From Nilaparvata lugens (taxonomy: Eukaryota; Arthropoda; Insecta; Hemiptera; Delphacidae), in NCBI RefSeq assembly GCF_014356525.2, contig NC_052505.1:17554135-17618134 (forward strand): DNA of 64,000 nucleotides, given 5' to 3'. The position numbers and the translations under genes are program-made. Below, in pieces: positions 1-64,000 of the stretch (position 1 is its first letter; each line of letters opens with the position of its first letter). Under the pieces are notes generated by a model, which saw only the letters and a list, made by a program, of their open reading frames with translations, had not been told where the DNA came from and did no database searches.

Positions 1-199
1 AGTTGTGTGAGTGCGCCACACCAGATTTTTACAGTATATACAGAGCATTACCATAGTGACGGAAATAATTACAAGATAAGTAATAAATCACAATCATGCT
101 TAAATTCAATCAATGCTTTTATTATCAAGTGAATCGACGGTGTTCCAATATATTTCCATTTTTTGTGTAGTTGAGAAGTTGATATTGAGGTAATTATTC

Positions 200-662
200 A
201 TATTGAATGAAAAAGACTAAGAAATTGTCAAAAAACCACTGATTTATTGATAATTAGAAAGACCGGTTCCGGTTATTACACCATTGTCAATCTCTGATAA
301 ACTAAAACTAAATACAAGAGCAGCAGAATTTATACTAGTAGGCGAGTACTGCTATTGGTCCAGGACATGAACGCCTGCCATTGGCCTAGCTAGACAGTCT
401 CCTCCCAATCAACGGTGTAACAAAATGGCGGCTTAAGCAACAGAGCACTCAACAGTGGGAGGAGACTGTCTAGCTAGGCCAATGGTAGGCGTTCATGCCC
501 TCGACCAATAGCAGTACTCGCCTACTAGTATAAATTCTGCTGCTCTTGTATTTAGTTTTAGTTTATCAGAGATTGACAATGGTGTAATAACCGAAACCGG
601 TATTTCTAATTATGAATAAATCAGTGGTTTTTTGACAGTTTCTTAGTCTTTTTCATTCAATA
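200..662. mobile_element. Foldback element with ~200-bp inverted arms
   Basis: The sequence from 200 reads outward as the near-exact reverse complement of the sequence ending at 662. The two arms cover almost the whole 463 bp and leave a short loop near 415-450 that holds the words ATGGCGGC. Each arm carries GAGCAGCAGAATTTATACTA and a GGCCTAGCTAGACAGTCTCC segment. No coding capacity is visible. The arm is related to the unique sequence at 61270-61400, which has a similar GAGCAGCAG..TTTATACTA start followed by CTGCCATTGGC. This is probably a non-autonomous DNA element; no convincing target duplication was found. Confidence 0.75.
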
Positions 663-1429
663 TTTCCATTTTATAGAGAAGGTACAATATTACGGTTCTG
701 GCTGTGGTTGTCTTTCAGTAATTCTTGTATTTCACGAGGGTGAGTGGATATTTGCAATTCTGGCTGTAAATTATTAATTATTCAAGAGTTAATATTGATA
801 TTCCTGGTTATAATCTATGGGATAATTTTCAAGTTCTATCAAAGTTTCTCGGACTGGAAGTAACACTGACCTGAAGTCGCAGTTGTAACCTTGAGGTACT
901 TTGACACACTGTATAGAATCATATACTATAATATTGATTTTCTTGCGAATTGACTCATTTGATTTTCGTCTTCATATTAGAACCTACGGAATCATGCAAC
1001 CCTTTCCGTGTGAGTAGCTTTCTCGGCGCATTTATGTGTGTTTCAAATTGAGTGATCAGTTTTTAAGTTCATAGATATCTGTAGCCGACTTGAAGGTGAA
1101 AAACTTTCTACTCTACCCAGTTATTACATAGTTAATATAATATACTTTTATAAGTCAGTATACTATATCAATTTGTATTATACTCTAACTACGCAAGCTA
1201 TCCCGGACAATAATGTATGTGTAACCTTACACAGATTTGGGAAGTGGAGAGCCACGCCCACAACGCGCTCTCATTGGCTGATCGGAATCCATTTTATTGA
1301 ACGATGTCTGTTTGATCAATGTTATTTCATCGTTAGAATAAACATAATTATTTGTGAATGAATGAGTGAGATGAAGATTATCATTCCTGATAGAAGCTAT
1401 TACATTAAAGGAGTTGTTATTTTGAATAT
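663..1429. other. AT-rich stretch without a gene
   Basis: I see no supported gene. The 62-codon frame at 1173 has no family features. A short segment near 1250-1290 (CCACGCCCA, then CTCATTGGCTGAT) recurs near 17570-17605, so part of this stretch is repeat-derived. Confidence 0.5.
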
Positions 1430-2222
1430 GGGACCAATTTTTACAGAAAAAAAATAGTTATTTGTATATCTAGAGTGAAAAGTACGCCTTTTTCTCCCTG
1501 TGGGAAAAAGTTTGAAGCCCGAGGCGAAGCCGAGGGCAACAATTTTCCTGAGGGAGAAAAAGTATTTTTCGCTCGTGATGTACACAACTTTTTTCCTCCA
1601 TCTACATTTTTCTATAGAAACTGCAAATTAAATCATTCTAATAACTTACGTATTGGTGACAATGGGTGACAATGTTTCCTAACAACATAACCTAGAATCC
1701 AAAACCTAAAAACCAGTCGTCTGATTGGCACGGCCGATTGCGCTATCTATCGGCCAAAGTTTTAACAATTATATCAGCTGGGCAGGCTACCAAAAATGGC
1801 TGACTCCAGATCACGCGGTTCAGATTTGAATTGCAGATCAAAAATATTTGTTGGCTGGTATTTTAAATGGAATAAAATATTTTTAAAATTGTATAAATTT
1901 TTATCGTCTACTAATATTAAAAATATAATATCATACAAACATATATTTCATGAGTTGATCAAATTTCTGGTTGTGGTATTGAATTCAGTTGACTCAATGA
2001 CAGACACCTCTATTACGCTTCCTCATCTGAGCTTAGACCTTCTAACCTATCACCATGTAAGTTTTTAAAATAGAGATGCTTCCCATGTTATTTAAATGGA
2101 GTCACTTTTACTCCCTAGGGAGTTATTCTGTTTTTTTACTACCGAGAGCGAAAAAGTGACACTTTAGTATTATGTTTCAGGGAGTAAAGTAAGTACTTTA
2201 GACAGTAGGTGGAGGAAAAAGT
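1430..2222. repeat. Dispersed repeat family R1, copy 1
   Basis: The block is shared in the same orientation with 53645-54422. Common landmarks are TATCTAGAGTGAAAAGT, then TTTGAAGCCCGAGGCGAAGC near 1509-1530, and TTTTACTCCCTAGGGAGT near 2107-2125 followed by GAGCGAAAAAGTGACACTTT. Each landmark lies in a small local palindrome. No protein is encoded; the ORFs here are in different frames in the two copies. The class is unknown. Confidence 0.75.
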
Positions 2223-3320
2223 TATTTAGTGCCGTGAGCAACAATTTCTCTTCTACAAACCGTTTGGTCCGTTTCATAATTCAGGCCAGTGAAAACAATA
2301 TACTGTGTTCGACAATCGTTTTGGGAAAATATTTTGATAATGAAAATAAATCAAGACGGATTGTAATCATGAAGGCTTCAAATAGTTAAAATGAATGTAT
2401 ATAGGGTCACCTATACATGGTTATTCAGTGCTGTCCCATACACAATGAGCTTTTTTTGAAATAATGGGCTCATCAACAGTGTCATATTGATATCCAAAAA
2501 CTTCTATGAAAGATTGAATCCTTAATTTGACTTGCATTAAAATTATCAAATATTTGGTAAATCCGACTATAGTAAAATATTTACCATGAACAATAAAATT
2601 ACCATGAATATGATATAATGAATGAGTGTGTAATGGGATCCTCAAACAGGGAGAAAGTTTTATATGTTTTGAATATTAATTGAATAAAACATACAAATTA
2701 TTGGATTTTAGAAAACTGACTAGAATAATTTAGAAGATTGCCCTAAATTGATACTAAAATTACAACTATCAAGATCAAGTGAGATTTACGGTTGACAATT
2801 CGGAACGACCTAAACGTTTCTGAAAGAGCCAAACTCCACTCATTTACCACTTCACAAGGCGTAGAGACGTCAACACGACACGAAAATCACAGACAGAGAT
2901 AATCACGTCGATTATCACGATTCAACCGTGACTGAAACAGTGTAGGGGGTCGCAAGGGGACTGTCTACCCCCTCCCCTTTACACCGACTGTCACTGATAA
3001 TCACCCAGAACCATGGCATGCTGCATTTATTCATGGCAGTGGAGGAGGGACTTTTATTTATTTATTCTCGCGTCGACATTATCGCATCTTGGGTGCCCCT
3101 GTACCCTTGGGGGTTGTAAGGGGGGTAGGGATGTGGAAGGAGGGTTGGAAAGAGGTTTCAAAGGTCGAGGATATTCGGAAGGCAGCGAAACTTCTCACGA
3201 GCGTCTAGATTTATTTCGTTCTCAGCTGTTCTACTCAGCTGCAGCTCTGGGCTCTGGACGCCCCTCGTGATGAAAGTGGATAAATCACTGATACTCGGGT
3301 CCAGTGTGACTCAAGGAAAG
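2223..3320. other. Stretch without a recognisable gene
   Basis: AT-rich up to about 2750, then of more balanced composition with a G-rich run near 3090-3180. The short frames here (for example 3013-3270 on + and 2421-2645 on -) show no motif or family resemblance. Confidence 0.5.
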
Positions 3321-3329
3321 AAAGAAAGA

Positions 3330-3512
3330 GATAGAGTGATTAGGGTACTGGGAGAGTGAGAGAGAGGACGTGTGAGTGACTAGGGTACTGGACGAGTGAG
3401 AGTGAGAGAGAATGAGAGAATGATTAGGGTACTGGAGGAGTAAGAGTGAGAGTGTGATGCGAGAGAGTGATTAGGGTACTGGAAGAGTGAGAGTGAGAGA
3501 GTGTGAGGGAGT
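3330..3512. repeat. Imperfect ~45-bp minisatellite
   Basis: Four imperfect units share the core TGATTAGGGTACTGG (one has TGACTAGGG) followed by a variable GAGTGAGAGTGAGAGAG segment. The array lies directly upstream of a pyrimidine-rich region. Confidence 0.7.
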
Positions 3513-3689
3513 GAATGAGCTATATGTAAGTTGTATTTCAACCTTTCCTTTTTCTCCTCCATCTGGGTCATTTCCTTTTGTATCCATTCCGTTCGTACAC
3601 AGTCCAAATGTTTGGCCGGTGATTTCTGTTGTCATTGACGCTCAGTCTTCTTTTGATTTTCTGCTGAAGCTCCAATGTTTTTCTTCTTC

Positions 3690-3945
3690 TACTTTTCCTT
3701 CTTCTTCTTCTTCCTCTTCTTCTCCTTTTTCTTCTTTGTCTTCGTCTTCTTCTTCTTCTTCTTCTTCTTCTTCTCTTCTTCTTCTTCTTCTTCTTCTTCT
3801 TCTTCTTCTTCTTCTTCTTCTTCTTCTTCTTCTTCTTCTTCTTCTTCTTCTTCTTCTTCTTCTTCTTCTTCTTCTTCTTCTCTTCTTCTTCTTCTTCTTC
3901 TTCTTCTTCTTCTTCTTCTACTTCTACTTCTACTTCTACTTCTTC
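3690..3945. repeat. (TTC)n microsatellite
   Basis: Long, mostly perfect TTC array with scattered CTC and TAC interruptions. It produces long Ser, Leu and Phe homopolymer frames in all three phases, which are artefacts. Its right edge abuts the first unit of the 2.36 kb duplication. Confidence 0.95.
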
Positions 3946-4239
3946 ATCTCCTCCTTTTACCTCTTATTCTCCTTCCTCTTCTCATTCTTTCGGTCGTTCT
4001 TGTTGTCTGCTTCTCCGTTTAACGTGCCACCTTTACTTTTTATCTTCCCATTTTATTCCCCCTTGGGTTCATGTAAAAAATAAAATGACGGATTCTTCAT
4101 CCAATATGATATCGAATATTTATTTAAACTGACCTACCTTGAATAATTTTCTCTTCCAACAACTCCTCATCTACGATCTCCACCTCAATCTTCATCTTCA
4201 CCAGTTCACAATAGTTATGTTCCGATTCTATAAACTTCC

Positions 4240-4494
4240 TTAAAGGTGCGTACAGACTTTCGCTGTGCTCCGCAACCGAACGTCACTCCAGCAGAGCGAT
4301 TGATGATCGACCGGGGAGCAACAGTGCTTCGACCGGGGAACGCGAGAAGATCTAACATCTTCCGTAACGTTCATGATGGATGCGACTGCCGAGCGGGGGC
4401 GGAGCGACTGCGGTACGATGGAGGAACAAGGGCGGTACGAGGGCGGAGCGTGCTCGGTGCGGGTTGGAAGCGCGTATATGTGTACGCAGCCTAA
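4240..4494. mobile_element. MITE family M2 (TGCGTACA ends), copy 1
   Basis: A ~255-bp GC-rich island starts TTAAAGGTGCGTACAGAC and ends GTGTACGCAGCCTAA, giving short imperfect inverted ends (GGTGCGTACA versus GGCTGCGTACA). The interior contains GACCGGGGAGCAACAG and is homologous to the insertion at 55412-55661, which proves it moves as a unit. Overlapping frames of 82 and 131 codons are by-products. Confidence 0.75.
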
Positions 4495-5745
4495 TCCTCC
4501 AACCGTAACTAATGCAAACACTTCAATGTGATTCTCGATTCTCATCGATGTTGAATTCATACTGCCAACTCTTTCCACACTAAAAATCCAACTCGAAATC
4601 TCCACTGGAAGAAAACCATTTCTTCCCACATTCAACGAGTACTGACAGTTTGAAGTACATAGATCCCACTCAAGATGCCTCGCTAAACTTTTGTGAGTTT
4701 CGTTCCGTTGTGACAGTAACTGATGTCACCTTCTTATCTCTTCAACAGTTTGCAAGTGGAGCTCAAGTTCTTTCTGTCAGTTTGGCTACCTTTTCGGATT
4801 ACCAGAGTTACCACTACCAGAGAACATATCAAACTATACTCATATATCAACTTGATCTGGACAAAGCGGTCGATTGTTATCTGATTGTTGATTGATAGAG
4901 AAATGCCAAACCGTCGATTTGAATGTTAGACCTCACTTCGCTCGGTTAACAATGTAAGTCGATGAATATAATTATAATGAAAGAGAGTAGCACTGCAAAT
5001 AGCAGTTGATATAAGTTGATGATTGATCTAGAAATTATTAATTAATGGTCGTTTGTTGATCTAGTAGCTGATATGGTGCAATTTGAGCGACAATATTATG
5101 AACTGATACTTTTAACTATTATGTTTAAATTAAGTTAAGCAACGTAGTTAAGCAACGTAAGTTAAAGCAACGTAGCTAATGAAACCTCGTAAATTTCTTC
5201 ATTTTTTGCTGAATATGATGATAAAATTAGTGAGGTATAATTTTGAAATACTAGTGGAAAGAATTCAAAATATATTGTAGAAAGTTATTAATGAAAATTG
5301 GTGTAATTCATGAGGAATGCTAACAGGTAAAGCAAAACAGGTAAATTTCACCACAGAGTGAAGATAATACACTTCGATTACACTAAAGACAGTTTTACAC
5401 CAACTCAAAAGTAGTACGTTTTCTGAGATACGAAAATCAGAAGTTCTTTATGATTTTCTGAAATCACTCACCGATTTCTCACTATGTAACAGATGTGAAA
5501 CTATTTTGGTCTATACAAACTGCCACAGAACAGAAATACCAGACTTTATTGTTATTTCTCATTTTCCGTGAGTTTACTCCCATTCATACCTCCTTGTTCT
5601 CTCATTCTGTACGATTTTGATAACATTCCACTTTTCGTTAAAGAGTTTGAGAAACATCAAAGATGAGAAACGTTCGTGAAAAAAGTAGTTTTCTAGTCTC
5701 AAGTTTGCGAAAGGTAGGGAGAGTACAGCCCCGCACACACACATA

Positions 5746-5886
5746 GATTTTTTTTCGTATGATACTTTGCTGTCCTTATGAATTTTGTCAGATTGAACGG
5801 AACTTTACAAACATTATCTGTTTGAAATCATCTGTTCAATCTAGTAGAATTTATAAGGATGGCAAAATACTGTACGAAAAAAAATC
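5746..5886. repeat. ~140-bp imperfect hairpin
   Basis: The left arm (poly-T, CGTATGATACTTTGCTGTCC) pairs with the right arm ending in GTACGAAAAAAAATC. The central part resembles the interior of MITE family M3 (20381-20592, 45664-45855), with GATTGAACGGAAC followed later by GTTCAATCTAGTAGAAT. It is therefore a diverged relative of that family. An identical copy lies at 8105-8245 in duplicated unit 2. Confidence 0.6.
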
Positions 5887-6597
5887 GATGTGTTTGTGCA
5901 AGGCTTACCTCGTCACAAGTAAACATATATATGTTTATAGAGATATTCGACTAACTTTTATCGAGAATCTGTTTCCTTATTAATAGTCCTAACAAAATCC
6001 TTGTGAACTATCACTTTTTGGACTATAAATATAAAAGATATTGAAACACAGAATCGTTGGTCAAAGATCTAACCATATATGATCATACAAATACATACCA
6101 CTGTGAATGATACCTTTTAGAACGATAAAGTCAATGATCCTCAAGGAAATAAAACTACATCAATTTTGTCAAATTCACATATTTTTTCTCCTTCTACTAT
6201 ACAGGTTTCATGGTCATACAGATCAAATCACAACATATCAATGATATTGAACGGCTCTACAATATCAATAACGGTTCTTTCGAATTATTTTCATTGATTT
6301 CCAATCTCCTCCTTTTACCTCTTATTCTCCTTCCTCTTCTCATTCTTTCGGTCGTTCTTGTTGTCTGCTTCTCCGTTTAACGTGCCACCTTTACTTTTTA
6401 TCTTCCCATTTTATTCCCCCTTGGGTTCATGTAAAAAATAAAATGACGGATTCTTCATCCAATATGATATCGAATATTTATTTAAACTGACCTACCTTGA
6501 ATAATTTTCTCTTCCAACAACTCCTCATCTACGATCTCCACCTCAATCTTCATCTTCACCAGTTCACAATAGTTATGTTCCGATTCTATAAACTTCC

Positions 6598-6852
6598 TTA
6601 AAGGTGCGTACAGACTTTCGCTGTGCTCCGCAACCGAACGTCACTCCAGCAGAGCGATTGATGATCGACCGGGGAGCAACAGTGCTTCGACCGGGGAACG
6701 CGAGAAGATCTAACATCTTCCGTAACGTTCATGATGGATGCGACTGCCGAGCGGGGGCGGAGCGACTGCGGTACGATGGAGGAACAAGGGCGGTACGAGG
6801 GCGGAGCGTGCTCGGTGCGGGTTGGAAGCGCGTATATGTGTACGCAGCCTAA
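6598..6852. mobile_element. MITE family M2, copy 2 (within duplicated unit 2)
   Basis: Exact counterpart of 4240-4494 at +2358 bp. It arose by the segmental duplication and not by an independent insertion, because its flanks are identical as well. Confidence 0.75.
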
Positions 6853-8104
6853 TCCTCCAACCGTAACTAATGCAAACACTTCAATGTGATTCTCGATTCT
6901 CATCGATGTTGAATTCATACTGCCAACTCTTTCCACACTAAAAATCCAACTCGAAATCTCCACTGGAAGAAAACCATTTCTTCCCACATTCAACGAGTAC
7001 TGACAGTTTGAAGTACATAGATCCCACTCAAGATGCCTCGCTAAACTTTTGTGAGTTTCGTTCCGTTGTGACAGTAACTGATGTCACCTTTCTTATCTCT
7101 TCAACAGTTTGCAAGTGGAGCTCAAGTTCTTTCTGTCAGTTTGGCTACCTTTTCGGATTACCAGAGTTACCACTACCAGAGAACATATCAAACTATACTC
7201 ATATATCAACTTGATCTGGACAAAGCGGTCGATTGTTATCTGATTGTTGATTGATAGAGAAATGCCAAACCGTCGATTTGAATGTTAGACCTCACTTCGC
7301 TCGGTTAACAATGTAAGTCGATGAATATAATTATAATGAAAGAGAGTAGCACTGCAAATAGCAGTTGATATAAGTTGATGATTGATCTAGAAATTATTAA
7401 TTAATGGTCGTTTGTTGATCTAGTAGCTGATATGGTGCAATTTGAGCGACAATATTATGAACTGATACTTTTAACTATTATGTTTAAATTAAGTTAAGCA
7501 ACGTAGTTAAGCAACGTAAGTTAAAGCAACGTAGCTAATGAAACCTCGTAAATTTCTTCATTTTTTGCTGAATATGATGATAAAATTAGTGAGGTATAAT
7601 TTTGAAATACTAGTGGAAAGAATTCAAAATATATTGTAGAAAGTTATTAATGAAAATTGGTGTAATTCATGAGGAATGCTAACAGGTAAAGCAAAACAGG
7701 TAAATTTCACCACAGAGTGAAGATAATACACTTCGATTACACTAAAGACAGTTTTACACCAACTCAAAAGTAGTACGTTTTCTGAGATACGAAAATCAGA
7801 AGTTCTTTATGATTTTCTGAAATCACTCACCGATTTCTCACTATGTAACAGATGTGAAACTATTTTGGTCTATACAAACTGCCACAGAACAGAAATACCA
7901 GACTTTATTGTTATTTCTCATTTTCCGTGAGTTTACTCCCATTCATACCTCCTTGTTCTCTCATTCTGTACGATTTTGATAACATTCCACTTTTCGTTAA
8001 AGAGTTTGAGAAACATCAAAGATGAGAAACGTTCGTGAAAAAAGTAGTTTTCTAGTCTCAAGTTTGCGAAAGGTAGGGAGAGTACAGCCCCGCACACACA
8101 CATA

Positions 8105-8245
8105 GATTTTTTTTCGTATGATACTTTGCTGTCCTTATGAATTTTGTCAGATTGAACGGAACTTTACAAACATTATCTGTTTGAAATCATCTGTTCAATC
8201 TAGTAGAATTTATAAGGATGGCAAAATACTGTACGAAAAAAAATC
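8105..8245. repeat. ~140-bp imperfect hairpin, duplicated copy
   Basis: Counterpart of 5746-5886 at +2359 bp. Confidence 0.6.
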
Positions 8246-8662
8246 GATGTGTTTGTGCAAGGCTTACCTCGTCACAAGTAAACATATATATGTTTATAGA
8301 GATATTCGACTAACTTTTATCGAGAATCTGTTTCCTTATTAATAGTCCTAACAAAATCCTTGTGAACTATCACTTTTTGGACTATAAATATAAAAGATAT
8401 TGAAACACAGAATCGTTGGTCAAAGATCTAACCATATATGATCATACAAATACATACCACTGTGAATGATACCTTTTAGAACGATAAAGTCAATGATCCT
8501 CAAGGAAATAAAACTACATCAATTTTGTCAAATTCACATATTTTTTCTCCTTCTACTATACAGGTTTCATGGTCATACAGATCAAATCACAACATATCAA
8601 TGATATTGAACGGCTCTACAATATCAATAACGGTTCTTTCGAATTATTTTCATTGATTTCCA

Positions 8663-9180
8663 ATCTCCCACTCTTTCACTCATCATAGCACAGCTCCTGT
8701 TACCAATTCTTTCTTATCTGGTACCTCTCTCTACTACCTGGCATTTTTTCTTCTCTTTTACTCAATCTTTCTCTCTATCGATCTCTCTCTCTCGATGTCT
8801 CTCAAGGATTGTGTGGCAGAGAGGACCAGGAGTCCTAACTCCGCTTTAATCGATCAATCAATCAATCTCTATCTCTCTCTTCTCTATCAATCTCTCAATC
8901 TTCTATCTCAATCTCCCCTACACTAACTCTCTCTCTCTCTCTCTTTCTCTTCTCTATCAATCTCTCATTCGTCTATCTCAAACTCTATCTCAATCTTCCT
9001 CTCTCTCTCTCCCCCCTCTCTGTCCCTCCGTCTCTCTTTCTCTTCTCCATCAACCTCCCAATCATCTATCTCAATCTCTCTTTATCCATCTCTCGCTATT
9101 TCTATCTCTCTTTTTCTCTTCTCTATCAAACTCTCAAGCATCTATCTGAATCTCTCTTGTTCTCTCTCTCTTCACGGTCA
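8663..9180. repeat. (CT)n-rich tract with a LINE-type 3' tail
   Basis: Degenerate TCTCTATCTCTC repeats occupy most of this stretch. At about 8798-8868 lies a segment reading GATTGTGTGGCAGAGAGGAC then CCTAACTCCG and (ATCA)n. It matches in reverse complement the segment at 47306-47370. This is the signature of a LINE 3' end with an (AATC)n tail. Confidence 0.65.
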
Positions 9181-10235
9181 AGTGAGTTTTATTGTTTGAG
9201 TGTCGTCGTAATTGTCGTAAATTTTCTCGCCGGATTAGAAAAGCAGGCGTTTTATTATCAAACAAACAGGCGGACGTCTGTAAATATCGCTGCTGGAGTG
9301 TCAGCGTTGGATAAATGGGAAGTATTGCTGCTATTTGTAACGTGTGCTGACAGTTTTAAGTGAATCTCATCAGTTACGATTCACTAAAACCTGTCAGAAC
9401 TGGTTGACTGGGAAGAATCCATGTTGTTATATTGAGGAAGCTGACTGTTTGGACTGAATCTCAATAGTTACTCTGAACAGACGATCTCAGTCTTGGAAGG
9501 GTAAAAAAGAATAAGCTGTAGCAGAGGAAGGCATTTCGAGTAAAATACAAGTTAGCTTTTCCTTCCTCTAGATTTGGTCTTATTCTTGTTATTCTTCTTC
9601 CTTTTCTTTTGTAATTCTTGTGTAATTCCTTTTCTGCTTAGAATATATAACCGCACTTTCTTGGGAAATGATAACCTGCGCTATCTACAAGTTTGCAAGT
9701 TTGTGTTTCTTGAATGGTTCCAAATTTTCTTAAATAATTCAATATTATTCGTTACAAGTGGTAATTGAGTGGAATCTTTCTAATTAATTTATTAATTCAA
9801 ACCATCTAAATTCAAAATTTATAGTTTTAATGTTTATTTTGGACTAGAATTTCATAAAAATTGTACACGTGAAATTCTAACCTTATTTTGGACTTTGTCA
9901 CTTATAAATTTGGAAGAAAAATAGCACAAGGACTACCTTATTATTTTATCTTTCAATGTTATTACATTAGTGTCATTTGCATTGTAAATAAATAAATAAA
10001 AAAATGTAAATATCCTTCCTATTAACAGTCTACTAGAATAGGTTGATGGTTGGAAAAAAATTGATAATGTTATTATTTTCAATTCTATGTTGGAATACAA
10101 GTAGAGGTCAGAAGTTTGTGCAAGATTTTCAAGATCAAAGGTGAGAAAATATTAACAGTGAGACGGAGAAAAATGTAATAGGGTGATGACAAAAGTACAG
10201 TTTATAGTAGATGAAAATAAGGAAATTACAGCAAT
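9181..10235. other. Stretch without a gene
   Basis: AT-rich, with only short unsupported frames. A copy of the recurrent motif TGACAGTTTTAAGTGAATC lies at about 9350-9367. A short A-rich segment near 9987-10003 could be an old retroposon tail. Confidence 0.45.
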
Positions 10236-10239
10236 TATT

Positions 10240-10386
10240 ATTATTACACCAATTATTACACCAATTATTACACCAATTATTACACCAATTATTACACCAA
10301 TTATTACACCAATTATTACACCAATTATTACACCAATTATTACACCAATTATTACACCAATTATTAAACCAATTATTATTACACCA
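10240..10386. repeat. 12-bp minisatellite, about 12 copies
   Basis: The unit ATTATTACACCA is repeated almost perfectly. One late unit has AAACCA, and the last carries an extra ATT. Because 12 is a multiple of 3, all frames stay open and give repetitive peptides on both strands, which are not genes. Confidence 0.95.
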
Positions 10387-10617
10387 AGGAGTGAGATTCA
10401 CGTTGTGATGTCAGTACCTGATTAACATCGGTTTGCTATTTTTGGGAGCAGATAGCTCTCTGTCCAGTTCGAACCCCGCAACGTTGCAGAATCAAGTCAA
10501 TGGCATTGGAGAAATCTAATGAACTATACCAAATTATCCCATTAATTATGAAAATTCTTTTAATTAATTATGGAAAATATTTTATCGACGATGAAAATAT
10601 ATGAAGGGGTCAGAATA

Positions 10618-11231
10618 CAAGGGGTCCAAGTGACATTTTTCATTTTTTTGAGTTAGCTACAGTAATCGATAGCTGAAAGTGGTAAAAATCTAGTATAAAA
10701 GAGGTAAAAGCATCTAATCAGTGCTGACATCTGGTGTAAAATTTTTAAACTACATTTTCAAACAGCTGTTTATTTGATTAAACAAGGGTCCAAGTGACTT
10801 GGATCCCTTGTTTACAGGACAACGGTCGCTCGTATTCATAACATTTTAACCTTGATTAAGCCATGATACCAAGCAAAAGATACTTCAAGAACCAATTAGC
10901 GAATCATATAATATTGCAATGAAGTCATTAATCATTGTTCAATTGCTGGTAAATTAGATAGATTTATGTGTAGCTAGACAATAGAGTTTTGATTGGTAAA
11001 CGAGGAGTATATTAGTGATACTTCTTACCACTATTTAGCTGATAACTGAGAAAGGAGAGAGCTATTTGAGGCATGAAACTGTACGTTTGATTTGGTAAAA
11101 GTATACTGAATAGTAATTGGGATAGGTGAATATTATTTCTATATTCATTTCATTAATGAATAATTAATTAATTTAAATAAACTTTAGACTCAATTTTCTC
11201 GAAACCAACAATATGTCACTTGGACTCCTTG
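10618..11231. mobile_element. Tc1/mariner-type MITE, 614 bp
   Basis: The left end CAAGGGGTCCAAGTGACAT and right end ATGTCACTTGGACTCCTTG are 19-bp inverted repeats with one mismatch. Both are flanked by TA (10616-10617, 11232-11233), as expected of TA-targeting Tc1/mariner elements. A third and fourth copy of the terminal word form a palindrome at about 10783-10812. No transposase frame is present, so it is non-autonomous. Confidence 0.75.
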
Positions 11232-11295
11232 TATTATAACCACTTCATATTTGAGATGGAATTGATCATTCTTAACAAGAATCCACATTAATGAT

Positions 11296-11695
11296 TCTAA
11301 TATCGGGGCACCGAGCTTCGCTCGTTATTCTTATTCATTGATAAACAGAACACAATTCTCTAAAATGATTGTGTTTATTTCTCACAGCTGGCTATACGTC
11401 ATCTTATGAATTTCGGGGATGCGATATTTTGATTTTTCACATACTCACTTTTTTACTATTCACAGCTATTCCAGCCAAGGATGAATTATGTTTTTAATGT
11501 CGTTCAGCGAGTTTTCTCAAGGATGAGACCTAGTTCCAAATAGATCCTAGTTCCTAGATCCAAATTTTCGTGAAAATCGTTAGAGCCGTTTTCGAGATTC
11601 GTTAAACATAAATAACCAGATATAAAAATAGCCAGATACAAACATAACCAGATATATATTAATACAGAAATTGCTCGCCTAATATAATAGGATAA
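11296..11695 (+). repeat. Dispersed repeat family R2, copy 1
   Basis: It begins CGGGGCACCGAGCTTCGCTC and continues to CGTGAAAATCGTTAGAGCCG and a run of AACCAGATATA-like words, ending near GCTCGCCTAATATAATAGG. The 3' half is found in reverse complement at 39483-39720 and the 5' part in reverse complement at 42815-42897. A middle part resembles 19065-19115. The family is unclassified; Helitron-like ends are possible but I could not show them. Confidence 0.65.
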
Positions 11696-11699
11696 TACC

Positions 11700-12490
11700 T
11701 ATACCGGAATAACTTGAATTATAGCCATCCATTGTAGAAGGTGCTGAAGAACGAAATTTGGCAACTATGTCATCCTAGCATTTCCACCAACTCTATAACG
11801 AAAACCTCACCGTAGAAATGAATTTGTGAACTTTCACCTAGGAGGAGGTTAACCAAAATAGCCTTTCCATTAACACTCTACCACTCTTTATAGTGGAACC
11901 TCGATATAGTACATCTCAAGGGACCGCTCAAAAAATGTACTATAATGATTTGTTTCGAGGTTCCACTGTTAAATATTATGGTAGACAAGCAGGTGACCCG
12001 TACTCCGCAAGGGTCTAAAAAGCCTTAAAAAACTGAAAACTTGCCCCACTGAGATCTCGAAGAAACTGAAATTGACCTATACCCATCCTCGGTGAATTGA
12101 GAATCTATATGAAAAATATCAAGTTAATCAGTCCAGTAGTTCAGACGTGATGATGCGTCATTCTTGAATTTCCTGTCTTGTGAGTGTACTAGACAGTTCT
12201 TCCCTTTATTATATTATAGAAGATGAGATATGTAAAAAGTGAATAAGTGATAAGAGAGAAAAATGTGATATTCGAGTAAGTGGAGCCAGAATTACAGTAG
12301 ATGATAAGAAGGATATTGCAGTAATTACAGCACCAGAAACGAACGTGTGAACTTTTGGAGAGAGAGAGAGAGAGAACCAACGGCGAATGAATAGCGTCGA
12401 TATTAATTGGAGATGTGGCATGGCATGGCATACCTTGGGTGTCAAGCCCGGCACCCGGCAGAAAGGATCATGGCGCGGTCTCGAAATTAA
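11700..12490. other. Repeat-like stretch without a gene
   Basis: No supported gene. It contains the small pogo/Tigger-like hairpin at 11892-11968 and a segment ending in CAGTCCAGTAGTTCAGACG near 12130, which has the feel of an old dispersed repeat. A short (GA)n run lies near 12358-12374. Confidence 0.45.
11892..11968. mobile_element. Short pogo/Tigger-like MITE
   Basis: The ends read GTGGAACCTCGATATAGTAC and CGAGGTTCCACTG, forming a 77-bp hairpin. The terminal word CAGTGGAACCTCG resembles Tigger/pogo inverted repeats. A TA precedes the left end; a right TA is not visible. Confidence 0.5.
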
Positions 12491-12584
12491 TTAAAATCGA
12501 CCGGACATGTATGCTACTGATAGCTCTATATTTCGGACGACTTCGGCCTCCCCTACTCAAAGCCTCCAATTCCTTTCAAACCTC

Positions 12585-12738
12585 GATTCGGCCTCAACCG
12601 ACATAACTGTCTCCACCAAAATACGTGTATTCTCCTCCTGTCTAGCCGTTTTATTCAAACTTAGTTTCGATAACCGATGCTCAAACCCAGATTTGGCTTG
12701 AACTGACATAACAGTCTTCACCAAAATATACGAGTATA
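12585..12738. repeat. ~115-bp satellite-like monomers, group 1
   Basis: About one and a half units with TAGCCGTTTTATTCAAACTT, AACCCAGATTTGG and CTCCACCAAAATACG. The same monomer occurs at 13466-13590 and, as two units, at 15195-15410. All are in the same orientation. Confidence 0.7.
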
Positions 12739-12739
12739 C

Positions 12740-13047
12740 AGATGGAATAAATAGGGAATGCATTTATTCAAATGCTAATTAATATATAATTATTATTTAA
12801 CGAAAATCTTAAATAAATGCTGTAAATCACCCCGAAGACTTCTGCTACTGCAGACATTGACAACAGGGTTAACAGCTAGAAGGAAATTCGATGAGAACTA
12901 CTATCCAAAAATTAGTTGGCAGCCCAGGAATCGAACCCGGTACCTCCCAATTGCCAGTCAGGAATGCTTACCCTTACACCAAACTGACAATCTCTGGATA
13001 GCAGCGCTCATTTTATACGAAGCCATAGCGGCCAACCAGTTTACAGA
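12740..13047 (-). mobile_element. tRNA-derived SINE S1, minus-strand copy
   Basis: On the minus strand a tRNA-like head has a box A (TGGTGTAAGGGTAAGC) and box B (GGTTCGATTCC) about 45 bp apart. The body contains CTGCAGTAGCAGAAGTCTTC and CGTTAAATAATAATTATA. It faces a plus-strand copy at 13175-13460, and the pair can fold on itself. The tRNA-like part lacks a full cloverleaf end, so it is a SINE head and not a tRNA gene. Confidence 0.75.
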
Positions 13048-13062
13048 TTGAGACAAGCAGTA

Positions 13063-13165
13063 GTAGAAGTCTTCGGGGTAATTTACAGCATTTATTTAGG
13101 ATTCTCGTTAAATAATAATTATATATTAATTAGCATTTGAATAAATGCATTCTCTATTTATTCCA
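13063..13165 (+). mobile_element. SINE S1, 3' fragment
   Basis: It starts TAGAAGTCTTCGGGGTAATT and ends AATAAATGCATTCTC. This is the 3' half of the SINE in 12740-13047, in the opposite orientation, lying between the two longer copies. Confidence 0.65.
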
Positions 13166-13174
13166 TCTGTAAAT

Positions 13175-13460
13175 TGGTTGGAATGGCTTCCAAGGCTCCA
13201 TCTGAACTGGTAAACTGCTATGGCTTCGTATAAAATGAGCGCTGCTATCCAGAGATTGTCAGTTTGGTGTAAGGGTAAGCATTCCTGACTGGCAATTGGG
13301 AGGTACCGGGTTCGATTCCTGGGCTGGCAACTAATTTTTGGATAGTAGTTCTCATGGAATTTCCATCTAGCTGTTAACCCTGTTGTTAATGTCTGCAGTA
13401 GCAGAAGTCTTCGGGGTGATTTACAGCATTTACTTAGGATTTTCGTTAAATAATAATTTT
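13175..13460 (+). mobile_element. tRNA-derived SINE S1, plus-strand copy
   Basis: Box A (TGGTGTAAGGGTAAGC) lies near 13266 and box B (GGTTCGATTCC) near 13309. These are spaced as in an internal RNA polymerase III promoter. The 3' body GTCTTCGGGGTGATTTACAG matches the minus-strand copy. It would be transcribed by RNA polymerase III and needs a LINE partner for movement. Confidence 0.75.
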
Positions 13461-13465
13461 ATACG

Positions 13466-13590
13466 AGTATCTTTATCCTGACTAGGCGTTTTATTCAAAC
13501 TTAGTTCCGATAACCGGAGCTCAAACCCAGATTTGGCCCCAACTCATATAACTGTCTCCACCAAAATACGAGTATCCTCTTCCTGTTTTA
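13466..13590. repeat. ~115-bp satellite-like monomer, group 2
   Basis: One unit matching 12585-12738 (TTTTATTCAAACTTAGTTCC, AACCCAGATTTGG, CTCCACCAAAATACG). Confidence 0.65.
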
Positions 13591-13597
13591 TTCAAAC

Positions 13598-14150
13598 TTT
13601 TTTTTCAAATCAAATAATTTATTTTGCCATTTAAAAATACAATCACAAATAAAGAGCAAATCAAATATGATGAACAATTAATTTAAACAAAATACAAGTG
13701 TTAACTTTGCAATAAGAAAATAATAATACAAAATCATAAATATCTCTTTACGTATTATATATGGCATCACCAGCAAAAGAATAAACTTTGCCCGCTGGTG
13801 ACCGTTGCAAATCGAGAATATTATAATAATATTTAAAAAAAAAAATCCTCATCATTGAGTCATTTCTGAGAATGAAGAAAAGAGAAAAGTGAATAAATTA
13901 TAAGGGATACAATAAATTCTAATTTGGATAAGGTTTTCTATTGAAGTGAAATAGTTTGCAATTATCCAATTTTTCATATCATTACTGGTATCTCTAGTTA
14001 TATGTGTTAAATTAAAAGGTAATATATTCATAAACTTGCTGCTTAAATATATCAACTTTCTCTCAACTAGTGTAAATTTTGCATAATAAACTTCGTATTT
14101 ATTGATGATATTTGGTCTAAAATTGTAATGAGATTCATTTATCATAAAAG
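13598..14150 (-). pseudogene. LINE 3' fragment (reverse transcriptase C-terminus)
   Basis: The minus-strand frame of 97 codons at 13852-14145 has the pattern HYNFRP..., then LSSKFMNILP, like the C-terminal end of CR1- or R1-type LINE polyproteins (usually YNTR..., K.YN.LP). Downstream on the minus strand is a 3' untranslated part with GGTCACCAGCGGGCAAAGTT and a terminal AATAAATTATTTGATTTG. It is a 5'-truncated, inactive copy. The assignment rests on short motifs only. Confidence 0.55.
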
Positions 14151-14169
14151 AAAATGTCTTTATACTTAA

Positions 14170-14391
14170 CTAGCCGTCAGGCTCGCTTCGCTCGCCATAT
14201 CCGTCTAGCCAGGGGGCTCCGCCCCCTGGACCCCCGACTGGATCGTCCAGGAATGGGATCGGCAGGCTCGCTTCGCTCGCCTGCATTTTTCATTTGAGCA
14301 TTTTTATCATATGTTAGGACAATCCAGTCGTGGGTCCAGACTAAACGTCTGGCTAAACGGATATGGCGAGCGAAGCGAGCCTGACGGCTAG
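14170..14391. mobile_element. Foldback MITE with perfect 35-bp ends
   Basis: The left end CTAGCCGTCAGGCTCGCTTC and its continuation to 14204 are the exact reverse complement of 14357-14391. The interior holds a second GC-rich palindrome (GGGGGCTCCGCCCCC near 14213). No coding capacity. A TTAA-like flank is present on the left only, so the target duplication is undecided. Confidence 0.75.
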
Positions 14392-14394
14392 AAA

Positions 14395-14875
14395 TATAAT
14401 ATTCCCAGGATTGAAGTAGCAGTGCCCAATAAAATTTTTCCGCGATAAATGCATTTAAATCTTCAACTTGGTGCCAACCTAACAAAGTCAACTCAACTTA
14501 ATGACAACCTGACAAAATTATTAATTTAGTTGCCAGTTAACAACTGTTTCGAAGAGGTACTCTATCTAGATTATAGTTCTATAGTAACATATGATATGGA
14601 AATTTCAATTATAATTAAGAGATTGGGAGAAGAAGAATATACATGCTAAAAGACGAACTTTAAACCCTTAAAAACAACCCTTAGAGTTAAAATATTGCCA
14701 AAAGATTTCTTAGTGCGCCTCTAAAGGGCCAACTGAACATACCTACCAAATTTGAACGTTTTTGGTCCGGTAGATTTTTAGTTATGCGAGTGAGTGAGTG
14801 AGTGAGTGAGTGAGTGAGTGAGTCAGTCAGTGAGTGAGTGCCATTTCGCTTTTATATATATAGATAATATATTTT
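14395..14875. repeat. Unique AT-rich DNA plus (GTGA)n repeat
   Basis: No gene. At about 14785-14840 there is a GAGTGAGTGAGT array with an interruption AGTCAGTCAG. It is preceded by GGTCCGGTAGATTTTTAGTT, a pattern that looks like the 3' end of a dispersed element. Confidence 0.5.
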
Positions 14876-15012
14876 GTTGGTCCCGGCTGCCTAAAAAGCA
14901 GTCGTTAGGTCATGTCAGAGGCCCTGAAATTGATCAGTTGCGACCTGAAAACTCTGACACCAGACCTGAGCCAGCCAGGTCACTCGATATTATTATTATT
15001 ATCATTATTATA
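14876..15012 (+). repeat. LINE-like 3' end family R3, copy 1
   Basis: GTCCCGGCTGCCTAAAAAGC, CATGTCAGAGGCCCTGAAAT and GCGACCTGAAAACTCTGACA are followed by an (ATT)n tail. The reverse complement of the same block, again bordered by (AAT)n, lies at 53042-53195. The fixed 3' microsatellite tail suggests the 3' end of a non-LTR retrotransposon. Confidence 0.65.
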
Positions 15013-15194
15013 TATTTTGTTAAATTTTTCAAGTAGAGTTGTCTCAAAGTCAAAACGTTAAATTCGTGAAATAATAGATTAGTTGAATCAAGTCTATGTT
15101 TATTTAATATTGTTTTGATAATATATTTTTGGGTGATGAATAAATTATTCACATGAGTGTCAAAAGCTCCACCCCAGATTACTATCCCATATTA

Positions 15195-15410
15195 ATCCCA
15201 ACTTAGCTCCGATAACCGAAGCTCAAACCCAGATTTGGCCTCAACTGACATAACTGTCTCCACCAAAATACGTGTTACCTCCTCCTGTCTAGCCGTTTTA
15301 TTCAAACTTAGTTTCGATAACCGAAGCTTAAACCCAGATTCGGCCCTGACATAACAGCCTTCACCAAAATATACTCCTCCTCTTGTCTCGCACTTTTATT
15401 CAAAGTTTCA
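15195..15410. repeat. ~115-bp satellite-like monomers, group 3 (two units)
   Basis: Two adjacent units, both with TAACCGAAGCT and AAACCCAGATT and both ending in a CACCAAAATA-type segment. They match the groups at 12585-12738 and 13466-13590. Confidence 0.7.
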
Positions 15411-15784
15411 ATAATCGGAATTTGATTCTATCGATAACAGTCGTGAATGATTGACCGGGATTGAATTGGATAGTGGATATATGAAGCAGGAACGATTATA
15501 ATGGATGGTAGAACATATAATGATGTTGAATATAGGTATTTCGAATATGTAGACTATGTAATGTATTTTCTGAAACTCTCTGCATCCACTTTTCACTTTC
15601 CACTTTCCTCTTTCTTCTTATTTGTATTCTTTTCACTGATTCAAATTAGAAAGAAATCTTTATTCTTTTTTCTTTCTTTCATTCGCTATTTGGAAGTTAT
15701 TTTTTATTCTGTAAAATTAGTTTTTTTTTCATCTTATAATCTTTGTTGTACAGTGTTTTAGTTTTACTTAGAATTGTATTGGAG

Positions 15785-15849
15785 GGTTAAGTGTAAGAGA
15801 GGGCCGGCTGCGCCCTAACTTCGCCCTCCTAGGTTTTTAATAAAGGCAG

Positions 15850-15880
<31 letters not shown>
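15785..15880 (+). repeat. LINE-type 3' tail with (AATC)n
   Basis: GTTAAGTGTAAGAGAGGGCC, CCTAACTTCGCCCTCC and AATAAAGGCAG are followed by about nine ATCA units. The same 3' tail is found at 52855-52935 (+) and 46215-46275 (-). Confidence 0.7.
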
Positions 15881-15881
<1 letters not shown>

Positions 15882-16681
15882 CCCTTCTGAACTACATCAA
15901 TAACTCCCCAATCAATGCTCACATTCCAAAGTTATTCTCACTATAGATAAATATACAGAATCTGTCTGCAGATGGCGGATATCAGATATATGGAGTTATT
16001 ACTGATCAAAATAGAAGTTGCAATATGTTAGTAACGTGGATAACCGATGATAGGATTCTTGAATTGGTCTCTGTATAGAAATAGTCTGTCAAATATTAAT
16101 TGAAATACTGTAGTTGTATTCTGAATGAATTCCATGAATGTGGCCAATAAATAGATCCATGACCATTGTAGTTTCTGAAGGCGATTGATGAATTACTAAT
16201 GTATTTGTATCTGTCAACTTGACATAGAAATGTCTATTGATAGCGAGTATCTGAGCTTGATGTATGTAGGACGTAAACACGTGGATATGTGAAGTAATAA
16301 GATATTTTTGGATCGGTATTGCTAAATAAGAAAAAATTTTACAAATGAAGATAATAACTGAAAATACAATATTTTTTGGCGTGACTGGAAAAAGAAGTCT
16401 TGAGCTCCAGCTACGCGTTCTAAAAGTAAGAAAAAATGAATTTTTTAATCTAATAACAGCATTACAAATGAAACAATAATTCTGTTATTAGATTGCATGT
16501 GTTAGAATACTAATCAAAATAGCTGAATTTTGATTGTATTTTATATGGGATAAGGAAGATTATAATTACTGTATTACAATAATTATTGACACAAGTCACA
16601 TACAGTTGTAAAGAACAGCTTCAAACAATGAACATGACGTATAAACTAGTGAGCCCCCTGGGCTGAAGAACTCGCTCATGA
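15881..16681. other. Stretch without a gene
   Basis: AT-rich, with only short frames lacking any motif. I see no clear repeat structure. Confidence 0.5.
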
Positions 16682-16688
16682 ACCTTAT

Positions 16689-16879
16689 CATAGCCATCTC
16701 TAATACAAGGCCCCGGCCAACGATATTGCAACGTCGCAGTGTAGGCCTAGAATCTAATTGCTGAAAAAGATTTTAAAAAATACCAGATGATCTTTTTTAC
16801 CAATCATGTATTAGATTCTAGGCCTACACTGCGACGTTGCAATATCGTAGGCCGGGGCCTTGTATTAGAGGTGGCTATG
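16689..16879. mobile_element. MITE family M1, copy 1, with 7-bp target duplication
   Basis: This 191-bp palindromic element starts CATAGCCATCTCTAATACAA and ends in the inverted word TTGTATTAGAGGTGGCTATG. Arms of ~70 bp carry GATATTGCAACGTCGCAGTG. It is flanked by ACCTTAT at 16682-16688 and 16880-16886. Two further copies (21397..27970 and 55346-55794) have their own 7-bp duplications, which supports a 7-bp rule. A 7-8 bp duplication with CA ends is compatible with the P superfamily, but no transposase is present. Confidence 0.85.
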
Positions 16880-16886
16880 ACCTTAT

Positions 16887-17839
16887 CATTCTTATTTTGA
16901 ATTATTTGAAAAATGTTATTTTTTTGGCTAGATAACACAGCAAGTATTTTGATTGATGTTATTATTTCAACAGATCCTTGTCCAACAATCGTACGTCTTT
17001 TTATATCGCATATTGTAAGTTTCACTGAAATTTCACTATTTATTCGTGAAAGGTCTTGTGAGACCTAGCTCCAAAAACTGATGGAAAAATCTGTAAACTA
17101 TTCATTATTCATGTTTTCAACAGTAGTAATAAATCAATTAAATTCAATGGAATGGGAACCAGCTTTCTCCTCACACAATTCTCTCTCTATCGTTTAAATT
17201 TTCATCATTCTTAATCTACGATTACACACTAAAGGGGAGGGTATCCTCGATACCCTCTCTGAGAATGGACTTCTTAAGGTCCAAACTCAACCGTTCCATG
17301 TGAAAACATTAAAGTAGTACCTTAACTGCAGCATATTTCATGATATTTCTTGCAATATAATTGTAGAACTCTTTAGTTTAATATGATTAACCATGTCATT
17401 TTACTGCTACTGGTATTTATTCATAACGCTAGAACGTAAGTTGAATATTGTATTGTTGAACACATGAATAAAGGAATCTGAATCTATTGGTGGAACGTCA
17501 GCTGAGAGATCGATCACGTCACACACTGTCAACCAATTACATGCGAGTGCACTCCAGATGCCTACAACGAGGCCACGCCCATAGCGAGTTCTCATTGGCT
17601 GATTCCACTACGTCATACTATGGACCCTATTTTGATGGGGTTATTATCCCACTTTGGAAGATAACATGTAGTTTAACATGTTCTGTGTTGAATTTGGGAT
17701 TTCCTCCATAATCACAACTTTCAAAACCTTCATTTTCCATGTTTTCAAAAACAGGGAACTTGGAACGGCTGACCACTCTCTGAGTGTACACACCATTGAC
17801 GATTCATGGGCTATACAGTTGAAAGTAGTAGTTCTGTGA
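16887..17839. other. Stretch without a gene
   Basis: No supported gene. A block near 17560-17610 (GAGGCCACGCCCATAGC, TTCTCATTGGCTGAT) recalls 1250-1290. Short frames around 17407-17853 overlap on both strands and show no family motif. Confidence 0.45.
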
Positions 17840-18612
17840 ACAGTAGACCTCACGCAGTTTTCTCATCCACAAGTATCTGATGTCACCTGTTCTAGTTGAA
17901 ACACAATTCACAGTTGAATCATAACTTACTCTTAAAAACTGTTATTTGTTTTCTCCAAGTTCAAAAACTCACTTTTGTTGATAAACTCAGTTCATGTCTG
18001 AATTTAATCCCATAGATGATAATCTATTCAGTTCCGTGATAATCTTTCCATCTGATAAAAATATTTCTCAACTATTTTAAAATCATTTTTTCAAAAATTA
18101 AGAATATTATAATTCTTCAAGCATGATTCAGTTCATTCATTCATTTTTTATCTCATTTTCAATCACATATCGAATTTGTTTTTCAAATGTGAGAATATTG
18201 ATACTAATGGGCACGCATCATAGAAAAATATTAGAACCCTACCTTATAAAAATAGACACGGCCAGACATCTGTGTAATGCATGCAATGAATAATCCACTT
18301 GTCAGTTGACTGATTATGGATAATTCTACAGTCTGATTGATCCTATCTTCAAAGTAGATGATATACGTGATAGTATATACTATATACTATATAAAGTGAT
18401 ATCAGAGTATTGAGGAATTCCTTTTCTTTTCATATTATCCTTGAAATGCAAAATTTAAAAAACCTTGTGTATATATCGACGCGCAGTTGAAAAAGAAAAA
18501 TTCCTGCCAAATCTCATCGAATTCTATCAACGCGTTTGGCCGTAATCGCGTTACATACAGACATACAAAATCGAATCCGAGTTAAAGCATAGACCTCACC
18601 ACGTTCGGTCAA
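17840..18612 (+). repeat. Dispersed repeat family R4, copy 1
   Basis: It starts near GAACAGTAGACCTCACGCAG and includes CAACGCGTTTGGCCGTAATC near 18530. It ends in a segment with GACCTCACCACGTTCGGTCA. The same ~750-bp block is present in reverse complement at 51190-51925. No coding potential was found in either copy. Confidence 0.7.
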
Positions 18613-18744
18613 CAATATCTTACCGTTTCTTACCGTTATAACGGTATATCAATACCGTTTCTTATCGTGGTATTCACTCTAACCTGACCTAATTTTTTCT
18701 AACATCAATGCTTCCATTCAAAAAATCCTGACAGTTAGTTAGGT

Positions 18745-19617
18745 GCAAAGTTAGTAGACAGAAGGTTGGTCACTCATCTATAGTATTCTAGTTGAAATGC
18801 AATTGGAGTGGGGGAACTGCAGCCGTGACGTAGGCTGTAGTACAGAGTAGGCAGAATATCGCATTTTTGAAAATCATACGGTGACGTATAGTCAAATTAT
18901 ATAACACAAACATTTTCTGACATGCAAGCTTTCTGTTTCTGCTTTACAATAATTATCAAAACATTTGAATAATACAAGCATTTTGCAATATAAAAGCAAA
19001 AAACCCACCTCCTATCCGTCCCTTTCAAACCCTTAAGGTTTCTTTATCTTCTAGGTCGTGTTTATATTTTGTAGTTTTGCTATACATCAGCTTGTGAATT
19101 TCGGGGATGAGATATTTTGATTCTCGTAGAACATGTGCTCGATACCAGCATGTGTTCAGTGCATTTATATGAATGAAATTCATGGGATTTATCGGGATCG
19201 GTTTATTGTTTTATTGCAATGCATTGGTTTATCAAGATTTTTTATGGGTTAATCTGAAATTATAATAGTATAACGTTGTCTACTAACGCTTTTCCAGCTT
19301 ATTAACTTTTTCGTGTCACGTGTTTAGATTCTTGAAAAACTTTCAACTTCATTTTATTCATACAAGTTGAATGAACTTGAAATATTAAACAACATCATTA
19401 GAATCGGTGATTAATTCGCTATAAGTATGGATAATTTTTAAGTTCTAGGTCAATCTTGAGGGGATTAAACGACGATGTATTTGAAGATACAGTGAATAAA
19501 CTGTATGCTCAGTGTGGTTACTCTATCACCTTTCTACTACACGTGACGTCACGCTGGCATTCCCCCCACCACTTCGAATCTTACACCTGTGAGTGATCAA
19601 CCTTCTGTCTACTAACG
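18745..19617. mobile_element. Candidate TIR element with ~100-bp diverged ends
   Basis: The left end GTTAGTAGACAGAAGGTTGG matches in reverse complement the right end that closes with CAACCTTCTGTCTACTAAC. Homology continues weakly inward for ~100 bp (GGAGTGGGGGAACT versus the complement of ATTCCCCCCACCACTT, and a GTGACGT word in both). The interior carries a piece of family R2 near 19065-19115. No target duplication is clear and no transposase is present. Confidence 0.55.
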
Positions 19618-20029
19618 TTGAGTTAGGTGTATTCAACAAGTCGGGATGTTGGTAACTGTAGTGGTATTCACTGACAGCTGTCATCATTGATATAAATGGC
19701 AAGCATTGATGAGGAATACTGACATTTAGAGTGAGACTTAGCATAGGAAATTGAAGCAAAACAGTCGGACGAGTGTGTTGGGCGAGTGTGTTGGACGAGG
19801 CTGGACGAGCTTCAATTCGGACAACATTCGCCCCATTCTTCTCCATAATTGGACACCTTCGCTATAGTAATATGGTGAGTTGTGGAGCCGTGATAACATA
19901 GCGTAGACGAAGTGATAACATAGTAGATGAGCCTACAATAACACAGTGCGTGGCATAGGTGAAACGGGTACGCATCTTCCATTCAGCCACGTTATCTTTT
20001 GGGATGATGTCTGCCAAATCCGACGGTTT

Positions 20030-20310
20030 TGCTTTAATTGGAATCAGGTTTCAATAACTTTGGTGTTATAATATCAGAGCCAAAATTAGTTGTACTATAG
20101 AGAAACTAGGATTCATATCTATATACTGCTTTAATTGAAATCAGTTTTCAATAACTTTGGTGTTATACTATCAGAGTCAAAACTAGTTGTACTATAGAGA
20201 AACTAGAATTTCTATCCATATACTGCTTTAATTGAGATCAGTTTTCAATAACTTTGGAGTTATACTATCAGAGTCAAAATTAGTTGTACTATAGAGAAAC
20301 TAGATTTTCG
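20030..20310. repeat. Three tandem 97-bp units
   Basis: TGCTTTAATTG recurs at 20030, 20127 and 20224, and each unit ends with TACTATAGAGAAACTAG. A fourth partial unit follows MITE M3 at about 20595-20645, so the MITE inserted into a pre-existing array or its flank. Confidence 0.85.
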
Positions 20311-20380
20311 AGTGTAGCTAATCTATGTTTGTATAAAATTGATGAAATTCAAAGTGAGTTGTATCTTGTACCATAAAGCT

Positions 20381-20592
20381 GCGTTCACACCAAAGTTGTT
20401 AACAAAAAGTTAATAACTTAATCCTCATAGATTTTATGGGATTGAACATAACTCATCATACACATGATGAACATATGTGTTTGTCAAGTTCCGTTCAATC
20501 TAATAGAATCTTTAAGGATTAAAATATGAACATTCTGTTAATAACTAACTATTATTATTTTGTTAATAACTTTGGTGTAAACGCAGCTTAAC
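20381..20592. mobile_element. MITE family M3, copy 1
   Basis: Left end TAAAGCTGCGTTCACACCAA; right end TTTGGTGTAAACGCAGCTTA. Both continue with GTTATTAACA-type words, giving imperfect inverted ends of ~35 bp. The interior contains ACATATGTGTTTGTCAAGTT. A second copy lies at 45664-45855. There is no coding capacity. Confidence 0.75.
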
Positions 20593-20684
20593 TCTGGTGT
20601 TTACTATCAGAGTCAAAATTAGTTGTACTGTAGAGAAACTCAGAGAGTGTAGCTAATCTTTGGTTGTATAAATGGTTGGAATTC

Positions 20685-20998
20685 AAAGTGATTTGTATAT
20701 TATCTTTAACCATAATAAAAATACTGAATAGATTATGAATTATCTGTTAAAATCATACATTGGGATCAACATGATTTGTAAGATGAAAAAAATTAATGCT
20801 AGTTAGATATTGCGATTACTTTTTTGTATATTCAAATATATAATTTTATTCAAATATACAAAAATGTAATCGCAATATCTAACTAGCATTAATCTTTTTC
20901 ATCTTACAAGTCATGTTGATCCCGATGTATGATTTTAACGGAATTCATAATCTATTCAGTATTTTCATTATGGTTAAAGATAATATACAAATCACTTT
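20685..20998. repeat. ~314-bp near-perfect palindrome
   Basis: AAAGTGATTTGTATATTATC at the left pairs with GATAATATACAAATCACTTT at the right. The arms run ~150 bp to a short AT-rich centre near 20842. The left arm includes one small insertion or deletion difference. It may be a foldback transposon or a local inverted duplication of the array flank. Confidence 0.8.
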
Positions 20999-21396
20999 AA
21001 AATTCATCAATTTTAAACAACCAATATATTCAACTATCGATGAATTAGGGATGATTATACTACAGGGAAACGAGATTTTTTATTATTATAATATATTTCA
21101 CTCCAATAGTATTATTGTAGTTGTGATTTTGTACAATGTATAATCCAGTATCCAGAGCATCATATCAACATATCAACGTTTTTTACACATGAAAAATTAA
21201 TATTCAGCATGAAAATAATTACTGAGATTGAATTATTATTACTAAACGAAAATCCAAATTAATTGCTGTAATTCATTACAAAATAATAATTATTATTTAG
21301 TATTTTGAATATAACCTTTTAAATTGAAATTCAATATCAAGTTGGCGGTAACTCAATGATGAATCATCGTTGCAATACATATAATATCAGTATAAT
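20999..21396. other. AT-rich stretch without a gene
   Basis: No supported gene. One segment near 21045-21085 weakly recalls the 97-bp array. Confidence 0.45.
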
Positions 21397-21467
21397 CATA
21401 GCCACCTCTAATATAAGGCCACGACTACGATATTGCAACGTCGCAGCGTCGGCCTAGAATCTAATAT
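21397..21467. mobile_element. MITE M1 copy 2, left half
   Basis: It starts CATAGCCACCTCTAATATAA and is interrupted at AGAATCTAATAT, where an RTE-like LINE has inserted. The left 7-bp flank GTATAAT (21390-21396) pairs with GTATTAT (27971-27977) on the far side, 6 of 7 matching. Confidence 0.85.
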
Positions 21468-21475
21468 CTTCTGCT

Positions 21476-22380
21476 TCAATCGTCCGATTGGTTGGCAGCT
21501 TTCCATCTTTGTCTGTCCAGAGCCAGCTGTTTTAGTTGGGTATAGCTCTGGACCCCAAGATCCCGGGTTATCTGCTTCAAATATTGTAGCCGAGGTCTTC
21601 CACGAGCCCGTTGTCCACTGATTGCACCTTCCAGTATTGTTAGCGTGAATTCGCTGTGTCTTATAATATGTCCTATCCAAGAATGCCGTCTGTCCCTAAG
21701 AGATTTCAATAGAGTTTTTTGTGTCTCTTTAGCCCTTTGAAATACTTCTTCATTTGTTATTCTATCGGTCCATTTTATTTTCAGCATTCGCCTCCAACAC
21801 CATACTTCAAATGCATTAATTGCCTTTTCTTCCGCCTTACCGATAGTCCATGTCTCTGAGCCATATAGTGCAATACTCCAGATACAACTCTTTATAAGTC
21901 TCTTTCTCAAATCCAAATTCAGACTTTTGGAGGAAAGCACATTCCGTTTATTGATGAAAATGGCCTTGGCTTCTCTTATACGGCGCTTTATGTCTTCTTT
22001 GTCTTTTCCATCCTCTGAAATAATGCTACCTAAGTATTTAAATTTTTTTACTTGTTTGAGGGCGTTATTCTCTATCTTTACTATTTCAAAATCAGGATTC
22101 TTGGAGCAGATCATCACTTCTGTCTTAGCCTTATTTATCTCCATATAAAATTCATTTTTGAGAATGTCATGCAAGGTATTCAGTGCTCTCTCTAGATTAC
22201 TTTTATCTTGTGCCACTATTGCAATATCGTCTGCAAAGCGGAGCATTTGCACTCTTAATCCATTTACCTTGATTCCTGAACAATATTCCTTACATTTATT
22301 GACAGCCTGTTCTACATAGATATTGAACAATAGCGGTGACAAACTACAACCCTGCCTTACTCCTCTCTTGATGGCAGCTT
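21476..22380 (-). pseudogene. LINE A, C-terminal part: reverse transcriptase catalytic core and tail
   Basis: The reading frame resumes just after the LINE B junction with REAAIKRGVRQGC..SPLLF, a conserved reverse transcriptase block. It carries the catalytic FADD motif near 22227-22238, the FKYLGS block, and a C-terminal WIGHIIRH / GRPRLQYLK region typical of RTE-like elements. The usual first methionine at 22342 is only an internal one. Together with 25565-27602 it makes one polyprotein of roughly 980 residues. Interruption by LINE B makes it non-functional. Confidence 0.85.
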
Positions 22381-22390
22381 CTCTTTTTTT

Positions 22391-22414
22391 CTATATATAT
22401 ATATATATATATAA
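22391..22414. repeat. (TA)n microsatellite, 3' tail of LINE B
   Basis: A run of TA dinucleotides lies exactly at the LINE B / LINE A junction, so it probably formed as the 3' tail of LINE B. Confidence 0.8.
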
Positions 22415-22433
22415 ATTGGGATTTTACAGTACT

Positions 22434-25400
22434 TTACTGTCTTCCTTCTTTTAGCCGAGTCCTCCATTCTTGTCTGTCCTCCCACTCACCATCTCTCAAA
22501 TTCCTCATTACCATAGCCTCATCCACTTCATCCCTCCAAGACCTTCTTGGTCTTCCTCTCCTCCTCCGCCCCAACGGACTCCAATCTGTCACTATTCCAA
22601 TCCACTTACTGGCACTAGCTCTTCTGGCATGACCATACCACATCAACCTCTTGTCTTCTATGAATTTCATTATATCAGACTCCACCTTCATTCTGTCCCT
22701 GATCACCTCATTCCTCACTTTATCCATTCTGGTCAAAGCACAGCACCTTCTCCAAAACTCCATTTTGACAGCTGTTATTTTACTTCTTGTTTTCTTGTTT
22801 TGTCACCCACATTTCTGCACCATAAGTCATTACACTTCTCACGATGGTATTGAATATCCTGTGCTTAGTTTTCTTATGGATATTTCTACTCCATAAGATT
22901 GGGTGCAACTGCCTTATGCAACTTCTTGTCTGTGCCAATCTGATCTTTATTTCTTCCTCTGTATCGCCACTTTGCGTGATAGTGAACCCAAGGTATTTGA
23001 ATTTTTCTGCTTCTTTTATCTCAGTATTGTCATCAATGGTTAAATTTTGTGTTGAATTCCCATTTGTCTGCAAATACTCCGTCTTGTCTATATTTTATTT
23101 CCAGACCAGCCTTTTCATACTCTTCCTTGAGTTTCCTCATCATAAAGCTTAGGTCTTCCTCATCCTGAGCAATCACAACCTGGTCATCTGCGAAACAAAG
23201 GGTGAAAAGGTTCTCTCCTCTGATGGGTATTCCCATTCCTTGACACTTTCTCTTCCATGTCCGCAAGGTATCTTCTAAGAAGATCTTGAACAGAGTTGGA
23301 GATGAGCTGCAACCCTGCAACAAACCTTTTGATGTTTCAAATGGATGTGTCAAGCTTTTACCAATCCTAATACTAATCCTGTTCCCGTCATATAGTTTCA
23401 TTGTGGCATTGATGAGATATCGAGGTATTTCAAGGTTTTCCATCGCTTTCCAAAGTCTTTTTCGAGGCACAGTATCATAGGCTTTCCTAAGGTCCACAAA
23501 AGCAAGATGCACTGACCTGTTTTTTGCATACTTCTTCTGAATGATCTGCTGCAGAGTATATATATGATCTACGCATGATTTACCCGCCGAAAATCCTGCC
23601 TGCTCACACCCAATCTTCCCTTCTATTTCCTTCTCTAGCATCATTTTCAGAATTTTCCCATACACTCTGGCCATAGCTGGAAGAACGGCAATACCTCTGT
23701 GGTTTTCACACCTATTCCTGTCGCCTTTCTTGAATATAGAAGTCATTTGCGCTGTTTTCCATTCTCCTGGCGCCTCCTCCCCATCAATGACTCTCTGGAA
23801 AAGCACTATCAAGATTCTAAACAACTTTTTAGATCCACACTTGATCAGTTCCGGACTGATGCCACCTGGTCCTGCAGATTTATTGTTTTTTAAAGTTCGT
23901 ATAACCTTCTCCACTTCCTCCTGCAATACTAGAGTCTCTCGCTGTTCCTGATCTTCAGGAATTACACTATCACCAAGAAACTCTCTCCTTGATTCTGTGA
24001 GCAAGTTTTTGTAATATCTCTCCCACTCTGTAGGCTTGATTTTGGTAACAGTGATTTTTTCTCTCCTATTGGTTCGAAGGGTTTTCAATACTCTCCAGGA
24101 TTCTGAGCTTCTTGCACCTCCAATATACTGATCTATTTGTGAACATCGTTTTTCCCATTCATTGTTCATTTCTTGCACTATCAACCTTTTAACCTCTCTA
24201 TTTTTCTCTTTATACTTCTGCAAGTCCTCAACTTTTTTTGTATTCAACCATCTCTCATAAAGCACTTTTTTATTATTCATTTCTTGCTTTGTTATCTCAC
24301 TTAAGTTGTGCTTATACTTCCTTTGACCTCCATCATCCTCTCCCAAGGCCTGCATTGCCGCTTGATGTATGCATTGCTTTATGTGGTTGTAGATTTCTTC
24401 TGGGCTGTCAAACCTGAATAATTCCATTAGTTTTTGGTCCATTCTTCTTTGATACAGATCTTTTATAGTATCATCTTGCAGTAAATCCAACTTATATTTT
24501 CTCGTTCTTTCTTTTGCAGCCCCTGTTTCCGAAACATTAGAAATTTCTCCACTATTGGATTTACAACCATTCCATGGAAATTCTAACTTTGACCAAAGTA
24601 ATTGATGATCCGATCCACATTCTGGCCCTCTTTTAACACGTATATCTTTCACGCATATTGATGTTCTCTGCTTCATTATGATATAGTCTATGATTGTTTT
24701 GAGCTTGCGAGTTGCTTGTGTCCAAGTGAACTTATGGATTTCTTTATGCCTGTAAAAACCATTGAGTATTCTCAACCCTTGTAGTTCACAGAGCTCTATC
24801 AGTTTCTCTCCATTGTCATTTAGGTTGTCCTCTCCAAAGCTGCCAACCACTGAGTCATTAATCCTCTTGCCTGTTCTTCCATTGAAATCACCTGCTAAGA
24901 TGATTTCTTTTCGTTCATTTATTTTTTCAATGTTTACTCTCAGGCATTCGAAAAAATTTTCTTTATCTTGCATTTGACTGTCATCATTAGGACCATATAC
25001 TCCCAGGATTACTATCTCTCTGCCATAAATTTCGAGCTCTACCTCAATTATCCGCTCACTAATTGGATTCCATGACTTAATGAATCTTCTAAGTTTTTTC
25101 TGGATAAGCATACCTATCCCTGCTTTGGCTCTCTGATCTGTATCTACTCCACTCCAAAAAAGCAATGCTTCCTCCACCTCTTCACAACCACTACCCTTCT
25201 TTTTCATTTCGCTAGTCACCAGTATATCTATTTTCATTTTGTGGAATTCTTGAGTGACTTCTAATATTTTATTCTTCCAACCTTGTACATTCCAAGTTCC
25301 CAATATAAGCTTCCTATGTTGCTTTTTCCGTTTTTTGCATGGACTCCCTCGACTAAAATCTTTAAAGAGGTTTCCAATATTTTGAGCATCACTGCCTTCC

Positions 25401-25477
25401 CCCGTATCCGAATGAAGGCTCCCTCTTGTAGAGGTGTGGATTTCCACCCGGGGATAATTTTTGGTTTTGCTACCCAT
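22434..25477 (-). pseudogene. LINE B polyprotein with two frameshifts
   Basis: The main frame (25477 to 23033, 814 codons) starts MGSKTKNYP. It has the endonuclease blocks GTWNVQGW near residue 60, AGDFNGRTGK near 196 and GSDHQLLW near 290. Reverse transcriptase follows (NKSAGPGGISPELIK, FVDLRKAYDTVPRKRLW, FADD at about 23185-23196). A frameshift near 23080 moves reading into the frame 23073-22780 (FKYLGFTITQSG, VMTYGAEMW). A second frameshift near 22775 moves it into 22763-22434, which ends with GRRRRGRPRRSW. Two shifts make it inactive. The class is RTE-like by order and motifs; a Proto2/RTE-X relative is possible. Confidence 0.85.
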
Positions 25478-25538
25478 ATTGTCAACCTTTAAATTTTTGC
25501 CTGTGCTAGGTTGTTAACGCCTAACGCCAGAACCCCCT

Positions 25539-27602
25539 TTAGGAGGACCAGTCTGGCTCTTCTGCTCTTTGTTTCTCACCCACCTTTATAAATGCTGTTT
25601 GAGCAGTATACAGCTCTCTTATGATCCTTCTGTCTCTGTAATCTACTTTGATTGTTTTGAGTGTTTGCATGAGGACATTCCAATTTACCCTATCAAATGC
25701 CTTGAGTAAATCTACAAAAGCAATATACACCTTCTTATTTACTTCGAAACTCTTTTCCACAATGTTCCTTAAACACAATATAGCATCTCTTGTTCCTCTA
25801 TTCCTTCTGAAGCCAAATTGGTCATCTGCTAGGTTTGCATCTATTTTACCTTCAATCCTTTTCAAAATAACGCTAGTTAGTATTTTGGATGTATGCGACA
25901 GAATACTCAGTGTTCTATATTCCTCACATCTTGTTGCATTACTTTTTTTCGGTAACATCACCATCAAGCTTTTCTTAAAATCAAGTGGAACTTTTCCGGT
26001 TATATATATCTCATTCAAAAGGGTAAGTAGAACGTTTCTCATCTCTTCATTGAGCGCTTGCAGAAGTTCAGCAGGAATATCATCTACTCCATAAGCTTTC
26101 TTTGACTTGAGATCATGTAACGCTTTTTCCATTTCTGGAAAAGCAATCGGTGGTCCCAACTCATCAAAAGGTACATCGTCCTCGTTTTCTACTCCCTCAA
26201 AGCATTCTGCATCACCATAGAGCCTTTCTACATATTGTTTCCATCTATCTGCCACCTCATCATTGTCCATAAGAATTTTCATGTCACTCGATTTAATAAT
26301 GTTGCTTCTTACTGTCCGCTTGCCAAACATCTTCCTAATTAGATTATTAGATTTTTCAACGTTTCCTCTTTCAAAGTTGTTATCTATTTCATTGCAGCAT
26401 CGATCAAGCCATTCTACTTTATCTTTTTCAGCATGTCTATTTACAAGATTTCTTACTCTATTATACTCACTCCTATTTCCTTCTCTTTTGTGTTTCCGTC
26501 TCAATTCCATCAGATCTATGGTATCTTCACTAATCCAAGGGCTTCTTGGTTGCACCCTCTCACAGCCTAATGTTTCTTTGGCAGACGTCAAAATTGAATT
26601 TTTCAAATGTTCCCACTGATTATGTGTGTCTAGCACTGGCTGGTCTACTTGACTTAATCTTTGTTTGATCGTGCTATTGTATTTATCAGCATTTTCTTGT
26701 ATCTTCAATTTTTCTACCGCCCATTTTCCTGTAGCTGGATTTAGTCTAAATGTCTTTTTTCCACCTTGTAACTTCAAGTCCATCACTACGGGATTGTGAT
26801 CACTACAAATATCAGCACCGGGATAGGTTTTGCATTGTTGTATGTACCGTTTGTGTTTTATCTTAACAATGATGTAATCTATTTGATATCTTGCTATATC
26901 TCCTGGCTGAATCCACGTGTAACGACGTCGCATAGGCTGCTTAAAAAGTGTGTTGGCAATAACAAAATTTTTCTCCATGCAAAAATCTATAAACCTCTGT
27001 CCACGCTCATTCCTATTTCCCAATCCATATTTTCCAATCACCTCCTCATCACTTCCCTCACCCACAACTGCATTCCAATCACCAAGGATAACTAAGGTTT
27101 CACTATCTTTCACATGGCTCAATACTTCATCTATTTGCTCATATACTTCCTCTAATTCTTCGTTGCTGTATCCAAATGTTGGCATGTATATTTGCATAAT
27201 GGCTATATGTTCTCCTTCACGCTCAAACTTGACCAACATTATTCTATCATTGAACAACATGTAGCTTTTCACACTTCTTCCCCATTTCTTGTCCAATACC
27301 ATTCCGACTCCTGTTGTACTGATTTTGTCACCTGAGAAGATAATTCTGTAGTCTCCACTCCAAAAGTCTCCCTCGTCCTTCCATTTAATCTCACTCATCC
27401 CAATGACATTGACATTCAGTCGTTTCATTTCAAGTTTCACATTCTCTAATTTTCCACAGACACCCAATGATCTTACATTCCAAGTAGCAACTCTAAAGAT
27501 CTTCTTGTTTCTGGTGATTCCATTTGATGCTGTCCCCGCCCGGAGATCCGAATGGGGGATTATTTTAACTCCGGAATATTTAGTAACAGATGGACTCATC
27601 AT
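25539..27602 (-). pseudogene. LINE A, N-terminal part: endonuclease and start of reverse transcriptase
   Basis: This 687-codon frame encodes the apurinic/apyrimidinic-type endonuclease (ATWNVRSLG near residue 39, MSEIKW near 70, LGDWNAVVG near 178, SDHNPVV near 270). The first reverse transcriptase blocks follow (KAYGVDDIPAELLQ, then FVDLLKAFDRVNW). It would nick the target DNA and prime cDNA synthesis there. The true LINE A frame stops at about 25565; the last ~9 residues are read from inserted LINE B. The frame continues in 21476-22380. The start codon at 27602 gives full-length endonuclease coverage. There is no frameshift within this half, so the element was probably active until it was split. 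Confidence 0.85.
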
Positions 27603-27833
27603 GCTAATTTAGCTGCTATGAGAATATCCATGAGGATCTTTAATGCAGTGGTTTTCTCCTTTGCCTTCTGCATCCTAACGCCGTTGACCATCTTTCGTGG
27701 TTCTTCCGTCTGCTAGGGCATTTTCATACCCCAAGGGCCATAGGGAGCCCACCTTTCATCCGCTCATCCACCCTAAGCTGTTGGGACTTGATGAAAGTCT
27801 CCTCCTTATCCCGGGAGATATTTCGGCACCTTA

Positions 27834-27970
27834 AGAATCTAATATATGATTGGTGAAAAAGATTTAAAAAATACCAGCTGATCTTTTCCACCAATCATGT
27901 ATTAGATTGTAGGCCTATGCTGCGACGTTGCAATATCGTAGGCCAGAGCCTTGTATTAGAGGTGGCTATG
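27834..27970. mobile_element. MITE M1 copy 2, right half
   Basis: It starts with the repeated target word AGAATCTAATAT, includes ATACCAGCTGATC, and ends TTGTATTAGAGGTGGCTATG. It belongs to the copy that begins at 21397, split by the LINE at 21468-27833. Confidence 0.85.
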
Positions 27971-27977
27971 GTATTAT

Positions 27978-28540
27978 CCATTCCCAGGAATGGATCAAGT
28001 CAATAATAATATAGTGAAATCTCACTTTAATCTATCGTTAATGATTGAAAGATTAACATTGAAGTTATACAGAGTTCTGACTATTTAAAGTGGACTGATC
28101 ACCATATTGAAAATCAGCTTTGGAATTCATGAGCAATCATGAAATTGAAATTGAAATTGAAATTGCTTTATTGTCTCTTCAAAATAGATACATAATTTAC
28201 ATACACTATATTATTATCGACAATAAAGTTCAATAACATATTGTCATTATAGTGAGATTATCTTTATTAAGTCAGTCAGAATGATAGGACGGCATAGTTG
28301 TCAATATTCTTCATCCACAGCCTTCTATAGTAGATAAATGTGATTCGACTCATTCCAGTATCATGATATGAAATATCATAATATTTGTTAATGTAAGAAA
28401 ATTATATTATTTGTAATTATAAAATTATATTTCATATATCATAATATTTTGTTGATTCTTGTTGATTGTGATCAATATTATTATATGATTTTCATCTAGA
28501 AGATACTTTGATAATGAATTTTCATAATAGAGATTTGATA
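27978..28540. other. AT-rich stretch with a LINE-type tail
   Basis: No gene. At about 28133-28180 GAAATTGAAATTGAAATTG precedes CTTTATTGTCTC. On the minus strand this reads as an AATAAAGCAATTTCAATTTC tail, typical of arthropod CR1/Jockey-like LINE 3' ends. The rest is unremarkable. Confidence 0.5.
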
Positions 28541-28548
28541 TTTTAGAG

Positions 28549-29407
28549 CAATGGTCGCCAAAATTATGAGCTTGTGAGCTAAAATAGCATTCATAAATCT
28601 TCTAGTGTGCTACCAACGAATATTAGACTGAAGAATGTACGGTACGCGAAATTAAATTTTCACACTTTTATTGCCTATAAAGATACATTTCTAGTGTTGA
28701 AATCTACTTATCTCATATCAAAAAGTAGAACAAAAGTTGAAATGTACATTTCAATGAGAGCAGTGGAACTATTTTTGGTCATCAAGTATTTTCTTGACGT
28801 TTGGAGTGTACGTTGTAGCCGCCATTCTGATGCAGTTGTCCAAATGTTCATCAGTCAGTCTGTTCCTATATCGATTTTTCATGAATTTCACACTCGAAAA
28901 AGATGCTTTACACAAGTAGGTAGAGCTGAACATAGCTTTCAACCTCAATGCAACTTTAAAAATATTTGGATATTTTTCTTTGGGGACTTGAGGCCAAATA
29001 TTTCCAGTTGTGGAGAGCGATCTATGAGACAGATCATTTTGAAAATCCAAAAATTCCATTTCAACTGAAGCCTGATATCCACCAAAATGTTTTATAACAC
29101 AAGCTGCAAAATCTTCTGCATAGATCTCTACAAAAGAGAGTCGATTAATTTTACCATATTTGATATGCTTTTAAAATCTTGAAATCGTTGATCAAACTGT
29201 AGTCTCAAGTCTGAAAGAATTGTAACGTATTCTTGGTTATTGCTGCGGTGCTGTGGAGGATTTTTCTTGTCATTAATTTTCTTCAGACTGGAAAAGTGTA
29301 TTATATTCAAACTGGACTACATTATTTTGCACGAACGTTTCTGTGAGCTACCAAAAACTACTCCACGAGCTACCGGTAGCTCAGGATCGACTGTTTGGCG
29401 ACCACTG
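28549..29407 (-). mobile_element. Internally deleted hAT transposon
   Basis: The ends CAATGGTCGCCAAA and TTTGGCGACCACTG are inverted repeats. They are flanked by TTTTAGAG (28541-28548) and TTCTAGAG (29408-29415), an 8-bp duplication with one change, as expected of hAT. The interior retains only the last part of a transposase on the minus strand. Confidence 0.82.
28769..29310 (-). pseudogene. hAT transposase C-terminal fragment
   Basis: Two adjacent minus-strand frames (29310-29128 and 29059-28769) belong to one protein. The first has FSSLKKIND and LSDLRLQFDQRFQDF. The second has YPNIFKVALRLKAMFSSTY, then ASFSSVKFMKNRYRNRLTDE and LDNCIRMA. This is the C-terminal dimerisation domain of hAT transposases of the kind found in ZBED5/SCAND3-like and GTF2IRD2-like proteins. 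The linking sequence between them has a disrupted frame. The N-terminal BED finger and most of the catalytic core are missing, so it cannot transpose. Confidence 0.82.
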
Positions 29408-29415
29408 TTCTAGAG

Positions 29416-29719
29416 GCTCATCTTATTTCTTCAAAGCCTACAAAAATTTTGGCAACAGTACGAAGTTGGAAAAGGATGCAGCTATCTACCATGTCCAATG
29501 TCAGACAAGGTTAGCAAACCAATGTTGATCAGATGCTGACTTACAGCGTGAATCTCCTATAGAACATATAAGAGCAATATGAAAGGGGAATAATCAATGC
29601 TATCCAAGTTAGCCTGGAATATCTTACAAGCAGCAATTGTTCAACTTACAATCCCTTACAAGCTGTTCAGCAGTCAAGCTATTTGCTGAGAGAATTAGGT
29701 TGCTCCTTGAATTATTGGA
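29416..29719. other. Stretch without a gene
   Basis: No supported frame or repeat. The last bases of this flank run directly into the ACCTTG target duplication of the long-TIR element. Confidence 0.5.
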
Positions 29720-29725
29720 CCTTGA
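29720..29725. repeat. 6-bp target duplication, left (ACCTTG)
   Basis: Direct repeat of 38846-38851, immediately outside the terminal AGTAGCTTAG of the long-TIR element. Confidence 0.85.
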
Positions 29726-29960
29726 GTAGCTTAGATTAGTGGGGACTGGGAAGAATTTTTGCGCAATCCGCGAGAAATAAGGAAAAAATTTTGCGCAAAT
29801 CCCCCTCCCCCTCCCCCCTCCCCCTCTGCGCATGCGCAAACTCCCCCCTCTCCTCCCCCCTTTCCTCCCCCTTTCCTCCCCCCTCTCCTCCCCCCTTTCC
29901 TCCCCCTCTCCTCCCCCTTTCCTCCCCCTCTCCTCCCCTCTCCCTCTCCTTCTCCCTCTC
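29726..29960. repeat. Outer left inverted arm
   Basis: The first ~85 bp match the right arm practically without change. They contain TTTTTGCGCAATCCGCG and TTTTGCGCAAAT. A C/T-rich run and the perfect palindrome TGCGCATGCGCA at 29827-29838 follow. The arm is interrupted by a LINE near 29960 and resumes at about 33547. Confidence 0.88.
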
Positions 29961-30002
29961 CCTGACTCTCATTGACACGTCAGCTCGCTCGCCCTCAAGT
30001 AG

Positions 30003-30806
30003 GTATGATTATTTCAATAATAGTAATAATGACGCAGGTATGTTTCTAGCAAATGAGCTCCACTCTTTCAAAAAACTTTTCAAGGCTGCTCACCTTAACG
30101 TACAATCCCTCAGCTGCCACATTGATGAACTCAGAGCAATCTTCCGTTTTCAGGACTTCAATATAATCGGAATTTCTGAATCATTCTTGAAGCCTAGTAT
30201 TTCATCAAATTTTGTTGCATTGCCTGGATATAATCTTTTCCGGAATGATAGATTAAATAAAGCTTGTGGGGGTGTAGCAATTTATGTGAAAGATGGTATC
30301 AAAACAAAAGTTTTAATCACATCTAAACAAGAGTATTGTTCCAGACCAGAGTTTATGCTACTTGAATTATCCTTATCTAGTAATGATAAATTACTCGTTG
30401 GTATCTGTTATCGCCCACCAAAAATAGGTCATTTCACAGATTTCGAAAATGCCTTGCTTTCTCTTATGCCTTGTTATAACCGTATACTAGTTATGGGGGA
30501 TATGAACACCGACTTGAACATGACGAATCGTAACTTTGACTACTTTCAACTGACTACAATTTTCCAATGCCTAAACATGACTATTTTACCCCTCGATCCA
30601 ACTCATCATACTAATGAATCAGACACACTCATTGACCTTCTCATTGTTAGTGATCCCAATGAGGTTGTTCAAGCAGGCCAAATCTCAGTCCCAGCTATTT
30701 CTAGACATGATTTGATCTACTGTGTACTTTCCCATAAGATACCCAAGCCAGAACAGAAAATTATCACTTATAGAGACTTCAAAACTTTGATGAAGCCGCC
30801 TTCCTG
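30003..30806 (+). pseudogene. LINE C endonuclease half
   Basis: From about residue 87 of the open frame the sequence reads KAAHLNVQSLSCHIDELRA, IIGISESFL, GGVAIYVKDG, VMGDMNTDLN and SRHDLIYC. These are the ordered blocks of a LINE apurinic-type endonuclease. The frame can be extended upstream to 29791 only through the C/T repeat of the host arm, which gives a meaningless Pro/Ser/Leu stretch. It ends at 30807, where a one-base shift near 30784 breaks the link with the reverse transcriptase half. Confidence 0.82.
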
Positions 30807-30812
30807 ACTGAT

Positions 30813-32906
30813 GTGGCTCAGACTCCATGGCATCAAATTGAAGCATTACCCTCAGTTGATGACATGGTCAAGACTTTCGAGAATTGGACTTTGACTTTGT
30901 ATGACAAACATGCACCTTATGTGACAAGGAGGATTAATAGAAAACGACGAGTACCGTGGATGACTGAAGACATACTTAAGATGATGGGACGTAGAGACAA
31001 AGCACATAGAAAATTTAAAAAGACATTTGACTTGGACAGTTTGATAGAGTATAGGAGCCTTAGAAATAGGGTTAAACAGGAATTACGGAACTCAAAGATT
31101 AGGTACTTGAATTCGTTTATGACAAACAATAGACAAGACTCTAAATCACTTTGGCAGGGAATAAAAGAATTCGGGCTTGGCAAACAGAAATCAAATCCAC
31201 AAATTGACTTACCATTGAATAATATAAATGACTATTTCGTTTCACACTTTAACCAACGCGACGAAATTGTCATTGCTAATCATATAGATGATCTTGAAGA
31301 GCAGGTTACAAACTTAGATTTACCAATCACTGATCAATTTCATTTCCATCCAATCTCAGATGAAGACACTTTCAGAGCAATTCAACGTATTCATAGTAAT
31401 GCTATGGGTGTAGACAAAATTCCTATTAAATTTATCAAGAAGATGTTATTTGCTGTTTTACCAACCATTACATACATTTTCAACAAGTCACTTGAAGAAG
31501 GCATTTTCCCTGAAAACTGGAAGTTTGCTCTGGTTCGCCCTCTAAATAAAGTTCCATCACCCAATAAAGTTGAGGATTTTAGACCAATCAGTATTTTACC
31601 TGCATTGTCCAAAGTGCTAGAAAGACTCATTCATGCTCAAGTTGTAAAATTTCTAGACAACAATAGTAAGCTTCATAACTTTCAATCAGGCTTTAGAAAA
31701 TTCCATTCAACTGAGACAGCTCTGCTTCGTGTCACTGATGATATAAGGTTAGCTATGGACCAAAGAAAATGCACCATCCTCACCCTATTTGATTTTTCTA
31801 AAGCATTCGATACTGTTGATCATACAGTCCTTCTGAATAAGTTGGCTATTCTTGGTTTCAGTCACAACTCGTTAGTTTGGTTTAAATCCTATCTATTAGG
31901 TAGGAAACAATGTGTATCTGTCGGTGACAAAAAGTCAACTTGGAAAAACGTTATACATGGAGTACCACAAGGTTCAATTTTAGGCCCTCTCCTCTTCACT
32001 TTGTATGCTAATGACCTTTCTTCCATTATCAAATTCTCCAGTTTCCATACTTATGCAGACGACCTTCAAATCTATTTAAGCTGTCCCATAACAAAAATTA
32101 ATGAAACAGTTGGAATAATGAATCAGGATATCAATTCGATAGTGGAATGGACAAAGAAAAATGGCCTTAAGCTTAATCCCATCAAAACACAACCCATTAT
32201 AATTGGATATTCTCGTCTTATAAACAATATTGACCTTGAATCGATTCACAAAATTAGTGTAGACGGTAATGACATTCCTTACTGTAGCTCAGTTAAAAAT
32301 TTAGGCATTATTATGAATAATACTCTTGACTGGTCAGAACAAGTGAACAAAACTTGTAAAAAGGTATTCTCAGCCATGCATGCATTGAAGAAAATGCACG
32401 ATATCCTCCCTAGAAACATTAAATTATTATTGGTTCAATCTCTCATCTTCCCACATTTAATGTATTGTAATTCTGTTCTTAATGATATGCAAGTCACTCT
32501 GAATGATAAACTACAGCGTTGCCAAAATTATTGTCTACGTTTCGTCTACTCTCTCCAACGCCATGATCATATCACCCCAGCCCACATTGCTAGTTCAACA
32601 TTAAAGCTTCCCGATCAGAGGCTTTTTCGAATAGTCAAGCTTGTTAGAGATATCTTGAAATACGGTAATCCGAACTATTTTAAAGATGATTTCAAATTTG
32701 TCTCTGAAGGTAGGAGGATAGATGCTTCACATACTAGAACCGGAGAAAGTACTTTAAGGATACCCAATCATCGAACTACTATTTTCACAAAATCCTTCTT
32801 AGTCAGTGCCTGTCGTGCATGGAATACACTTCCTGTTTCTATCAGGTCTATCGAGAGCCGAGCGAGCTTCAACCTGACTTTAAAAAACATATTTTGGAAC
32901 AAATGA
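30813..32906 (+). pseudogene. LINE C reverse transcriptase half
   Basis: This 697-codon frame continues the polyprotein after a one-base frameshift. The true junction is DFK / FDEAAFLTDVAQ around 30780-30815. It has the reverse transcriptase blocks NAMGVDKIPIKFIKK, DFRPISILP, FDFSKAFDTVDH, GVPQGSILGPLLF and the catalytic YADD at about 32052-32063, followed by VKNLGIIM and a C-terminal domain ending in RSIESRASFNL. Block style places it in the CR1/L2/Daphne part of the Jockey superfamily. With one frameshift and almost no other damage, it looks recent. Confidence 0.85.
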
Positions 32907-33546
32907 CTGAAACTGTCCGGCCCTAGAACGATCACATGACAACCATCCCTCACCCATTCCACCAATATAAACCTTTAAACCATGTTATAGAACGAATTGT
33001 ATATATATATATATATATTATATAAACTCATGTTATTTCAATTATCCACTGCATACTGCTGTATATTACTGAAATTTGATAACCCTGATCTACTTTCAGC
33101 CTACTCCATTTTATTAATCAATTATTTGATCTTATCTACCTATATAATTATTTTACTTTATCAATTTTTTGTTTTTTTCTCTTCAATATTCATATTGATT
33201 AAAACTTTTACAATATTTCCATTAATAAATAAATCCTTAGTTTAAATAACGAAATTAACGTTTTGGAAGAGAGTTAGTGGGGAGGATATTTTTAATATTC
33301 TTCCCAAAGAATGGACATTGATATGTCCAAAGCTCCGCCAATTTATGTAGATGCATAACAATATGATTATTATCTATAGTTATTATATTACAAATTGCTT
33401 TTTCATATCATATACAGTTCAATAGTTATTTTCTTAGTCTATATTATGTAAATTCATCTATAACTTTGCTGTATTGTAAGCTATTGTATATAAGTGTATA
33501 AGCCAGTATATAATTGTAATCTACATAAATAAAGTACTCAATCAAT
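32907..33546 (+). other. LINE C 3' untranslated region
   Basis: AT-rich, with a (TA)n run near 33000-33018. From about 33262 to 33546 it is shared with the truncated minus-strand copy at 47374-47664, and it closes with (CAAT)n. Confidence 0.8.
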
Positions 33547-33790
33547 CCCTCTCCTTCTCCTTCTCCCTCTCCTTCTCCCTCTCCTTCTCCCTCTCCCTCT
33601 CCCTCTCCCTCTCCTTCTCCCTCTCCCTCACCCCTCTCCCAGTGAGGACGAGGGGGAGGAAGAGAGACAGTGAGGGAAAAAATAATTTCCCTTTTTCCCT
33701 TTTCTACTGACAGATTAAAGTGAATCCATCTTTCTACTGTCAAATTAAAGTGAATCCATATTTCTACTGTCAAATTAAAGTGACTCCATC
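33547..33790. repeat. Left inverted arm, resumed after LINE C
   Basis: CTCCTTCTCCCTCTCC repeats are followed by CCAGTGAGGACGAGGGGGAG and TACTGACAGATTAAAGTGAA units. These mirror 38380-38540 of the right arm. Confidence 0.85.
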
Positions 33791-33798
33791 TAATGTTA

Positions 33799-34115
33799 TA
33801 CTGACAGTGAGAGTCAACCTTGGAAGATATGCTCAAATTATTCTCTCAGTCAGATCTTAAGTCAGCATCATGAATCTCTAAGAACCCAATTCAACTTATA
33901 CTGACAGATTAAATTCCAGTCTAGTATAGATAAGAAACTCTTTTGTAGATGTGCTAAATACTGACAGTGAGAGTCAACCTTGGAAGATATGCTCAAATTA
34001 TTCTCTCAGTCAGATCTTAAGTCAGCATCATGAAGCTCTAAGAACCCAATTCAACTTATACTGACAGATTAAATTCCAGTCTAGATAAGAAACTCTATTG
34101 TAGATGTGCTAAAAC
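33799..34115. repeat. Two tandem ~160-bp units inside the left arm
   Basis: TACTGACAGTGAGAGTCAAC begins at about 33799 and again at about 33958. Both units contain GAAGATATGCTCAAATTATT and CTTAAGTCAGCATCATGAA. The right arm lacks them, so the arms have become asymmetric by local duplication or deletion. Confidence 0.8.
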
Positions 34116-34283
34116 CCTATTACTCTTTTAAGTTTCTCGTTCTAGAGTTAGTTGCAAGGATCTTTAAATGCAAGGATATTACTTTAAATGCAACCCTAAA
34201 ATCTTTAAATGCAAAGTGAATCCATCTTTATACTGAGTGAATACATCTTTATACTGTAAAATTAAAGTGAATGCTAGATGAGT

Positions 34284-34541
34284 GAAAAAATAATTTCCCT
34301 TTTTCCCTTTTCTACTGACAAATTAAAGTGAATCCATCTTTATACTGATTGGTTTGCTTTCCACCCGACAGTTAAGAAAAATTTCACAAATTTATATTGA
34401 AATTTTCTATGTGCTGTACAAACCGCAGGCGTTGCTTTTTAAGTGTGCTCTCCGAGAATATCTATAGTAAATTTAGTACGAACAAGCATTCCAAAAATAG
34501 CTATAGATATCCTCAGACCTATATCACTGGGGGTATCAGCT
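34284..34541. repeat. Middle inverted arm, left
   Basis: It includes TTTCTACTGACAAATTAAAG-type units, GGTTTGCTTTCCACC, ATTTCTATGTGCTGTACAAA-like sequence and CGAACAAGCATTCCAAAAAT. It pairs with 38181-38460 over ~190 bp with few differences. Confidence 0.85.
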
Positions 34542-34565
34542 CTATTGATGTCTTAACAGAATGAT

Positions 34566-34913
34566 CTAAGTTGATCTTTTACATTTTTTATCTGCAATGT
34601 CATACAAGCATTTCCAAAGTTCATCGGTATTTGTAACAATAGTTGAGAAATCATTTGCACTACAATAATGTAGATGACCTGTATCTAGTATGTTCAATAA
34701 TTCGAAAATCTCAGATAAAATTGGAAAATGTACATTTTCTGTTTTTGTTAACGGTAAATCATCGCCTTGGAATCCTGTTGAAAATTTAATAGTTTTTGCA
34801 ATAGAATCAAATTCATTGAATGAAATTGACATCAAGAGGCGAGATAATTTTTTGAATTTAGCAAAGCTAAAACACTGCATGACCTCGATTATGTTATGAA
34901 CAATAATGTGCAC
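34566..34913 (-). CDS. Hypothetical 115-residue protein in the left non-mirrored segment
   Basis: An open minus-strand frame starts MHIIVHNIIEVMQCFSF and ends DIADKKCKRST. I do not recognise it. It occupies the segment between the middle and inner arm blocks that has no mirror on the right side. Composition is ordinary, with no simple repeat, and it is read divergently from the large gene. No promoter was identified. It may be a real small gene of the element, an exon, or chance. Confidence 0.3.
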   Translation of the reverse strand: MHIIVHNIIEVMQCFSFAKFKKLSRLLMSISFNEFDSIAKTIKFSTGFQGDDLPLTKTENVHFPILSEIFELLNILDTGHLHYCSANDFSTIVTNTDELWKCLYDIADKKCKRST

Positions 34914-35064
34914 TTAGCTGTAACAGAGTTGACTCTGAGGGGGCGTATCTCTTGATAAGCTCAAGCTGTAACAGTTGTGTCTGAGGGGGCGTTTCTCGCG
35001 TGCTCACTCAATCAAGTCTACACTGATACTAAACCAAAATGTTCAAGGAAATATCTGAATTAAA

Positions 35065-35133
35065 AAATTTCATATAGGTAAGAAATCACCTTGCTATGCT
35101 TTCAACGAAGGCTGTTTCAACGACCCCCACTCC
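35065..35133. repeat. Inner inverted block, left
   Basis: AAATTTCATATAGGTAAGAA through CGACCCCCACTCC is an almost exact reverse complement of 37932-38000. It closes the left arm ~120 bp upstream of the large gene and carries a mirrored AG/GTAAGA word. Confidence 0.9.
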
Positions 35134-35193
35134 TCCTACCCCTGTCACATGATCACACCATATCACATGACCAGTCTTTGTCAACTATCTTAC

Positions 35194-35230
35194 TATAAAT
35201 ACCACTGCATTGATCTGCATTCGTTCAGTT
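35194..35230 (+). promoter_or_regulatory. TATA box plus insect initiator for the 790-codon gene
   Basis: TATAAATA lies at 35194-35201 and the initiator TTCAGTT around 35224-35230, with its A at 35227. The 33-bp distance fits a canonical insect RNA polymerase II core promoter. The first ATG at 35256 follows ~29 bp downstream in a good context (AAACATGG). The layout suggests the gene brings its own promoter. Confidence 0.65.
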
Positions 35231-35255
35231 TGATAGTGTCAACGGTGGAGTAAAC

Positions 35256-37628
35256 ATGGATACTTCTAAGGTGTTTAATGTGCCTATGCTCTGTGGTAAT
35301 AAAATCAAGCCTACCAATGAGCGGTTTGGTTTTTGGCTTCTATCAGAAAACATGTGGAATGACAACCTTGTGACAGACATTGGAAATATTGATTACACTG
35401 GTGGGGAAGAACTGTTTGTGCAGGATGACTCAAATCTTGTGCCTATTACAGAACCTTTTTGTGACAATATAATGCTTGTGAAAATCTGTGCTTTGGATGA
35501 TTGTGAGGCAATGGATAAGAGACGTTTTGTTCTAAAAAAGGATATATGTGGTGCATTCAACTTATATTTAAGAGGCAAATTCTCAAATATGGTGTCAGCT
35601 AAACATGGAGTCAAAGCAAAGCTACCTTACCTATTGGACAGTGGAAGTGATATGTCTCAAAAGATTCTACAAGTGCTTGGCAATGACAATTACAACGAAG
35701 TGAAACAAAAATACCAGGAACCAGTGGGGATACCTTACAAAGTGGAGCTTGCAGATGTGCCAATTGCTACATTGATAGAAGAACTACCGAGATTATTGGA
35801 GCAGCTGAGGAAGGAGCACTTCTATCTACTAGACTTGGACATAACACAGGACTTTGCTGGAATATTCAACAAGAATGGAATGTGTGACTTTCTAACTACA
35901 AATCATTGTTTCTGCTTTCAAGGAGAATATAAAGAAGACTATAATGTGATAGTAGATAACAATAAAACTGTTGGGATTGATTGCTTGACTTGGGTTAATA
36001 ATAATGTGAGAGTAAAAATTTATAATAAGTTTGTATGTCAAATCACAAGCCCTGGTATAAATAAGCAGTTAGGTAACCATATTGTAGACTTTATTGCCTG
36101 TCCAGATACAAGATTACGGGAAACCTTTACCTCTGATGCAGCTAAAATGCATGGTATTACACGTTTGGAAGCTACAATCTATAACTATAGTTTAACAAAT
36201 AGAGAGAATAGCAAAATCTTTGAGCCTATTCAAGATAGCTTGTCACTCTTGAATGATAGTAGAAATTATTTCCAAAATGCTCCAATTTATTCTGTGTCCT
36301 TGGCTAAAATGTGGAGAAAACTGACAGATAATTTAAAAAATAGCTGTTGTTTGGTTTTTAACAATATCTTACAATATGTTTACTGGGGAAATAGCAATAC
36401 CAAGAAATTGACTGGAGTACAATTAAATCTCCCTACCAATCAACAACAACGAAATAAAATAATATCCTATGTAATCTCTGCATTTAGCTTTAATCTACTA
36501 CCTATTAATTATGTGGAAATTTTCGAGGATGCAGACAACAAGGACAATATTAGTTTTATACAAAAGTGTTATATTAAGAGTGGAGAGACTTATTTCTCCA
36601 AGTCAACCACAGTTTTCTCTACCATATCCAAAGTTGTTGACCTAGATGAGTTGGGTCTTGTAGCAACAGGTAACTTGATACCACAAGTCTTAAGAAAACG
36701 TGCAAACATAAGCTGTAAGCTTCTCCCGCACCCTGTTAAAGAGATACAGCCCTTGTCTCCTATCTCAGTGCTATCAACCAAGAAGCGTAAGCTAGAACTG
36801 GATGAAATTGATCTAAAACGGAGGAGAATTGAGTTTTTAGAGGCTACAGAGAGCATAAAGGAGCAGCACAAACAGCTTATAGAATTTGAGGAAGAAATAG
36901 AAAATTTGAGAGAGGAACTTGAGCCATATTTCCATTCACATTGGCGAAATTTTGATCTAAGTGGAGTGTACAATGTGACTGCATTTACTGTGAATAATAC
37001 TGGGAAATTCCCATATGTAGGTGTACTGGGGGAGAAAGATGATTTGAAAAATGTTTACTTTGTAAAGGGGTGCCATAAAAATGTTTTTATTAATGCATAC
37101 AAAGCTATCGAAACTCTCAAGAAAGAGGGTTATTTTGTAATCCCTTACACTGACAAAAAAGAAATTATTTGTCTACCAAGGGAAGAGAAAATTTGTGTAA
37201 TTACAGTCAATGGTATGACAAGCTATAATGGTCATACATTTCCTAGAATAGAATCACTTAAGTTTCTGTCAGATGTATGGAAAAACTTGGAAGACACTCC
37301 CTTCACACAAAAAGAAGTGGAGCAGTATAATAACATCACAATGCTGGAAATTAAAGGGAAAGTAAAAGTAGGACAGTGTAAAAGATTAGAAGAGTTACCA
37401 CAAGGTATAGAGTTAGTCATTATTGCAATAAAAGAAGTGTACAATAGAAACAAGATACGGTATATCCTACAGTTTGAAAATGTAGAAGCATTGTATGTGT
37501 CAAACTATTGGTTAGAGGAAGAATTTGAAAAGCCAAACATAGATTTGAATTATAAAATTAGAATCAAGCTAGATGTTTTTAAATATACACCCAGTAGGAA
37601 TAAGGAAAGAGTTACTTTCTGTATTTGA
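35256..37628 (+). CDS. Large unrecognised protein (790 aa), sole intact gene of the long-TIR element
   Basis: Intact single-exon frame beginning MDTSKVFNVPM and ending VTFCI. I do not recognise the family. Residues 191-204 (LLDLDITQDFAGIF), 253-258 (VKIYNK) and 303-311 (RLEATIYNY) occur in the order seen in plasmid-type replication initiators (Rep_trans-like: acidic D.D strand, IYNK strand, RLE strand). This resemblance is weak and is inference only. Residues 508-524 are strongly basic (KKRK, KRRR), possibly a nuclear localisation signal. Residues 520-556 should form a coiled coil. The last ~100 residues are rich in beta-type segments, as in OB folds. No membrane segment or signal peptide is seen. 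It has its own promoter and poly(A) signal and lies within mirrored arms. Replication or mobilisation of the element is its most plausible job, not shown. Confidence 0.85.
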   Translation: MDTSKVFNVPMLCGNKIKPTNERFGFWLLSENMWNDNLVTDIGNIDYTGGEELFVQDDSNLVPITEPFCDNIMLVKICALDDCEAMDKRRFVLKKDICGAFNLYLRGKFSNMVSAKHGVKAKLPYLLDSGSDMSQKILQVLGNDNYNEVKQKYQEPVGIPYKVELADVPIATLIEELPRLLEQLRKEHFYLLDLDITQDFAGIFNKNGMCDFLTTNHCFCFQGEYKEDYNVIVDNNKTVGIDCLTWVNNNVRVKIYNKFVCQITSPGINKQLGNHIVDFIACPDTRLRETFTSDAAKMHGITRLEATIYNYSLTNRENSKIFEPIQDSLSLLNDSRNYFQNAPIYSVSLAKMWRKLTDNLKNSCCLVFNNILQYVYWGNSNTKKLTGVQLNLPTNQQQRNKIISYVISAFSFNLLPINYVEIFEDADNKDNISFIQKCYIKSGETYFSKSTTVFSTISKVVDLDELGLVATGNLIPQVLRKRANISCKLLPHPVKEIQPLSPISVLSTKKRKLELDEIDLKRRRIEFLEATESIKEQHKQLIEFEEEIENLREELEPYFHSHWRNFDLSGVYNVTAFTVNNTGKFPYVGVLGEKDDLKNVYFVKGCHKNVFINAYKAIETLKKEGYFVIPYTDKKEIICLPREEKICVITVNGMTSYNGHTFPRIESLKFLSDVWKNLEDTPFTQKEVEQYNNITMLEIKGKVKVGQCKRLEELPQGIELVIIAIKEVYNRNKIRYILQFENVEALYVSNYWLEEEFEKPNIDLNYKIRIKLDVFKYTPSRNKERVTFCI

Positions 37629-37670
37629 TTTGGTCATAGATATGGTTTGATGTATGTATAATAATTTAAA

Positions 37671-37676
37671 AATAAA
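37671..37676 (+). terminator. Poly(A) signal AATAAA of the 790-codon gene
   Basis: AATAAA lies about 43 bp after the stop codon, within an A-rich stretch. Confidence 0.6.
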
Positions 37677-37679
37677 GAA

Positions 37680-37931
37680 AATTATTGTGACAATGACTGT
37701 TGACATTTACCTCTCTCCCCTTCCCCCGATTCCTCTCTCATTTTTTCTTTTTCCTGCTAAACGAGTGGAGGAGGAGGAAGAGGAGGAGGACAAAGGAGGA
37801 GAACGGAGGACAATTTTTGTCCTCAGAGGGGAGGAGGAGGAGAACAGAGTACAAAGGAGGACAAAGGAGGACATAGCAAATCAAAGGTTAGTTAGTTATT
37901 TGATTGGTGTGTGCTCATAAGAGAGGGAGGT
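37680..37931. other. Purine-rich 3' flank of the large gene
   Basis: GAGGAGGAGGAAGAGGAGG-type repeats run from about 37768 to 37875. The frame at 37654-37920 follows from this composition and is not supported as a gene. Confidence 0.5.
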
Positions 37932-38000
37932 GGAGTGGGGGTCGTTGAAACAGCCTTCGTTGAAAGCATAGCAAGGTGATTTCTTACCTATATGAAATTT
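37932..38000. repeat. Inner inverted block, right
   Basis: Reverse complement of 35065-35133, starting GGAGTGGGGGTCGTTGAAAC and ending TATATGAAATTT. Confidence 0.9.
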
Positions 38001-38173
38001 GCATACACATAATTGATATTGATAGTGAAGGAGACTTTAAAGAGGTTATCAACTTGCCCAATGAGTATTCTCTAGTCTTAAACAAGCATAAACTTAAAAG
38101 TTTTCTTTCACGCTCGTGGGAACTTAATGTCAGTGGAAATCGAATTTTCCTAAGAGAACTGCACCGATATTGA
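37976..38173 (+). CDS. Hypothetical 65-residue frame in the right non-mirrored segment
   Basis: An open frame starts MISYLYEICIHIIDIDSEG and ends FLRELHRY. It sits between the inner and middle right arm blocks, opposite the 115-codon frame of the left side but unrelated to it. The composition is protein-like (LNKHKLKSFLSRSWELN), but its length is at the limit of chance. No family is recognised. It could be an exon or a fragment of a gene lost from the element. Confidence 0.25.
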   Translation: MISYLYEICIHIIDIDSEGDFKEVINLPNEYSLVLNKHKLKSFLSRSWELNVSGNRIFLRELHRY

Positions 38174-38180
38174 TGATGTT

Positions 38181-38845
38181 GATACCCCAAGTGATATAGG
38201 TCTGAGAATATCTATAGCCATTTTTGGAATGCTTGTTCGTACTAAATTTACTATAGATATTCTCGGAGAGCACACTTAAAAAAGCAACGCCTGCAGGTTT
38301 GTACAGCACATAGAAAATTTCAATATAAATTTGTGAAATTTTTCTTAACTGTCAGGTGGAAAGCAAACCGGATTCACTTTAATTTGTCAGTAGAAATATG
38401 GATTCACTTTAATTTGACAGTAGAAAGATGGATTCACTTTAATCTGTCAGTAGAAAAGGGAAAAAGGGAAATTATTTTTTCCCTCACTGTCTCTCTTCCT
38501 CCCCCTCGTCCTCACTGGGAGAGGGGTGAGGGAGAGGGAGAAGGAGAGGGAGAGGGAGAGGGAGAGGGAGAAGGAGAGGGAGAAGGAGAGGGAGAAGGAG
38601 AAGGAGAGGGAGAGGGAGAAGGAGAGGGAGAGGGGGAGGAGAGGGGGAGGAAAGGGGGAGGAGAGGGGGAGGAAAGGGGGAGGAGAGGGGGGAGGAAAGG
38701 GGGAGGAAAGGGGGGAGGAGAGGGGGGAGTTTGCGCATGCGCAGAGGGGGAGGGGGGAGGGGGAGGGGGATTTGCGCAAAATTTTTTCCTTATTTCTCGC
38801 GGATTGCGCAAAAATTCTTCCCAGTCCCCACTAATCTAAGCTACT
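38181..38845. repeat. Outer and middle right inverted arm
   Basis: Uninterrupted counterpart of the left arm. From the outside in it has the terminal block, TGCGCATGCGCA at 38732-38743, a long G/A-rich run, and TCCCTCACTGTCTC. Three tandem GGATTCACTTTAATTTGTCAG-like units follow (38370-38450), then the middle block with GCTTGTTCGTACTAAATTTA. Confidence 0.88.
38526..38760. repeat. (GGAGAA/GGAGAG)n and GGGGGAGGA repeats of the right arm
   Basis: Purine-only strand asymmetry over ~235 bp, mirrored by the pyrimidine runs at 29800-29960 and 33547-33640. Long overlapping frames here are by-products of the repeat. Confidence 0.9.
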
Positions 38846-38851
38846 ACCTTG
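38846..38851. repeat. 6-bp target duplication, right (ACCTTG)
   Basis: Direct repeat of 29720-29725, immediately after the terminal CTAAGCTACT. Confidence 0.85.
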
Positions 38852-38904
38852 GGAGGATTGGACCTCTCTGCCCTTGTTACTAAAAGCCGATTATCCAAAA
38901 CGAG

Positions 38905-39365
38905 AGAGGTCAGATGTTATAATATCGAAATCCATCTTGAACGATCAGCAACATCTGGATGGGAAGTGGAGGATCTATTTATAAGATATACTGTCAGTTT
39001 GAAGTGAATCTCTCTACAGGAGAAGTCAGATATTATATCTTTGAACTATCAGCAACGGTTGGATGGAAAATATTGGTCCATCTCTCTTTAAGAGGATATG
39101 TTGTCAGTTTGAAGTGTATCTGTCTAGAAGAGAATAATTCAGATTCTATATTAAGGTTCACATAGAACTGTCAGCAACGGTTGAATGTAAAATATTGGTT
39201 CAATTCATAAAATATTTTGTCAGTTTAAAGTGTATCTCCCTAGAGGAGGAGTCTTATCTTATAATATGAAGATCCACTTTTAATCATCAGTATAGTTTGA
39301 ATGGAGAGCATTGGAACTATCTACGAGAATTGCTGACACATAACAATGAATCTCACGAGAAGAGA
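38905..39365. repeat. Four imperfect ~115-bp tandem units
   Basis: Each unit runs from a GTCAGAT-TTATA-like start through ATCAGCAAC-GTTGGATGGAAA to TGTCAGTTTGAAGTG-ATCTC. Units start near 38905, 39020, 39128 and 39244 and diverge progressively. They contain the recurrent TGTCAGTTTGAAGTGAATC word discussed in the findings. Confidence 0.75.
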
Positions 39366-39482
39366 AAACAGATTCTGAAGAGTACATGAATAATTTGTGT
39401 TATTCGTTTATTTGAATAATACACGTGGTAATAATATTCAGAACACAGCAGTAGGTGTTAGAGTGTAAACCATAACTATATC

Positions 39483-39790
39483 CTATTATATTAAGCGAGC
39501 AATTTCTGTGTTTATATATCTGGTTATTTTCATATCTGGTTATTTTTATATCTGACTATTTTAATATCTGGTTATTTATTTTTTACGGATCTCGAAAACG
39601 GCTCTAACGATTTTCACGAAATTTGGAACATAATAGGTTCATGATATAAAGATTCGATTGCACTAGGTATCATTCTCTGGAAAACTCGCTGAACGACATT
39701 AAAAGATAATTCATCCTTGGAAAACAGATGATAAATTTCGTCGTCTCTCGATAACATAAGATGCGTGTGCCTGTGTGGGAGAGAGACAGA
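39483..39790 (-). repeat. Dispersed repeat family R2, copy 2 (3' part)
   Basis: It contains the reverse complement of 11500-11695 (GGATCTCGAAAACGGCTCTA, CGATTTTCACGAAATTTGG). The 5' part of the same orientation appears at 42815-42897, beyond a 3 kb interval that includes the foldback element at 40000-42640. Confidence 0.65.
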
Positions 39791-39990
39791 ATAATATCAT
39801 TTCCAGCTGTGTAATCATAATCAATCAGCGAGAAATTTTACCTAGCTAGACAATTCAATCGATTTGATGAACATATTATAATCTGATTTGTTGACATGAC
39901 ATGATAATCCTCCTAAACTAGAGTATCATAATTTTCAAAGTTGATCATTATTTGACAATTTCAAGTGATTAGTGAGTCTTATTTTGTTAT

Positions 39991-39999
39991 TCAATTTGG
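39991..39999. repeat. 9-bp target duplication, left (TCAATTTGG)
   Basis: Direct repeat of 42641-42649 flanking the foldback element. Confidence 0.8.
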
Positions 40000-42640
40000 G
40001 GGGCACTTTAGTTTATGGACCGCGGAATCTAGCATTGAGACCTACATAGATCGATAGAGGAGGTCAAGACAAGATCAACCATGTATAACATTGTTGTCGA
40101 TTTCCAAGGATTAGCTTAAAAAACATGGCGGAAAGTTCAAAATTTTTATATCAATTTTTTTTTTTATAATTTTTTTATGGCTACAATATGTTTTAAACTA
40201 GTAAAATTTGACGAGGAATCCAATAATTTCAGGTTCGTAACTTCAGTAGTTTTTGAGATATTGCAAAAAATGTGCAGAAAAATTCAAATTTTTTGCTTTA
40301 AAAAAGGTTAACTTGTTTTCATGATGATTAATAGGTATTTTGAACTATTGGATTTAGTAGAATCATAAATTTTGAAGGAAAAATGTTCAGTCACTTGATA
40401 GCCTAAACTCAAAATTGTTCGAGATATTTGGGAATATAAAAAAATGCACACTCAATACTCTTCAATTCTCATATTTAATTTTTTTTCTACTACTTTTAGT
40501 GACTACTAAATTGGCTAAATCTCATTGGGATTATTGCAGGGAATTCATTGAAATAGATTTGAGGTTGGAAAATGTTATAGATTATCAAGATATTTGGAAA
40601 AAATACAAGAAAATGTAGTATTTTAGCTTTAGAAGAGTTCAATATGTTTGCATAGGCATGGTGCAGACCGATATTCAGGATCACATTCTATTCAACTTCC
40701 AATGCAATTCAGAAGCTTTAAAAGATTGTAGAAATAATTGAATCAGATAAAGCTTTTCCTAACCTAAACTTTTTCCCAATGTAAGCTTTTCCCAACCCAA
40801 GCTTTCCCTAACCTAAGCTTTTCCAAATCTTACCTTTTTTCCTAACCTAAGCTTTTCCTAACCTTAGATATTTCCTAATCCAAGCTTTTCCTAACCTAAG
40901 CTTATTCTAATCTGAGTTGTACTAACCCAAGCTCCCTCAACCTAAGCTTTTCTCAGACCCAGCTTCCCCGAACCTAAGCTTTTCCTAACCTGAGCTTTTA
41001 CTAATCTAAGCTTTACCTTACCTAAGCTTTTCCCAACCTAAGTTTATCCCAGACCCAGCCTTCTCTAGCCTAAGCTTTTCTCAACCTAAACTTTTTCTAA
41101 TCTGAGCTTTTCCTAACCCAAGCTCTCCCCAACCTAAGCTTTTCCCAAACCCAGCTTCCCCTAACCCAAGCTTTACCTAACCCAAACTTTTCCCAACCTC
41201 AACTTTTTCCTAACCTAAGCTTTTTCTAATCTAAGTTGTACTAACCCAAGCTTTCCCCAACCTAAGCTTTTCCCAGACCCAGCTTTTCCGAACCTAAGCT
41301 TTTCCTAACCTGAGCTTTTACTAATCTAAGCTTTACCTTACCTAAGCTTTTCCTAACCTAAGTTATTCCCAGATCCAGCCTCATCTAGCCTAAGCTTTTC
41401 TTAACCTAAACTTTTTCGAATCTGAGCTTTTCCTAACCCAAGCTTTCCCCAACCTAAGCTTTTCCCAAACCCAGCTTCCCCTAACCCAAGCTTTACCTAA
41501 TCCAAACTTTTCCTAACCTCAACTTTTTCCTAACCTGAGCTTTTCCATATCTACGTTTTCCTAACCCAAGCTTTCCTCAACCTAAGCTTTTCTCAGGCTC
41601 AGCTTTCCCTAACCTAAGCTTCTCCTAACTTAAGCTTTTTCTAATCCAAACTTTTCCTAACCCAAGCTTTCCCCAGACCCAGCTTCCCTAACCTAAGCTT
41701 TTCCTAACCTTAGCTCTTTCCTAACCTATGCTTTTCCTAACCTTAGCTTTTCCTAATTAAAGCTTTTCCTAACCTAAGTTTTCTCCTAACCTAAGCTTTT
41801 CCTAAGTTGAGCTCTTTCTAATGCAAGATTTCCTAACCCATCTTTCCCTGACCTAAGCTTTTCTCAGACCCAGCTCCCCCTAACCTAAACTTTCTCCAAC
41901 CTTAGTTTTTTTCCAATCTGAGCTTTTTCTAACCTCAGCTTTTCCTAATCTAAGATTTTCCCAGCCTAAGCTTTTTTTCCTAATATAAGCTTTTCCTAAA
42001 CTAAGATTTCCCTAACCTCAGCTTTTCCTGACCTTAGCTTCTCCTAAACTAAGCTTTCCCTAATCTAAGCTTTTCCTAACCTAATATTTCCCTGATCCAA
42101 GCTCCTCCTACCCTAAGCTTTCCCCAACCTAAGCTTTTTCTAACAAGTTCTCCCTAGGTAGAAAAAATGGAGCTGCAATATTTTTATTTGCCCAAATATT
42201 TGGAGCAATTTTGAGTTTAGGCAATCAAGTGACTGGATATTTTTCCTTTAGAATTTATCATTCTACTAAATCCAATGGTTCAAAATACCTATCAATCACC
42301 ATGCAAACAGGTTCACCTCTTTAACCAAAAATTTGCACTTTTTCGCACATTTTTTGCAATATCTCAAAAACTACTGAAGTTACGAACCTGAAATTAGTTT
42401 CATTGGATTCCTCGTCAAATTTTACATAAGATTGAACTAGTTTAAAACATATTGTAGCCATGAAAAAATTATTGAAAATAAAAATTGATATAAAAATTTT
42501 GAACTTTCCGCCATGTTTTTTCAGCTAATCCTTAGAAATCGAAAACAATGTTATACATGGTTGATCTCGTCTTGATCTCCTCTATCGATCTATGTAGGTC
42601 TCAATGCTAGATTACGCGGCCCATATACTAAAGTGCAGCC
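40000..42640. mobile_element. Foldback element with 9-bp target duplication and minisatellite core
   Basis: The left end GGGGCACTTTAGTTTATGGA and the complement of the right end (GGCTGCACTTTAGTATATGG) begin inverted arms of ~430 bp. These contain GATCGATAGAGGAG, AACATGGCGGAAAGTTCAAA and AACTTCAGTAGTTTTTGAGA on the left and their complements on the right. The flanks TCAATTTGG give a 9-bp duplication. Long arms with 9-bp duplications are known for Mutator-like elements, including the Rehavkus type with tandem repeats. The core is the minisatellite at 40745-42150. No transposase is present. Confidence 0.82.
40745..42150. repeat. Telomere-like minisatellite core (~16-bp unit)
   Basis: About 85 degenerate units around AAGCTTTTCCTAACCT. 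Many contain CCTAACCTAA, that is, the insect telomeric pentamer CCTAA twice. Higher-order similarity is visible: the block at about 40925-41215 is closely repeated at about 41235-41525. All units keep the same strand (C-rich on +). Confidence 0.9.
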
Positions 42641-42649
42641 TCAATTTGG
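42641..42649. repeat. 9-bp target duplication, right (TCAATTTGG)
   Basis: Direct repeat of 39991-39999 flanking the foldback element. Confidence 0.8.
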
Positions 42650-42814
42650 TTTGTATATAAAATACCAATTATAAATTTTTTGTTTTCAAATGTTTTAACA
42701 GAAAATTGAACCTGAATTCAAGTGTATGGACATAACCTACTTTCTGTACTATTTATAGTGTATAAATCAAAATTCGGGAAAAAACAGTTTTGGGCTGTGC
42801 CAGTTAGTACTTCC

Positions 42815-42897
42815 CCAATCATTTTAAAGAATTGTGTTCGGTTTATCAAACGTCAATAAATAAATAACTAGCAAAGTTCGGTGCGCCGATATCACAG
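42815..42897 (-). repeat. Dispersed repeat family R2, copy 2 (5' part)
   Basis: The reverse complement matches the beginning of 11296-11370 (GGCGCACCGAACTTTGC, CCGAACACAATTCTTTAAAA). It lies beyond the foldback element from 39483-39790, as if one R2 copy was split. Confidence 0.6.
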
Positions 42898-42899
42898 TT

Positions 42900-43227
42900 T
42901 AAAACGAGTGAATGATACTATCCTATGATAATTTTTTTGTACTATACCATAGTATAATATGATTAAATCTTGATGTGGTACTTCAGTGTCTTAGTATTCC
43001 AGTATTTGATTCCTTTCAATGATATCCTTTCATAGCATATACATATGAGATGTATATTGTATATTGCAGTCATTTCTAAGTATCTTACTCATATACAGTG
43101 GCTTTGTTTGGATTGGAAACATCAACGCCAAATTATAATGACAGTTTGAAGAGGGTCTCAACATGAATTAATTCCTGATCAATAACATACATTACTATTC
43201 AAGCTGTTGAGATTTTAAAGTTATGCT
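42900..43227. other. AT-rich stretch without a gene
   Basis: No supported feature. A diverged instance of the recurrent word (ATGACAGTTTGAAGAGGGTC) is at about 43138-43157. Confidence 0.45.
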
Positions 43228-43330
43228 ATGATATTCACTTCAATTATCAACATTGATTGAATTAGAAGCATTAGACTGTATTGATAGATGTCTAAAATGC
43301 CAGCTAATCAACAATGAAGGTATTTATAAA
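43228..43330 (+). repeat. ~103-bp direct repeat, copy 1
   Basis: ATTATCAACATTGATTGAAT, AGAAGCATTAGACTGTAT and AACAATGAAGGTAT recur ~1 kb downstream at 44251-44357. Confidence 0.7.
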
Positions 43331-43889
43331 TAAAAATCGAACCTCAAATTTGACATTCAATAACTTTTTCGTGTGTGCACCGAATTTGATGATTTTTTTA
43401 GTTGTGTTTGTTATGTTCAGGAGCAGGTTTATGGCGTATCAAATTTATGATCGGACCTCAGGACTCTTTCCTACGGTCCTTCAAAGTTTACATGTAATCC
43501 TTATGGGAGAAGATTTGTGATCTGGCCACACACAGATAAAAATCAGCTGTTATAATCATTGCGTCATCCAACAGCCGTCGGTAGATCTGTTTTTCTATTA
43601 TTTCTCTTTCTACTGATTCACAAAATCCTAGTTCTTATAATAATGCCGCGGTACGAACGAGGTCCAAACTGGGACATAGAACTCGAAGTGCTGTAAATTT
43701 AGAATATGCACGGGAAAATGAGCAGCAAGGAGATATACCATTCAATTTCCCAGCAAGCTGCATTCAACTATATCTAAAAATACTAACTGCTGCACAACTA
43801 ACTGAGCACAAAGGAAGTCCATATTGAAATATTAATTGGAAAACTGATTGTTGGATAATTTTCATAAAAATATAGTACATCAGATTAAG
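43331..43889. other. Stretch without a gene
   Basis: The 68-codon frame at 43314-43520 has a hydrophobic middle but no family signature. I would not call it a gene. Confidence 0.4.
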
Positions 43890-44078
43890 CTAAGGCTAAG
43901 ACCTGAGGAGACGCGGCTTGTTGATACAAAGTGTTGATCTTATCGAGATTGCCTTAACACACCGTACCACGCCATGCCCGATTCAGTGTGTGTGAGTTCT
44001 TCCATTCAAACAAATAAGCAAGAAGCACCTGGATGCAAAATGCCGCATCGCGCCTCCTCAGGTGTGCATCCAGCTAAA
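43890..44078. mobile_element. Candidate MITE with CCTGAGGAG ends
   Basis: Near the left end TAAGGCTAAGACCTGAGGAG precedes ACGCGG. Near the right end CGCGCCTCCTCAGGTGTGCA precedes TCCAGCTAAAG. These form imperfect inverted ends of ~25 bp whose outer TTAGCT-like word resembles MITE families M2, M3 and M4. Confidence 0.5.
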
Positions 44079-44250
44079 GTTTGTATTTAAAACTTCAATT
44101 TACCAGTTAAAGTTTGTAGAGATGCATTACCTAATTGGCGGTACGAAGTTCGCCGGGCAAGCAAGTTATAAATATGAATTACAATTCATATTCTTGTTTG
44201 ATTATTTTATTAATTTCAAAGGGTACTATAATTCTATTTTATAAACTATT

Positions 44251-44357
44251 CTATGATAATATATTCACCTCAATTATCAACATTGAATGAGAAGCATTAG
44301 ACTGTATGAATAGCAGTCTAAAATGACACCTAATTAACAATGAAGGTATGAATAGAA
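44251..44357 (+). repeat. ~105-bp direct repeat, copy 2
   Basis: Second copy of 43228-43330. The pair may be the ends of a larger duplicated or inserted block. Confidence 0.7.
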
Positions 44358-44359
44358 TT

Positions 44360-45394
44360 GATCGATGTTTTTCAGCTACAAATACTTAGAAAACCTTCAA
44401 GAAATCTATAACGAACAGTCAGGTTGACTATTTAACATAATTATACCGTTTTTCGATTATCTAATGGCTCAAATCAGGTGTTAAGTGGACAATCTATTAT
44501 TCCAATAAGGAAAACTGAGAATAATATTCACGATATCTGATGAATTGGGAACCTCATAGTCCAAACAATATTCCAAAAACTCATGTTGTGCGAATGAATG
44601 TGATTAATCTATCTAATGGAATCAATTGCAGAAGAATTGGCGAATTCCTTCCTTACAGTGAGAGAGGAGGTGTTTGAACAATATTTCAAAAACACAAAGT
44701 AGACAAATAAAAGCAATGTTTTTATCAATAATGAAAATCTATTGGCCGAAGCAGGAAGTGGCCGAGAATACCTTTCTCACAATAAAAGGAGAAGTGAAAA
44801 TAGATTCTCGATAACTTATAGCGGCACATTGAATTCAAAGCCAGAGCAATCCTACAGAGCCACACGGTCACTTCCTTTGTATTCCACAGATAACTTGCGA
44901 TTGCTCTCTTTTGGGAACGGCTGGATGAGGAGAAGGAGGAGGAGAAGAAGAAGAAGGAGGAGAAGAAAAAGAAGGAGAAGAAATAGGAAGAGGAGGAGGT
45001 GGAAAAGTAGAGTGGATCATTTTCCACTCCGATTGTATTCCCAAACCAAACACAGCCCCACTTGAATGCCTTTCTTCCTTCTCTCTCATTTCTCCTACTT
45101 CACACACTTCCAGATTCATGTTCTCTCACTCACTCCCTCTCTCAATTCTACTCCTTCTCCTCTCCTCCTACTTCCCTTGCTTCTTCACCACCAGCGACCA
45201 GTACAAGAGATCGGTCAAGTGGATCTTGCCTTTGTTACCTGGTCTGACCAACTGCAAGGTGCTTCTACGGACCGCAAATCACATAGATCAGAAGGAGAAG
45301 ACGTGTGGGGAGTAGGAGGAGAAGGATGTGGAGAAGGAAAAAAGAGGAAGAACAAGTATGAATTGTTGCAGGGGAAGAATTGAACTGAATTGGA
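44360..45394. other. Stretch without a supported gene; GA-rich tract inside
   Basis: A (GGAGAA)-type purine run lies at about 44926-45000 and a complementary CTCCTTCTCCTCTCC-type pyrimidine run at about 45135-45180. The overlapping frames between 44725 and 45544 on both strands derive largely from these runs. Confidence 0.5.
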
Positions 45395-45475
45395 ATGAAT
45401 TATTGCCTTTATCAAGGGAGTTTGGATAGTCTTCTCTTTTGTGGAGGTCTTCTCTTCCACACAACCCTTCACAAT
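45395..45475 (-). repeat. Diverged LINE-type 3' tail
   Basis: TTATTGCCTTTATCAAGGGA followed by TCTTCCACACAACCC resembles 47310-47365 (TTTGCCTTTATTAGGGCG, CTGCCACACAACCC). This is the complement of the AATAAAGGCA tail family. Confidence 0.45.
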
Positions 45476-45663
45476 CCATACAAGAGAAAAGTATATTATA
45501 TTACAAATCAAGATTACCATTGAACAAATCAAATCAAGTATCAACCTTCGAAAGATGATGAAAATGTTAAATCACTCAATGATTTTGTTCAAAATAAATG
45601 AGATGATAAATGTGAAAAAATATATGTTGTATGATGCGTATTTTAAATTCTGAGTTTGAGAAA

Positions 45664-45855
45664 GCTTAAGCTGCGTTTACACCAAAGTTATTAACAAAAA
45701 GTTTATTTCCCATCCTTATAGATTTTATAAGATTGAACATAACTTATTAAACCTATGATGAACATATGTGTTTGTCAAGTTCCGTTCAATCTAATACAAT
45801 CTATAAGGACGGAGAAATAATCATTCTGTTAATAACTTTGGTGCAGACGCGCCAC
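45664..45855. mobile_element. MITE family M3, copy 2
   Basis: It starts TTAAGCTGCGTTTACACCAA and runs through ACATATGTGTTTGTCAAGTT to AATAACTTTGGTGCAGACGC. It is homologous to 20381-20592, with a diverged right end. Confidence 0.72.
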
Positions 45856-46214
45856 CAGCTCCCAGCTAATGCAATACCGCCGCGCCAAACCGAGTTCAAT
45901 CACCACTGAATTTATTTATCAGCAGTTTACCACTGAGGGCAAACGACCCCACGGTTCCACATGCGACAAGCTGTCACATATAATGATTTTTTGTGAATAG
46001 TTGTTCCATGATCAACCAACTAATAGGTACTGAACCATAACTTATAATAGAGAAGAAGAGGAAGAAAATAACTCATGAGAGAGGAAACTGAAAATGGAAA
46101 TAAAATACACTTATTGGAAACATAGAGGTAGAAGGTTCAAAATAGAAGATTCAATAGGAAGACAGTAGGAATACGATGAGGAGTATTAGAATAGAAAAGA
46201 ATAACTACTTTTAT
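45856..46214. other. Stretch without a gene
   Basis: No supported frame, repeat or regulatory signal. Confidence 0.45.
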
Positions 46215-46275
46215 TTTTGACCTGTGAGGGCGAAGTTAGGGTGCAGTCAGCCCTCTCTCACACTTAACCCTCTAA
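46215..46275 (-). repeat. LINE-type 3' tail, minus strand
   Basis: GTGAGGGCGAAGTTAGGGTG and CCCTCTCTCACACTTAACCC are the complement of 15785-15830 and 52855-52910. Confidence 0.6.
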
Positions 46276-47282
46276 TACAATACTAAATTTCAATTCAACA
46301 AGCAATACTCAGTAAGATAAAATAAAACAAAACAATATTTAAATGGAAAAAGTGAAATTAATAATAATAAGTAAAATAGTATAAGAAGGAGAAAACAAAC
46401 GATAATATTTTTAGAGAGACATAATATAAGAATTTCATCGAGATAACTTAACTATTGAATGATAGAGATGATTGTCTCTTGAGGTACTCCTTCTTATCAT
46501 TTCCCTCATCATTATATCTTCAGAATTCTTTGATCCTTATTGCAATCTATATCTATATCTCTTCCCTCATTCTCAGCTGCCCTTTTGGATCACCTACAAA
46601 TAACAAGTATTCTCAGGAGTGGACTCTCTTCCATTTGTTTTGAACAGTTGCTGATTTGTTATAGGGTGGGTTCTCCCTCCGACAGTAAATGAGACATGGC
46701 CCTATTGGACTATTTATAGCAAAAATGTTATTTTATATTGGCGAGAGTGTGGTACGTTATAATGTTGTGATACAATTCACACTGTGTGTTAGCATTCCAC
46801 ACAAATCATTGCTTCTTATCAAGCCAATGCTAACATTAAAAAGTGTATCTAACTTGTAGCCTGTTGTTGTAGATATTACTATTTGAAATATCTAGTTGTT
46901 GTCACTTGCGTAGACTTTGAGTGAGTAGATGAGATATGCTCAAATAAAAATAGATGAAATGTCAAAAATAGATAAAATTTAATGTACATAACATTTTGTT
47001 GTAACAGAACCGACATTGCGTTATTGACAGTGTCAGCTGCTGAGTTGGTGTGGAAGTGTGAAAATGAATAATGGATGATATCCGATCATTGAGAGGTGGG
47101 TCAAGGGTAGGGGTAGAAGTAGTGGTGAGATGAGGGGTTGAGGGGGATGAATCACTAACATCTTTCAACAAGATTGTAGCCACACATGTCAAAACCCACC
47201 ATCATTGATGGAGAGATAGGTTGGGAGAGAGAGAGTGTGAGAGAAACATGGTGGGTTGGTGATCGAGAGAAAAAAAGAAAAG
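46276..47282. other. Stretch without a gene
   Basis: AT-rich, with only short frames. The 62- and 76-codon frames at 46455 and 46962 have no recognisable motif. Confidence 0.45.
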
Positions 47283-47370
47283 TGAGAGAGAGTGATTGAT
47301 TGATTGATTATTTGCCTTTATTAGGGCGGAGTTAGGACTCCTGGTCCTCTCTGCCACACAACCCTTAAAG
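47283..47370 (-). repeat. LINE-type 3' tail with (ATTG)n
   Basis: (GATT)n followed by TGCCTTTATTAGGGCGGAGT and CCTCTCTGCCACACAACCC. On the minus strand it reads as the same 3' end as 8798-8868. Confidence 0.65.
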
Positions 47371-47373
47371 TAC

Positions 47374-47664
47374 GTACAGATTGATTGATTGATTGATTGA
47401 GTACTTTATTTATGTAGATTACAATATATACTGCCTTATACACTTATAGCTTACAATACAGCAAAATTATAGATGAATTCACATAATATAGACTAAGAAA
47501 ATAATTATTGAACTGTATATGATATGAAAACGCAATTTGTAATATAATAACTATAGATAGTTATATTGTTATGCATCTACATAAATTTGCGGAGCTTTGG
47601 ACACATAAATGTCCATTCTACGGAAAGAATATTAAAAATATCCTCCCCACTAACTCTCTACCAA
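47374..47664 (-). mobile_element. 5'-truncated copy of LINE C
   Basis: On the minus strand this is the last ~285 bp of LINE C (33262-33546) followed by a (CAAT)n tail. Identity is high, with a few substitutions. Severe 5' truncation is typical of LINE insertion. It directly abuts the (GA)n array. Confidence 0.85.
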
Positions 47665-47682
47665 AAGAGAGAGAGTCTCTAC

Positions 47683-47790
<108 letters not shown>

Positions 47791-47889
47791 GAGAGAGAGA
47801 GCTAGTAAATGAGAGAGATATTTTGAAAAGAGTTAGTGAAAGAGGACAGAGATGTGAAATTAGAGAGTAGGAGAATGTGGGAAAGAGAG

Positions 47890-48650
47890 AATCATCATCA
47901 TCATCATTATCGTCATGGATTAGGCTTTTCAAGCCTGTTCCGGCGTTCATCTCTTCCTCGGTCTACCAATACTTCTACTGCCTATTGGCTTGTGGAGTAG
48001 GGCATTCAATGGGAAACGGTCTTCAGGCATTCTAAGGACATCTGACCACTTATTTCTATATGTTTTCATCCAACTCAACACTGGTAGGACATCACATTCT
48101 CTTCTTATATTTTCATTCCGAATCCGATCCTCTCTTGTGCATCCTCTGACTTATGTAAGTAATCGCATCTCTGCTGACTGTATTCTTGATTCAAGCTTCC
48201 TTATCAACACCCATGCTTCACTTCCGTAAGTCAGAGTGGGTATCGCCATGGCTCTATAAAATTAAATCAAGGTGTTCTTCCGGGCTCTACCTTTAAGAGA
48301 TCGAGTGATTGCTCCGCATACCAGGTTGAATTTTGATATCTTTTTTTGGACATCCTGATCGTAATGATATGTGATGTCGCAGCCTAAATATTTGAAATTT
48401 GAATTCTGCTCCAGAATCCTGTCTCCTAATACTATTTTTGATCGTATCGGCCACTTGCCATTAAAAGCCATGATTTTCGTTTTGATTGCCGAAATTTTCA
48501 TTTTAAAATGTTCGCTTAATATGTTGAGCATTGCAATTTGTAGCTTGTCCTCAGATTCCTGTATGATTACTGTGTCGTCCGCAAACATTAAATGGCTCAT
48601 ATAAGTGCGGGTAAGAGAAAATACCCTTGTCAACGCGTTACTGCCACACA
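47890..48650 (-). pseudogene. RTE-like LINE fragment D (reverse transcriptase 3' part)
   Basis: The minus-strand frame at 48669-48262 contains the catalytic block MFADDTVIIQ near 48575-48595, then FKMKISAIKTKIMAFNG and FKYLGCDITYHYDQD. Downstream, after a stop near 48262, the frame resumes with AMAIPTLTYGSEAW and ends with GSRSIGRPRKR near 47955. A (GAT)n tail at about 47890-47905 marks the 3' end. It is a 5'-truncated copy with at least one stop. Confidence 0.78.
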
Positions 48651-48738
48651 TGCATAAGCTCATCAACACAAAAGAGAGAGGAGATATAAGGAGATAATTG
48701 GTAAGAGATAAGAATATAATTAGTGAGAGGGAGGTGGA

Positions 48739-49694
48739 TTAGGCTAGTTTCACACTCATTCGGTTCGTTTCGTTTTCGGCAAATTCCGATAAGTGTGAAT
48801 CGGTAATTCGGTTTGAATTCGGTACCCAATAGAAACCGCATAGAACCGAACGCCCACTTGACTCTAATAAATTCCATCAGGTTTCAATTCGTTGCTAGGG
48901 AGAGGCTACTTTCACACACTTCCAGTTCGGTTCGGTTCGTTTCGTTTTCGGCAAATTCCATAAGTGTGAAACGATTCGGTTTGAAATTGGTACCGAATAG
49001 CAACCGCATAGCACCGAACGCCCCCTCGACACGAATAGGTTTCATCATATTAGAATTAGTTGCTAGGGAAACAGGAAAAAACAAAGTCTTTTACACCCGC
49101 TTGCCTTTTTTGTTTTAATTTTAACCTAATATCGTGATTATCTGTTTCAAAATTTTCAAATTCAAAATCATAATGATCAATTTCATTTCTGTTAGTTCAC
49201 AGGAACATTTTTTTCTCAATAGTTTGCTGAAAAAAATATGAAAGATATAAATTAAAACTCAGGGAGAATTTTTATTTTTATATATTTTTTCATTTTTCCA
49301 CGAATATTACATGATTTCATCAATGGAGAGAAGAGATGAAGTTTATATATACTGTGTCAGAACAAGGAACAAATTTTCAATTAAAAAAAATAACCTCCCT
49401 GTACATCCAAAATTAACATAATCAAAAAGATACTATTGAAATAATTATTCATAATTTTTTATTAACTTTGAAATTTTGTTGTTCAATAAATAGCATCTTA
49501 CAATTTAACACCAGCTGTTATATTACCAGCATGAACTGTGAAAATCCAAACACTTGAGAAGAACATACCTAATTAGAACCGTACGAATTGAAACCTGACA
49601 TGTATGAAAGCCTCATTCGTTTTCCGTAACGAAGTGAACCGAACCGAAAACGAACCGAACCAAATGAAACCGAATGCGTGTGAAGCTAGCCTAA
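48739..49694. mobile_element. MITE family M4 (GGCTAGTTTCACAC ends), ~956 bp
   Basis: It starts TTAGGCTAGTTTCACACTCA and ends GTGTGAAGCTAGCCTAA. Inside the left end is a two-unit direct repeat (about 48760-48895 and 48925-49065), with TTCGTTTCGTTTTCGGCAAA and AACCGCATAG.ACCGAACGC in each unit. The right end has the complement AACCGAACCGAAAACGAACC. The interior is AT-rich and non-coding. Confidence 0.72.
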
Positions 49695-50416
49695 GTATGT
49701 AAAGAGATAACAGAAGGGTGTGAATGGGAGAAAGAAAGATGATTAAGGTGGGAAAAGAGATTAAGTAGTGTAAAACGAAGAAAAAAGAGAAGAATAGTGA
49801 GAGACAGAAAGATGAAACAAATATAAGAGAGGGAGAGAATTATAATAATTAATGATACTATGATGTTCCATAGTTCAAAATATTGCTTACACGATTGGAA
49901 AACGGATTGAAAATTCAACAATTCCAAAGCTATACTGTAATATAGCTTAAAATAGAGTTAATCTTCCGTTCGCACACTGATATCAATCTATTTTGTAATC
50001 ACTTGAAGGTAAGTAACGGTTTAAAATGTTATTCATCCCTTATTGTCATATTGACCAGTTTATTAATTACGAACAGATAAAACTGCTACAAAACGGATTA
50101 ATTATTCATTATTTTGAAGTTAATCCTCAATATTGATTGGGTAGCTTATATGATTTGAGTTTGCTTGGATTTATGAGAGTTGAAACAAACAAAGCTTCCG
50201 AGGAGAATAATTGGAATAATGCGAAGCCGCTTCGTAATTAGTATCTATTTAATTATTCATAGCTCAGTAATATTTTGTGTGATTTATTTCATTCGGAATT
50301 CGAGAAGATTATGACCATGTCGAGAAAAATTGGTATTATTATTAGTGTTAAGGAATTATTGTAGCTCAACGTTTCAAATATACTTCATTATTCCTGGTAA
50401 AATGGGAAATAAGAAA
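49695..50416. other. AT-rich stretch without a gene
   Basis: No supported gene or repeat. Confidence 0.45.
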
Positions 50417-50570
50417 TTGAAATTATAAAATTAATAATAGATTTTTTGTAGTTCATGAACGAGTATACCGTCACAAAATATGTTCGGTGGACTGAAATTA
50501 TGAAATTAATAATAGATTTTTTGTAGTTCATGGAACGATTATACCGTCACAAAATTTGTCGGTGGACAGA
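50417..50570 (+). repeat. Two tandem ~76-bp units
   Basis: GAAATTATAAAATTAATAAT, TTTTTTGTAGTTCATG and ATACCGTCACAAAAT occur twice in a row with minor differences. Confidence 0.8.
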
Positions 50571-51189
50571 AAAATGGTTGTTAATGGATCAGCAATCAGA
50601 GACTGCCGGGTTCATATTTCGATTCGCTTGCATATTCCTCTGTAACAGCATGGAAGAATAGAAACTACAAATTATAGAGAACTACTACACCCCGTTTTCG
50701 TTATAGTGATTATTGGTTCAATTACAATAAAATTTGCCATAACATGAGAAGGCTAATAGTCAAAATAATGCCTGCCCATCCATTTATAGAATCTATACTT
50801 TGGTTTCTGGATGACGATACTGATGTTCATTTGCGGTTACGGCTCTGGCAGAGAAAACTTATAGGATTGTTTTTTTTTCTGTTTTTTTTTCGGGGGGGGG
50901 GGGGATTATGGAGAAGTATCTCAGTATTCCCTTCCAACTCCATTATCAGTTTGAAGAGTTCTTCACATAAATTGACAAAACTTCCCTAGTCAAACATGAT
51001 TAGGTATCCATTATTTGTATACAGTTATGTGGAATAATTCTACAGTACTCAAATTAAAAGTATTCAAACAATGGCCAAATAGAGTAAAATGTTTTATCAA
51101 TTAATCTGAAACTCTCTGAGCTGATTTTTTTGTTCACGATAAATGATATCATTGGAAAATTTTATTGTTTCACAAATCAATTTTAATTG
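50571..51189. other. Stretch without a gene
   Basis: It contains a T-run followed by a G-run at about 50869-50904. The 81-codon frame across it is an artefact of that tract. Confidence 0.45.
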
Positions 51190-51925
51190 ACCTAACGTAG
51201 TGAGGTCCATGTTTTAACTGTGATTTTCTTTTGTCTGTCAGTATGTAACGCGATTACGGCCAAACGCGTTGATAGAGTTCGATGAGATTTGGCAGGAATA
51301 TTCCTTTTTCAACTACGCGTCGATGATGGTTTTTTAAAATTTTCATTTTAAGGATAATTCATGAAAAGAAAAGGAATTCCTCCATACTCTGATATCATTG
51401 TATATGTCATCTAATTTGAAGATAGGATCAATCAAACTATAGACTTATTCATAATCAATCAGCTGACAAGTATATTATTCATTGCATGCATTACACAGAT
51501 GTCTGACCGTGTCTATTTCTATAAGATAGGGTTTCAATATCTTTTATGATGCGTGCTCATCAGTAGACTATCAATATTCTCACATTTGAAAAACAAATTC
51601 AATAAGTAATTGGAAATCAAATAATAAATGATTAAATGAGCTAAATAATGTTTAAGAAATTATAATATTATTGATTGAAAAAAAATAATTTTAAAATAGT
51701 TGAGAAATATTTTTATCAGATAGAAAGATTATCACGGTATTTGATAATCATCATATGGGATACAAATTCGAAAGAGAACTGAGGATATTGACGGAAGTGA
51801 GTTTTTTGATCTCGGAGAAAACAAATAAGAGTAAATTATGATTCAACTGAATCAATATTAGAACAGGTGACATCAGACACTTGTGGATGAGAAAACTGTG
51901 TGAGGTCTACTGTTCACAGAACTAC
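51190..51925 (-). repeat. Dispersed repeat family R4, copy 2
   Basis: Reverse complement of 17840-18612: GATTACGGCCAAACGCGTTG near 51248 and CTGTGTGAGGTCTACTGTTC near 51897. The middle parts are diverged, with small indels. Confidence 0.7.
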
Positions 51926-52177
51926 TAGTATAATATTTTCATGCTTCTGTTGTCATGTCACATAGATACATTCTACCTTTAATAATATTTTAATACTTGG
52001 AAACATAATTATTTTATTTTGAGTTTTGTTTTTGACTTTTTCTTGAGTTTTGTGTTAATAAAACATATAAAACCTCGCTTAAAATACGCGTATTCTACGA
52101 TAAACCTATCAAACACATGTGTCTATCAAACCTATCAAAACTGTGTTTCTATTTCATTATGGAATCGTAGTCGTCGT

Positions 52178-52455
52178 CTTCCTACAAGGATTAGGCAATT
52201 TGCCTGTTCCGAATCAAAACTCACCATCAAATCCATCTTTTACGGGGTCTGCCCACACTTCTCCTCCCAACCGGGTTATACAACATGACTGCCCTGGGAA
52301 TCCTGCCGCTCTCCATCCTTTCAACATGCTCTTTCCAGTTTTGCCGATTTTCTTTAATCTTATGCCATATGGAGATTAAGTTGAGCTCGCTTTTTATATC
52401 AACATTATGAATCCTATCTTTATTATGGAATATGAAATATAAAACAGACTGATAA
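52178..52455 (-). pseudogene. RTE-like LINE 3' fragment E
   Basis: The minus-strand frame reads LISIWHKIKENRQNWKEHV, then ESGRIPRAVMLYNPVGRRSV and GRPRKRW just before a stop. This is the characteristic C-terminal end of RTE-like polyproteins, comparable to the end of fragment D at 47955 and of LINE B. Only the last ~80 residues remain. Confidence 0.72.
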
Positions 52456-52854
52456 GGGTTTTCTATTGGTTTTCCCTTGATACTCTGAAGGCTTTTCCGC
52501 TAGTCTCTGAAGGTTTCCCTTTGCTTTTCCGGTGGCGAATAGGGGCCGGAAGCGCCTTATCTTTGACCGCTTCGGCTGCCACACTATTTGTTCTCATTTG
52601 GTTGTGGAGAGCGCGGCGATTGGTTGCTGTCAACGATTGATCACCAATCATGATTGATCACTGATCGGGCGTCGCTTTTGATTGATAGTGCAGTCTGCAC
52701 CCACCACACTCACACTCCGGATTTTTCCACTTTTTCCGTTCACACCAACTTAATGCTTCAGCTTTCTTTCCTCCTTCTGTCTTTCCTCTGTCACTCCTTT
52801 CTGTTTCTCACTTCCTATTTCTCTTTTCCTCTGTCTCTCTTTCACTCTCTCAAT
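52456..52854. other. Stretch without a gene
   Basis: A pyrimidine-rich run lies near 52765-52850. No supported gene. Confidence 0.45.
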
Positions 52855-52935
52855 ATGAGAGTGTTAAGTGTAAGAGAGGGCCTGCTGCGCCTTCACTTCG
52901 CCCTCCCAGGTTTTAAATAAAGACAGCTAATCAAT
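52855..52935 (+). repeat. LINE-type 3' tail, plus strand
   Basis: GTTAAGTGTAAGAGAGGGCC, CTTCACTTCGCCCTCC and AAATAAAGACAG match 15785-15845. The (AATC)n tail is almost absent. Confidence 0.65.
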
Positions 52936-53041
52936 CTCACTCACTCACTCTCTCTCACTCTCTCTTACTCTCTCTCTGTGTAGTCCACCGTGAATTTTTC
53001 CGTCAGTCACTCACTCCTCACTCTGCAACCAAACTTCACAT

Positions 53042-53195
53042 AATAATAATAATATCATGTGACCTGGCTGGCACAGGTCTGGTGTCAGAGTTTTCAGGTC
53101 GCAACTGACCAATTTCAGGGCCTCTGACATAACCTAACGATTGCTTCTTAGGCAGCCGGGACCGACGGCTTAACGTGTCCATCCGAAACACGGGA
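53042..53195 (-). repeat. LINE-like 3' end family R3, copy 2
   Basis: (AAT)n followed by GTCTGGTGTCAGAGTTTTCA and CAGGGCCTCTGACATAACC, then GGCAGCCGGGACCGACGGC. It is the complement of 14876-15012 and extends further, to GAAACACGGGAGTG. Confidence 0.68.
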
Positions 53196-53319
53196 GTGAC
53201 CGGAGATAGATATTAATGAAAGCAATCGTGAAACAAAGAAAGCCACAACGTGACGACTCAAGGCTGTCTGTATTCACTAGTAAGAACTTGATACGATCAT
53301 TCAATAATTCTGAGTCATT

Positions 53320-54650
53320 GGGCCCGTTCTGTGTACATTGAATGTGGTAAATTGTCCGATCCACAATTTACCAAGTAAAAAGTCCCGCGTTCCATGGGAG
53401 GAATTTTGACATATTCTGTTCCAGAAACCTGTTCCAGCTCCAAAATCCTGCCCCACAGTCGAAGTGTGGTAAATTGTCCGACCTGGTACAGTTCCAACTA
53501 TCTGAGCTCTCATTAGTCGACTATTGTAGTCTGCTTGCTTCTCTGCTCATGCGCTGATAGTTTGTTCACCATAGCATAGCATAGAATCCATAACCAACAA
53601 TTTATTATGTTTGATAACCATTCATTAAATCAATTTTTCTCGATAGAAAATTTGAGAGTAATGGAATAATAGTTATTTGTATATCTAGAGTGAAAAGTGC
53701 TGTTTTTTCTCCCTGAGGGAAAAGTTTGAAGCCCGAGGCGAAGCCGAGGGCAACAATTTTCCTGAGGGAGAAAAAATATTTTCCACTCGTGATATACGGT
53801 ACACAACATTTTTGCTCCACCTACATTTTCATAAAAACTGCAAATAAAATAATTTTTAAAAACGTATGTGACCAAACAATGTGTTACAACATAATCTGAA
53901 AAGTAAACAGAAACAGCTGGCTTGTAATCACAGTTCTCCTCCGACAGCACTATCTGTCGGCTAAAGTTGTAACAACAATGACAGCCACAACTACAGATAT
54001 GATGAAGTTCCCGTTTCAAATTTGATTAGTTAATAAGTAATATTCGTTGGCTGGTATTTTGAATAACATGGATTAAAAGAAAAAAAATATAAATTTTTTC
54101 TAGTATAGTGATATGAAGTTTGTAATAATAATTTCAGCATACAAACATAAATTTTATGTATCGATCAAATGTCTGGTTGAGGTATTGAATTTAGTTGGTT
54201 TAATGACTGCTCTAAATGCTTCCTCATCTGAGCTTAGACCTTCTGACCTATTCCAAATGTACGTTTTTAAAATAGAGATGCTTCCCATGATATTTAAATG
54301 GAGTCACTTTTACTCCCTAGGGAGTTTTTCTGTTTTTTAGTACCAAGAGCGAAAAAGTGACACTTTAGTATCATGTTTCAGGGAGTAAAGTAAGTACTTT
54401 TGACAGTAGGTGGAGGAAAAAGAAATTTACACTTTTCTAGACGGTAGGTTTGTAAAACAGCCTTTCTTCATTCACGCAGCTAGTAAACGACACAGTTTAG
54501 TGTAAATCAACTTTATATGTGCGCGCCAAAAGCTTGAACCAACGATTTTGAAATGGTGTTCCATGGGAACATTTTGCACTAGTCACGTGATGGAACAATT
54601 TACGATTGGAACTGGAACAATCTACTGTACACAGAACGTACACATTGACA
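53320..54650. mobile_element. Possible composite with inverted ends around repeat R1
   Basis: CCGTTCTGTGTACATTGAAT with GGTAAATTGTCC at 53326-53360 is mirrored by ACAATTTACGATTGGAACTG through GTACACAGAACG at 54597-54642. The interval contains R1 copy 2. The ends are short and imperfect, so this is tentative. Confidence 0.4.
53645..54422. repeat. Dispersed repeat family R1, copy 2
   Basis: Same landmarks and order as 1430-2222, including CCTGAGGGAGAAAAA and GACAGTAGGTGGAGGAAAAA. The two copies differ by many substitutions and small indels, so they are old. Confidence 0.75.
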
Positions 54651-54667
54651 GTTTTAAATACTTTTCA

Positions 54668-54835
54668 ACCAATCAATCAAGAATATTCTTTATTTCACAA
54701 TACAGTAAGTACAAAAATTATGAATATTATAAAATATAAAATACAGATAATTAAGTGCTTGAGTTAGGTTTCCATATTGTAGATTACAGAATGAGCCTAA
54801 ATGGGCGCTGTGGCCTGTTCGTAGACTCGAAAACT
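54668..54835 (-). repeat. CR1-like LINE 3' end
   Basis: On the minus strand it reads GTCTACGAACAGGCCACAGC, then a 3' untranslated stretch closing with GTGAAATAAAGAATATTC and GATTGATT. The style is that of CR1-type 3' ends. There is no coding part. Confidence 0.55.
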
Positions 54836-55338
54836 ACTACACAATTAAAATATGAGTTTGTGTACTCCTCAAGTATCAATAGCAAACTAAATTGAAATTG
54901 TAACGCAATCTAAAGGTGCGTACAGATATACGCTCCGCGAACATGAGCAATTCACTTTTAATCAGCTGATGCCAAGCTTTTTATATCTGTATCTTACCGT
55001 TTCTGTAAAAATACACACCTTGATAGTTAATTCAAATACCATAATTGCGGTTGGGAGCACAAACCTATATTATTTCGAAAGTAAATTCTGTTCTCAATGA
55101 GCTTCTGTATTCTGTGTAACGACATCATACTTTTAAAATTCCATCTACCTTTGAAACTTTCCTCATTGTACTCCTGATTAATGATTGAGTTATAAGATGA
55201 TAGCCTACTCTACTTCGAATATCAAGTTTACAAGAATATCTATGTCACGTGGAGTTGAACAGGAATATCTCTTTGAATATCTAACAAGAATCTGAGAGAG
55301 TTTCAACTTCGAGGGAAATCATTCCGAGAAACTTGCAC
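54836..55338. other. Stretch without a gene
   Basis: A single M2-like end (CTAAAGGTGCGTACAGATAT near 54912) occurs without a matching right end. No gene. Confidence 0.45.
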
Positions 55339-55345
55339 ACGGAAC

Positions 55346-55794
55346 CATAGCCACCTCTAATACAAGGCCCCGGCCAACGATATTGCAAAGTCGCAGTGTA
55401 GGCCTAGAATCTAAAGCTGCGTACACATATACGCGCATCCAACCCGCACCGAGCACGCTCCGCCCTCGTACCGTCCTCGTACCGCCTTCGTTCCTCCATC
55501 TAACTACAGTCGCTCCGCCCACGTACCCATCATGAACGTTACGGAAGATGTTAGATCTTCTCGCGTTCCCCGGTCGAACCACTGTTGTTCCCCGGTCGAT
55601 CATCAATCGCTCTGCTGGAGTGACGTTCGGTTGCGGAGCAGAGTGAAAGTCTGTACGCACCTTTATACATGATTGGTGGAAAAAATTTAAAAAAATACCA
55701 GCTGATCTTTTTCACCAATCATGTATTAGATTCTAGGCCTACACTGCGACGTTGCAATATCGTAGGTCGGGGCCTTGTATTAGAGGTGGCTATG
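55346..55794. mobile_element. MITE family M1, copy 3, interrupted by MITE M2
   Basis: It starts CATAGCCACCTCTAATACAA and ends TTGTATTAGAGGTGGCTATG, flanked by ACGGAAC at 55339-55345 and 55795-55801. A perfect 7-bp duplication thus confirms the family rule. Its centre is split by M2 at 55412-55661. Confidence 0.88.
55412..55661 (-). mobile_element. MITE family M2, copy 3, nested in M1
   Basis: TAAAGCTGCGTACACATATA at the left and AGTCTGTACGCACCTTTA at the right. It is in reverse orientation relative to 4240-4494. The M1 sequence on each side (GCCTAGAATCTAA and TACATGATTGG) is contiguous in uninterrupted M1 copies, which defines the insertion. Confidence 0.85.
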
Positions 55795-55801
55795 ACGGAA
55801 C

Positions 55802-56340
55802 GCTTTGTGATTAGTAGTGATGCAAATCTAGTTTCTCTATAGTTTTCTGAATCATGGAGACTATATTTCTACACCCTCATCCGTAATAATTGACCGTTCA
55901 TCTTTATTTTTTTCCACACATGATTAAACTCCTTCTATTCTTCCTCTGACCATCCTTCTCTATCCGTTTCAATTTATGTTCTTCTTTTTCTACCTCGTTG
56001 TTCTGTTATGATTCTCTTTCTCCTCCACCTTCCCCGAATCGACATTCACCTCAACAATTAAAAGACACTACTTATTTTCCTTCACCTTCCATCTTTATTC
56101 TTTTTCACACTTGATTGTTCTCCTTCCATGCGTCCTCTGACCGTCCTTCTCTATCCGTTTCAATTTATGTTCTTCTTTTTCTACCTTGTTGTTCTGTTAT
56201 AATTTTGTTTCTCCTCCTCCTCCCCGAATCAACTTTCACCTTAACCACTAACAGACACTACTTATTTTCCTTTATCTTCCTGTCGTTCTTCTCCTTCTTT
56301 TTCTCCTTCTCAATTACCCTGCTACTCACTTACACTCACT
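55802..56340. other. Pyrimidine-rich stretch without a gene
   Basis: TCTTTTTCTACC and TCTCCTCC words occur, with an internal near-duplication (about 55915-56060 and 56095-56240, both with CGTCCTTCTCTATCCGTTTC or similar). No supported gene. Confidence 0.5.
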
Positions 56341-56609
56341 CCCTTCTCCTTCTTATTCTCCACCCCCTTCTTATTCTTCTTCTTCTTCTTCTTCTTCTTC
56401 TTCTTCTTCTTCTTCTCCTTCTTCTTCTTCTTCTTCTTCGACTTCTTCATCTTCTTCTCCTTCTTTTTCTTCTTCTTTTTCTTCTTCTCCTTCTCAATAA
56501 TCACCATGCTTCTCACTCACACTCGATCCTTCTCTCCCTTCTCCTTCCACGTTACACTATCCTTCTCGTTTTCTCTTCCTCTTTATCTTCTTCTTCATAG
56601 TCTTCTTCT

Positions 56610-56641
<32 letters not shown>

Positions 56642-57295
56642 TTCTTCTTCTTCTTCTTCTTCTTTTTCTTCTTCTTCTCCTTCTCAATAATCACCATGCT
56701 TCTCACTCACACTCGATCCTTCTCTCCCTTCTCCTTCCCCGATACACTATCTTTCTCGTTTTCTCTTCCTCTTCTTCTTGTTCTTCTTTCTTCTTCAACG
56801 TCTTCTTCTTGTTCTTCTCCTTCTTCTCCTTCTCCTTCATCATCCTCTCCTACTTCAACATTCTAGACATGTCAGTGTTTGTGCTTCTCCTTCTCCTCCT
56901 CAATCACCCTGCTTCTCACTCACACTCAATCCTTCTCTCCCTTCTCCTTCCTCGTTACACTATCCTTCTCGTTTTCTCTTCCTCTTCTTCTTCTTCTTCT
57001 TTCTTCTTCTTCATAGTCTTCTTCTTCTTCTCTTCTTCTTCTTATTCTCCCCCTTCTTATTCTTCTTCTTCTTCTTCTTCTTCTTCTTCTTCTTCTTCTT
57101 CTCCTTCTTCTTCTTCTTCTTCTTCGACTTCTTCATCTTCTTCTCCTTCTTTTTCTTCTTCTTTTTCTTCTTCTCCTTCTCAATAATCACCATGCTTCTC
57201 ACTCACACTCGATCCTTCTCTCCCTTCTCCTTCCACGTTACACTATCCTTCTCGTTTTCTCTTCCTCTTTATCTTCTTCTTCATAGTCTTCTTCT

Positions 57296-57327
<32 letters not shown>

Positions 57328-57970
57328 TTCTTCTTCTTCTTCTTCTTCTTTTTCTTCTTCTTTTTCTTCTTCTCCTTCTCAATAATCACCATGCTTCTCA
57401 CTCACACTCGATCCTTCTCTCCCTTCTCCTTCCCCGATACACTATCTTTCTCGTTTTCTCTTCCTCTTCTTCTTGTTCTTCTTTCTTCTTCAACGTCTTC
57501 TTCTTGTTCTTCTCCTTCTTCTCCTTCTCCTTCATCATCCTCTCCTACTTCAACATTCTAGACATGTCAGTGTTTGTGCTTCTCCTTCTCCTCCTCAATC
57601 ACCCTGCTTCTCACTCACACTCAATCCTTCTCTCCCTTCTCCTTCCTCGTTACACTATCCTTCTCGTTTTCTCCTCCTCTTCTTCTTCTTCTTCTTCTTC
57701 ATCGTCTTCTTCTTCTCCTTCTCCTTCTTCTCCTTCTTCTCCTTCTTCTTCATCATCCTCTCCTACTTCTACATCCTAGACATGTCAGTCTTTGTGCTTC
57801 TCCTTCTCATCCTCAATCACCCTGCTTCTCACTCACACTCAATCCTTCTCACCCTTCTCCTTCCTCGTTACACTATCCTTCTCGTTTCCTCTTCCTCTTC
57901 TTCTTCTTCTTCTTCTTCTTCTTCTTCTTTTTCTTCCTCTTCCTCATTTTCGTCTTCTACTTCCTCATTC
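56341..57970. repeat. CTT-rich higher-order repeat, block 1
   Basis: (CTT)n arrays are separated by short fixed segments such as CTCACTCACACTCAATCC and ACACTATCCTTCTCGTTTTC. A ~690-bp higher-order unit is visible: 56430-56880 recurs at about 57122-57570. All long Leu/Ser/Phe-rich frames here are artefacts. Confidence 0.92.
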
Positions 57971-58935
57971 CAGGCATGTCAGTCCCTGTGCTAGAGTGTG
58001 CTATGATACAAGATAACGGGGGCTTTGCAGGTGTCACAATATCATGTCCATTCAAATGCTTTTGAATAGTGTTCTTGTGAGCTGTTGAGATAAGTAGAGA
58101 TAGATAAAACTGTCCAGCCATCAGTTTGAGTGGTGCCAGCATTTTGAATGTACATACTCTCATTCGTAGCCACGATAAAGTACATGTAGTGAGTACATCT
58201 CCATTATATATACTTGTTTGGATATTGCTGAATTGAACACATTTGAGCATGAATGAATATACCATGTCTTCCTATGACAGGTAGGAGGTTCTGGGACACA
58301 ACAGAGATAATAAGATATATCAATACAGATACAGTATTGAAAACAGTGGAGAGTTTTCACATAAGATATACATGAAACTGACAACCTTGGTTAAAAATGG
58401 GAGTGAACCTTTATGATCAGATAATATTTTACTCATCAAATGTACTTCCCTATACCTTCAATACCACTTTCAAAACTAGTGAGTAAATTCCAAAATATTT
58501 GTACTTTTACTCAATGATTGATTTTTCATTCAATTTTCGGAATCTACCTTCCAATACCTTCAATACTTACAAAACTTGTGAATATATTCTTCAATATTTG
58601 AATTTTTATTCAATGACTGATTTTTCATTCAACTTTCGGACTCTTTCTCCCTATAACTTGAATAATTACAAAACTAGTGAATATAGATTTCAATATTTGT
58701 ATTTTAAACCTAAAATGATCAGATAATAGTTCACCAATTAATAATGTACCTTCCCATACCTTCAATAATACTTACAATACTAGTGGATATATTCTTCAAT
58801 ATTTGTATTTTTACTCAATGACTGATTTTTTTTTAATTATTCTGACTCTACCTTCCTATAACTTCAATGCTTACAAAACTAGTGAATATATTCTTCAATA
58901 TTTGTATTTTCACTCTATGATAGATTTTTGATTCA
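57971..58935 (+). repeat. Unique spacer plus ~105-bp tandem repeats, copy 1
   Basis: It starts CATGTCAGTCCCTGTGCTAG and is repeated from 59809 onward, an offset of ~1836 bp. Its right part (about 58440-58935) holds four to five units of ~105 bp with TTTTTCATTCAATTTTCGGA, CAATACTTACAAAACTAGTG and ATATTCTTCAATATTTG. Confidence 0.85.
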
Positions 58936-59807
58936 ATTCTCTGACTCTCCTTCTTCGTCACACTATCCTTCTCGTTTCTTCTTCTTCTTTTCATCCTTCT
59001 CAATCTTCCTTCTACTCACTCACACTCAATCCTTCTCTCCCTTCCCCTTCTTCGTCATACTATCCTTCTCGTTTCCTCTTCTTCTTCTTCTTGTTCTCCT
59101 TCTCAATCATCCTGCTACTCACACTCAATCCTTCTCTCCCTTCTCCTTCTTCGTCACACTATCCTTCTCGTTTCCTCTTCTTCTTCTTGTTCTTCTTGTT
59201 CTTCTTCTTCTTTTTCTTCTTCTTCTTCTTCTTCTTCTTCTTTTTCTTCTCCTCCTCAATCATCCTGCTACTCACTTACACTCAATCCTTCTCTCCCTTC
59301 CCCTTCTTCGTCATACTATCCTTCTCGTTTCCTCTTCTTCTTCTTCTTGTTCTCCTTCCCAATCATCCTGCTACTCACTTACACTCAATCCTTCTCTCCC
59401 TTCTCCTTCTTCGTCACACTATCCTTCTCGTTTCCTCTTCCTCTTCTTCTTTTTCTTCTCCTTCTTCTTAATCTCCTTGCTACTCACTCACACTCAATCC
59501 TTCTCTCCCTTCTCCTTCTTCGTCACACTATCCTTCTCGTTCCCTCTTCTTCTTCTTCTTCTTCCTCTTCTCCTTTTTTTCTTCTCCTTCTTCTTAATCT
59601 CCTTGCTACTCACTTACACTTATTCCTTCTCTGCCTTCTTCTTCGTCATACTATCCTTCTCGTTTTCCCTTCTTCTTCTTCTCCTTCTCAATCATCCTGC
59701 TTCTCACTCACACTCAATCCTTCTCTCCCTTCTCCTTCCTCGTTACACTATCCTTCTCGTTTCCTCTTTTTCTTCATCACCCTCTTCTACTTTCATTCTA
59801 CATTCTA
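58936..59807. repeat. CTT-rich higher-order repeat, block 2
   Basis: The same composition as 56341-57970: repeated CACTATCCTTCTCGTTTCCT and CTCACACTCAATCCTTCTCT segments alternate with (CTT)n. It ends CATTCTAGACATGTCAG, as block 1 does. Confidence 0.92.
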
Positions 59808-60850
59808 GACATGTCAGTTCCTGTGCTAGAGTGTGCTATGATACAAGATAAGGAGGACTTTGCAAGTGTCACATCATGTCCATTCAAATGCTTTTGTATA
59901 GTGTTCTTGTGAGGTGTTGAGATGAGTAGAGATAGATAAAACTGTCCAGTCATCAGTTTGAGTGCCACCATTTGGAGCTGCCACCATTTTGAATGTACAT
60001 ACTCGATTTCGTAGTCACGATAAAGTACATGTGGTGAGTACATCTCCATTATATATACTTGTTTGGATATTGCTGAATTGAACACATTTGCACATAAATG
60101 ATTATACCATGTCTTTGTATGACAGGTAGGAGGTTCAGGTACACAACAGAGATAATAAGATATCAATACAGATACAGTATTGAATATAGTAGAGAATGTT
60201 CACAAAAGACTTACATGAATCTGACAGCCTTGGTTAAAAATGGGAGTGAACCTTTATGATCAGATAATATTTTACTCATCAAATGTACTCCCCTATACCT
60301 TTAATAACACTTTCAAAACTAGTGAGTATATTTCCAAATATTTGTACTTTTACTCAATGATTGATTTTTCATTCAATTTTCGGAATCTACCTTCCTATAA
60401 CTTCAATACTTACAAAACTAGTGAATATATTCTTCAATATTTGTATTTTTACTCAATGACTGATTTTTCATTCAATTTTCGGACTCTATCTTCCTATAAC
60501 TTGAATAATTACAAAACTAGTGAATATAGATTTCAATATTTGTATTTTAAACCTAAAATGATCAGATAATAGTTCACCAATTAATAATGTACCTTCCCAT
60601 ACCTTCAATAATACTTACAATACTAGTGGATATATTCTTCAATATTAGTATTTTTACTCAATGACTGATTTTTTTTAATTATTCTGACTCTACCTTCCTA
60701 TAACTTTAATTTGTATTTTTACTCAATGATTCATTTTTGATCCAATTATCCTGACTCTACCTTCCTATACTTTCAATACTTACAAAACTAGTGAATATAT
60801 TCTTCAATATTTGTATTCTTACTCAATGGTTGATTCTTTATTTAATTTTT
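59808..60850 (+). repeat. Unique spacer plus ~105-bp tandem repeats, copy 2
   Basis: Second copy of 57971-58935, with more ~105-bp units (60275-60850) and a few small insertions, for example GCCACCATTTGGAGCTGCC near 59965. Together with block 2 it forms the second period of a ~1.84 kb tandem repeat. Confidence 0.85.
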
Positions 60851-61248
60851 TGACCCTATAAACAGTAATCAACTGAAACCATCAACGTTCCTGTACCCTC
60901 AGCAATATTTACTTTCAACTGAGGTCATCACTGGTCGAATGAGAAGCAAAGATGTTTTCAATTAAGAACTTTCTGAATATCTGTGGAGATGATATTGTTT
61001 GAGGTATCCTTACTGAATAGAAAAAATTGTTATTGTTCAACCACAGATCTATTAAAAATCTACATAAAGTGGAACTATACAATACTTACAATGCTTACAT
61101 TTGGATGGCCAATGTTTAAAAAGAGATGGAATGCAGAGGTATGCGAGAGGAAGACTGGAGAGATAATGAGCAATGACGGAAGAGATGCGAAAAGCTACTC
61201 CAAATTGAAAAAAAGAGATACAGTATCGTCTTCGGTTGTTAGACCATT
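60851..61248. other. Stretch without a recognised gene
   Basis: An 89-codon frame (60983-61252, MEMILFEVSLLNRKNCY...) has no family features I recognise. Nothing else is seen. Confidence 0.4.
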
Positions 61249-61575
61249 ATGATTGTTTGGTAAACTATGACTGGATGTGAAGAGCAGCAGTATTTATACT
61301 AATGGCCGAGCACTGTGATTGGTGGAAGCCGTGACCTATCAGGGTGAACGTCTGCCATTGGCATAGACAAGCCCCTCCCCAATTAACCAATAACTACTCC
61401 CAACTGCCACTAACTCTCACCATAGAGATAGTTTCTCTATGCTATCACTAACCACTGTATATAGAAGAAGACGGTAGGTGTCACGCCCATGTTTGTGCTT
61501 AATTCCCGGTGTAGCTGACGTCATTTTATATCCAATCATCTTTTTTCAACGAATAAGTTTCATAAATTGCCAATA

Positions 61576-62333
61576 AGAAGGATCTGCCCATACCAATAAC
61601 AATTAACAACCAAGTTGTACCATATGCCAATGATGCCAAGTATCTAGGTATGACCTTGGCCTCAAAGCTTCGCTGGAAGGCCCATGTCAAGAAGAAGAGA
61701 GAGGAACTTGGAATCAAATATAAGAAGCTGTATTGGCTGATCGGTAAAAACTCCAACTTAAAAATCCAAAACAAAGTACTTTTGTACAAACATATACTAA
61801 AGCCAGTATGAAAATATGGTATACAACTTTGGGGGTGTACCAAAGACAGCATTATCAATGTAATACAACGGTTCCAGAACAAGGTGCTGAGGAACATTGT
61901 GAATGCTCCTTGGTATGTCAGGAACAGCGATCTTCATAGAGACTTGCACGTCGACCTGGTGTCCACCGAGATCCAGAGGCATGCGGAGACGCACGAGGGG
62001 CGACTGCACCAACACGACAACGTTGAGGCGATCCAGCTGCTAGACAATGGAAGGTTGGTGCGGAGGCTCAAAGGAGGAAACCGTATGAGCTAGTGTAGTG
62101 CTTGTTCAATTAGTGTCCAGTGAAAGAGCAGAGCAGTGATTGAGTGAATCTAGCTTTTATAGTACAGTCATAAGTGTACATATTAATTAAACAATCAATA
62201 TCAGTGAGAATATCTAATGAGATATTCGCTGTTAACATTTTCAAGTAGTATGTTAGGGTAGAAAAAATTAGCTCATTAGTCTCCAGACTAGATAGCTATA
62301 GTATTGTACAATAAAAAAAAAATAAAATAAATG
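61576..62333 (+). mobile_element. 5'-truncated Jockey-like LINE, copy in unit 1
   Basis: Flanked by AATTGCCAATA at 61565-61575 and 62334-62344, a perfect 11-bp target duplication. It begins inside the reverse transcriptase C-terminal region and ends with an A-rich tail (AATAAAAAAAAAATAAAATA), as non-LTR elements of the Jockey clade do. Confidence 0.85.
61578..62093 (+). pseudogene. Jockey-like reverse transcriptase C-terminus, unit 1
   Basis: The frame reads KDLPIPITINNQVVPYAND, AKYLGMTLASKLRW, IQLWGCTKDS and RNIVNAPWYVRNSDLHRDL, ending near VEAIQLLDNGRLVRRLK. This is the conserved end of Jockey-clade polyproteins, which function in target-primed reverse transcription. An in-frame TGA replaces the usual Trp codon before KYGIQLWG. 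A one-base loss near 62073 changes the last residues. It has no catalytic core and is inactive. Confidence 0.85.
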
Positions 62334-63012
62334 AATTGCCAATAGGTGTTGAAAATCTCGGTTGGTGGCAATGACGCAATCTAGCTAGCTGGCCACTGCG
62401 CACACATATCGTGACCCCTACCGTTTTCATCTTAATACCGTGTCACTAGCTATCACTGCACTTCTAACCTTGAATATTATTCAATCATTCACCCTCCTGA
62501 TGTGAACCCTTACAATATACCCACGCCAAATATGAGTTCCGCACAAATACTTCAAATTCTCTATAGTGTGAGATCCACTACTTTAAACTTCCAGCATCCT
62601 CCACAGATTAATTGAATGAGCGAAGCGAATTCTGTTTCAAGTCAATCGGCGTTTGTTTGTTTGTACCGCAGCTACAGTCGCAGTTATGATTCTTTGGTAA
62701 AATATGACTGGATGTGAAGAGCAGCAGTATTTATACTAATGGCCGAGCACTGTGATTGGTGGAAGCCGTGACCTATCAGGGTGAACGTCTGCCATTGGCA
62801 TAGACAAGCCCCTCCACAATTAACCAATAACTACTCCCAACTGCCACTAACTCCCACCATAGAGATAGTTTCTCTATGCTATCACTAACCACTGTATATA
62901 GAAGAAGACGGTAGGTGTCACGCCCATGTTTGTGCTTAATTCCCGGTGTAGCTGACGTCATTTTATATCCAATCATCTTTTTTCAACGAATAAGTTTCAT
63001 AAATTGCCAATA

Positions 63013-63771
63013 AGAAGGATCTGCCCATACCAATAACAATTAACAACCAAGTTGTACCATATGCCAATGATGCCAAGTATCTAGGTATGACCTTGGCCTC
63101 AAAGCTTCGCTGGAAGGCCCATGTCAAGAAGAAGAGAGAGGAACTTGGAATCAAATATAAGAAGCTGTATTGGCTGATCGGTAAAAACTCCAACTTAAAA
63201 ATCCAAAACAAAGTACTTTTGTACAAACATATACTAAAGCCAGTATGAAAATATGGTATACAACTTTGGGGGTGTACCAAAGACAGCATTATCAATGTAA
63301 TACAACGGTTCCAGAACAAGGTGCTGAGGAACATTGTGAATGCTCCTTGGTATGTCAGGAACAGCGATCTTCATAGAGACTTGCACGTCGACCTGGTGTC
63401 CACCGAGATCCAGAGGCATGCGGAGACGCACGAGGGGCGACTGCACCAACACGACAACGTTGAGGCGATCCAGCTGCTAGACAATGGAAGGTTGGTGCGG
63501 AGGCTCAAAAGGAGGAAACCGTATGAGCTAGTGTAGTGCTTGTTCAATTAGTGTCCAGTGAAAGAGCAGAGCAGTGATTGAGTGAATCTAGCTTTTATAG
63601 TACAGTCATAAGTGTACATATTAATTAAACAATCAATATCAGTGAGAATATCTAATGAGATATTCGCTGTTAACATTTTCAAGTAGTATGTTAGGGTAGA
63701 AAAAATTAGCTCATTAGTCTCCAGACTAGATAGCTATAGTATTGTACAATAAAAAAAAAATAAAATAAATG
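63013..63771 (+). mobile_element. 5'-truncated Jockey-like LINE, copy in unit 2
   Basis: Duplicate of 61576-62333 with the same flanking AATTGCCAATA (right copy at 63772-63782). It was copied by the tandem duplication and not by transposition. Confidence 0.85.
63015..63535 (+). pseudogene. Jockey-like reverse transcriptase C-terminus, unit 2
   Basis: The same fragment with the same in-frame TGA as unit 1. The last bases keep the original frame, ending RRLKRRKPYELV, so the one-base deletion in unit 1 happened after the duplication. Confidence 0.85.
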
Positions 63772-64000
63772 AATTGCCAATAGGTGTTGAAAATCTCGGT
63801 TGGTGGCAATGACGCAATCTAGCTAGCTGGCCACTGCGCACACATATCGTGACCCCTACCGTTTTCATCTTAATACCGTGTCACTAGCTATCACTGCACT
63901 TCTAACCTTGAATATTATTCAATCATTCACCCTCCTGATGTGAACCCTTACAATAATACCCACGCCAAATATGAGTTCCGCACAAATACTTCAAATTCTC

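Follow-up and report, generated by a model that had tools for sequence, protein, structure and literature searches.

A planthopper transposon family with Maverick/Polinton-type ends and a gene predicted to encode a Rep_trans-like nickase

Only a few enzyme types serve to classify the DNA transposons of eukaryotes, and to our knowledge a Rep_trans-like nickase is not among them. Helitrons and Replitrons are eukaryotic transposons built on a tyrosine nickase of the HUH fold, and nickases of this type usually leave no fixed short duplications. FB-NOF, Galileo and other foldback elements, whose long inverted arms contain internal repeats, rely on MULE- or P-type transposases and generate 9- or 7-bp duplications. 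Polinton/Maverick elements have inverted AG..CT ends and 6-bp target duplications, and a published Maverick end motif is (AGT)2//(ACT)2 (PMC8097293). IS3EU/GingerRoot elements also make 6-bp duplications, and are described as having TA..TA, occasionally TG..CA, ends and a DDE transposase of their own (PMC10045372). Among nicking enzymes of another fold, the Rep_trans group (PF02486) comprises RepD/RepC of the pT181 family, RepSTK1, RstA of filamentous phages and the MOBT relaxases. These enzymes appear restricted to bacteria, according to a 2026 paper that adds an archaeal relative, Rep-Arvir, a divergent Rep_trans-like nickase of archaeal viruses and plasmids that was recognised through structure only (PMC13107129).

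The element described here lies in a 64-kb stretch of DNA from Nilaparvata lugens, the whole of which we call the window. Its features, in window positions, are as follows.

29719-29724, no strand: left target duplication, ACCTTG (sequence inspection and 64-kb scan)
29725-38845, + strand: whole element, with ends AGTAGCTTAG...CTAAGCTACT; matching termini bound six further copies with perfect target duplications
29725-29963, + strand: outer left arm, an inverted match to 38607-38845 (92%)
29741-29810, + strand: predicted terminal hairpin of the left end (DNA fold of 29726-29870)
~29964-33545 (limits approximate), + strand: later LINE insertion interrupting the left arm, with endonuclease-like and reverse transcriptase ORFs in different frames
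33546-34538, + strand: continuation of the left arm, with blocks mirrored within 38180-38611 and direct repeats of its own
35065-35158, + strand: conserved inner block preceding the gene, in which TTTCAACGA is repeated
35256-37628, + strand: 790-aa gene; predicted TBP-like/Rep_trans-like catalytic domain (residues ~62-344) and weakly matched OB-like folds (~567-790)
37909-38000, - strand: inner conserved block downstream of the gene, inverted
38180-38845, - strand: right arm; the hairpin sequence of the left terminus recurs in mirror image close to its end
38846-38851, no strand: right target duplication, ACCTTG (sequence inspection and 64-kb scan)

The window was scanned for AG..CT pairs 150-15000 bp apart that adjoin a non-palindromic 6-bp duplication and match at 13 or more of 16 terminal bases. 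Exactly one pair was returned, namely the element itself, which ends in AGTAG...CTACT and matches at all 16 positions. An earlier note on this DNA had reported near-identical outer ends, flanking ACCTTG copies and limits of 29726 and 38845; all of this holds except the start, which was placed one base late and is 29725. The element measures 9121 bp with the LINE and ~5.5 kb without it. A LINE does interrupt the left arm, as the same note reported. One ORF at 30813-32906 matches RVT_1 (Pfam, E=1.3e-34), and the endonuclease domain of another at 29791-30807 scores 27.2 bits, slightly under the Pfam cut-off of 27.4.

Probing the same genome with the outermost 76 bp of the left arm, a check of the kind that the earlier note had suggested, yielded at least 40 scored places, a lower bound drawn from 425 first-look candidates. 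These include seven inverted pairs (the window element and six others), and the predicted consistency of the 6-bp duplication was found in all seven, each duplication being perfect and different. The 26 of 40 matches without a partner in the match list were left out of the bounded set. An additional copy at C4:69070781-69081250 carries the gene between ends AGTAGT..ACTACT and the duplication ATCAAA, and its arms are unrelated to those in the window. In total, eight copies are bounded at both ends by AGTAG...CTACT (the window element and seven more), and all eight have perfect 6-bp duplications, no two alike. Two of them are known to contain an intact gene, one (C8) holds a degraded piece of it, and five have been seen at their ends only. 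Lengths range from 1.7 to 15.8 kb, with two members at 15.6 and 15.8 kb.

These ends and duplications are those of Polintons, and the exact (AGT)2//(ACT)2 motif occurs in one of the eight bounded copies, that at C4. The constancy of the 6-bp duplication and AG/CT ends across all eight copies, together with this motif, argues well for insertion by a Maverick-type integrase, as the earlier note had reasoned. IS3EU/GingerRoot elements share the duplication length but, as described (PMC10045372), differ in their ends and in encoding their own DDE transposase. Unlike a Polinton, the window element shows no gene for polymerase B, integrase, ATPase or capsid; the absence of such core genes, claimed earlier, was upheld when its ORFs of at least 100 aa were compared with Pfam. 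These ORFs comprise the 790-aa gene together with one that runs antisense inside it, the LINE ORFs, repeat ORFs and one of 115 aa. The family further departs from Polintons in carrying an unrelated Rep_trans-like gene, in having members as short as 1.7 kb, and in foldback arms that vary between copies. One might still propose a Polinton stripped of its core genes by internal deletion, which retained its ends, its target duplication and one accessory gene, and the Polinton-like lengths of the 15.6- and 15.8-kb members would agree with this. However, of the ten ORFs that reach 120 aa in the C8 copy of 15.8 kb, five were scanned, one of them a piece of the 790-aa gene, and they gave no Pfam match above cut-off and none to Polinton genes. 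The gene is also kept and selected in copies whose flanks are unrelated, and 56 further relatives are known as single proteins. We therefore consider a deleted Polinton improbable.

The gene itself is intact over 790 codons with no inner stops, in agreement with the earlier note. There are at least 57 copies in the genome; 44 of 58 matched gene rows are free of stops, and the median dN/dS of 0.23 indicates purifying selection. When 20 gene copies were fetched as stretches of 6.5-7.6 kb, of which only the C4 copy was extended further, their flanks fell into groups with little in common beyond the gene. Scans of the other 19 stretches, which discounted AG..CT pairs within duplicated or palindromic sequence, revealed no convincing case of a gene enclosed by AG..CT ends with a 6-bp duplication, and the ends of these copies probably lie outside the fetched stretches. 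One candidate pair of ends, at L018 (TTTAAT, 11/16 mirrored bases), was too weak to be accepted.

The gene is under selection and has related proteins in several insects, and no second intact gene was seen in the window element once the LINE is set aside; it could belong to a self-sufficient transposon. Here, the 790-aa protein alone would cut both element and target, acting as a dimer whose two tyrosine active sites place nicks at a distance of six bases on the two target strands, and no Polinton would be needed. We judge this unlikely, if not negligibly so: tyrosine-type nickases of other families (HUH elements) do not usually leave fixed short duplications, and the AGTAG/AGTAGT ends are Maverick-like.

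What the protein does was approached through its predicted structure. In the AlphaFold model (pLDDT 87), the N-terminal domain resembles TATA-binding proteins (TBPs) and Rep_trans rolling-circle initiators, with TBPs ranked above Rep_trans in the structure comparison, and the C-terminus forms OB-like folds that are weakly matched. Seven key Rep_trans residues, including the metal ligands and the nucleophilic tyrosine, occur in the same order and are invariant in 32 of 32 aligned proteins. The motifs compared were the metal D/D/E set, RxDxAxD, RxYxK and RxE (T176, Y178 and G180 are not among the assigned positions), and seven of ten catalytic positions are identical, the exceptions being R189 to K, R140 to D (30/32) and A144 to T (31/32). 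The D, DxxxD, basic-x-Y-x-K and RxE motifs also keep the spacing inside each motif. Unlike known Rep_trans enzymes, the planthopper protein is eukaryotic, is 790 aa long with an OB-like C-terminus, begins its DxD motif with D rather than R, and has a longer Tyr-to-Glu spacing. Rep-Arvir, as described (PMC13107129), has other sequence around the tyrosine and an HTH-type rather than OB-like C-terminus.

At the sequence level the match to Rep_trans is not significant. Profile-profile comparison gave a probability of 5.5% and a score of 27.6, against a maximum of 20.6 in 60 shuffles. The window protein has no Pfam match of any family, including PF02486 at E up to 10; PF02486 is absent among the best 25 of 29 families listed for the 32-member alignment, and was not matched by ten cores of a second alignment. 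A phage Rep_trans protein, run as a positive control, scored 2.7e-16. Pf1 ORF430, used as a Rep_trans yardstick, had no Pfam match either. A PDB sequence search returned nothing for the window protein and only two and four rows for profiles, at E 0.87 or worse. There is likewise no sign of an HUH motif: no histidine is found among the 15 invariant columns of the 32-member alignment, and the window protein has no Pfam match to HUH families.

The higher rank of TBPs and the lack of a sequence-level link could mean that the domain is TBP-like but no nuclease, for example a DNA-binding regulator, in a wholly non-autonomous element. We regard this as quite doubtful, since the invariant D, DxxxD, KxYxK and RxE set matches the Rep_trans catalytic set, and we know of no TBPs that carry it. 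By its predicted fold and catalytic residues the protein resembles nicking enzymes of the Rep_trans type, with OB-like domains added, and this points to a nick-and-copy replicon. Helitrons and Replitrons would share with it a tyrosine nickase in a eukaryote, but they lack AG..CT ends with 6-bp duplications. An HUH element, a MULE or P foldback and IS3EU were each considered as the identity of the family and dropped.

We favour, with somewhat better than even confidence, a mechanism in which a Rep_trans-like nickase copies the element and a Maverick-type integrase acting in trans inserts the copy. The endonuclease, of predicted TBP-like fold, would use Tyr256 as predicted nucleophile and D70/D195/E305 as metal ligands, and the OB-like domains joined to it probably bind single strands. 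It would most likely nick its own element at the hairpin or the conserved inner block, leaving a 3' end for extension by host polymerase, so that the element would be copied by nick-and-copy, rolling-circle-like replication. A DDE integrase of Maverick/Polinton type would then recognise the AGTAG..CTACT ends and leave the 6-bp duplications. Copying of this kind, where it switches strands, would also yield long foldback arms.

The long inverted arms noted earlier are present in the window copy, but they are not constant across the family. Blocks at 33546-33787 and 38370-38611 share 99% inverted identity, those at 34436-34538 and 38180-38282 share 97%, and those at 35065-35160 and 37905-38000 share 90%, whereas direct comparison found the arms of the window and C4 copies to be unrelated. 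The predicted fold of the left end (29726-29870) has a z of -3.0, with equal stability in 1 of 200 shuffles, and that of the right end (38700-38845) a z of only -1.65, with 11 of 200 shuffles equally stable. The C4 copy has a predicted 19-bp hairpin stem 10 bases from its end (z -10). Hairpins, long inverted ends and a Rep-like protein recall a small DNA virus, now endogenous, that replicated in parvovirus style and borrowed an integrase. We hold this to be very improbable, as the window element has no other gene-like ORF and in Pfam its protein matches neither HUH Rep families nor those of SF3 helicases. Moreover, two scans of viral contigs gave 6 and 162 pattern-matching stretches that tblastn searches with the window protein did not bear out, and a search of phages found no relatives, so that a free virus form, one option of the earlier note, is unsupported. 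Among bacterial and archaeal genomes, 84 stretches matched and none was confirmed with query P0008, which also found no relatives in plasmids.

A Rep_trans-like gene joined to Maverick/Polinton-type ends and a 6-bp duplication looks like a combination absent from the open papers searched. In these we recognised no eukaryotic Rep_trans element, non-autonomous or satellite Polinton, or planthopper report, although a name may exist in Repbase, preprints or subscription papers. We are evenly balanced on the broader proposal of a new eukaryotic transposon class, insect-wide and possibly beyond, copied by a TBP-fold tyrosine nickase that would be the first eukaryotic Rep_trans member, and inserted by Maverick integrase as a Polinton parasite. 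If true, it would enlarge the set of enzymes behind eukaryotic mobile DNA by one class, provide a case of a Polinton satellite in an animal, and explain foldback arms as copying products. With its many stop-free gene rows and several flawless insertions, the family would also be a ready system for studying both the enzyme's way of copying DNA and the action of Maverick integrases in trans.

The inner block (35065/38000) was also considered as an element boundary, and this was dropped because no direct duplication was seen next to it in the window. It may serve as a promoter or as a site for binding or nicking, and among 21 copies examined it lies upstream of the gene in 14 and inverted downstream in seven.

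The stretch contains a mobile element that begins with AG, ends with CT, is flanked by a 6-bp target-site duplication (TSD), and carries one intact gene for a 790-aa protein. Its main features are as follows.

29725-38845, whole element, with ACCTTG directly outside each end
34566-34913, minus strand, 115-aa ORF
35256-37628, gene, open throughout its 790 codons

The window was scanned for AG..CT pairs separated by 150-15000 bp, flanked by a 6-bp duplication other than a palindrome, and mirroring each other at 13 or more of 16 terminal bases; 29725/38845 was the sole pair to pass. The arms mirror one another in blocks, and the left arm is interrupted by a LINE. Apart from the gene and the 115-aa ORF, the element's ORFs that reach 100 aa are two LINE ORFs, arm-repeat ORFs and one of 127 aa that lies antisense to the gene. 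Elsewhere in the window, further LINE ORFs occupy 21476-27602 on the minus strand (RVT_1 in three, endonuclease domains in two), and long, strand-asymmetric pyrimidine-rich repeats lie within 56001-60000 (GC skew -0.79 and -0.45).

The first 76 bases of the element yielded at least 40 scored matches in the same genome, from 425 first-look candidates, and these include seven inverted pairs, the window element among them. The six other copies are 1.7 to 15.8 kb long, and each is bordered by a perfect TSD that differs from all the rest (TTCGTG, CGCGTT, CATGTT, CGAGTC, TGCTAG and ACAATG); both ends were fetched for all six, and the interior for one, the 15.8-kb copy on contig C8. An additional copy on contig C4 (C4:69070781-69081250; 10,470 bp; TSD ATCAAA) carries the gene, starts with AGTAGTATAAAAAGG and ends with CCTTTTTATACTACT, and its arms, approximately 3.5-3.9 kb each, are unrelated to those of the window element. 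With a spacing above 5 kb and a perfect 16-bp mirrored match required, the C4 stretch holds 274 AG..CT pairs. Four of these show a 6-bp duplication, three being trivial palindromes within the arms and the remaining one the outer boundary. Thus, the constant 6-bp duplication with AG..CT ends proposed in the earlier note holds in all eight copies that are bounded at both ends. According to passages of PMC8097293, the commonest ends of vertebrate Mavericks (Polintons) are (AGT)2//(ACT)2. This motif is exact in the C4 copy, and its first five bases are common to the other seven.

Two end matches on different contigs, L048 (C9:33489313) and L058 (C15:30840491-30840600), have the identical bases TATGCTAG immediately to the left of the element, reflecting either duplication of the locus or two separate insertions in copies of the same repeat. 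The C8 copy (L050/L051; C8:49255036-49270866; TSD TTCGTG) has the same ends and contains a piece of the gene along with other ORFs. One of these (L051:3357-3791) encodes a member of a small protein family with eight matches (P0057-P0064), all from Nilaparvata lugens and several on C15 or C16, which raises the question of whether it is an accessory gene of larger family members.

A genome search with the gene returned 58 rows representing at least 57 copies (one is split), a lower bound given that scoring covered 57 of the 1513 first-look candidates. Almost the whole protein is spanned by 54 rows, and 44 are stop-free; among 21 copies (20 fetched with flanks plus that of the window), 16 are fully open. 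The gene is under purifying selection, with a median dN/dS of 0.226 at a median dS of 0.157 (155 of 171 pairs, dS >0.02); the 19 copies compared exclude L026 and L027, which is frameshifted, and stop codons were skipped in four of them. Upstream flanks are common for at least 1.6 kb inside three groups, each made up of 3 to 5 copies. Between copies of different groups, the gene and short flanks are ~90-97% identical, and similarity ends ~60-240 bp upstream and 0-540 bp downstream. A flanking block with repeated TTTCAACGA, a candidate cis-acting site, lies upstream in 14 of the 21 copies and is inverted downstream in seven. Some copies are arranged tail to tail or in tandem (C7:44808438-44810807, plus strand, and 44811080-44813449, minus strand; C15:31160260 and 31164523), with spacings that range from a few hundred bases to roughly 2 kb, and some stretches contain inverted gene fragments; these could be either arrays or strand-switch products. 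Contigs C15 (105.7 Mb) and C16 (10.05 Mb), together ~11% of the genome, hold 31 of the 57 scored copies (24 and 7, respectively), and our guess is that they might be sex chromosomes.

The 790-aa protein is predicted to have a TBP-like fold and active site resembling those of Rep_trans (PF02486) rolling-circle initiators. Passages of PMC4797284 describe Y191 of RepDE as the nucleophile, D46, D142 and E214 as metal ligands, and R140, A144, D146, R189, K193 and R212 as conserved. Nine bacterial Rep_trans proteins that we compared share R-x-D-x-A-x-D, R-x-Y-x-K and W-x-R-x-E, and the planthopper family has D70 in the first strand, D193-x-D195-x-T197-x-D199, K254-x-Y256-x-K258 and R303-x-E305. The alignment comprises 32 rows, namely the window protein and 31 of its 56 further relatives (P0001-P0056), with partial, fused or near-duplicate ones excluded. 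D70, D195, D199, K254, Y256, K258, R303 and E305 are unchanged in all rows, D193 is present in 30 and T197 in 31; seven of the 15 invariant columns (these eight residues without K254) are identical to Rep_trans residues. In the relative P0055, the third motif reads RNKGYVK and follows a long insert. The position numbered E196 in the Rep_trans paper, which is Q in RepSTK1, is occupied by Q (20 rows), C (10) or H (2), and this position, T176, Y178 and G180 were of no help to the comparison. Because hhalign gave a probability of 5.5% for the family core against the nine bacterial proteins (score 27.6; best of 60 shuffles 20.6), a Pfam search of the protein gave no match, and the Tyr-to-Glu spacing is longer (49 residues; RepDE has 23 and the VGJphi protein 19), we call the protein Rep_trans-like and keep it out of PF02486.

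Such an enzyme would nick the element, perhaps at hairpins: the C4 copy has one with a 19-bp stem ten bases from its end (z -10), and the window element folds with z -3.0 at its left end and -1.65 at its right. The 3' end left by the nick may prime copying, during which template switching would create the mirrored arms. Because of the AG..CT ends and the 6-bp duplication, we infer that the product is inserted by a Maverick-type integrase. Among the matches listed, the open literature yielded neither a eukaryotic Rep_trans element nor, under those words, a satellite or non-autonomous Polinton. The predicted link of the planthopper element to Rep_trans is one of structure and motif only.

Named hosts of the relatives are Schistocerca americana, Planococcus citri, Cacopsylla melanoneura, Aphis glycines and Cinara cedri. 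P0008 (53% identical) is filed under Candidatus Baumannia cicadellinicola, a leafhopper symbiont, on a 60-kb contig; it was not found among the bacterial and archaeal genome contigs searched, and is probably insect host DNA inside a bacterial assembly. P0032, from Aphis glycines, is fused to a PF13843 domain (piggyBac-type transposase), an arrangement suggestive of a transposon insertion in the gene. The very distant P0056 has N-terminal Cys-rich EGG..GKC..HGG repeats that resemble the EsV-1-7 repeats known from algae and algal viruses, and on this basis the family may extend beyond animals.
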